Positions 1 to 39,545 of a stretch of DNA of 39,545 bases are shown in pieces. The notes under the pieces are model-generated. The model was given only the letters and a program-made list of their open reading frames with translations. It was not told where the DNA came from and made no database searches. The translations under genes and the position numbers were made by a program. This stretch comes from Accumulibacter sp. (GTDB taxonomy: Bacteria > Pseudomonadota > Gammaproteobacteria > Burkholderiales > Rhodocyclaceae). The stretch spans positions 1-39,545 of the forward strand of contig JAIFKU010000099.1 of assembly GCA_020049495.1 (NCBI GenBank), in the 5' to 3' direction. Position 1 is the stretch's first letter, and each line of letters begins with the position of its first letter.

Positions 1-779
1 GCAAGCAGAGGTACCGGGATGATGCGCAATTCTCCACCCCGGGCCAGCAGAATGCTGTTGGGGCCACGGGTCAGCACAAAGATCGTCTGATGACTGCGCG
101 ATACCCCAGCCACTGCATCCATCAGGGCTGTGGGGATTACGGAGGCCGCCAGTTCACCGCCATGCTCACCGCCCGAGAACCGGTCAGCGAGAAAGCTGGC
201 AACGAATTCAGCCAGATTGATCTTGACCACGGCCGGCCGAGCGGATATGGCTTGGCGCAGGGGAGCACCCTGCAGGTCGAGAATGACAGGGACACCGGAT
301 TCCCGGGCCATATTGGCCAATCGGGTCTGGTAGCCGGCTGGGAAACCGGGAGCCATCGACCCGGCAATCACGCAGGCCGTTGCCGCAGGCAACTGCTGTT
401 GCAGCATTTCTGTCATCTGACTGACACAGTCATCATCGACTGGCGAAGTTGGTTCGACGAGTTCAGTCACCCGGCGGCCGGCGGCATGGTGCATTTCAAT
501 GATCGAAGTGCAGGTGCGCAAGCGACCGGTCGCGGGAACAAGGCGGAGATCCAGGCCTCCCTGCCCGGCCAGTGCCATAATCTCGTCCGCGTTGCTCCCG
601 CCCTGAGCCAGGCAGAAGACTTCAACCCCGAGTCTTTGCAAGACCCGGCAGACATTGACGCCCTTGCCGGCCACATCAATAACGACACTTTGCAAGCGGT
701 TAACTTCCCCCAGGGCCAGCGAATCGATGGTGACCGAGCGCTGGAGTCCGGGACTCAGGCAGATGGAAATGACAGGCAT
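1..779 (-). CDS. PfkB-family sugar-phosphate kinase, 3' end missing
   Basis: Partial gene: about 259 N-terminal residues are visible, beginning MPVISICLSPGLQRS and running off the left edge. It carries the PfkB signature GKGVNV (residues 38-43) followed by CRVLQRLG, and a VKINLAEF segment corresponding to the family KPNxxE motif. The C-terminal GAGD box with the catalytic Asp lies outside the window. The overall pattern is that of the 1-phosphofructokinase/tagatose-6-phosphate kinase/E. coli PfkB branch, which phosphorylates sugar phosphates with ATP in the cytoplasm. The usual substrate-contacting Asp near residue 13 (NPAxD in FruK, APSLD in E. coli PfkB) is Gln here (SPGLQ), so the substrate is uncertain. 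It lies downstream of transketolase, with a terminator between them. The start at 779 has only a weak AAGGTG-like ribosome site. Confidence 0.8.
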   Translation of the reverse strand, partial: MPVISICLSPGLQRSVTIDSLALGEVNRLQSVVIDVAGKGVNVCRVLQRLGVEVFCLAQGGSNADEIMALAGQGGLDLRLVPATGRLRTCTSIIEMHHAAGRRVTELVEPTSPVDDDCVSQMTEMLQQQLPAATACVIAGSMAPGFPAGYQTRLANMARESGVPVILDLQGAPLRQAISARPAVVKINLAEFVASFLADRFSGGEHGGELAASVIPTALMDAVAGVSRSHQTIFVLTRGPNSILLARGGELRIIPVPLL

Positions 780-810
780 GAGCGTTTGACTACACCTTAC
801 TGCCGGATGG

Positions 811-840
811 GAAAAGACCCGTGGTTAAGCACGGGCCTTT
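811..840 (-). terminator. Intrinsic terminator after transketolase
   Basis: Arms AAGACCCGTG (814-823) and CACGGGCCTT (830-839) pair with one mismatch around a 6-nt loop. Read on the minus strand the hairpin is followed by TCTTTTC. It lies 25 nt beyond the transketolase stop and just before the PfkB gene start, so it should separate the two transcripts. Confidence 0.65.
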
Positions 841-865
841 GGTCGGGTTTAACGAACAATGCCGA

Positions 866-2869
866 TCAGCGCGCGATGACGCCTTCGACAGCGGCGGCGA
901 CCCTGGCCGCGGTGATCCCGAGGAACTCGAAGACCTGAGCGGCCGGTCCGCACTCGCCGAATCGATCGATGCCGACCACCGCACCCTCCAGACCGACATA
1001 CTGGCGCCAGTAGCCGGTGACCCCGGCCTCCACCGCCACGCGCGGGATGCCGCGCGGCAGCACCACGTCACGGTAGGCGGCGTCCTGCGCATCGAACAGG
1101 AAGTTCGAGGGCATTGAGACCACGCGTACGGCAATGCCCTTTTCCGCCAGCATCTGTTGCGCGCTGATGGCCAGACCGATTTCCGAGCCGGTGGCGATAA
1201 TCACCGCCTGCGCCGTGCCGGGACAGTCCTTGAGGATGTAGCCCCCTTTGCGGATGGCCTTGAGCTGGTCAGCATCGCGGGCCTGATGCGGCAGGTTCTG
1301 GCGGGTGAGGATCAGGGCCGTCGGCGTAGATTTGTGTTCGAGGGCCGTCTGCCAGGCGACGAAGGTTTCGACGCTGTCGCACGGGCGCCAGACGTCGAGG
1401 TTGGGGACCATGCGCAGAGTGGCGGTCTGTTCGACCGGCTGGTGCGTCGGGCCGTCTTCGCCAACACCGATGGAGTCGTGGGTGAATACGTAGATCGGGT
1501 TGATGCGCATCAGCGCGGCCATGCGGATGGCATTGCGAGCGTATTCGGAGAACATCAGGAAGGTGCCGCCGAAGGGGCGGAAGCCACCGTGCAGGACCAG
1601 ACCGTTCATGATCACGGCCATGCCGAATTCACGCACGCCGTAATGGATGTAGTTGCCGCCCGCGTCCATGGTTTCCGGATGCAGGTCGCGGCAGCCTTTC
1701 CACTGCGTCAGGTTGGACGGAGCCAGGTCGGCGGAGCCGCCGATGAATTCAGGAACGCTGGGCGCCAGAGCCTGGATGGCGTTCTGTGAGGCCTTGCGCG
1801 AAGCGATGACCTCGCCCTTGTCGACGATGGCACGCAAGGCGGTGGCGGCCTGGGTGGCGAATTCGGGGTGCAGTTCGCCTTGGCTGCGGCGCATGAACTC
1901 GGCGGCGAGTTCGGGATGAGCCAGGCGATAGGCGGCGAACAGGGTGTCCCATTCGGCCTGGCGCCGGGTGCCAGCCTCTCTGGCATTCCACAGGGCGCGC
2001 ACGGCGTCGGGTATTTCGAAGGCGCCTTCTGTGATGCCGAGGGCCGCCCGGGTGGCGGCGATTTCGTCCTTGCCCAGAGGGGAACCGTGTACGTCGTGGG
2101 TCCCGGCCTTGTTGGGCGAGCCTTTGCCGATGATGGTCTTGCAGCAGATCAGGGTCGGCCTGTCGTTCTGCAGCTTGGCGGTGCGGATGGCCAGATCGAC
2201 GGCGTCGATGTCATGGCCGTCGACATTGCGGATGACGTTCCAGCCGTAGGCTTCAAAGCGCTTGGGGGTGTCGTCGGCAAACCAGCCGCTCACGTGGCCG
2301 TCGATGGAAATGCCGTTATCGTCGTAAAAGGCGATCAGCTTGGCAAGTTTCCAGGTGCCGGCGAGCGAGCAGACTTCGTGCGAGATGCCTTCCATCAGGC
2401 AACCGTCGCCCATGAACGCGTAGCTGTAGTGGTCGACGATGGGGAAACCATCGCGGTTGAATTCGGCGGCAAGAAGCTGTTCGGCCAGGGCGAAGCCGAC
2501 GGCGTTGCCCAGGCCCTGTCCGAGCGGGCCGGTGGTCGTTTCGACGCCGGCGGTGTGGCCGTATTCGGGATGGCCTGGGGTCTTGCTGTGAAGTTGGCGG
2601 AATTTCTTCAGTTCGTCGAGCGGCAGGGCGTAGCCGGTCAGGTGTAGCAGGGCGTAGAGCAGCATCGAGCCGTGGCCGTTGGAAAGAACGAAACGGTCGC
2701 GGTTGGGCCACTTGGGGTCGGCCGGGTTGTGCTTGAGGTGCCGCGTCCATAGGGCCACGGCCATTTCAGCCATACCCATCGGCGCCCCCGGATGCCCGGA
2801 ATTGGCCGCCTGTACACCATCCATCGCCAATACTCGAATCGCATTGGCCAGCGAAAGCTGTGTTGTCAT
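866..2869 (-). CDS. tkt: Transketolase
   Basis: Transketolase (667 aa) is a thiamine-diphosphate enzyme that moves two-carbon ketol units between sugar phosphates in the non-oxidative pentose phosphate pathway, linking it to glycolysis. Key residues are in place: His26 in SGHPGAP, His66, His100, the GDG motif at 154-156 with Asn185 for Mg-ThDP, His261, the general base Glu414 (FGMAV context) and His476 in GEDGPTHQP. The length is normal for bacterial enzymes (about 660). The start at 2869 has GGAG seven bases upstream. A good sigma-70-like promoter overlaps the end of the upstream Cof phosphatase gene, and a hairpin terminator follows the stop, so the gene may form its own transcript. No anomalies seen. 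Confidence 0.98.
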
Positions 2870-2894
2870 TTTGTTACTCCATCGGTTATTCGAA

Positions 2895-2907
2895 ATGAAT
2901 CATTCAT
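2895..2907. promoter_or_regulatory. Short perfect palindrome in the tkt leader
   Basis: ATGAAT (2895-2900), a central C, then ATTCAT (2902-2907) form a perfect 6+1+6 dyad, 25 nt upstream of the transketolase start and downstream of its predicted promoter. It could be an operator, but it is short and may be chance. Confidence 0.25.
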
Positions 2908-2962
2908 GTTGGCAGATAGCCACTGAAGCGTCTTGTGCATCAGGGCTGAACGCAAACCATAA

Positions 2963-2991
2963 ATTTTATACGGATGCTATCCGGGTGTCAG
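2963..2991 (-). promoter_or_regulatory. Predicted sigma-70 promoter of tkt
   Basis: On the minus strand, CTGACA (2991-2986, 5 of 6 consensus) is followed after 17 nt by TAAAAT (2968-2963, 5 of 6). The -35 hexamer lies within the last codons of the Cof phosphatase gene, and the -10 is about 95 nt upstream of the transketolase start. Confidence 0.5.
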
Positions 2992-3804
2992 TACAAACTG
3001 CTGCAGAACGTCAGCGATTCCGTCGCTGTCATTGCTGCCAGTAACCCAGTTGGCACAGGACTGAACCTCGGCCAGACTGTTGCCCATAGCCACACCCATA
3101 CCCGCTGCGCGCAGCATGTCCATGTCGTTCTGCTGGTCGCCGATGGCCAGTACCTCATGGTAGGCAATGCCTTGTTCGGCAATCCACTGCGCCAGACGAT
3201 TAGCCTTGCTGTTGCCGGCGTGAGTGATATCCAGACGACCATTGCCCGACCACTCGCAACTCAGGCCCAGGTTTTGTTCAATATCCGCGATGAAGGCCTG
3301 CATGGCCGGCTCGTTGTCGCAAGCCGAGGTGAACTTCCAGATCGTTGTGAGCTCTTCCAGCAGCCGCTCAAAGGAGTCCACCTGATCGATGCGGGGACGC
3401 ACCTCCACTGGCAGAGTCGCTGACCAGGCGAGCAGTCTGCGCAGATGGGGGTCTTTGTTTTCATAGGCCATGAAGTCCTGATCATAAACCATGGTGAAAA
3501 TTTTGTGCTTACGCACCAGTTGCAGCAGACTGCGTGCTTCATCCAGGGTCAGCGGGTCGCTGGCCAGCGCCTGGCGCGTACGGTAATCGTAGAGGTAGGC
3601 CCCATTGCAGCAGATGCCGGGCAGTTCAAGACCAAGTTGATGCCAGTAGGGATAGGCCGCCACGTGATGGCGACCGGTGACGATCATCACCTGAACGCCT
3701 TGAGAGCGCACGCGATTCAATGCGTCTACTGTCGCGCGGCGAATCTGCAAATGGCTGTCCAGCAGCGTCCCGTCAAGATCCAGGGCAATCAATCGGTACT
3801 TCAT
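2977..3804 (-). CDS. Cof-type HAD-superfamily sugar phosphatase
   Basis: A 275-residue cytoplasmic phosphatase of the Cof/YidA (HAD IIB) type. Motif I is DLDGTL with the nucleophile Asp9 and Asp11, motif II is MIVTGR, the motif III lysine is in NSKANRLAQW, and motif IV is GDQQNDMDML. Family members hydrolyse sugar phosphates and phosphorylated cofactors with broad specificity, so the substrate cannot be read from sequence. I chose the start MKYRLIALDLDG at 3804, which has GGAG about seven bases upstream; the reading frame stays open 47 codons further, but that extension does not resemble the family and lacks a ribosome site. It is followed by transketolase in the same direction, suggesting a role in sugar-phosphate housekeeping. 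Confidence 0.9.
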   Translation of the reverse strand: MKYRLIALDLDGTLLDSHLQIRRATVDALNRVRSQGVQVMIVTGRHHVAAYPYWHQLGLELPGICCNGAYLYDYRTRQALASDPLTLDEARSLLQLVRKHKIFTMVYDQDFMAYENKDPHLRRLLAWSATLPVEVRPRIDQVDSFERLLEELTTIWKFTSACDNEPAMQAFIADIEQNLGLSCEWSGNGRLDITHAGNSKANRLAQWIAEQGIAYHEVLAIGDQQNDMDMLRAAGMGVAMGNSLAEVQSCANWVTGSNDSDGIADVLQQFVLTPG

Positions 3805-4115
3805 CAATACTCCGCAATGAGTTCGAACTTCGTTTCGACACACCGTCCGGCGAGACACGGCGAGAAAATCCAGGCCCCGGTCGAGGCCTACAGGACGGAG
3901 TATACCGGCAAGACGGGGCGAATAATGCAATTGCACATCGCCCATGCCTTTTCATTGGCCGGGCATCGATCAACACTCCTGGCTTGGTTTGTGCCGGATG
4001 CGAAGGCGCCAGCATCTACGCAAACGCTGTCATGCCGCGGGTGTCCCGGCCATCAATTAGGCCGGGTTGCCGTCAAAGACATGCGTTAATCATGTAACAT
4101 TCTCGCTTGACAATC

Positions 4116-4129
4116 GGTTCAATTGAACC
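4116..4129. promoter_or_regulatory. Perfect 14-bp palindrome upstream of aceE
   Basis: GGTTCAATTGAACC is a perfect self-complementary 14-mer, about 190 nt upstream of aceE and just after a TTGACA hexamer at 4107-4112. It is a plausible operator for a dimeric regulator of pyruvate dehydrogenase. The E. coli PdhR site (AATTGGTnnnACCAATT) is different, so no regulator is assigned. Confidence 0.35.
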
Positions 4130-4167
4130 AGAGTCGAAAATCCGAGTCGTATGGGAACCGTTCATTA

Positions 4168-4196
4168 TTGCACTATACGGTATCGTATTTTACTAT
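4168..4196 (+). promoter_or_regulatory. Possible aceE promoter
   Basis: TTGCAC (4168-4173) and TACTAT (4191-4196) are separated by 17 nt in an AT-rich stretch. A start near 4203 would leave a leader of about 115 nt containing the 4263-4283 palindrome. The match to consensus is moderate. Confidence 0.35.
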
Positions 4197-4262
4197 GTGG
4201 TATTACCTTGAGATTGATGCACTACGCCTTTACTGCGTTCGGCAACATCTTCACCGCGCCGA

Positions 4263-4283
4263 TTTAGTCCATAATGGACTAAA
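4263..4283. promoter_or_regulatory. Perfect 21-bp palindrome in the aceE leader
   Basis: TTTAGTCCAT (4263-4272), a central A, then ATGGACTAAA (4274-4283) form a perfect 10+1+10 dyad ending 35 nt before the aceE start. The size and symmetry suit an operator for a dimeric repressor placed downstream of the promoter. It is too compact (1-nt centre) and AT-rich to be a normal terminator hairpin. Confidence 0.55.
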
Positions 4284-4318
4284 GGCAAACCATCAATCTG
4301 CTGATTAGGAGACAGTCC

Positions 4319-7012
4319 ATGGCCGCAGCTCAAGAAAACAACCCGGCGTCGGCGATCGACGACACCGACCCTCAAGAAACACGCGAATGGCAGGATGCCC
4401 TGACCGGCGTGATCGAGCACGAAGGGACAGACCGTGCCCACTTCCTGATCCAGCATATGATTGCGCAGGCGCGTGAAGAGGGCATCGACATTCCTTACAG
4501 CGCGACGACGGAATATATCAACACGATTCCGGTTGATCGGCAAGCCAAGTATCCGGGCGACACCGACATCGAAATCCGGATCCGCAACTACATCCGCTGG
4601 AACGCCATGGCCATGGTCGTCCGTGCCAATCGTGACACCAATGTCGGTGGCCACATCGCCTCGTTCGCCTCCTCCGCCGCGCTTTACGACGTCGGTTTCA
4701 ACTGGTTCTGGCGGGCGCAGACCGAACAGCACGGCGGCGACCTGGTTTTCTTCCAGGGGCACTCGATCCCCGGCGTCTATGCCCGAGCCCACCTGATGGG
4801 CCGACTCTCCGATGAGCAGGTCGACAATTTCCGCCAGGAAGTCGACGGCAAAGGCCTGTCCTCCTACCCGCACCCCTGGCTGATGCCTGATTTCTGGCGT
4901 TTTCCGACCGTCTCGATGGGACTGGGGCCGATTCAGGCCATTTATCAGGCCCGTTTCATGAAGTACATGGAAAGTCGCGGTTTCATCGACGCCAAGGATC
5001 GCAAGGTATGGGCTTTCCTTGGTGACGGCGAAACCGACGAAGTCGAAGCGCTCGGCGCCATCGGCATGGCCTCGCGCGAAAGGCTGGACAACCTGATTTT
5101 CGTCATCAACTGCAACCTGCAGCGCCTTGACGGTCCGGTGCGGGGAAATGGCAAGATCATCCAGGAACTCGAGGGCACCTTCCGCGGGGCCGGCTGGAAT
5201 GTCATCAAGCTGGTCTGGGGACGCCACTGGGACATGCTGTTCGAACGCGACAAGAAGGGCATCCTGAAGAAACGTATGATGGAAGCCGTCGACGGTGAAT
5301 ACCAGACTTACAAGTCCAAGAACGGCGCTTACGTTCGCGAGCATTTCTTCAACACGCCCGAACTCAAGGAAATGGTCGCCGACCTGACCGATGCCGACGT
5401 CTGGCTGCTCAATCGCGGCGGCCACGACATCTTCAAGATATTCAACGCCTTCAAGGCAGCCGTTGAGCACAAGGGACAACCGACCCTGATCCTGGCCAAG
5501 ACGGTCAAGGGTTACGGCATGGGCGAAGCCGGCGAGGGCATGAACATCTCGCACCAGCAGAAGAAGCTCGACAAGAACGCAATCATGGCTTTCCGCGACC
5601 GCTTCAAGCTGCCGGTACCGGATGACCAGATTGACGCATTGCCCTTCCTCAAGTTTGCCGAAGGTTCGGCCGAACTCAAATACATGCACGAGCGCCGGCA
5701 AGCGCTGGGCGGTTTCCTCACCCGCCGTCTGGACAAGGCCGCCGCACTTGAAATCCCCCCGCTTTCGGCCTTTGAGACCTTGCTCAAGTCCTCCGGCGAA
5801 GGGCGTGAAATCTCGACCACGATGGCCATCGTGCGCCTGCTCAACATCCTGCTCAAGGACAAGCAGATCGGCAAACGCGTGGTGCCCATCGTCCCCGATG
5901 AATCACGGACCTTCGGCATGGAAGGCCTGTTCCGCCAGATCGGCATCTGGAATCAGCAAGGCCAGAACTACGTGCCCGAAGACCACGACCAGTTGATGTT
6001 CTACAAGGAATCGAAGAGCGGCCAGGTGCTGCAGGAGGGCATCAATGAAGCCGGTGCGATGAGCGACTGGATTGCAGCAGCGACGGCCTACTCGGTGCAT
6101 AACGAGCAGATGATTCCTTTCTACATCTGTTATTCGATGTTCGGCCTGCAACGCACCATGGACCTGTACTGGGCGGCGGCCGACCAGCGTGCCCGCGGTT
6201 TCCTGATCGGCGGCACGGCCGGTCGTACCACGCTCAACGGTGAAGGCCTGCAGCACGAAGACGGCCATTCGCTGATTCTTTCCGGCCTGATCCCGAGCTG
6301 CATCAGCTACGACCCGACCTTCGCCTTCGAAATCGCGGTGATCATGCAGGACGGCATGCGCCGCATGTTCCAGGAACAGGAAGACATTTATTACTATATC
6401 ACGGTAATGAACGAGAACTACGAACATCCGGAAATGCCGGTCGGCGCCGAAGCCGACATCATCAGGGGCATGTACCTGCTGAAGAAAGGCCAGGTCTCGG
6501 ACGGCAAGCAGGCCGCGCCGCGCGTGCAACTGCTCGGTTCCGGCACGATTTTCCGCGAAGTCATTGCCGCCGCCGAACTGCTCAAGAACGACTGGGGCGT
6601 CGACGCCGACCTGTGGGGCTGCCCGGGCTTCAACGAACTGGCGCGTGATGGCAACGATGTTGCCCGCTGGAACATGCTCAACCCGACCGCGAAACAAAAA
6701 CTCTCGCACGTCGAAAACTGCCTTAACGACACACGCGGCCCGATCATTGCAGCCACCGACTACGTGCGCCTGTATGCCGAACAGATCCGGCCTTTCATCA
6801 ACCGTCGCTACGTCACCCTGGGTACCGACGGCTTTGGCCGCTCGGACACGCGCGAGAAGCTGCGCCACTTCTTCGAGGTCGATCGCCGCTGGGTCACCAT
6901 CGCCGCACTCAAGGCGCTGGCCGACGAAGGCAGCATCGAGCGCAACAAGGTTGCCGAGGCGATTGCCAAGTACGGAATCGACATCAACAAGCCGAACCCG
7001 GTCACGGTTTGA
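4319..7012 (+). CDS. aceE: Pyruvate dehydrogenase E1 component, homodimeric type
   Basis: E1 (897 aa) decarboxylates pyruvate with thiamine diphosphate and reductively acetylates the lipoyl group of E2, committing pyruvate to acetyl-CoA. It is the large single-chain form typical of beta- and gammaproteobacteria (E. coli AceE 887 aa), not the alpha/beta heterodimer. The ThDP motif GDGETDE lies at 235-241 with Asn264 and Asn266 downstream, and the conserved FFQGHS (His about 148) is present. The start has GGAGA seven bases upstream. It is the first gene of aceE-aceF-lpd; the aceF start follows the stop by 11 nt. A long leader with palindromes suggests control of the whole operon. No defects seen. 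Confidence 0.98.
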   Translation: MAAAQENNPASAIDDTDPQETREWQDALTGVIEHEGTDRAHFLIQHMIAQAREEGIDIPYSATTEYINTIPVDRQAKYPGDTDIEIRIRNYIRWNAMAMVVRANRDTNVGGHIASFASSAALYDVGFNWFWRAQTEQHGGDLVFFQGHSIPGVYARAHLMGRLSDEQVDNFRQEVDGKGLSSYPHPWLMPDFWRFPTVSMGLGPIQAIYQARFMKYMESRGFIDAKDRKVWAFLGDGETDEVEALGAIGMASRERLDNLIFVINCNLQRLDGPVRGNGKIIQELEGTFRGAGWNVIKLVWGRHWDMLFERDKKGILKKRMMEAVDGEYQTYKSKNGAYVREHFFNTPELKEMVADLTDADVWLLNRGGHDIFKIFNAFKAAVEHKGQPTLILAKTVKGYGMGEAGEGMNISHQQKKLDKNAIMAFRDRFKLPVPDDQIDALPFLKFAEGSAELKYMHERRQALGGFLTRRLDKAAALEIPPLSAFETLLKSSGEGREISTTMAIVRLLNILLKDKQIGKRVVPIVPDESRTFGMEGLFRQIGIWNQQGQNYVPEDHDQLMFYKESKSGQVLQEGINEAGAMSDWIAAATAYSVHNEQMIPFYICYSMFGLQRTMDLYWAAADQRARGFLIGGTAGRTTLNGEGLQHEDGHSLILSGLIPSCISYDPTFAFEIAVIMQDGMRRMFQEQEDIYYYITVMNENYEHPEMPVGAEADIIRGMYLLKKGQVSDGKQAAPRVQLLGSGTIFREVIAAAELLKNDWGVDADLWGCPGFNELARDGNDVARWNMLNPTAKQKLSHVENCLNDTRGPIIAATDYVRLYAEQIRPFINRRYVTLGTDGFGRSDTREKLRHFFEVDRRWVTIAALKALADEGSIERNKVAEAIAKYGIDINKPNPVTV

Positions 7013-7023
7013 GGGAGCGTTTC

Positions 7024-8331
7024 ATGAGCCAGCTAATTGAAATCAGGGTTCCGGACATCGGCGATTTTTCCGCCATACCGGTCATCGAAATCTGCGTCCA
7101 GGTCGGTGATCACGTCGACATCGATGCGGCACTGGTCACGCTCGAATCGGAAAAGGCAACGATGGACGTTCCTTCATCGGCCGCCGGTGTCGTCAAGGAG
7201 ATCCGCGTTGCCCTCGGTGACAGGATATCGGAAGGCACTGTTGTGGCTCTCGTCGAGCCATCGAGTGCCAGTAAAGAGAAAGGGGTCAAGAGCGAGGAGT
7301 TAAGAATTGAGGCAACTCCGCTGCCCACGACTCCAGCGCCGGCAGTTCAACCCCTGCCCGTGCCGGCTGTGCAGGCCCCACTCCTCACTCCTCACCCCTC
7401 ACGCCTCACCGCATCAAACACCCACGCCACGCCCTCCGTGCGCTTGTTCGCCCGCGAACTGGGTGTCGATCTGTCGCGGGTTCCGGCCAGCGGACAAAAA
7501 GGACGCATTCTCAAGGAAGACGTCAGCGCCTTCATCAAGGGGGTGATGCAAGGTGTTCCGGCCGCGCCGGCAGGCACGGGGGCCGCGCTGGGTGGCGGGC
7601 TTGATCTGCTGCCCTGGCCGAAGGTCGATTTTGCCAAGTTCGGGGCGATCGAGGTGCAGGCGCTTGCCCGCATCAGGAAAATCTCCGGCCAGAATCTTGC
7701 ACGCAACTGGGTGATGATCCCGGCAGTGACCTACCATGATGACGCCGACATCACCGAACTCGAAGCCTTCCGCCTGGCGCTGAACAAGGAGAACGAAAAA
7801 GCGGGCCCGAGGATCACCATGCTCGCCTTCGTCATCAAGGCCTGCGAACTGGCGCTCAGGAAATTCCCGGAATTCAACAGCTCGCTTGATGGTGATACCC
7901 TGGTGCTGAAAAAATATTTCAACATCGCCTTTGCTGCCGACACGCCCAACGGCCTGGTCGTTCCGGTGATCAAGAATGTCGACCAGAAATCGGTCAGCCA
8001 GATCGCCGTCGAATGCGGCGAACTCTCCAAAAAGGCGCGTGAGGGCAAGCTCACTCCGGCGGAAATGTCCGGTGCCTGCTTCACCGTCTCCAGTGTCGGC
8101 GGCATCGGCGGAACCAGTTTCTCGCCCATCGTCAACGCTCCGGAAGTGGCGATTCTCGGCGTCAGCAAATCAGTGATGAAACCGGTCTGGAACGGCCAGG
8201 CCTTTGTTCCCCGCCTGATCCTGCCGCTGTCGTTGTCTGCCGACCACCGCGTCATCGATGGGGCCATGGGCACGCGTTTCAATGTCTATGTCGCGCAGCT
8301 TCTGGCCGACATGCGGCGCGCGCTGGTCTGA
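7024..8331 (+). CDS. aceF: Pyruvate dehydrogenase E2, dihydrolipoyl acetyltransferase
   Basis: E2 (435 aa) forms the core of the pyruvate dehydrogenase complex and transfers acetyl from lipoyl-lysine to CoA. There is one lipoyl domain (1-78) with the lipoylated Lys44 in ESEKATMD, an Ala/Pro linker (about 80-135), an E3/E1-binding domain (about 137-173, SVRLFARELG...GRILKEDV), and the catalytic domain with DHRVIDG at 407-413 (active His408). E. coli AceF has three lipoyl domains; single-domain forms are common in betaproteobacteria. The start at 7024 has GAGGGAG upstream and begins the lipoyl domain cleanly; an in-frame ATG at 7009 is less likely. The linker contains an unusual inverted-repeat DNA segment shared with lpd. 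Confidence 0.97.
   Translation: MSQLIEIRVPDIGDFSAIPVIEICVQVGDHVDIDAALVTLESEKATMDVPSSAAGVVKEIRVALGDRISEGTVVALVEPSSASKEKGVKSEELRIEATPLPTTPAPAVQPLPVPAVQAPLLTPHPSRLTASNTHATPSVRLFARELGVDLSRVPASGQKGRILKEDVSAFIKGVMQGVPAAPAGTGAALGGGLDLLPWPKVDFAKFGAIEVQALARIRKISGQNLARNWVMIPAVTYHDDADITELEAFRLALNKENEKAGPRITMLAFVIKACELALRKFPEFNSSLDGDTLVLKKYFNIAFAADTPNGLVVPVIKNVDQKSVSQIAVECGELSKKAREGKLTPAEMSGACFTVSSVGGIGGTSFSPIVNAPEVAILGVSKSVMKPVWNGQAFVPRLILPLSLSADHRVIDGAMGTRFNVYVAQLLADMRRALV
7271..7410. repeat. Imperfect inverted repeat inside the aceF linker
   Basis: The left arm (about 7276-7300, rich in GAGG/AAGAG) is complementary to the right arm (7381-7410, rich in CTCCTCAC); 17 of 22 positions pair in the best stretch. 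The arms flank about 80 nt of Pro/Ala linker codons. They encode KEKGVKSEEL and LLTPHPSRL, which do not look like usual lipoyl-linker sequence. A second, related copy sits in lpd at the same architectural position. Confidence 0.6.
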
Positions 8332-8344
8332 TCGGGAGACACGG

Positions 8345-10126
8345 ATGAGTCAGATGATTGAAGTAAAGGTCCCGGATATCGGCGACTTCAAGGACGTTCC
8401 GGTAATCGAGCTGTGCGTCAGGCCGGGTGAGACCGTCGAGGCCGAGGACGCCCTCGTGACGCTCGAATCCGACAAGGCGACGATCGATATCCCCAGTCCG
8501 GCCGGCGGCGTACTCAAGGAACTCCGGGTCAAGGTCGGCGACAAGGTATCCGAAGGGTCGATTGTCGCGCTCATCGAGGCCGCTGAAGTGGCCAGTGAGG
8601 AGAAAGGAGTGAAGAGTAAGGAGTCAACAACTCCGGCTCCACAAGCACCCACGGCTCCGCTCCTCACTCCTAACCCCTCACTTCTCGCTGATCTTGAGTG
8701 CGAAATGCTCGTCCTCGGGGCCGGCCCCGGCGGTTACTCGGCAGCTTTCCGCTCGGCCGACCTCGGCCTGAAGACGGTGATCGTCGAGCGCTACGCCACG
8801 CTCGGCGGCGTCTGCCTGAACGTCGGCTGCATTCCGTCCAAGGCGCTGCTGCACGTCACCGCCGTCATCGACGAAACAGCGCACATGACGGATAGCGGCA
8901 TTACCTATGTCGCTCCGCAGATCGACCTCGACAGGCTGCGCGCGCACAAGGACAAGGTCGTCGGCAAACTGACCGGCGGTCTGGTTGGCATGGCCAAGGG
9001 GCGCAAGGTCGACATCGTGCGCGGCTACGGCAGTTTCCTCGACGCCAATCACATCGAGGTCGAACTGACCGACGGCGCCGCCCAGGACAAGACTGGTGTC
9101 AGGAAAGTGATCCGCTTCCAGAAGTGCATCATTGCCGCCGGCTCGGCGGCAATGCATCTGCCCTTCATCCCGCGCGACCCGCGTATCGTCGACTCGACCG
9201 GAGCCCTCGAACTGCGCTTAGTGCCGAAGAAAATGCTGGTCATCGGCGGCGGTATCATCGGACTGGAAATGGCGACTGTCTATTCCACCCTCGGCGCCCG
9301 CGTCGATATCGTTGAAATGCTCGACGCCCTGATGCAGGGCCCCGATCGCGACGCCGTCAAGGTCTGGGAAAAGCAAAATGCGCACCGTTTCGAACGCATC
9401 ATGCTGAAAACCAGAACGGTCGCGGTGGACGCCCGGGATGACGGCCTGTGGGTCAAATTCGAGGGCGACAACGCCCCCTCAGCCGACGCCGTACGCTACG
9501 ACATGATCCTGCAGGCCGCCGGCCGCGCACCGAACGGCAGGAAAATTGCCGCCGAAAAGGCCGGGGTCGCGATCAGCGAGCGTGGCTTCATCACCGTCGA
9601 TGCCCAGATGCGAACCAATGTGCCGCACATCTTTGCCATCGGCGACATCGTCGGCAACCCGATGCTGGCGCACAAGGCCGTGCACGAAGCCCACATCGCC
9701 GCTGAAGTTGCGGCGGGATTCAAGTCCGCATTTGATGCGTCGGTAATTCCCGGAGTCGCCTATACCCATCCGGAAGTGGCCTGGGTGGGCACCACCGAGG
9801 ATCAGGCCAAAAGAGAGGGGCGCCCGATCGAAATCGCCAGATTCCCTTGGGCGGCTTCCGGACGGGCCATCGCCAACGGCGCCGAGTACGGTTTCACCAA
9901 GCTGATCTTTGACGCGGCAACGCACCGCGTCATCGGCGGCGCCGTTGTCGGCCCGTCCGCCGGCGACATGATCGGCGAAATCTGCCTGGCCATCGAGATG
10001 GGCTGCGATGCCATCGATATCGGCAAGACCATCCACCCGCACCCGACGCTCGGCGAAACCATTGGCTTGGCGGCGGAAGTCGCTCACGGCAGTTGCACCG
10101 ACATCCCGCCAACAAGGAAAAAATAA
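8345..10126 (+). CDS. lpd: Dihydrolipoamide dehydrogenase (E3) with N-terminal lipoyl domain
   Basis: E3 (593 aa) reoxidises the dihydrolipoyl group of E2 with FAD and NAD+. Residues 1-78 are a lipoyl domain (Lys44 in ESDKATID), followed by a short linker and a complete flavoprotein: FAD motif GAGPGG (125-130), redox-active Cys157 and Cys162 in GGVCLNVGCIPSK, the NAD motif GGGIIG, and the C-terminal HPHPTLGE (His564, His566, Glu571) that completes the partner active site. Lipoyl-bearing E3 enzymes are known from Neisseria, Ralstonia and relatives. The start at 8345 begins the lipoyl domain and has GGGAGA upstream; the frame is open 29 codons earlier but overlaps aceF. It follows aceF by 13 nt. 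The linker carries the same type of inverted repeat as aceF. Confidence 0.97.
   Translation: MSQMIEVKVPDIGDFKDVPVIELCVRPGETVEAEDALVTLESDKATIDIPSPAGGVLKELRVKVGDKVSEGSIVALIEAAEVASEEKGVKSKESTTPAPQAPTAPLLTPNPSLLADLECEMLVLGAGPGGYSAAFRSADLGLKTVIVERYATLGGVCLNVGCIPSKALLHVTAVIDETAHMTDSGITYVAPQIDLDRLRAHKDKVVGKLTGGLVGMAKGRKVDIVRGYGSFLDANHIEVELTDGAAQDKTGVRKVIRFQKCIIAAGSAAMHLPFIPRDPRIVDSTGALELRLVPKKMLVIGGGIIGLEMATVYSTLGARVDIVEMLDALMQGPDRDAVKVWEKQNAHRFERIMLKTRTVAVDARDDGLWVKFEGDNAPSADAVRYDMILQAAGRAPNGRKIAAEKAGVAISERGFITVDAQMRTNVPHIFAIGDIVGNPMLAHKAVHEAHIAAEVAAGFKSAFDASVIPGVAYTHPEVAWVGTTEDQAKREGRPIEIARFPWAASGRAIANGAEYGFTKLIFDAATHRVIGGAVVGPSAGDMIGEICLAIEMGCDAIDIGKTIHPHPTLGETIGLAAEVAHGSCTDIPPTRKK
8595..8687. 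repeat. Imperfect inverted repeat inside the lpd linker
   Basis: The left arm at about 8595-8624 (GTGAGGAG, AAGGAGTGAAGAG) and the right arm at about 8660-8687 (CTCCTCACTCC, CCCTCACTTCTC) are complementary at about 15 of 21 aligned positions. They encode EEKGVKSKE and LLTPNPSLL, matching the two arms in the aceF linker. Confidence 0.6.
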
Positions 10127-10140
10127 GGGAAGAACGACCC

Positions 10141-10173
10141 AATGCCCCCACCGGCCTTGTCTGTGGGGGCATT
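10141..10173 (+). terminator. Hairpin after the pyruvate dehydrogenase operon
   Basis: AATGCCCCCAC (10141-10151) and GTGGGGGCATT (10163-10173) form a perfect 11-bp stem with an 11-nt loop, 14 nt after the lpd stop. There is no strong T-run afterwards (ACATGATC), so it may act as a 3'-end stabiliser or weak terminator. Confidence 0.6.
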
Positions 10174-10283
10174 ACATGATCAGACGGCTGCCGGGGAAGA
10201 GTCTTGCTCCTTTGCATTAAATGGAGCATTGTCTAATATCGCTGCATCCCTGATAATGCCAGATCGCTTATTGATAACCCATC

Positions 10284-11912
10284 ATGGCTCAGCCTCCCCC
10301 ATCCGTCATCAATGATCGCATCTACGTGCTGCGAACACGCTGGGAGCACTATGTCTCTGGCGGGGCATTCGAGCATTTCATTGAATTCACGGTAGCCGTC
10401 AACAGTCTGGCCGAGTACTTCAACCGCATGCGTCTGCCCGGTCTGGTGCGTATCTGTGAGGGACTGGAGAATCTGGCGCTGACCCGCCTCGGCACACCCG
10501 CTTCGCATCCGATCGGCGCGCAAGACATCAAGGTCTTGCAAGAACAGCTCAATGCCCTGCTCGATGCCGTTACCGCATCAAGACCGCCGGTTGCCGAACG
10601 CCGTGTCGATGATCATGCGACAGAGACTCCGGACTCTGAATGGATCAAGCCGCGTTCGGTATGGCTTGTCGTGGCCAGCGAAATGCATGAAATGGCTGCA
10701 GCGCTCAGAAAACAGCTCGATTTTTTTGGTTTTCAGATCCATGAAACGCAGTGGGGCGGGCAACAACCCGCCGGCGATGTGCCGCTGGCGGTTCTGTTCA
10801 TCCCATCTCCAACCCGGTCATCGAATACCGAAGAACTCGCTTATATAGCCCGCATTCGCAAGCACTGCATGGCCAGCCAGTTGATCTATCTGGGTGCGCT
10901 TCCGGCCATAGATACCATTGTCACCCTGATGCGCTCGGGTATCGATGAAACGATACCCCAAGAAGAGGGCTCGTCGCGAGTGCTCAATTGCGTCCTCGAC
11001 CTCGTTCAGCACTACGAGCCGGAAAAATTCCGCGTGCTTGTCGTCGAAGACTCGCGCGTGGCCGTAACCCTGATCCAGCGCACGCTTTCAGCACACGGCA
11101 TCGACAGCCATGCCATCCGCGACCCCGGAGCACTGCTCGATGTTATTGAATCCTATCGTCCCGACCTGATCCTGATGGATATGTACATGCCGCGCTTCAA
11201 CGGTGTCGAGGCCACGCGCGTACTGCGCCAGATGTCGGCCTATACCTCCTTGCCGATCGTCTATCTGTCGGGCGAATCCGATGTCGGCATGCAGGTTGAA
11301 GCTCTGCGCCTGGGCGGCGACCAGTTCCTGATCAAGCCCTTCAACCCGGTTCTTCTGGCGGCCGTGGTCAAGACGAAAATCGAGCGTTTCCGAGAAACCC
11401 AGCGCTCGACGCAGATCGACGGCCTGACCGCCCTGCTCAATCACACGGCGGCAAAATCCCAGTTGAAGATCATGGCCGGAAACATGACGGCACACAGAGC
11501 GCTGACAGTGGTCATGATCGACATTGATCTTTTCAAATCGGTCAACGATACCTACGGCCATCCGGTCGGCGATCAGGTCATCCGCGGCCTGGCCTGGCTG
11601 CTCAAGGGGCGCCTGCGCGCATCGGACATGATCGGTCGTTATGGTGGCGAGGAGTTCCTGATCGCGCTACCGGATGTCAGCCCGGAAAAAGCCAGACTGG
11701 TCATCGACAGTATCCGCAAGGACTTCTCGTCCCTGCCCCACGCGCATCCGAAAGGCACGCTGTTCGCTACCTTCAGTGCCGGAATCGCCTCCTATCCGGA
11801 TTTCGACACCGCGCAGAGCCTGACCGAAGCCGCCGACAACGCACTCCTCGAAGCCAAGCGCCTGGGACGTAACCGGGTGGAAAAGGCCGCCAGGCCGGCC
11901 AGCTTCCGGTAA
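10284..11912 (+). CDS. Response-regulator diguanylate cyclase (degenerate REC, REC, GGDEF)
   Basis: A 542-residue soluble signalling protein expected to make cyclic di-GMP from GTP. Residues 1-100 are a helical region I do not recognise. Residues about 124-225 look like a receiver fold without a phosphoacceptor (hydrophobic Phe-Ile where Asp is expected). Residues 249-365 are an intact receiver: Glu255/Asp256, phosphoacceptor Asp299 in LILMDMYMP, and Lys351 in LIKPF. Residues about 378-537 are a GGDEF domain with GGEEF at 454-458 and the product-inhibition site RASD at 445-448, exactly five residues before it. It should be active and feedback-inhibited, controlled by phosphorylation of Asp299; no partner kinase is in the window. 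The start lacks a clear Shine-Dalgarno sequence. TTGCAT and TAATAT, 16 nt apart near 10211-10238, are a possible promoter. Confidence 0.93.
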   Translation: MAQPPPSVINDRIYVLRTRWEHYVSGGAFEHFIEFTVAVNSLAEYFNRMRLPGLVRICEGLENLALTRLGTPASHPIGAQDIKVLQEQLNALLDAVTASRPPVAERRVDDHATETPDSEWIKPRSVWLVVASEMHEMAAALRKQLDFFGFQIHETQWGGQQPAGDVPLAVLFIPSPTRSSNTEELAYIARIRKHCMASQLIYLGALPAIDTIVTLMRSGIDETIPQEEGSSRVLNCVLDLVQHYEPEKFRVLVVEDSRVAVTLIQRTLSAHGIDSHAIRDPGALLDVIESYRPDLILMDMYMPRFNGVEATRVLRQMSAYTSLPIVYLSGESDVGMQVEALRLGGDQFLIKPFNPVLLAAVVKTKIERFRETQRSTQIDGLTALLNHTAAKSQLKIMAGNMTAHRALTVVMIDIDLFKSVNDTYGHPVGDQVIRGLAWLLKGRLRASDMIGRYGGEEFLIALPDVSPEKARLVIDSIRKDFSSLPHAHPKGTLFATFSAGIASYPDFDTAQSLTEAADNALLEAKRLGRNRVEKAARPASFR

Positions 11913-11936
11913 ACGCAGCCGGCCCCGGAATCGCCC

Positions 11937-12377
11937 TCACGATCCGAGCAGTACGCAAGCCCAGACCAGCGCCACGTTGAACAAGGTCAGCAGCACAGCG
12001 GCGCTGCCAATATCCTTGGCGCGTTTGGAAAGGTGATGCCGATCCAGTGAAACCCTATCCACAGTGGCTTCAATCGCCGAATTGAGCAATTCAACGATTA
12101 GCACCAGCAGCACGCTGGCAATCATCAGCGCACGCCCGAGTCCGCCCACCGGCAGAAAAAAGCTTGCGGGGATCAGCACCGCGGCGAGCAGCGCTTCCTG
12201 ACGAAAGGCATCTTCGCACTTGAAAGCCGCACGCAAGCCGGCCAGCGAATAATGCAAGGCATTCCATATGCGTTGCAAACCGGTTTTCCCTTTGAAAGGG
12301 CTTTCCTCAAGCACAGGCTTCTCCTTGCCAGCGACAGTAACCGGCAAGTATACCGGCTTTATTTCAGGCTTATGCAT
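11937..12377 (-). CDS. dgkA: Diacylglycerol kinase, small membrane type
   Basis: DgkA (146 aa) phosphorylates diacylglycerol to phosphatidic acid in the inner membrane. The signature ELLNSAIEATVDRVS is present, flanked by three hydrophobic segments (roughly residues 63-77, 80-95 and 122-143). It is somewhat longer than E. coli DgkA (122 aa) because of an N-terminal cytoplasmic stretch of about 30 residues; this may be a start-site question, but no better start with a ribosome site stands out. The gene begins 5 nt after the glycosyltransferase stop and so is almost certainly co-transcribed with it. In this context it would return diacylglycerol released from phospholipid to phosphatidic acid, rather than only recycling lipid from osmoregulated glucan synthesis as in E. 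coli. Confidence 0.93.
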   Translation of the reverse strand: MHKPEIKPVYLPVTVAGKEKPVLEESPFKGKTGLQRIWNALHYSLAGLRAAFKCEDAFRQEALLAAVLIPASFFLPVGGLGRALMIASVLLVLIVELLNSAIEATVDRVSLDRHHLSKRAKDIGSAAVLLTLFNVALVWACVLLGS

Positions 12378-12382
12378 TCTGC

Positions 12383-13573
12383 TCAGAGCGGCAACAGATT
12401 GAAATCGGCCTCACTACGGCTGAAATGCTTGCCGACGATCTGCCTGTATAGTTCCGCCATTTTTCCGGCGAGCCGATCATCCGACCACTCGCTGGCGTAG
12501 AGGCGACCGTCCGCGGCCAGACGACTGCGCAAGTCTGCATCGAGCAGAACTCGGCCAAGCGTCAGCGAAAAGGCATAGGGATTATCATCCGGGATGATCG
12601 CCCCGCGACCTGCGCCGAGAATATCGAGCGTTCCCATCTCAGCCAGCGCCACCACCGGCAGACCGGCCGCCATTGCTTCGAGCAGAACCAACCCCTGGGT
12701 CTCGGTCCGCGACGCAAAGGCAAAAACGTCTGCCGCCGCATAACAGTCAGGGAGTTCCGTCTGGCGATCGAGATAGCCGATGAACTGGACGCTATCGTGC
12801 AACCCCCGATCAACGACGGTCTGGCGAAGCTGGCGCAGCGCCGGCCCCTCTCCGGCAATCAGCAGCAGAATGTCCGGTACCGCTTCGCGCGCCAGATCGA
12901 CCGCGTCGAGCAGGAAAGCGATATTTTTTTCATGCGCCACACGGCCGACAAAGAGCGCGACCGGACGTGATTCGTCGATGCCAAAGCGCAGGCGGAACGA
13001 TGATCGACCGCAATTGGCTGCAGTCTGTATCGGGATGCCCGTAGGCAGCACATGCATTGGCGAGGTCACGCCGTATCCGCTCAGCCGTTGGTGAATCGCC
13101 TTTGACGGTACGATGACGGCGTCGAGTGCGTTGCACTGCCGGCGGGAAAAGCGGCGCGCCAGTGCACGCAACCAGGCCGCCGGAATCAGCGGCGCATAGT
13201 GTTTCAGGTATTCCTCGAACAGCGTATGGTAAGTTGCAATCACCGGCAATCCATAGCGGCGTGCGGCACTGCATCCGGCATAGTGGGCAACAAATGGCGT
13301 CTGCACATGAATCAGGTCGCAGCCCTGCTCGACCGCATGTTCAACGGCATCGTGCATACGCCCCCAACGCACCAGTCTATCTTCCGGGTCACCCGGAACC
13401 GCTCGTGAAGGAACGCGGGCAATCCACGATTCGGCGCAAGGCTGTCCATAGTCGGGGGCCACCAGGCTGACTTCAACGCCATGCGCCCGCAAGGCCTGTC
13501 TATAAGTCTGGATCGCGGTTGAGACGCCATTGATCCTGGGAAAATAGACATCCGAAACCATCACGACACGCAT
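12383..13573 (-). CDS. GT4 family glycosyltransferase, possible diacylglycerol glycosyltransferase
   Basis: A 396-residue GT-B fold glycosyltransferase of family GT4. The N-terminal domain begins SDVYFPRINGVST, a pattern shared by MgtA-like mannosyltransferases and by the SqdX/Agt group that transfers sugar to diacylglycerol. The nucleotide-sugar domain has VGRVAHEKN near 215 and the retaining-enzyme EX7E motif in ETQGLVLLE. No signal peptide or membrane span is seen; such enzymes act at the cytoplasmic membrane surface. Its first 13 bases overlap the end of the upstream metallophosphatase gene and dgkA follows after 5 nt, so the three form one unit. From context I infer that it glycosylates diacylglycerol, as Agt does next to PlcP in other bacteria. 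The sugar donor and acceptor are unproven. Confidence 0.85.
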   Translation of the reverse strand: MRVVMVSDVYFPRINGVSTAIQTYRQALRAHGVEVSLVAPDYGQPCAESWIARVPSRAVPGDPEDRLVRWGRMHDAVEHAVEQGCDLIHVQTPFVAHYAGCSAARRYGLPVIATYHTLFEEYLKHYAPLIPAAWLRALARRFSRRQCNALDAVIVPSKAIHQRLSGYGVTSPMHVLPTGIPIQTAANCGRSSFRLRFGIDESRPVALFVGRVAHEKNIAFLLDAVDLAREAVPDILLLIAGEGPALRQLRQTVVDRGLHDSVQFIGYLDRQTELPDCYAAADVFAFASRTETQGLVLLEAMAAGLPVVALAEMGTLDILGAGRGAIIPDDNPYAFSLTLGRVLLDADLRSRLAADGRLYASEWSDDRLAGKMAELYRQIVGKHFSRSEADFNLLPL

Positions 13574-14355
13574 GCCACTTCCTCCATGTTTTCGTTGCTG
13601 TGGAGCAATTCCGTACTGCCCCAGGCAATCAGTTCAAGACGACCATCGAAGTGCTCGACGATGGCGGTACAACTATCGACCCAGTCGCCGCAGTTCACAT
13701 AACTGACCCCGTCGATTTCGCGGATCACGGCGCTGTGGATATGACCGCAGATGATGCCATCCAGACCGCGCTGGCGTGCCGCACGCAGCGCAGCATCCTC
13801 GAAATCGAAGATGAACTGCAGCGCTTTCTTCACCCGCCGTTTGGCGTAACCGGCCAGCGACCAGTAGCAGGTCATGCCGAAACGCCGGCGAATGAACGAC
13901 ACGATAGAATTCAGGCGCACCAGCACGTCATACATGACGTCGCCGAGTACGGCGACCCAGCGATGGTGCCGGGTAATCTGGTCGAACTCGTCGCCATGCA
14001 GTAGCAGGAAGCGGCGCCCGTCAGCCAGTTCATGCACGTATTCGCCAACCACCTCGATATCCCCGAACGCAATTCCGAGGTAATCGCGCAAGGCTTCGTC
14101 GTGGTTGCCCGGGATGAAGACCACCCGTTCGCCACGCCGCGCACGCTTGAGGATTTTCTGCACAATGGTGTTCTGTGCGGCGGTCCAGACGATGCTCCGG
14201 CGCATGGCCCAGAAGTCGACAATGTCACCGACGAGAAATACATTCTCGGCCACATAACTACGCAGAAATTCGAGCAGACGATCCGCCTGGCAGGCACGCG
14301 TGCCCAAATGGATATCAGAAAGGAAAATCGAGCGGACTGTCGGCATGCCGCGCAT
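13561..14355 (-). CDS. PlcP/LpxH-like metallophosphatase, probable phospholipid phosphodiesterase
   Basis: A 264-residue calcineurin-type phosphoesterase of the UDP-2,3-diacylglucosamine hydrolase group (COG2908). Metal ligands are clear: SDIHLG (Asp14, His16), GDIVDFW, GNHD, HGDEFD and GHIH. Genuine LpxH has GNRD rather than GNHD and a different central region; the opening SDIHLGTRACQADRLLEFL resembles PlcP, the phospholipase C-like enzyme that degrades phospholipid under phosphate limitation. It is therefore more likely a phospholipid-cleaving enzyme than the lipid A enzyme. The overlap with a GT4 glycosyltransferase gene and the following dgkA support this. The start is uncertain: Met4 (14346) is an alternative, and a Pho-like element ends only 14 nt before 14355. 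Neither start has a good Shine-Dalgarno sequence. Confidence 0.85.
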   Translation of the reverse strand: MRGMPTVRSIFLSDIHLGTRACQADRLLEFLRSYVAENVFLVGDIVDFWAMRRSIVWTAAQNTIVQKILKRARRGERVVFIPGNHDEALRDYLGIAFGDIEVVGEYVHELADGRRFLLLHGDEFDQITRHHRWVAVLGDVMYDVLVRLNSIVSFIRRRFGMTCYWSLAGYAKRRVKKALQFIFDFEDAALRAARQRGLDGIICGHIHSAVIREIDGVSYVNCGDWVDSCTAIVEHFDGRLELIAWGSTELLHSNENMEEVACVS

Positions 14356-14369
14356 GTTGCGCAGAATCC

Positions 14370-14398
14370 GTTACAAATCGATGTCATTTCCGTGACAT
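14370..14398 (-). promoter_or_regulatory. Pho-box-like triple half-sites before the PlcP-like gene
   Basis: Read on the minus strand: ATGTCAC, GGAA, ATGACAT, CGAT, TTGTAAC. These are three 7-mers at strict 11-nt spacing, the layout of PhoB sites (CTGTCAT-N4-CTGTCAT). Each half-site matches about 5 of 7. The segment also contains a perfect dyad, ATGTCA-N6-TGACAT (14381-14398), so it could be an operator of another type, and on the plus strand it could serve rpiA. Confidence 0.45.
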
Positions 14399-14536
14399 TT
14401 CCGATTTCCCGACTGGCAGGCTGCCGTTTGCCGGTGCGTCCGGCCCACGGCACTAGCCAGGCGACACATATCCTGTCATCACAGCGCCCAATTCGTTAGA
14501 ATGGCAGCCGATGATCAACAACCGGATACGCAATTC

Positions 14537-15199
14537 ATGACGCAGGACGAACTCAAGCAGGCAGTGGCGCGTGCCGCACTGAACTATGTGGTCGAAGGCA
14601 AACTTGTCGGGGTGGGTACGGGTTCAACCGCCCGGCTGTTCATCGAGGCACTGGCCGGTATGAAGGACAGGATCGCCGGGGCCGTGGCCAGTTCCGAAGA
14701 CACCCAGCGACGGCTGGAAGGTCACGGCATCAGGGTCTTCGACCTCAACGACATCACCGAACTTCCGGTTTATATCGATGGCGCCGACGAGATCAATGTC
14801 GAGATGCACATGATCAAAGGGGGGGGTGGCGCCCTGACGCGCGAGAAAATCGTCTCCGCCGTCGCCACCAAGTTTGTCTGCATTGCTGACGGATCAAAGC
14901 TGGTCGAGGTCCTCGGCAAGTTTCCGCTGCCGGTCGAAGTCATCCCGATGGCACGCGCGCATGTTGCGCGCGAACTGACCCGGCTGGGCGGCATCCCGTT
15001 GGTTCGCGAGGGCTTCATCACGGACAACGGAAACCTGATCCTGGACGTTAAGGGATTGCAGATTGTCGACCCGGTCGATCTTGAAACGCGCATCAACCAG
15101 ATCGTCGGCGTAGTTAGCAACGGCCTCTTTGCCCACCGCCCGGCCGATGTCTGCCTGATCGGGACGAGCCAGGGCGTGCAGACACTGAAAGCAGACTGA
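14537..15199 (+). CDS. rpiA: Ribose-5-phosphate isomerase A
   Basis: RpiA (220 aa, E. coli 219) interconverts ribose-5-phosphate and ribulose-5-phosphate in the pentose phosphate pathway. The sequence opens [15 protein letters not shown], which aligns with the E. coli N-terminus, so I place the start at 14537 although the frame is open from 14501. The phosphate-binding [13 protein letters not shown], the active-site region DGADEIN, and [12 protein letters not shown] are all intact. No strong ribosome site is visible at either start. It is divergent from the lipid cassette and followed by phoU; a Pho-box-like element overlaps its stop codon. It complements the transketolase at the left end of the window. 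Confidence 0.96.
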
Positions 15200-15213
15200 A
15201 ACATAACTGTAAC
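15185..15213 (+). promoter_or_regulatory. Pho-box-like triple half-sites before phoU
   Basis: CTGAAAG (15185-15191), CTGAAAC (15196-15202) and CTGTAAC (15207-15213) are direct 7-mers separated by 4-nt spacers (CAGA, ATAA), the exact 11-nt rhythm of PhoB binding sites. The first two overlap the last rpiA codons and stop. The last half-site is the best match to CTGTCAT/C. phoU starts 61 nt downstream. Confidence 0.6.
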
Positions 15214-15274
15214 TTTCCCGGGGTAAGCTTCAAGAAACCCTATTCCCGTGCCCAATCATTCCGGAGCAAGAAGC

Positions 15275-15976
15275 ATGAGCGACCACACTTCCAAGAATTT
15301 CGATCTTGAACTCGAAAGTCTGCGCACGCGGGTCCTGCAAATGGGCGGCCTGGCCGAACAACAGGTGCGCAAGGCGATGGAAGGCCTCTACAGTGGCGAT
15401 CAGCCGCTGCTTGAGAATGTCATCCGTGACGATGAGCGCATCAACCAGATGGAGATCGAAATCGATGCTCTGTGTAATCAGGTCATCGCCAAGCGGCAGC
15501 CGACGGCCATCGATCTGCGCATGATCGTCTCCGTCCTCAAGGCCATAGCCGACCTTGAGCGTGTCGGTGACAAGGCACGCAAAATCGCCCGCCTCGGCAT
15601 CGCCCTTTCGAAGCAGCCGGTCGTCAGCACGCTGAATGTCGAACTGACGCATATGGCCGACACGGCGTTGAAGATGCTGCGCCTCTCGCTTGACGGCTTT
15701 GCCCGGCTGGACGTCAGCCTGGGTACCGAGGCGATGCATCTCGATGCGTCGGTCAACTCGGAGTATCAGGCCGTGGCCCGCCAGTTGATCACCTACATGA
15801 TGGAAGACCCGCGCACCATCACCCGATCGCTGGATATTCTTTCCATCGCCAAGGCCATCGAACGTATCGGTGACCATGCGACCAACATCGCCGAATATGT
15901 GGTCTACATGGTCAAAGGATTGAATGTGCGCCACGCCACGGCCGAGGAAATTGAAGCGCAGCTTGCCGGCAACTGA
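15275..15976 (+). CDS. phoU: Phosphate-signalling regulator PhoU
   Basis: PhoU (233 aa) is a cytoplasmic helical protein that connects the Pst phosphate transporter to the PhoR/PhoB two-component system and limits phosphate uptake. It has two repeated three-helix domains, each with the E/DxxxD metal-cluster pattern: ERVGDKARKIARLG in the first and ERIGDHATNIAEYV in the second. The start at 15275 (MSDHTSKNFDLEL) has GGAG eight bases upstream; nine upstream in-frame codons are not needed. Unlike E. coli, where phoU ends the pst operon, here it stands alone after rpiA, with no pst genes in the window. A Pho-box-like element precedes it, suggesting induction in phosphate limitation. Confidence 0.96.
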   Translation: MSDHTSKNFDLELESLRTRVLQMGGLAEQQVRKAMEGLYSGDQPLLENVIRDDERINQMEIEIDALCNQVIAKRQPTAIDLRMIVSVLKAIADLERVGDKARKIARLGIALSKQPVVSTLNVELTHMADTALKMLRLSLDGFARLDVSLGTEAMHLDASVNSEYQAVARQLITYMMEDPRTITRSLDILSIAKAIERIGDHATNIAEYVVYMVKGLNVRHATAEEIEAQLAGN

Positions 15977-16107
15977 TTTCTGCCGGGGCACCCTGCTCAC
16001 AACTTAAGCATTTTTGTCGAAGCGGACCACCACGTAACGTCGATTTGTACGGTTGCTCCTCTTTTTCGGACTGCAACTGCCGGAGCGGAACTGACCAGCC
16101 GCAAAAC

Positions 16108-16135
16108 AACAAGGCTCCGTGCGGAGCCTTGTTTT
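16108..16135. terminator. Bidirectional terminator between phoU and yggX
   Basis: AACAAGGCTCC and GGAGCCTTGTT form a perfect 11-bp stem around GTGC, followed by TTTT on the plus strand and TGTTTTG on the minus strand. It lies between the convergent genes phoU and yggX and can serve both. Confidence 0.8.
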
Positions 16136-16151
16136 CGGTAAACCGGGGCGC

Positions 16152-16424
16152 TCAAGCCCCCGGTGGCACAAAGCCCTGAACCTGGTCGGCACCGTTGCCG
16201 AAGAAGTGTTTCTCGATCTGTTCGGCAAGATATTTGCGATGCGCGGCATCGGCCAGATTCAGACGGTTCTCGTTGATGATCATGGTCTGCATGCGGATCC
16301 ACTGCTGCCAGGCCTCCTTCGATACGCTCTCATAGATCCGTTTGCCGAGAGCCCCCGGATAGGGTGGAAAATCGAGCGCTTCAGCCTCGCGGCCGAGTTT
16401 GATGCATTTGACCATTCTTGCCAT
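16152..16424 (-). CDS. yggX: Probable Fe(II)-trafficking / oxidative damage protection protein
   Basis: A 90-residue YggX family protein, the normal length. It shows the family pattern throughout: conserved Cys7 in [39 protein letters not shown] and INENRLNL. In enteric bacteria YggX protects iron-sulfur clusters from oxidants and is thought to handle Fe(II). The start at 16424 has GGAG nine bases upstream. It lies downstream of argA in the same direction, but about 210 nt with two REP-type hairpins lie between them, so it is probably transcribed separately. A terminator follows. Confidence 0.95.
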
Positions 16425-16484
16425 GAACTTGACTCCATATAGCGAAAACCGCGTTAGAAAAACGCTGACTTAGTTGTTTCCGTC

Positions 16485-16566
16485 GTTCCCGCGTAGGCGG
16501 GAACGTGACCGAAGGAAATGCAAAGCCAGTTAAATCTACATTCTGGATCCCCGCCTGCGCGGGGAT
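16485..16566. repeat. Inverted pair of REP-type hairpins
   Basis: GTTCCCGC-GTAG-GCGGGAAC (16485-16504) and ATCCCCGC-CTGC-GCGGGGAT (16547-16566) are two perfect 8-bp stems with 4-nt loops, 42 nt apart. The flanks (GTCG before the first, GATGAC after the second) show that the units are in opposite orientation. They resemble the widespread TTCCCGCGnnnGCGGGAA family of dispersed extragenic palindromes. They sit in the argA-yggX gap. Confidence 0.75.
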
Positions 16567-16635
16567 GACAAATACTTCAGTATTTCCTTAGACAAAAGAG
16601 TTGTTAATTATACCGTGCCCGACAACATCAACAGC

Positions 16636-17955
16636 TCATACCGATTTCGAAAAGACCTTGGAACGACGCTGCAGGTTATAGACAAGGCGCTTTTCTGCCG
16701 GCAACTGATCCACTGACTGCTCGACAAAGCCACGCTCCTTGAACCAGTGCGCGGTCACCGTCGTCAGCACGAACAGGCGCTTGATCCCTACCGCCCGGGC
16801 GCGGGTTTCGATGCGCTTCATCAACTGCTCCCCATAACCCCAGCGCCGATAATGCGGATGCACGGCGACGCAGGCCAGCTCGGCCTGGTCGTCGCCATAC
16901 GGGTAGAGCGCCGCGCAGCCGACGATCAGGCCATCGTGCTCGACCACCGAGAAGCGGGTAATTTCGCGTTCGAGCAGTTCCCTTGAACGGCGCACCAGCG
17001 ACCCGTCTTCTTCGAGCGGCTGGATCAGGGCCACCAGACCGCTGATATCGTCCGGCCGCGCATCACGCAGGATTTCGAGCGACTCGCGGGTGATGATGGT
17101 GCCCACGCCATCGCGCGAAAACAGTTCGCGTAGCAGCGTCCCGTCTTCATTGAAGCCGATCAGATGTACCCGGCCCACACCGGAGCGGCTGGCGCGCACT
17201 GCGCAGGGTAGATAGCGTTTGATGTCCGGAGACAACCACTCGCCGGTCGTGATCAGGTGTCCGGCCATGTCGGCAGTCATTTCGTCGAGGAGTTTCCCAT
17301 CGCTGTTGGTGACGCCCTGACTGTCGGTCAGGAAAATCAGCTTGTCTGCACCGATGGCTATTGACGTCGCCTCGGCAACTTCCTCCATTGCCAGATTGAA
17401 GATTTCGCCGGTCGGGCTGGCACCCAGACACGAAAGAATGACGATATTTCCAATACTGAGCTGGGCTCTGATGCCTTCGGCATCGATCTTGCGCACGCTG
17501 CCCGCGTACTGCATATCGACGCCATCAAGTACGCCCAGCGGCTTGGCCGTGATGAAATTTCCGGCGATGACGCGGATCGTGCTGTTGGCCATGGGCGTAT
17601 CAGGCAATCCTTGCGACAGCAGCGCATCAATCTCCAGATAAACACTGCCCACGGCGTCGATCACGCAATCGAGGGTCGCTGCATCCGTCACCCGATAGCC
17701 CCCGTGAGTGGCCGACTTGATGCCCTTTTCGAGCAGTTCCTCCTCGATCTGCGGACGCGCCCCATGCACCAGCACCAGACGCACACCGAGGGCCGCCAGC
17801 AGGTTGGCGTCATAGGCCAGAGTACGTGCTAGGGGTCCGGAAATGGCCTTGCCGCCAAAGGCGATGACAAAGGTCTTGCCCCGGAACAGGTTGACATAGG
17901 GGGCCACCGAACGGAACAGGGCCACAAAGTGGGCGGAACTCAACTCTTCGGACAT
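16636..17955 (-). CDS. argA: Amino-acid N-acetyltransferase (N-acetylglutamate synthase)
   Basis: ArgA (439 aa, E. coli 443) acetylates glutamate with acetyl-CoA, the first step of arginine synthesis. Residues 1-290 form an amino-acid-kinase-like domain (FVIAFGGKAISG, LVLVHGARPQIEEEL) that normally carries arginine feedback control, and residues about 295-439 a GNAT domain with the acetyl-CoA loop HYRRWGYGEQLMKRIE. The start is 7 nt after the stop of the polyphosphate phosphotransferase gene, and AAGGA precedes it, so argA is probably read from the rsmE-pap transcript. No reason for that partnership is visible beyond co-transcription. Confidence 0.96.
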   Translation of the reverse strand: MSEELSSAHFVALFRSVAPYVNLFRGKTFVIAFGGKAISGPLARTLAYDANLLAALGVRLVLVHGARPQIEEELLEKGIKSATHGGYRVTDAATLDCVIDAVGSVYLEIDALLSQGLPDTPMANSTIRVIAGNFITAKPLGVLDGVDMQYAGSVRKIDAEGIRAQLSIGNIVILSCLGASPTGEIFNLAMEEVAEATSIAIGADKLIFLTDSQGVTNSDGKLLDEMTADMAGHLITTGEWLSPDIKRYLPCAVRASRSGVGRVHLIGFNEDGTLLRELFSRDGVGTIITRESLEILRDARPDDISGLVALIQPLEEDGSLVRRSRELLEREITRFSVVEHDGLIVGCAALYPYGDDQAELACVAVHPHYRRWGYGEQLMKRIETRARAVGIKRLFVLTTVTAHWFKERGFVEQSVDQLPAEKRLVYNLQRRSKVFSKSV

Positions 17956-17962
17956 ATCTTTA

Positions 17963-19471
17963 TTAATCCTTAGCCTTCTCTGAATGTTTTTCGGTATTCA
18001 AGGCTTTTTCCAGGCGCTCGCAAATGGTACGCAAAATCTTGACCCGGGCAAAATTCTTGTCATTGGCCTCGACCAGCGTCCACGGAGCGGTACTGGTACT
18101 CGTCCGGTCAACCAGGTCGCACACGGCATCGTGGTAGGCCTTGCTCTTCTTGCGGTTGCGCCAGTCCTCCTCAGTGATCTTGAAGCGCTTGAACTCGATT
18201 TTCTCACGCTCCTTGAAGCGTTTGAGCTGTTCCTGGGCACTGATCTGCAGCCAGAATTTGATGACGATCGCGCCATCCTTGTGCAGTTCATGCTCGAAAT
18301 CATTGATCTCGGTGTAGGCGCGCAGCCAGTCTGCCTCGCTGCAAAAGCCTTCGACCCGCTCAACCAGGACACGGCCATACCAGGTGCGGTCAAATATGGT
18401 CACCCGGTTAACACGCGGAATATGCCGCCAGAAACGCCACAGGTAGGGTTGCGCACGTTCCTCCTCGGTGGGCGCCGCAACCGGAACGATCTGGTACTGG
18501 CGGGCATCAATCGCCGCCGTCACGCGCCGGATGCTGCCGCCCTTGCCCGCCGCATCGGAACCCTCGAATGCCAGGATCAGCGAGTGTTTCCTGAATTCCG
18601 GATGGCGCACCAGTTCTGATAGACGCCCCTGCCACTTGGCAAGTTGGGTCTCGTAGGTCTGCTTCTCCAGAGTCTGCGTCAGATCAAGCGCCGTCAGTAC
18701 ATCCAGACGGTCGATCTTCGGCGCCATCGGCGGTGCCACTGGATAGTTCTGGTCGCGCGTATCAGCCAGACGCTTCTGCAGAGCGTCAAGAATGATCTTG
18801 CCGACCGTCAGCGAGCGATAGCGGTCGTCCGTTCCTTCGACAACGATCCACGGCGCCCACGGCGTGTTGGTCATGCGCAACACGTGGCCCGCGGCCTCCT
18901 GCAACTTGTCGTAGGTCTTCAGGCGCGCCCAGCTTTCCTTGGTCACCCGCCAGGCCGTTCTCGGGTCTTTCTCGAGTGCCTTCAGACGCTGGCGCTGCCC
19001 GTCCTTGGACAGGTGAAACCAGAACTTGAGGACCAGCGCGCCCTCGTTGACCAGCATGGCCTCGAAACGGTTGATCTGATCCATGCGCTGGTCAAGATCG
19101 CCCTTGTCCAGTTTGCCGCGAATTCGCTCGGCGATCGGATTCGAATACCACGACCCGGCGAAAATCCCGATTCGGCCTTTGGGCGGCAGTGCCCGCCAGA
19201 AGCGCCACATGTAGGGACGTTCCTGTTCCTCATCGGTGGGTGTCGAGAATGCCAGCGTAGAAAGATAGCGCGGATCCATCCACTCGTAGAGTACGTTGAT
19301 CGTTTCGCCCTTGCCCGATCCATCAACCCCGCTGATCAGGATGACCACCGGAAACTTGCCGTTTTCGCGGAAATCGAACTGTGTATCGAGCAGCGCAGCG
19401 CGCAACTTGGGTTCCTCCTCGCGGAAGGTTTCCTTGTCGATCCTGTGTCCCAGTTCTGCCGATTCAAACAT
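17963..19471 (-). CDS. pap: Polyphosphate:AMP phosphotransferase (two-domain PPK2)
   Basis: A 502-residue tandem PPK2 protein, the class II architecture that phosphorylates AMP to ADP with polyphosphate. Domain 1 (about 40-250) has Walker A GVDGSGKGE (48-56); domain 2 (about 295-490) has GSDAAGKGG (304-312) and the conserved DRTWYGRVLVERVEG (361-375). The matching place in domain 1 reads AGSWYSNPI, losing the Asp-Arg pair, so I infer that domain 2 is the catalytic one. I chose the start MFESAELGHRID at 19471, which has GGTGGAG just upstream; the frame is open eight codons earlier. It overlaps the rsmE stop by 8 bases and argA follows after 7 nt. With adenylate kinase this enzyme regenerates ATP from polyphosphate. 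Confidence 0.94.
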   Translation of the reverse strand: MFESAELGHRIDKETFREEEPKLRAALLDTQFDFRENGKFPVVILISGVDGSGKGETINVLYEWMDPRYLSTLAFSTPTDEEQERPYMWRFWRALPPKGRIGIFAGSWYSNPIAERIRGKLDKGDLDQRMDQINRFEAMLVNEGALVLKFWFHLSKDGQRQRLKALEKDPRTAWRVTKESWARLKTYDKLQEAAGHVLRMTNTPWAPWIVVEGTDDRYRSLTVGKIILDALQKRLADTRDQNYPVAPPMAPKIDRLDVLTALDLTQTLEKQTYETQLAKWQGRLSELVRHPEFRKHSLILAFEGSDAAGKGGSIRRVTAAIDARQYQIVPVAAPTEEERAQPYLWRFWRHIPRVNRVTIFDRTWYGRVLVERVEGFCSEADWLRAYTEINDFEHELHKDGAIVIKFWLQISAQEQLKRFKEREKIEFKRFKITEEDWRNRKKSKAYHDAVCDLVDRTSTSTAPWTLVEANDKNFARVKILRTICERLEKALNTEKHSEKAKD

Positions 19472-20225
19472 GCTCCACCCCCTCTCCGAAGTCACCCCAC
19501 AAGCACTGAATTGCCGCCAGTGCAGCCAAACCCGCAGTTTCAGTACGCAACACGCGTGGCCCCAGGCGAATCGGCACGAATCCGGCCAACTCCGCCAGTT
19601 TTATTTCTTCAGGCGCCAGCCCCCCCTCCGTTCCGATCAGCAATTCGACCTGCCCTCCCGGAGCGGGCGGCACCAGGCGGTTCAAAGTCTGCACCGCCCT
19701 GGGGTCGAGTATGAGGCGCAACACACCCTTTGCTGCGGGACGGCCCAGCCAGCGCTCCAGAACCTCCAGCGTCGCCACCTCGGGCAGCGTGTTGCGCCCG
19801 CACTGCTCACAGGCAGAAGCCACTATGCTCCGCCAGTGGTCCACCCGTCGTTTCGCCCGTTCGCCCTCAAGGCGCATGACACTACGCCTCGAAACTACCG
19901 GCACGATACGCACCACACCCAGTTCAACGGCTTTCTGTACCGTTGTATCCATTTTCTCGCCGATCTGCAGCGCCTGTACCAGGGTAATGGCCAGCGGCGC
20001 CTCGCACTCGAGCTTACGCCATTCCAGCACGGCAACGGCCACGCATTCGCGTTCGACCGAACTAATGCGGCAAGCATACTCTCCGCCGGCACCGTCGAAA
20101 AGCACAAGATCATCGTCAACGTGCAAGCGCAATACCCGACACGCGTGTCTTGCCGCATTTTCCGGCAGCATGACATGCGAACCTGCCGACAACGGCACAG
20201 GACAGAAAAAACGGGGTGAACTCAT
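19464..20225 (-). CDS. rsmE: 16S rRNA (uracil-1498-N3)-methyltransferase
   Basis: RsmE (253 aa) is a SPOUT-class enzyme that methylates U1498 of 16S rRNA with S-adenosylmethionine. The N-terminal PUA-like domain (1-70) includes HACRVLRL, and the trefoil-knot domain includes QIGEKMDTTVQKAVELGV, SACEQCGRN, the SAM loop IGTEGGLAPEE and LGPRVLRTETA. The SAM loop is usually IGPEGG; here Thr replaces Pro, a mild oddity. It heads the rsmE-pap-argA unit and overlaps pap by 8 bases. On the minus strand a TATAAT hexamer lies at 20237-20232, just upstream of the start, with no clear -35. Confidence 0.96.
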   Translation of the reverse strand: MSSPRFFCPVPLSAGSHVMLPENAARHACRVLRLHVDDDLVLFDGAGGEYACRISSVERECVAVAVLEWRKLECEAPLAITLVQALQIGEKMDTTVQKAVELGVVRIVPVVSRRSVMRLEGERAKRRVDHWRSIVASACEQCGRNTLPEVATLEVLERWLGRPAAKGVLRLILDPRAVQTLNRLVPPAPGGQVELLIGTEGGLAPEEIKLAELAGFVPIRLGPRVLRTETAGLAALAAIQCLWGDFGEGVEHV

Positions 20226-20280
20226 GATGGTATTATAGGATTATCTGGAAATCATCGTAGACCAAAGGAGCACCGCAGCT

Positions 20281-20832
20281 ATGGCCATCAGCGCGCCACT
20301 TGGCAATTTAGGCTGGAAAGCAAGCGATTTTGAACTGACCGACACCTTTGGCGCGCACAAGACTCTGGAAACCCTGCGTGGGCCCAACGGGCTGGTGCTG
20401 ATGTTCATCTGCAACCATTGCCCCTACGTGAAAGCCGTCATCGACCGCATCTGCCGTGACGTTAGGGAAATTCAGGCCATGGGTATTGGTGTCGCCGCCA
20501 TCATGAGCAACGATACTCACGCCTATCCGGAGGACTCCTTCGCTAATATGCAGAAGATGGTCAGGAGTCTAGATTTTTCCTTTCCCTATCTTTACGACCC
20601 GACGCAGAATGTCACTCGTAACTACGGTGCCGTATGCACACCGGACTTCTACGGTTTCAACCGGGATCTGGAATTGCACTATCGCGGTCGCCTCGATTCG
20701 AACGGAATAGCCCCGGCCACGCCCGACGCGCGGCGCGAACTTGTCGAAGCCATGCGGCAAATAGCCACCACCGGCCATGGGCCTGTCGAACAGGTCGCCT
20801 GCATAGGCTGCTCGATCAAGTGGAACAACTGA
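20281..20832 (+). CDS. Thioredoxin-like (peroxiredoxin-like) family protein
   Basis: A 183-residue thioredoxin-fold protein of the AhpC/TSA-like group. The active-site motif is CNHCPYV (Cys44, Cys47) after a hydrophobic strand LVLMFI, and a second CxxC near the end (Cys174, Cys177, CIGCSIKW) is typical of this subfamily. No signal peptide is seen, so it should be cytoplasmic. Family members are annotated as thioredoxin family or redoxin proteins; the physiological substrate is not established. AAAGGAG lies about ten bases before the start. It is divergent from rsmE across 55 nt and has no obvious operon partner; glgP is 456 nt downstream. Confidence 0.88.
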   Translation: MAISAPLGNLGWKASDFELTDTFGAHKTLETLRGPNGLVLMFICNHCPYVKAVIDRICRDVREIQAMGIGVAAIMSNDTHAYPEDSFANMQKMVRSLDFSFPYLYDPTQNVTRNYGAVCTPDFYGFNRDLELHYRGRLDSNGIAPATPDARRELVEAMRQIATTGHGPVEQVACIGCSIKWNN

Positions 20833-21288
20833 TACGCCGTACATAGCCGTAGCGAAATGTGAGATTCCATTCACCCGGGTTCCGGAATATTCCCGCATTG
20901 CTCGGCCCCCGGATTCCTCGACGTCCTGCCATTTGCCTGTCGGCTCCTGAATGGACTAGACTTGCTGCCATGAATTTGCGTCGACCCAGCGTGTGCAACT
21001 GATGAACCCGCATTGTCCATTAGGCGAAATCTGGGGGAAACCGTTCGTGGTGAGCTTTTCGAACCATGAACGGCCCTTCGACAGGCTCAGGGCGAACGGG
21101 TTTCGGGCTAATGGACATTCTGTGTTGAATGCAACGGATTAACAACGGCAGGCACGTTGTCGCTCGCCAAGCACTTGGCTGTCATCCAAACTTGTGTAAT
21201 GCTGTCCCCCGTACCGGTCTTGCCCGATCCCATGCCGGCTCTGGCTCAAGCCATAGACACTGATAAACCTTAGAGGAGTACCTGCCCG
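20833..21288. other. Intergenic region upstream of glgP
   Basis: 456 bases without a gene. 20833-21013 shows nothing I can name. 21014-21117 is a nested palindromic, MITE-like element. 21118-21288 should hold the glgP promoter; TTGGCT (21175-21180) and TAATGC, 16 nt apart, are only a weak candidate. GAGGAG lies 11 nt before the glgP start. Confidence 0.7.
21014..21117. repeat. MITE-like nested palindromic element
   Basis: The outer ends are perfect 10-bp inverted repeats, TGTCCATTAG (21014-21023) and CTAATGGACA (21108-21117), with further partial pairing of GCGAAA and TTTCGGG. Inside are CCGTTCG (21041-21047) and CGAACGG (21093-21099), plus an inner hairpin CCGTTCGTGGT/ACCATGAACGG. The core with TTCGACAGGCTCAGGG belongs to a type of dispersed repeat common in proteobacterial genomes. 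No clear target-site duplication is visible. Confidence 0.7.
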
Positions 21289-23757
21289 ATGTCTGATACA
21301 AGAAAAGCCAAAGCCGACGGTGCAGCCTTTCGCACCGAAATCGACAACAAGTTGCTCCACTCTGTTGCCGCCGAGCCGGCCACGGCAAACACCAAGGAAC
21401 TCTACAAAGCACTTTCGCAGGTTGCGCGCGATCAGTTGGCCCGGCGCTGGGTCGACACGCAGGTTGCCGACCGCAGAAAAAAAACGCGCCGCATCTACTA
21501 CATGTCAATGGAATTCCTGATCGGGCGTACGCTGAACAACGCCCTCTCGGCACTTGACCTGCGCGACAAGGCAGCCGCCGCCTTCTCCGATGCCGGAGGA
21601 CCTTCACTGACCGACGTCATCGAATGCGAACCGGATGCAGCACTGGGCAATGGCGGTCTAGGCCGCCTGGCGGCCTGTTTCCTCGACTCGATGGCGACGC
21701 TCGAACTGCCGTCCTGGGGTTATGGCATGCGCTATGAGTATGGCATGTTTGCGCAATCGATCATCAACGGCGGCCAAGTCGAGCATCCAGATTCCTGGCT
21801 GGTCGATGGAACCCCGTGGGAATTTCCGCGGCCAGGTACGCACTTCACCGTCCGCTTCGGCGGAACCGCCGAACACCACGGCGAATGGGCCGAATGGAAT
21901 GCCGCCGAAGCGGTAGAAGCCCGGGCCTATGATTACGTTATTCCCGGTCACGGCACCGACAGGGTAAGCACCCTGCGCCTCTGGAAAGCAGGCGCGCCGG
22001 CTCAGATCGACCTGAATGCCTTTAATTCCGGTGATTACGCCCGCGCTGCCGAGTTCAAGAACCGCTTCGAAAACATTTCCTGGGTCCTTTATCCGAATGA
22101 CAGCACGCCGGCAGGTCGCGAACTGCGCCTGCGGCAGGAATATTTCTTCGTGGCCGCATCGCTGCAGGATATTCTGTTCCACCATCTGGAGGAATATGGC
22201 AGCCTGCACAATCTGGCCGATCAGGTCGCCATTCACCTCAACGATACCCATCCGGCGATCAGCGTCGCCGAACTGATGCGCCTGCTGTGCGACGATTACG
22301 GGATGCTCTGGGCGGACGCTTGGAGCCAGTGCCGGCGCATCTTCTCCTATACCAATCACACGCTGATGCCTGAAGCGCTGGAGACCTGGCCGGTCGGCCT
22401 GATGCACTATCTGCTGCCGCGCCACTTGCGCATCATCTTCCGCATCAACCAGGAATTCCTCAGCGAAGTTGCGCAACGCTTCCCGGGCGACATCGACCTT
22501 ATCCGCCGTGTTTCGATAATCGATGACGCGGACGGCAACGAGGACAACAAACGGGTACGCATGGCCTACCTCTCGATCATCGGCAGTCACCGGGTCAATG
22601 GCGTATCACAATTGCATTCCGACCTGATGGTCAAGACTATTTTTGCCGATTTTGCACGCCTCTATCCGAATCGATTCCACAACAAGACCAATGGGGTCAC
22701 GCCGCGTCGCTGGCTGGCACAGGCCAACCCGGGGCTGTCAGGACTGCTTGACGAGCGTCTCGGCAAGGACTGGCGACTCGATCTTGACCGTTTGCAGGGC
22801 CTGCGCCCACTGGCCGACGACGAAGGATTCCGTACGGCCTTTGCTGCAGCCAAACGCAGCAACAAACTACGGCTCGCCGATTACATCAAGCGCGAGACCG
22901 GCGTCGCCCTCAATCCGGACAGCCTGTTCGACATCCAGGTCAAGCGCATTCACGAATACAAGCGGCAACTGCTCAATGTGCTGCACGTCATCACCCGTTA
23001 CAACGCCATTCTGCACGGTCTTGCCGACGACGCGGCGCCGCGCTGCGTGATCTTTGCCGGCAAGGCTGCCTCGTCGTACTACATGGCCAAGCAGGTGATC
23101 CGCCTGATTCACGATGTGGCCACGGTAATCAACAACGACCCGCGTGCCAATGAACAACTCAAGGTCGTATTCGTTCCCAATTACGGCGTTTCGGTGGCAG
23201 AACTGATCATGCCTTCTGCTGATCTTTCCGAACAGATTTCGACCGCGGGTACCGAGGCATCAGGCACCGGCAACATGAAGTTTTCGTTGAATGGCGCACT
23301 GACCATCGGTACCGAGGATGGTGCCAATATCGAGATCCGCGATAACGTGGGCGGCGAAAACATTTTCATATTCGGCAACAGCACGCCACAGGTCGAAGCC
23401 ATCCGCAAATCCGGTTACGATCCACGGAGCATTTACCTGAACAACGCGGCGCTCAATGAAACGCTGAACAAGATCGACGGCGGATTCTTCTCGACCGGCG
23501 ACCGGAAACGTTATCACGACATCTTCAACACGCTGGTCAATTATGGCGATCACTACCTGCTGCTGGCCGACTATGCCGACTATGTGGCAACGCAAAGCCG
23601 AGTCGACAAGCTTTATCTGAGCCCAACCGAATGGCAACGCAAAGCCATTCTTAACGTCGCCGGCATGGGCACCTTCTCGTCCGACCGCACCATCCGGGAT
23701 TATGCCGTCGACACCTGGAATATGGGCTCACTGCTCAAGAAGGGCTGGAATGCTTAG
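21289..23757 (+). CDS. glgP: Glycogen phosphorylase
   Basis: GlgP (822 aa, E. coli 815) releases glucose-1-phosphate from the non-reducing ends of glycogen with inorganic phosphate and pyridoxal phosphate. Recognisable blocks are [44 protein letters not shown], the substrate-loop [16 protein letters not shown], and [14 protein letters not shown] with the PLP-binding Lys664. It is the first gene of glgP-glgB-glgX-malQ; the glgB start lies within its last codons (8-base overlap), so translation is probably coupled. Because the reaction consumes phosphate, its activity ties glycogen breakdown to phosphate status. Confidence 0.98.
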
Positions 23758-25942
23758 CAAGGCGGAAGTTACTTCCCTCTGTTGCGGTGAACACGGCGAC
23801 CCGTTTGCCGTGCTCGGACTGCATGCCGACGCCAAAGGCCGTCTCTGGTTGCGCAGCCTGCAGCCCGGTGCGAACTCGGTATTCGTCATTGATGCCGATA
23901 GCGGCAAGGTACTGATCGAACTCAGCCAGCGCAGGATCGAGGCCCTGGGAGAAAATTCGGGCTTTTTCGAAGCCTCCATTCTCGGCCGCAATAAGCCGTT
24001 CGACTATCGCCTGCGTATCGTCTGGCCCGGTGGGACACAGGAGGTCGACGACCCATACCGCTTCGCCACGGTGCTCGGCGAACTGGATGTCTGGCTGCTG
24101 GCCGAAGGCTCGCATCTGCGTCCATTCGAGCGGCTCGGGGCACATTTGCGCGAGATCGACGGCGTCAAAGGAACGGCCTTTGCCGTCTGGGCGCCCGACG
24201 CCCAGCGTGTCAGTGTCGTCGGTGACTTCAACACCTGGGATGGGCGTCGTCACCCGATGCGTCTGCGCCGTGAATGCGGCGTCTGGGAACTCTTTCTGCC
24301 TGGCGTTGCGGCAGGCGCCCACTACAAATACGAAATTCGCTCAAGCGATGGCCATGTGCTTCCGCTCAAGGCCGATCCCTATGGCTTTGCCGCCGAGATG
24401 CGGCCATCGACGGCCTCGATCGTCTGTGCGTTGCCGCAGACGGCAACGCGTGTTTCCGTTGCCGCCGGCGGCAAGTTGAACGTCCCGGTTTCGATCTACG
24501 AAGTCCACCTCGGATCGTGGCGGCGTGCCGATGACGGCGGCTTTCCGGACTGGCTGCGCATTGCCGAAACATTGATTCCCTACGTCACCGATCTTGGTTT
24601 CACGCACCTCGAACTGCTGCCAATTTCGGAACACCCCTTTGACGGCTCATGGGGCTATCAGCCGCTTGGCCTTTACGCACCGACCGCCCGTTTTGGTTCG
24701 CCGCAAGGCTTTTGTGACTTTGTCTCCGCCTGCCATACGGCCGGACTCGAAGTCATCGTCGATTGGGTACCGGCACATTTCCCGACCGACGAACATGGTC
24801 TGAGCCGTTTCGACGGAAGACCGCTTTACGAACATGCCGACCCGCGCGAAGGCATGCACCAGGACTGGGGTACGCTGATCTACAACTTCGGCCGGCGTGA
24901 GGTATTCAATTTTCTCGTCGGCAATGCCCTGTTCTGGATCGAGCATTACGGCGTCGATGGCCTGCGCGTCGATGCCGTGGCCTCAATGCTCTACCGCGAT
25001 TACAGCCGCGAAGCCGGACAGTGGGTTCCAAATGTCTATGGCGGTCGGGAGAACCTTGAAGCCGTGCATTTCCTGCGCCGCATGAACGAAGTACTCGGCC
25101 AGGAATGCCCGGGAGCCGCGACCTATGCCGAGGAATCAACGGCCTGGCCATCGGTCAGCCGCCCGCCGTCGATGGGAGGCCTGGGTTTCCACTACAAGTG
25201 GAACATGGGCTGGATGCACGATGTTCTGGGCTACATGACGCACGATCCGGTCCATCGCCGCTATCACCACAACCAGCTGACATTCGGCCTGCTTTACGCC
25301 TTTACCGAAAATTTCGTCCTGCCCCTGTCGCACGACGAGGTCGTGCACGGCAAAGGCTCGCTGATCAGCAAGATGTCCGGCGACTACTGGCAGAAATTTG
25401 CCAATCTGCGGGCGCTCTATGGCTTCATGTGGGGGCATCCGGGCAAGAAACTGCTGTTCATGGGCGGCGAATTCGCCCAGTGGAACGAGTGGAATGATGA
25501 AGCTTCGCTCGACTGGAACCTGCTTGATTTCCCTCAGCACGACGGCGTACGCCGCCTGATAAGGGATCTGAACCAGCTCTATCGGCGGACACCGGCGTTG
25601 CACGAGATCGACTTCGACCCGTCCGGATTCGAATGGATTTCGGCCAATGATTCCGACAACTCGGTGCTCGCTTTCCTGCGCCGCGCCCATGACCGTTCGC
25701 GCGTGATGCTTTGCGTCTGCAATTTCACCCCGATCGTGCGACACAACTACCGGCTGGGCGCGCCTGGCCCGGGGGTGTACCACGAACGCATCAACACCGA
25801 CTCAGAGTATTACGGGGGCAGCAACGTCGGAAATCTGTTTGGCATGGTCGACGCCGAGCCGATTGCCGCTCATGGCCGTGAGTGGTCACTCTCGCTGACG
25901 CTGCCGCCACTGGCTACCGTGTTTCTCGAATGGGAACACTGA
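23750..25942 (+). CDS. glgB: 1,4-alpha-glucan branching enzyme
   Basis: GlgB (730 aa, E. coli 728) makes alpha-1,6 branches in glycogen. The order is an N-terminal domain (1-110), CBM48 (about 120-215, [20 protein letters not shown]), the GH13 barrel, and a C-terminal beta domain. The catalytic triad is Asp408 ([10 protein letters not shown]), Glu461 (AEESTAWPS) and Asp529 ([10 protein letters not shown]), each three residues later than in E. coli. The start MLSKAEV at 23750 overlaps the glgP stop by 8 bases with AAGGG just upstream; the 16 codons before it in frame are glgP sequence read in another frame. The glgX start overlaps its end by 13 bases. Confidence 0.98.
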
Positions 25943-27936
25943 ACAGCGATGCCGGCCTGCTGGCCGGGCGGCCATGGCCGCTCGGAGCGCACTGGGATGG
26001 CGCGGGCGTCAATTTCACCCTGTTTTCGGCGCATGCCGAGCGGGTTGAGTTGTGCGTCTTTGTGGACGGCAGGATGCACGCACTGCCTCTTCCCGAGTGC
26101 ACCGATCAGGTCTGGCATGGCTACCTCCCGGGCGCCGCTCCCGGTCTCAGCTACGCCTTCCGGGTACATGGTCCGAACACCCCCGGCCATCGCTTCGATC
26201 CGCAACACCTCCTGATCGACCCCTATGCCCGGGAGCTGACCGACATTTTTTCCTACGGGCACTCCCCTTCATCCTCAAACTGCCTGAAGGCCTGTGTTGT
26301 TGATGAAGCCTTCGACTGGGGCCAGGATGCCCCTCCGGCGATCCCGTGGGCCGACTCAATCCTTTACGAAATACACGTCAAGGGGGCGACACGCCAGCAC
26401 CCCTGTGTTCCCGAAGCCCTGCGCGGCAGCTACGCCGGGCTGTCCTCTCCCGCCATGCTCAAACATTTCAAGCAGCTCGGGATCACGGCCGTCAATCTCC
26501 TCCCGGTGCACTGTTTCCTCGACGAGGAGCGCCTGGTGCATAGCGGTCGCGCCAACTACTGGGGTTATAACACGCTGGCCTTCTTTGCCCCCGAGCCGCG
26601 CTATGCTGCACGCGCAAGCGGCCAGTCGGTGATCAGCGAATTCCGCAGCATGGTCCGCTCGCTGCATGCCGCCGGCATTGAAGTCATTCTCGATGTGGTT
26701 TACAACCATACGGCCGAAACCGACGAAACCGGCCCGACGGTCTCCTTCCGCGGTATCGATAACGCCAGCTACTACCGCCTTCCGGCGAGCGATCCCAATG
26801 CCTACGAGAATTTCAGCGGTTGCGGCAACAGCTTGAACCTTGCCCATCCCCGCGTGCTGCAACTGGTCATGGACTCGTTGCGCTACTGGGTTGGCGAAAT
26901 GCACGTCGATGGTTTTCGCTTCGATCTGGCGACCTCGCTCACCCGTGATAGCGGTTTCCTTGCCGCCGTCAGACAGGATCCCATGCTGGCACGGGTCAAA
27001 CTGATCGCCGAACCCTGGGATCTGGGACCCGATGGTTATCGCCTGGGCCGATTCACCCCGGGCTGGAGCGAATGGAACGACCGTTTTCGCGACGACGTTC
27101 GCGCTTTCTGGCTGACCGGCGAAACCGGAGTAGCCGGACTGGCGCAACGACTGGCCGGATCGAGCGAGATCTTCCGCCGCTGCGGACGCACACCGCAGGC
27201 CGGCGTCAATTTCATTACGGCACATGACGGTTTTACCCTGCGTGATCTCGTCAGCTATCAACACAAGCATAACGAGCTAAATGGCGAGAACAATCGTGAT
27301 GGACACGGTCACAACCTCTCCTGGAATTGCGGCGTAGAAGGCGAGACTCTCGATCCGCTTGTCCTCCGGCAGCGCCATCATCTGCAGCGTGCGCTGCTGG
27401 CCACCCTCTTTGTCGCGCAGGGCGTACCAATGCTGCAGGGAGGCGACGAACTCGGCCGCTCGCAATCAGGCAACAACAACGCCTACTGTCAGGACAACCT
27501 CCTGACCTGGATCGCCTGGAAGCAGGCCGATGTTGAACTGATCGAGTACACTGCCGGACTGATTCATCTGCGGCAACGCTTTGCGCAATTGCGCCAACCG
27601 GCCTGGCTAACCGGCGAAGCCAATGCCTGCGGGCAACGCGACGTTGTCTGGTGGCATCCGGATGGGCGCGAGATGAGCGGCAATGACTGGCATGCGCCGC
27701 ATCCGGGAGCGCTGGGGTTCATTCTTGCGGCTGAAGACAGCGACGATGCAGAGCAAAATCCTCAAACCCTGCTTGTACTGATTAACCGGGATAACGCAGC
27801 ACTGACTTTCCGCCTGCCGCCAGGCGTCTGGCAGCAACACTGCGACAGCAGTGCCGACATTCCTTTCGCCAGTCTGCCGCGCCAGGGCTCCAGTACCTTG
27901 TCGGTGCGCAGCGTGCAACTACTATCACAGGACTAG
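25930..27936 (+). CDS. glgX: Glycogen debranching enzyme, isoamylase type
   Basis: GlgX (668 aa, E. coli 657) hydrolyses alpha-1,6 branch points, preferring short limit-dextrin branches left by phosphorylase. It has an N-terminal CBM48 (about 10-110) and a GH13 barrel with DVVYNHTAE, nucleophile Asp332 (GFRFDLATS), acid/base Glu361 (IAEPWDLG) and Asp433 (TAHDGFTL). The start MGTLNSDAG at 25930 overlaps glgB by 13 bases; upstream in-frame codons are glgB read in another frame. No clear Shine-Dalgarno sequence is seen, consistent with coupling to glgB translation. malQ follows after 4 nt. Confidence 0.97.
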
Positions 27937-27940
27937 TACC

Positions 27941-29497
27941 ATGCCTTTTCACCGACACAGCGGCATTCTGCTGCACCCGACCTCCCTTCCCGGCCCGCAC
28001 GGTTCAGGCGATCTGGGTGCAGCGGCCTATCATTTTGTAGACTGGCTGGTAGCCGGAGGCCAGACCCTGTGGCAGGTTCTTCCCCTCGGCGGCATCGGAC
28101 CGGGCAACTCGCCCTACATGAGCCCTTCAGCCTTTGCCGGCAATGAACTGCTGATCGATCTTGTCCAGTTGCGTGATGCCGGCTGGCTGACGACGGACGA
28201 TATCGAGCCTGACACCGTGTTCAAACCTGTTCAAGTCAATTTCCCGGCAGTGCATTGTTTTCGCATGGCGCGATTGCGGCTGGCGGCAGAACGATTCTTC
28301 ACCGATGCCCGGCACGATGCGCAGGAGGCTTTTTCAGCGTTCTGCGACAACGATTGCGACTGGCTTGATGACTACGCACTGTTCATGGCCCTGGATAAAA
28401 ACCACGGCGGCCATGGCAAGTGCTGGCAGGACTGGCCAGCGCCACTGGCGCAACGCAAGCCGAAAGCACTGCGCGAAGCGGCAGACCTGCTCAGGGACGA
28501 GTGCAATTTCTGGAAATTCTGTCAGTGGTGCTTCTACAGCCAATGGACGGCACTCAAGGAGTACGCCAACACGCGCGGCGTCGAGATTGTTGGCGACATG
28601 CCAATTTTTGTCTCCGCTCACAGTGCCGATGTGTGGGCGAATCAGAAACTGTTCGACCTGGATGACCGGGGTCAGCCGCGCGTCATTGCCGGAGTGCCGC
28701 CCGATTACTTCAGCAACACCGGACAGCGCTGGGGCAATCCGCTTTACCGCTGGCCGGCGCACCAAAAGGAAGGCTATCACTGGTGGATCGCGCGCATGCG
28801 CGCGGCTCTGGTTCTCTGCGACATTGTCCGTATCGATCATTTCCGCGGTTTCGAATCCTACTGGGAGATTCCGGCTGACGCCAAAACGGCGGTCATCGGT
28901 CACTGGCGGTCAGGTCCGGGTGCTGCCTTGTTCACCGCGCTGCGCAATGCGCTGGAAAAGCCACTGGAGGGAACTCCGGGCAAGCTGAGAATCATTGCCG
29001 AGGATCTCGGCATCATCACCCCCGAAGTCACCGTCCTGCGTAAGGCCATTGGTTTGCCCGGCATGCGCATCCTGCAGTTCGCCTTTGACGGCCACACCGA
29101 CAATTTATACCTGCCGCACAACTTTGAGCCCAATACCGTCGTCTATACCGGCACCCACGACAACGATACGACCTGCGGCTGGTGGAACGCGCTGGCCGCA
29201 CATGAACAGGATTTTATCCGCCGCTACCTTGGCATTTGCGGCGAATCCATCCAATGGGATCTGATCCGGGTGGCCTCGGCTTCCGTTGCCCTGCTCTCAA
29301 TCATTCCTATGCAGGACGTACTTGGCCTCGATTCGACGGCGCGCATGAACCAGCCGGGGCAGGCAGAGGGTTCCTGGGAATGGCGTTTCAGTTGGGATCA
29401 GGTTGCGCCGTGGCACGCCGAACGCCTGGCCGAACTGGCATACTTGCACGGTCGCCTGCCGCGACGCCGGGCGGATACGCATGCGCTTCCACACTGA
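27941..29497 (+). CDS. malQ: 4-alpha-glucanotransferase (amylomaltase)
   Basis: MalQ (518 aa) transfers short alpha-1,4-glucan segments between maltodextrins, which lets phosphorylase finish the oligosaccharides released by GlgX. The GH77 residues are present: Asp299 (IVRIDHFRGFESYW), Glu354 (IIAEDLGIITPEV) and Asp407 (GTHDNDTT). The N-terminus HSGILLHPTSLPGPHGSGDLG is the usual opening of short bacterial amylomaltases. The start at 27941 has AGGA nine bases upstream and follows glgX by 4 nt; the frame is open earlier but lies in glgX. It is the last enzyme gene of the operon. Confidence 0.97.
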   Translation: MPFHRHSGILLHPTSLPGPHGSGDLGAAAYHFVDWLVAGGQTLWQVLPLGGIGPGNSPYMSPSAFAGNELLIDLVQLRDAGWLTTDDIEPDTVFKPVQVNFPAVHCFRMARLRLAAERFFTDARHDAQEAFSAFCDNDCDWLDDYALFMALDKNHGGHGKCWQDWPAPLAQRKPKALREAADLLRDECNFWKFCQWCFYSQWTALKEYANTRGVEIVGDMPIFVSAHSADVWANQKLFDLDDRGQPRVIAGVPPDYFSNTGQRWGNPLYRWPAHQKEGYHWWIARMRAALVLCDIVRIDHFRGFESYWEIPADAKTAVIGHWRSGPGAALFTALRNALEKPLEGTPGKLRIIAEDLGIITPEVTVLRKAIGLPGMRILQFAFDGHTDNLYLPHNFEPNTVVYTGTHDNDTTCGWWNALAAHEQDFIRRYLGICGESIQWDLIRVASASVALLSIIPMQDVLGLDSTARMNQPGQAEGSWEWRFSWDQVAPWHAERLAELAYLHGRLPRRRADTHALPH

Positions 29498-29527
29498 AGC
29501 AAAGCCTCCAAAATCATCCATTTGTAC

Positions 29528-29533
29528 TATAAT
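29528..29533 (+). promoter_or_regulatory. TATAAT -10 hexamer before the DUF2934-type gene
   Basis: A perfect TATAAT lies 55 nt before the gene start, just after the malQ stop. No good -35 is found at 16-18 nt upstream, so this suggests rather than proves separate transcription of the small gene. Confidence 0.4.
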
Positions 29534-29588
29534 CATAGCGTTGGTCTTATTTTAAATCCCATCTTTCACCATCTGGAAGGATAAAATC

Positions 29589-29948
29589 ATGGCTGAGACG
29601 ACCAGCAAGACAAGTATCAAGAAAGCGGCCAGCAAAACTGCGCTCGCCAGCCCGAAACCTGCCGCCAAAAAGCCGGTAATCACCAAGGCCAAGACGCCAG
29701 GCGTCAAGCCTGCCACGGCCAAAAAACCAGCAACGCTAAAAAAGCCGGCCGTCATCAAAGCGACAGTCATTCAACCCGCCGTCAAGATTCCCACCAAGGC
29801 CATGGTTGTCAGCGATGCGCAGCGTTATCGTATGGTCGCCGAAGCGGCCTACTATCGCGCTGAAAGCAACCAGTTCAAGAGCGACCCAGTGCGCGACTGG
29901 ATTGAAGCTGAAAGTGATATTGCCGCCTTGCTCAGCGGCAGCAAATAA
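29589..29948 (+). CDS. Small Lys/Ala/Pro-rich protein with DUF2934-type C-terminus
   Basis: A 119-residue protein in two parts. Residues 1-70 are a strongly basic, low-complexity tail of AKKP/KKPA-type repeats resembling histone H1-like bacterial proteins. Residues about 77-114 (RYRMVAEAAYYRAE...DPVRDWIEAESDIAALL) match the DUF2934 pattern of a short helical unit ending in W-x-E-AE. There is no signal peptide or membrane span. AAGGAT precedes the start and a TATAAT lies upstream. The tail could bind nucleic acid or another polyanion such as polyphosphate; that is inference. Its place between the glycogen breakdown and synthesis operons hints at a link with storage metabolism. Function unknown. 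Confidence 0.8.
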   Translation: MAETTSKTSIKKAASKTALASPKPAAKKPVITKAKTPGVKPATAKKPATLKKPAVIKATVIQPAVKIPTKAMVVSDAQRYRMVAEAAYYRAESNQFKSDPVRDWIEAESDIAALLSGSK

Positions 29949-29962
29949 TCCGGCATACGGCA

Positions 29963-30015
29963 ACACCCAGCACCTGACCGGAGAACTCCATCTGTTTCCG
30001 ATCAGGCGTTGGTGT
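29963..30015. terminator. Possible bidirectional hairpin between convergent operons
   Basis: ACACCCAGCACCTGACCGG (from 29963) and the segment 29998-30015 ending GGCGTTGGTGT form a long imperfect stem between the DUF2934-type gene and glgA, which converge here. The stem has mismatches and only a weak T-run (ATTTTC) downstream on the plus strand. Confidence 0.3.
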
Positions 30016-30051
30016 CTTACCGACAGATTTTCTGTTTTACGTGACTATTGA

Positions 30052-31491
30052 TTACAGACTGCGGTAGAGCGCTTCGTAGTTCGCCGCCGAATCATCCCAG
30101 GAAAAATCCCTGACCATGCCACGCCGCTGGACTTGCCGCCAGGCGCCCTCGTCGCGGTACAGCGCGCAGGCTTCACGGATGCGTGTACCAAAGGCATGGC
30201 GCGAGGCATCGTCAAAAACAAAACCGGTTGCCCGGTCCGACTGAAGATTGTCTGGCGTCGCATCAACTACCGTGTCGGCCAGACCGCCAACCCGGCGCAC
30301 AAGAGGCAGCGTGCCATAGCGCAAGGCGTAAAGCTGGGTCAGGCCACAGGGCTCAAAACGCGACGGAACAAGCAAGGCATCGGCACCAGCCATGAAGCGA
30401 TGGGACATTTCTTCGTCATAACCGATATGTACGGCGACCTTCTCCGGATTAGCCGTTGCGGCATAGCGGAAACCTGCTTCTAGATCGCCATCACCGGTAC
30501 CAAGTACCGCCAGTTGTGCGCCTTCCCTGAGCAGGTCGGGCAAGGCCGCCAGCAGCAGATCCATGCCTTTTTGCGACGTCAGGCGGCTGACCACAGCGAA
30601 CAGCGGCCCTTCCGCGTTTCTGGACAGGCCAAGTTCTGACTGCAAGGCGAGCTTGCAGGTTTTCTTCCCCTTGAGGTTGTCCGCATTGTAGGGCTTGGCG
30701 ATAACCGGATCATCCGGAGTCCAGATCCCGTAGTCCACGCCGTTGAGAATGCCGGACAGATCACCGCCACGATCACGCAGCACCCCCTCAAGCCCGCACC
30801 CGAACTCCGGCGTACAGATTTCGCGCGCATAGGTCGGACTGACCGTGGTTATTCTCTTTGAAAAAACCAGCCCCGCCTTCATGAACGATATCTTGCCGTG
30901 AAACTCGATGCCGAGCGGGGTCAACTTGCGCATCGGCAACCCCAGATCGACATGACAGTCGAGCGGGAAAATACCGCGGAAGGCCAGATTGTGGATAGTG
31001 AATACAGTCGCCGTCTTCAGTGCCGGGTTCTGCGCCATGTAAGCCGGTACCAGTCCGGCGTGCCAGTCGTGGGCATGCACGACATCAGGCCGCCAGTCGG
31101 AGTCGAGTTCACCGGAAGCGATGTGGGCAGCCACCCAGCCGAGCAGCGCAAAACGGCGATGGTTGTCGCTCCAGTCCTGTCCATCCGGACCCACATATGG
31201 ATTGCCTTCACGCTGAAAGAGGAAGGGTGCATCAATCACATAGGCCTGCAAACCGCTATCGGGCAAGCGACCGAGAAGGAGCGTCACGACTGCCGCACCG
31301 AAAACCGGGCCAATCCGGAGCACCGGTTTAAGCCCGATCATTCCCCCGAGAATGCCGGGCAGTCCGGGCAATAGTACGCGGGCATCAAGCCCGCGCTTGG
31401 CCAGCGCCGGTGGCAGTGCCGAAACAACGTCGGCCAGGCCGCCGGTTTTGACAAGAGGATAGATTTCGGCAGCAACGTGTAATATGCGCAT
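30052..31491 (-). CDS. glgA: Glycogen synthase (ADP-glucose)
   Basis: GlgA (479 aa, E. coli 477) elongates alpha-1,4-glucan chains from ADP-glucose; it is a GT5 enzyme with a GT-B fold. The N-terminal KTGGLADV (Lys15) binds the ADP-glucose phosphate, [15 protein letters not shown] opens the second domain, and EPCGLTQLY holds the catalytic Glu. The start is 20 nt after the glgC stop and shows no Shine-Dalgarno sequence (upstream ...ACTCGCTATTTACG), so it probably depends on glgC read-through. It is the last gene of pgi-pgm-glgC-glgA and converges on the glycogen breakdown operon. Confidence 0.97.
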
Positions 31492-31511
31492 CGTAAATAG
31501 CGAGTTGGATT

Positions 31512-32783
31512 TCAGGAAAGCCGGTCGATCATTTGCCGCGTAACCAGCGTGATGCCGTTTTCAGTACGCCGGAAACGTCGCGCATCATCCTCGGGATCTT
31601 CACCGATGACCATCCCGGGTGGAACATGGACACCGTGGTCGATAATGCACCGGCTCAGCCTCGCCCTTCGGCCAACCTCGACATCAGGCAACAGGACCGA
31701 CCAGTCGACCCGGGCATAGGAATGCACCCGGCAGAGCGAAAAAAGCAGAGAACGGTTCATTTCACCCGAGACGATACAGCCGCCGGCAACCGTCGATTCG
31801 AAGGCCACTCCATGGCGATCGATCTGGTTGTGCACGAACTTGGCGGGGGGCAATTGCTGCTGGTAGGTCCATATCGGCCAGCTGCGATCATACAGATTCA
31901 GGGCAGGATCGGTCGCCGTCAGATCGACGTTGGCCTCCCAGTAGGCATCAACAGTACCCACATCGCGCCAGTAATTCTCCTTGCCCGGGCCTTCTTCCGG
32001 GGCGTGAACGCAGCTGCGATCGAAGGAGTGCGCTATGGCCACTCTGTTCTTCACGGCACGTGGAATGATGTCCTTGCCAAAGTCATGGTTGGACATCGGG
32101 TCGGCAATATCGCGCAATAACTCGCTGTAAAGATATTTGGCGTTAAAGATATAGATGCCCATGCTGCACAGCGAATGGTCCGGCTTTTCAGCCATCGGGG
32201 GCGGATTGGCAGGTTTCTCGACAAAATCGGTAATGCGCCGGCTGGCATCCACTGCCATCACGCCAAACCCGGTGGCATCCTTTCGCGGCACCTCGATACA
32301 GGCCACCGTGCACTCGGCGCCGCTTTCCACGTGATCGACCAGCATCGCCGCGTAACTCATCTTGTACACGTGATCGCCGGCAAGAATGACGACGAAATCC
32401 GGGGTCGGATGGTAGTTCTGAATGATGTCCAGGTTCTGGTAGACCGCATCCGCAGTTCCCCGATACCAGGATTCTTCATCCACCCGCTGCTGCGCCGGCA
32501 GCAGATCGACGAATTCGTTGACCTCGCCACGCAAGAAACTCCATCCGCGCTGAAGGTGACGCAGCAGACTGTGCGACTTGTACTGGGTCACCACCCCGAT
32601 GCGCCGGATCCCCGAATTGACACAGTTGGACAAGGCAAAATCGATGATCCGGAATTTCCCGCCAAAATAAACGGCTGGCTTGGCTCGCCGGTCGGTCAAC
32701 TCGTACAAGCGACTGCCACGACCACCGGCAAGCACCAGGGCAACTGCCCGGCCTGGCAACTGGAATGTTCGCCTTTCTAACAT
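31512..32783 (-). CDS. glgC: Glucose-1-phosphate adenylyltransferase (ADP-glucose pyrophosphorylase)
   Basis: GlgC (423 aa, E. coli 431) makes ADP-glucose from glucose-1-phosphate and ATP, the committed and allosterically regulated step of glycogen synthesis. The nucleotide-binding [18 protein letters not shown], the [10 protein letters not shown] segment, the substrate loop [12 protein letters not shown] and the FVEKPANPP lysine are all present. The C-terminal half is the usual left-handed beta-helix. GGAG lies eight bases before the start. It sits 58 nt after pgm and 20 nt before glgA. The effector (fructose-1,6-bisphosphate, fructose-6-phosphate or other) cannot be read from sequence. Confidence 0.97.
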
Positions 32784-32841
32784 TTTTCATGCTCCTATAA
32801 AATCTGACCTGTCCTTCAACGACAAGCATCAACAAGGCGTC

Positions 32842-34548
<1,707 letters not shown>

Positions 34549-36186
34549 TCATGAAATGTGCTTCCGGCAATACGATAACAACCCTTGCGTCGATGCGTCG
34601 AGTACTCCTGCCAGATCCGGATCGTGGAATGCCGGCAGGATACGATTGGCCACCGCCTTGCCCAGTTCGACCCCCCACTGATCAAACGAGTTGATACCCC
34701 AGATAACACCCTGGACGAACACCTTGTGCTCATAGAGGGCAATCAGCGAACCCAGCGTACCCGGGTTGATACTCGCCAGCAGCAGCGTCGATGAAGGCTG
34801 GTTACCGGCAAAAACCCGGTGCGGCAACAACCTGGCAATTTCCTGCGGACTGATAGCCTCTTTCTCCATGCTTAGGCGCACCTCGCTTTCCGTCCGGCCG
34901 AAAGCCAGCGCCGCGCTCTGCGCGAAACAGTTGGCCAGCAGGGCCTCCTGATGCCCCGGTAAGGGATAGTCGGAGCGAACGGCGGCAATGAAATCGCAGG
35001 GCACCAAGCGCCCGCCCTGATGCAGGAGCTGGAAAAACGCATGCTGCCCGTTATTGCCCAACTCGCCCCAGACGATCGGCGATGTGGCGCAATCCATGGC
35101 CTCTCCGCCAAGACTGACGGACTTGCCGTTGCTTTCCATCTCGAGTTGCTGCAGGAAGGACGGGAAGTACTTGAGCGACTCGTTATAAGGCAGTACCGCA
35201 TTGGTCGATGCGCCCAGGAAATTGGTGTTCCAGATGCCAATGAGCGCCATGATGACAGGCAGATTGCGCTCGAATGGGGTAGTGCGGAAATGCTCGTCCA
35301 TGCGCTCGGCACCGCGCAGCATTTCGTCAAAGGCTTGCGCTCCAATCGCAATCATCAGCGCCAGACCGACTGCAGACCACAGCGAGTAGCGTCCGCCCAC
35401 CCAATCCCAGATCGGAAAAACCAGTCCCCGGGGAACGCCGAACTCGACCGCCTTTTCCGGCTTGCTGGACACTGCGGCAAAATGGTTTTCAACGACCAGC
35501 GCTTCACCCAGATTCGCCCGCAACCACTCGCGCGCCGTGTTGGCATTGAGCATGGTTTCCTGCGTGGTAAATGTCTTGCTGACGACAATGAAAAGGGTCG
35601 TACGCGGATCAAGTGTCTGCAGCAGGGGAGCCAACTGGGCGCCATCGAGGTTGGACACATAATGCACGGCGAGAGCAGGATGACTGACCGAGCGCAAGGC
35701 GTAAGCCATCATCTTGGGACCCAGATCGGAGCCGCCGATTCCGATATTGACGACATTGCGAATCGCTGCCCCCTTGTGCCCAAGGCACTTGCCGGCACGC
35801 AAACGTTCGGCAAATTCGGCCATGCGCTGCTTTGTTTCAGTCACCTCTGGCATCACGTCAAACTGGCTGCTCGGAAACGGCCCGGCGGAACGCCGCAAGG
35901 CAACATGCAGTACCGAACGGCCCTCGCTGGCATTGATCCGCTCGCCGGCAAACATGCGCTCCGTTTGCTTGGCAAGCTTGGCCTCTTTGGCCAGCGCAGC
36001 CAGCAGCCCGAGCGTCTCGCGGGTCAGGCGCTGCTTGGAGAAATCATAGAAGATGTCGTCAAACGACAGGGATAGTGAACCCACACGCTGCGCATCGCTG
36101 GCAAACAAGTCCCTGAGCCGGGTCTGGGCAAAAGTTTTACGATGGGCATCGATGGCCGCCCATGCAGGCGAAGCAGTGATTGTCAT
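34549..36186 (-). CDS. pgi: Glucose-6-phosphate isomerase
   Basis: Pgi (545 aa, E. coli 549) interconverts glucose-6-phosphate and fructose-6-phosphate. The conserved blocks are NIGIGGSDLGPKM, VSKTFTTQET, the catalytic Glu in EMESNGKSV, the His in GNNGQHAFFQLLHQG, and the Lys in INSFDQWGVELGK. AAAGGGG lies ten bases before the start. It heads the pgi-pgm-glgC-glgA unit; a TAGAAT hexamer at 36264-36259 on the minus strand is a possible -10 without a good -35. Position and direction suggest that its main role here is feeding gluconeogenic carbon into glycogen. Confidence 0.98.
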   Translation of the reverse strand: MTITASPAWAAIDAHRKTFAQTRLRDLFASDAQRVGSLSLSFDDIFYDFSKQRLTRETLGLLAALAKEAKLAKQTERMFAGERINASEGRSVLHVALRRSAGPFPSSQFDVMPEVTETKQRMAEFAERLRAGKCLGHKGAAIRNVVNIGIGGSDLGPKMMAYALRSVSHPALAVHYVSNLDGAQLAPLLQTLDPRTTLFIVVSKTFTTQETMLNANTAREWLRANLGEALVVENHFAAVSSKPEKAVEFGVPRGLVFPIWDWVGGRYSLWSAVGLALMIAIGAQAFDEMLRGAERMDEHFRTTPFERNLPVIMALIGIWNTNFLGASTNAVLPYNESLKYFPSFLQQLEMESNGKSVSLGGEAMDCATSPIVWGELGNNGQHAFFQLLHQGGRLVPCDFIAAVRSDYPLPGHQEALLANCFAQSAALAFGRTESEVRLSMEKEAISPQEIARLLPHRVFAGNQPSSTLLLASINPGTLGSLIALYEHKVFVQGVIWGINSFDQWGVELGKAVANRILPAFHDPDLAGVLDASTQGLLSYCRKHIS

Positions 36187-37579
<1,393 letters not shown>

Positions 37580-37588
37580 TTCCCGGAC

Positions 37589-37621
37589 AAAGGGGCACTT
37601 CAGGGTGCCCCTTTCTGTTTT
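37589..37621 (+). terminator. Intrinsic terminator between gap and pgk
   Basis: AAAGGGGCAC (37589-37598) and GTGCCCCTTT (37605-37614) form a perfect 10-bp stem with a 6-nt loop, followed by CTGTTTT. It lies 10 nt after the gap stop and 29 nt before the pgk start, leaving almost no room for a separate pgk promoter, so partial read-through is likely. Confidence 0.8.
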
Positions 37622-37649
37622 CAACAACTGTCTTGAATCGAGTATCGCC

Positions 37650-38819
37650 ATGACTTTCAAACGTCTCACCGATCTGGACGTCTCCGGCAAGCGTGTGTTC
37701 ATCCGCGCCGACCTCAACGTACCCCAGGACGACAAGCTCGCCATCACCGACGACACCCGCGTCCGCGCAGCCCTGCCCGGCATCGAGTACGCCCTTGCCA
37801 AGGGGGCGGCGGTAATGGTCACCTCGCACCTTGGCCGCCCGACCGAAGGCGAATTCAAGCCGGAAGATTCTCTCGCACCGGTTGCCCGGCGCATGTCCGA
37901 ACTGCTCGGCAAACCCGTACGCCTCGTCCAGAACTGGGTTGATGGCGGCTTTGAAGTCAAGCCAGGCGAAGTCGTCATGCTGGAAAACGCCCGCTGCAAC
38001 AAGGGCGAGAAAAAGTGCGACGACGCGCTTTCGCAAAAAATGGCCGCGCTCTGCGATGTGTGGGTGATGGACGCCTTCGGCACGGCGCATCGCGCTGAAG
38101 CCACCACCTACGGCATGGGCAAGTATGCCAGGATCGCCTGCGCCGGCCCCTGTGTCGCTTCCGAACTCGAAGCCCTGACCAAGGCACTGGCTCATCCGGC
38201 ACGGCCGATGGTGGCCATCGTCGGCGGTTCCAAGGTATCGACCAAGCTGACCGTACTCGAAAGTCTGTCGTCAAAAGTTGACCAGCTGGTCGTTGGCGGC
38301 GGCATTGCCAATACCTTCCTGCTGGCTTCCGGCAAGAAAATCGGCAAGTCACTCGCCGAGCGGGATCTCGTCGATCAGGCCAAAGCGGTCATGGCCAAGG
38401 TCACCGTGCCACTGCCGACCGATGTGGTCTGCGCCAAGGAATTCTCGGCAAGCGCGACGGCTACCGTCAAGAGCGTCGATGACGTGGCTGACGACGACAT
38501 GATCCTCGACATCGGTCCTGATTCGTCCAAAGCGCTGGCCGAGATCATCGCCAAAGCCGGCACTGTAGTCTGGAACGGCCCGGTCGGTGTGTTCGAGATG
38601 GACGCCTTCGCCAACGGCACCAAGGCTCTGGCTGCGGCCATCGCCAGTTCCAGGGCCTTTACTCTGGCCGGTGGCGGTGACACGGTATCGGCCATCAATG
38701 TCTTCAAGATCGAAGACAAGGTCGGTTACATCTCGACTGCAGGCGGTGCCTTCCTCGAATTTCTTGAAGGCAAGCGGCTGCCAGCGGTTGACATCCTCGA
38801 ATCGCGTTTCAGGGATTAA
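37650..38819 (+). CDS. pgk: Phosphoglycerate kinase
   Basis: Pgk (389 aa, E. coli 387) transfers phosphate between 1,3-bisphosphoglycerate and ADP. The substrate-binding RADLNVPQ, the [12 protein letters not shown] block, [10 protein letters not shown], the nucleotide region [13 protein letters not shown] and [10 protein letters not shown] are all present. The start [15 protein letters not shown] at 37650 fits the family; the frame is open 47 codons earlier but those lie in gap and the terminator. The ribosome site is weak. A strong terminator follows the stop. Confidence 0.98.
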
Positions 38820-38838
38820 GCGGCGCAATACAATCGCA

Positions 38839-38873
38839 GTCAAGGCCGCCCACGGGCGGCCTTGACTGTTTTT
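38839..38873 (+). terminator. Strong intrinsic terminator after pgk
   Basis: GTCAAGGCCGCC (38839-38850) and GGCGGCCTTGAC (38855-38866) form a perfect 12-bp stem around CACG, followed by TGTTTTT. It lies 19 nt after the pgk stop. Confidence 0.9.
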
Positions 38874-38951
38874 CATAAGCGCCGGAATCTTTCCCGACAT
38901 TCCCTGTCGGAGGGAATCGGATCGGCAGCACCATATACGCATCCCGGTGGC

Positions 38952-38981
38952 TTACATGCCCGAACAGGATTAAGCTATATT
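38952..38981 (+). promoter_or_regulatory. Possible promoter of the last gene
   Basis: TTACAT (38952-38957) and TATATT (38976-38981) are 18 nt apart, about 60 nt before the ATG at 39043. The -10 is good and the -35 weak. A small hairpin, CCGACA-TTCCC-TGTCGG, lies just upstream at 38894-38910. Confidence 0.3.
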
Positions 38982-39042
38982 CAGCGGATTCGATTCATGA
39001 ACCTGGATATCAGAAGTTCAACAGTGGGGAGGATACTCAACC

Positions 39043-39545
39043 ATGGATGTTCATCTTTATTTTTCTCTCATTCCCGAAGCGCTGATTGCCTCAAACCTTC
39101 CGCCAGAGAAATTCGGACAGTATTACGCCACCGGTAGCAGTTACAAGTCCAAGGGGCAGTGCATCTTCTTCGAAGTCGACATCAGCTTCCGCAGCGATTA
39201 TTTTGACATCAAGACAGCCATCGAGCGCTGCGTTCCAAGCGCCGACGGTACGCCCAAACACTCGGTCTATGTTTCTGTGTACCGCGTTCTCGAACACCTC
39301 CCGGTCAGCGCCCTCGGCAAGCTCTACCTGACCACCTCGTACGGTCACACCCTGGGGCTGGTTCGCGGAGAAATGGCTGCGGAAAAAGAGGCGTGCCTGC
39401 ATCTTTACCAGGATCTTGCGCCAGTCAACAGCCTGGTGGTCAGCAATCTCGATCCAGTCGAATTTTACGACAGCGTCACCTCCAGCCCGAGCAAGTTCAT
39501 CCGCTTCCCCGGACTCTTTTTTGTCGAACTCGAACTCGATGAACT
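39043..39545 (+). CDS. Uncharacterised protein, 3' end missing
   Basis: About 167 residues are visible, beginning MDVHLYFSLIPEALIASNLP and running off the right edge. The frame is open throughout and codon use resembles the neighbouring genes; GGAGG lies ten bases before the start. There is no signal peptide or membrane segment. The sequence looks like a soluble alpha/beta protein (IFFEVDISFRSDYFDIKTAI, HSVYVSVYRVLEHLP, YLTTSYGHTLGLVRGEM). I do not recognise the family. It follows pgk but is separated by a strong terminator, so it is probably transcribed on its own. Confidence 0.8.
   Translation, partial: MDVHLYFSLIPEALIASNLPPEKFGQYYATGSSYKSKGQCIFFEVDISFRSDYFDIKTAIERCVPSADGTPKHSVYVSVYRVLEHLPVSALGKLYLTTSYGHTLGLVRGEMAAEKEACLHLYQDLAPVNSLVVSNLDPVEFYDSVTSSPSKFIRFPGLFFVELELDE

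Follow-up and report, generated by a model that had tools for sequence, protein, structure and literature searches.

A PlcP-type metallophosphoesterase gene (plcP), a GT4 glycosyltransferase gene (GT4A) and a diacylglycerol kinase gene (dgkA) lie side by side on the minus strand of the stretch of DNA analyzed here (39,545 nucleotides, hereafter “the window”), which comes from a relative of Propionivibrio, and since the plcP–GT4–dgkA order recurs in many genomes, the arrangement is far beyond chance (Table 1). Judged from sequence, this cluster probably serves lipid remodeling under phosphate limitation, i.e., phosphate would be stripped from a membrane lipid and a sugar put there. All three open reading frames proposed in an earlier, sequence-only reading of the window were recovered at the positions and on the strand it gave, and the 13-base overlap it described between plcP and GT4A was exact. 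The Shine-Dalgarno-like GGAGG of GT4A sits inside plcP.

Table 1 Features of the plcP–GT4A–dgkA region (window positions).
Feature	Positions	Strand	Remark
dgkA, diacylglycerol kinase	11937..12314	-	125 aa from GTG 12314 (probable start)
Shine-Dalgarno AAGGAG of dgkA	12321..12326	-	
TATACT, -10-like element of dgkA	12347..12352	-	conserved
GT4A, GT4 glycosyltransferase	12383..13573	-	396 aa, GT4 Pfam domains; non-Agt clade (ETQG motif)
plcP, PlcP-type metallophosphoesterase	13561..14346	-	261 aa from ATG 14346 (more likely start); open frame to 14355
CAACAT, possible -10-like hexamer just before plcP start	14354..14359	-	conserved columns few bases before shared ATG
Pho-box-like site, candidate	14365..14398	-	three 11-bp-spaced repeats ATGTCAC/ATGACAT/TTGTAAC, reads towards plcP
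rpiA	14501..15199	+	divergent neighbor; landmark for the rpiA–dgkA site seen in several congeners without plcP
phoU, phosphate signaling protein	15248..15976	+	downstream of rpiA

Within the host genus, plcP and GT4A were found together in 12 of 28 genomes and were both missing from the other 16, i.e., the GT4A clade accompanied plcP in 12/12 genomes having either. These counts are uncorrected for shared ancestry and incomplete genomes, and one GT4A entry (genome G003) was entered manually on the basis of fragments at contig ends. Records carrying the names Rhodocyclus, Dechloromonas, Thiobacillus, and Accumulibacter also contain the plcP–GT4A pair.

For dgkA, the 5-nt gap reported earlier came from an over-long open reading frame (11937-12377, 146 aa; PF01219 at 116 bits against a gathering score of 22.3 bits, the only such match in the 85%-complete host genome). 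We dropped the corresponding start, ATG 12377, for GTG 12314: because the latter is preceded by AAGGAG, and because relatives have a start and Shine-Dalgarno sequence in the same place, dgkA is probably 125 aa long and separated from GT4A by 68 nt. Most tblastn matches to the long frame start at residue 11–25, while those of some congeners (e.g., loci L090, L098, and L102) start at residue 1–5, so the start cannot be fixed from alignment alone. The 68-nt gap holds TATACT; this element precedes dgkA in 9 of 12 plcP-bearing genus genomes and in 6 of 11 dgkA regions from genomes of the genus that lack plcP. No -35 sequence to match it was found. Overall, 24 of the 28 genus genomes carry dgkA vs 12 with plcP, and its presence in plcP-less congeners rules out that it occurs only with plcP.

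dgkA could thus be a mere neighbor, i.e., a housekeeping kinase at an old rpiA–dgkA site, with plcP and GT4A lying between by chance and no three-gene cassette. We regard this as unlikely, although several observations favor it: dgkA is the more widespread gene and has a single match in the genome, TATACT precedes it with or without plcP, and rpiA is its immediate neighbor in 7 of 13 dgkA regions from plcP-less congeners (L097-L101, L104, and L108; L103 had no rpiA match in 8.3 kb, and the other five regions were short or without a match). However, dgkA lay ≤2 kb from GT4A in 15 of the 19 genomes having both, a link that is therefore probably functional, and ≤2 kb from a second non-Agt glycosyltransferase gene, GT4C, in 7 of 12 genomes. 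These associations came in several gene orders, including in genomes G057 and G058, which have no strong PlcP match. In Rhodocyclus and others, dgkA follows directly behind GT4A without TATACT, and in G055 (L030) it stands behind a plcP–agt pair. The picture of dgkA as a tightly packed third cassette gene is weakened for the host genus, given the gene's own -10-like element and the rpiA site in plcP-less congeners, but the tight form does exist in other genera (L014/L152, L037, L041-L043, and L088).

The glycosyltransferase, which the earlier reading set beside the PlcP–Agt scheme, is not Agt and belongs to a separate GT4 clade. ETQG was found in 51/51 GT4A rows and DTFG in none, against DTFG in 14/14 Agt-type rows; the window protein reads FASRTETQG where the Agt (GTcp) group has FPSxTDTFG, in which Asp replaces Glu. 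In the glycosyltransferase tree (36 of 41 chosen names used), the two clades stood apart at 100/100 and 100/98, the Agt-type rows being named by motif and place and none being a verified Agt. ETQG for DTFG and the separate clade together rule out that GT4A is Agt. The Agt-type gene of the same genome lies on another contig, and Agt-type open reading frames in this analysis were shorter than the 396-aa GT4A. Like Agt (GTcp) of Pelagibacter HTCC7211, as described in excerpts of PMC8231724, GT4A is a GT4 enzyme with the donor motif GRVAxEKN, and, by eye, its invariant His and C-terminal Trp match His104 and Trp320; unlike that enzyme, it has ETQG for TDTFG and no RGVD-type segment. The donor motif reads GRVAHEKN in the window protein, with G210-A213 and E215-N217 invariant across 22 GT4A rows.

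GT4A fell far under every NCBIfam cut-off. Its best match was alpha-monoglucosyl-diacylglycerol synthase (NF049988, residues 1-381), of which it is not a member since its 128 bits fall short of the 400-bit cut-off; GlcNAc-phosphatidylglycerol synthase came second at 125.6 bits. The nearest solved folds (MshA, GlgM, BshA, and PimB') are general GT-B relatives with no common acceptor type. It seems quite improbable that the acceptor is not diacylglycerol (DAG) but phosphatidylglycerol, undecaprenyl phosphate or a part of LPS, with PlcP only scavenging phosphate. The second-best family and the folds MshA, GlgM, and BshA would fit such an acceptor, as would the absence of the Agt-type RG(V/I)(D/P) segment from 50 of 51 GT4A rows and Glu in place of Agt's Asp. 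Conversely, the top-scoring family is one of DAG glucosyltransferases, GT4A is repeatedly linked to genes for DAG production and DAG phosphorylation, and, where not directly behind plcP, it has its own Pho-box-like sites in 4 of 12 usable upstream regions (14/14 in L150; 12/14 in L146, L070, and L072). These 12 come from a set of 13 loci, of which L092 was void because its GT4A gene starts at the locus edge.

The identification of the phosphoesterase as PlcP-like rather than LpxH-like held. Its open frame (13561-14355, 264 aa; PF00149 in a Pfam search) contains both motifs pointed out previously, SDIHLGTRACQAD and GNHD, and a start at ATG 14346 (MPTVRS...), common to most close relatives, is more likely than one at 14355. 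In a tree of 57 rows, 36 PlcP-like and 21 LpxH-like sequences each fell on their own side of a 100/100 split; the PlcP side consists of PlcP-like rows with no verified PlcP sequence among them, and used 36 of 37 chosen (L018, whose match contains stops, is missing). At the GN(H)D position, His occurred in 81/81 PlcP-like rows (the distinct ones >200 aa from 97 collected entries) and Arg in 21/21 LpxH rows, and the eight positions checked for the metal ligands of the metallophosphoesterase core and this His were all kept in 81/81. The window protein has His85 at the equivalent of LpxH Arg80, a hallmark residue of LpxH (PMC5016852, in excerpts). Against the NCBIfam LpxH models TIGR01854 and NF003743 it scored 44 bits each, below their cut-offs of 190 and 134 bits, and a true LpxH above the NCBIfam cut-off is encoded elsewhere in the same genome; the phosphoesterase thus neither clusters with LpxH nor is the sole such gene. 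That it is a diverged LpxH or another lipid A synthesis hydrolase is very improbable: an LpxH (5k8k, E 1.8e-5) is the only solved structure related to it by sequence at E 0.01, but family score, tree, His for Arg, and the separate lpxH rule out LpxH itself and largely refute the diverged form. The protein also resembles P. aeruginosa “LpxH2”, an LpxH-like protein that lacks the residues for lipid X, described in another species and, in excerpts of that account, with no link to phosphate (PMC5016852).

A Pho-box-like site, absent from the sequence-only reading, is conserved upstream of plcP. Among 18 distinct plcP upstream regions of close relatives, 13 had the best three-unit position at -63/-64; two of the remaining five were off by one 11-bp unit and three had it elsewhere. 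Conservation runs past the repeats, with a commonest-base fraction of 0.58-0.83 in the block to the start codon vs 0.38-0.45 further upstream, in an alignment registered on the GTAA(C/T) of the third repeat, which favors those columns, and built without L008 (G009), whose upstream region fits poorly. The site itself is sub-consensus (14 of 21 matches to a tripled CTGTCAT), and because six other window places tie at this score (~79,000 start positions, both strands), its weight rests on conservation. A simple 14-position consensus yielded only a modest signal: the best score was at least 11 in 23 of 93 plcP loci, a count that includes copies of the same genome, vs 12 of 1860 shuffles; the other 70 loci, including most with plcP behind other genes, had no match at this level. 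With a repeat spacing of 11, 20 of 82 distinct upstream regions scored at least 11, against 0-2 regions for spacings of 8, 9, 10, 12, 14, and 15, and an unexplained 10 for spacing 13. A genome-wide search with a pattern shaped on the plcP site (≤2 mismatches) returned no second site; pstS is preceded by a weak repeat (9 of 14), and the region ahead of the Agt-type gene on the other contig yielded no good Pho-box-like site. A PhoB scoring above the curated cut-off was found in 50 of 59 relatives but not in the 85%-complete host genome (best 211 of 296 bits), and G010 has a second PhoB gene oriented divergently from plcP. By eye, no Shine-Dalgarno sequence precedes the plcP ATG, and CAACAT weakly suggests a leaderless mRNA.

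The gene order is like that of the PlcP–Agt lipid-remodeling pathway of Sinorhizobium, Phaeobacter, SAR11, Pseudomonas aeruginosa (PA3219-PA3218), and Methylosinus, i.e., a PlcP-type phosphoesterase first, a GT4 enzyme next, and a Pho-box-like site upstream (PMC4796936, PMC8528852, PMC9239053, in excerpts). In E. coli, heterologously expressed Agt yields glycosyl-DAG (PMC4796936, in excerpts). Unlike in that pathway, the linked glycosyltransferase here is non-Agt, with the host's Agt-type gene unlinked, dgkA adjoins, and the upstream repeats in the host genus lean to GTAAC. P. aeruginosa “LpxH2” is presumably PA3219/PlcP. No description of the plcP–GT4–dgkA arrangement was found in excerpts of PMC13086504. 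In the open-licence literature, outside which most subscription papers fall, we found no account on point of PlcP with Rhodocyclaceae, of PlcP with diacylglycerol kinase and glycolipid, or of Rhodocyclaceae glycolipids in connection with phosphate limitation and diacylglycerol, and, by title and abstract start, nothing on point for dgkA/glycolipid, Accumulibacter, or Propionivibrio/Dechloromonas among the listed matches.

Taken together, we consider it likely that a PhoB-type phosphate-starvation signal would turn on plcP and GT4A from the three-repeat site at 14365-14398, leading to a swap of phospholipid for glycolipid. PlcP, a predicted two-metal phosphoesterase, would take the phosphate head group off a membrane phospholipid to give DAG, and GT4A, a putative GT-B glycosyltransferase distinct from Agt, would add a sugar to yield a phosphorus-free glycolipid that may replace phospholipid in the host. 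DgkA, which would be transcribed at least in part from a promoter of its own, would phosphorylate unused DAG to phosphatidic acid and would thereby act as a return valve instead of an inducible step. The sequences themselves show which genes these are, that PlcP is not LpxH and GT4A not Agt, and that the linkage, the upstream site, and the dgkA -10-like element are conserved; PhoB binding, PlcP activity, DAG as acceptor, which sugar is added, and the role of DgkA as a valve are what we infer. More tentatively, GT4A, DgkA, and GT4C could make up a betaproteobacterial module for DAG handling that is conserved and in part PlcP-independent, with a phosphate-limitation glycolipid other than the MGDG/GADG of the Agt pathway. 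Organisms that, like the host, carry GT4A alongside an Agt-type gene would then run two parallel phosphate-sparing routes on one DAG pool checked by DgkA.

Such a scheme has been described in other bacteria, while the presumed sugar-adding enzyme here is of a different type from those studied, with the GT4A clade as the likely sugar-adding step; lpxH or agt labels on these genes would mislead. Since named isolates carry the genes (Propionivibrio dicarboxylicus DSM 5885, Propionivibrio limicola, and Rhodocyclus tenuis), the remodeling idea is directly testable. If true, phosphate-controlled membrane remodeling would reach Propionivibrio and its kin, and the groups with plcP–GT4A include wastewater bacteria that live through phosphate swings.

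The window, contig C120 of a 3.46-Mb host genome (178 contigs, 85% complete), carries on its minus strand genes for a metallophosphoesterase, a GT4 glycosyltransferase and diacylglycerol kinase (dgkA). On one side they diverge from rpiA-phoU, and on the other they converge with a response-regulator/GGDEF gene. The sequence-only reading took the group for a putative phosphate-sparing cassette of PlcP-like phosphoesterase, GT4 glycosyltransferase and dgkA; its observations were sound, with two details corrected, and its interpretation was right in part.

By its sequence, the phosphoesterase is PlcP-type rather than LpxH-like, as that reading held, and its predicted function rests on family logic. 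It scored 44 bits against the LpxH family model (cut-off 190), and a tree of 36 PlcP-like and 21 LpxH-like proteins split at 100/100. Some match to it was found in 43/59 relatives, with full-length PlcP matches (at least 48% identity) set apart from a group at 23–34%. The metal-ligand positions checked were conserved in all proteins compared, while the His position of the GNHD motif held His in 81/81 PlcP-like but Arg in 21/21 LpxH-like proteins; this Arg, reported as exclusive to LpxH, binds the phosphate of lipid X (PMC5016852). A separate lpxH above the equivalog cut-off is present on host contig C153, preceded by a cyclophilin-like gene and followed by a nadC-like one (neighbours assigned by eye).

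The GT4 protein (GT4A, also the name of its clade) is, from motifs and phylogeny, not Agt. Agt carries GRVAxEKN and FPSxTDTFG, with Asp replacing the usual GT4 Glu (PMC8231724); GT4A keeps GRVAHEKN but has FASRTETQG at the second motif. Among the loci compared, ETQG occurred in 51/51 GT4A proteins, DTFG in 14/14 Agt-type proteins and ET(F/Y/W)G in 32/32 proteins of GT4C, a second non-Agt clade; the three were separate clades in a 36-protein tree. "Agt-type" here denotes DTFG plus adjacency to plcP, seen in the order's other families (L020, L023–L027, L029–L031), not verified Agts. The host's one Agt-type gene lies elsewhere, on C155, and matches its plcP-adjacent counterpart in relative G010 at 84%; no GT4C match was found in the host genome at E 1e-60. 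The GT4A structure was predicted confidently (pLDDT 89.5); its nearest structures were MshA, GlgM, BshA and PimB', which differ among themselves in acceptor type.

Features of the window and of loci from relatives (L numbers)
Feature	Sequence	Position	Strand	Remark
dgkA	window	11937-12314 (likely start GTG 12314)	-	
GT4A	window	12383-13573	-	
plcP	window	13561-14346	-	likely start ATG 14346, common to most close relatives
plcP upstream region	window	14332-14400		seemingly no Shine-Dalgarno, also in relatives
-35/-10-like pair CTGTCA/TAGAAT	window	14473-14502	+	overlaps first ATG called for rpiA
Polyphosphate:AMP phosphotransferase gene	window	17963-19495	-	
Glycogen phosphorylase, glgB, glgX, malQ, glgA, glgC	window	21289-32783		glycogen genes
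plcP remnants	L111 (G026)	4459-4834		beside dgkA
Second PhoB-type regulator gene	L154 (G010)	1013-1687		divergent from plcP
Second PhoB-type regulator gene	L033 (G010)	4158-4832		divergent from plcP
PAP2-phosphatase-like, dgkA, GT4A, pstB-like genes	L145 (G058)	2695-9103		~6.4 kb; PAP2 and pstB by eye

The 13-base overlap of the first two genes was as claimed. The proposed 5-nt gap before dgkA came from an over-long frame: a GTG at 12314 with AAGGAG in front of it, together with a start codon and similar sequence at the same position in relatives, makes a gap of 68 nt likely. Because of the promoter-like pair overlapping its first called ATG, the true rpiA start may lie farther downstream; the region contained 2 such pairs vs a mean of 1.0 in shuffles.

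Across 28 genomes of the genus (grouped with Propionivibrio; completeness 59 to 100%, counts not corrected for shared ancestry), plcP and GT4A occurred together in 12, neither was detected in 16, and dgkA was detected in 24. In 7 of the 13 dgkA regions examined from plcP-less congeners, dgkA directly adjoins rpiA (L097–L101, L104, L108); L103 had no rpiA match within 8.3 kb, and L096, L102, L105, L106 and L107 were short, at contig ends or without a match. As the order rpiA | plcP-GT4A-dgkA recurs in G034, Rhodocyclus (L042, L043) and Oryzomicrobium (L046), it is simpler to suppose that the plcP-less congeners lost plcP-GT4A. G026 fits this: apart from the remnants of a second plcP beside dgkA, it has plcP-GT4A intact on another contig (L113), ahead of a gene that is Agt-type by position and match.

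The place of dgkA as third gene was borne out as conserved linkage, though not, in this genus, as tight packing. dgkA lies within 2 kb of GT4A in 15/19 genomes with both and of GT4C in 7/12, these linkages occur in several gene orders, and they are probably not accidental. Gene orders include GT4A-dgkA-GT4C-plcP in G028 (L149) and plcP-agt-dgkA in G055 (L030); in G058, a genome with no strong plcP match, dgkA is near GT4A with a pstB-like gene (by eye) 1.4 kb on. TATACT precedes dgkA in 9/12 plcP-bearing genus genomes and 6/11 dgkA regions of plcP-less ones (two from one genome, G021), against shuffle expectations of 0.22 and 0.24; outside the genus it occurred in 1/11, inside the GT4A frame. 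No fitting -35 was found. Given this conservation with or without plcP, dgkA probably has its own promoter in this genus. Read-through from plcP is possible, since no terminator-like site was seen between GT4A and dgkA on the minus strand.

Upstream of plcP, three 11-bp repeats (ATGTCACGGAAATGACATCGATTTGTAAC) are arranged like those of PhoB sites. Among 18 close distinct upstream regions, the best three-unit match lay at -63/-64 from codon 8 in 13, was shifted by one 11-bp unit in 2 and did not fit in 3. An alignment of 11 congeners anchored at the third repeat gave a commonest-base fraction of 0.58–0.83 across the block and on to the start codon, vs 0.38–0.45 further upstream. More distant plcP loci come nearer the PhoB consensus (e.g. 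CCGTCATGTTCCTGTCAT in L059, CTGTCACCGAACTGTCAC in L058), and 70/93 plcP loci lack any score of at least 11 of 14. Where GT4A is not directly behind plcP, it can have a Pho-box-like site of its own: CTGTCATTATTCTGTCAT in L150, and scores of 12 of 14 in L146, L070 and L072; scores stayed below 12 in the other 8/12 usable regions. Some results weigh against PhoB control: the site in the window reaches 14 of 21, a score matched by six other places there, pstS has a weak repeat only, and no PhoB exceeded the cut-off in the 85% complete host genome. PhoB was found in 50/59 relatives.

In the window and relatives, a -10-like block ends 7 nt before the shared plcP ATG; with the seeming lack of a Shine-Dalgarno, this may hint at a leaderless mRNA. 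In Tepidiphilus (L062, L067), plcP lies behind another gene and AGGAGG is present instead. CTGTCAT-like units were over-represented not only at spacing 11 but also at spacing 13 (at least 11 matches in 10/82 plcP loci).

Judging from the sites, low phosphate would raise plcP-GT4A expression; from the families, PlcP would yield diacylglycerol, to which GT4A would attach a sugar, and DgkA would convert any excess to phosphatidic acid. Experiments have established PlcP-Agt in P. aeruginosa (PMC8528852), in marine bacteria (PMC4796936) and in Methylosinus (PMC9239053). Arrangements with plcP upstream of other putative glycosyltransferases (types 3 and 5) have also been described (PMC4796936), so the novelty does not lie in having a non-Agt partner. 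The literature searched yielded no description of the GT4A clade, its dgkA link or its presence in these betaproteobacteria. The locus thus reads as a variant of the known PlcP-Agt pathway, the putative new parts being the GT4A clade, the dgkA link and these betaproteobacterial hosts.
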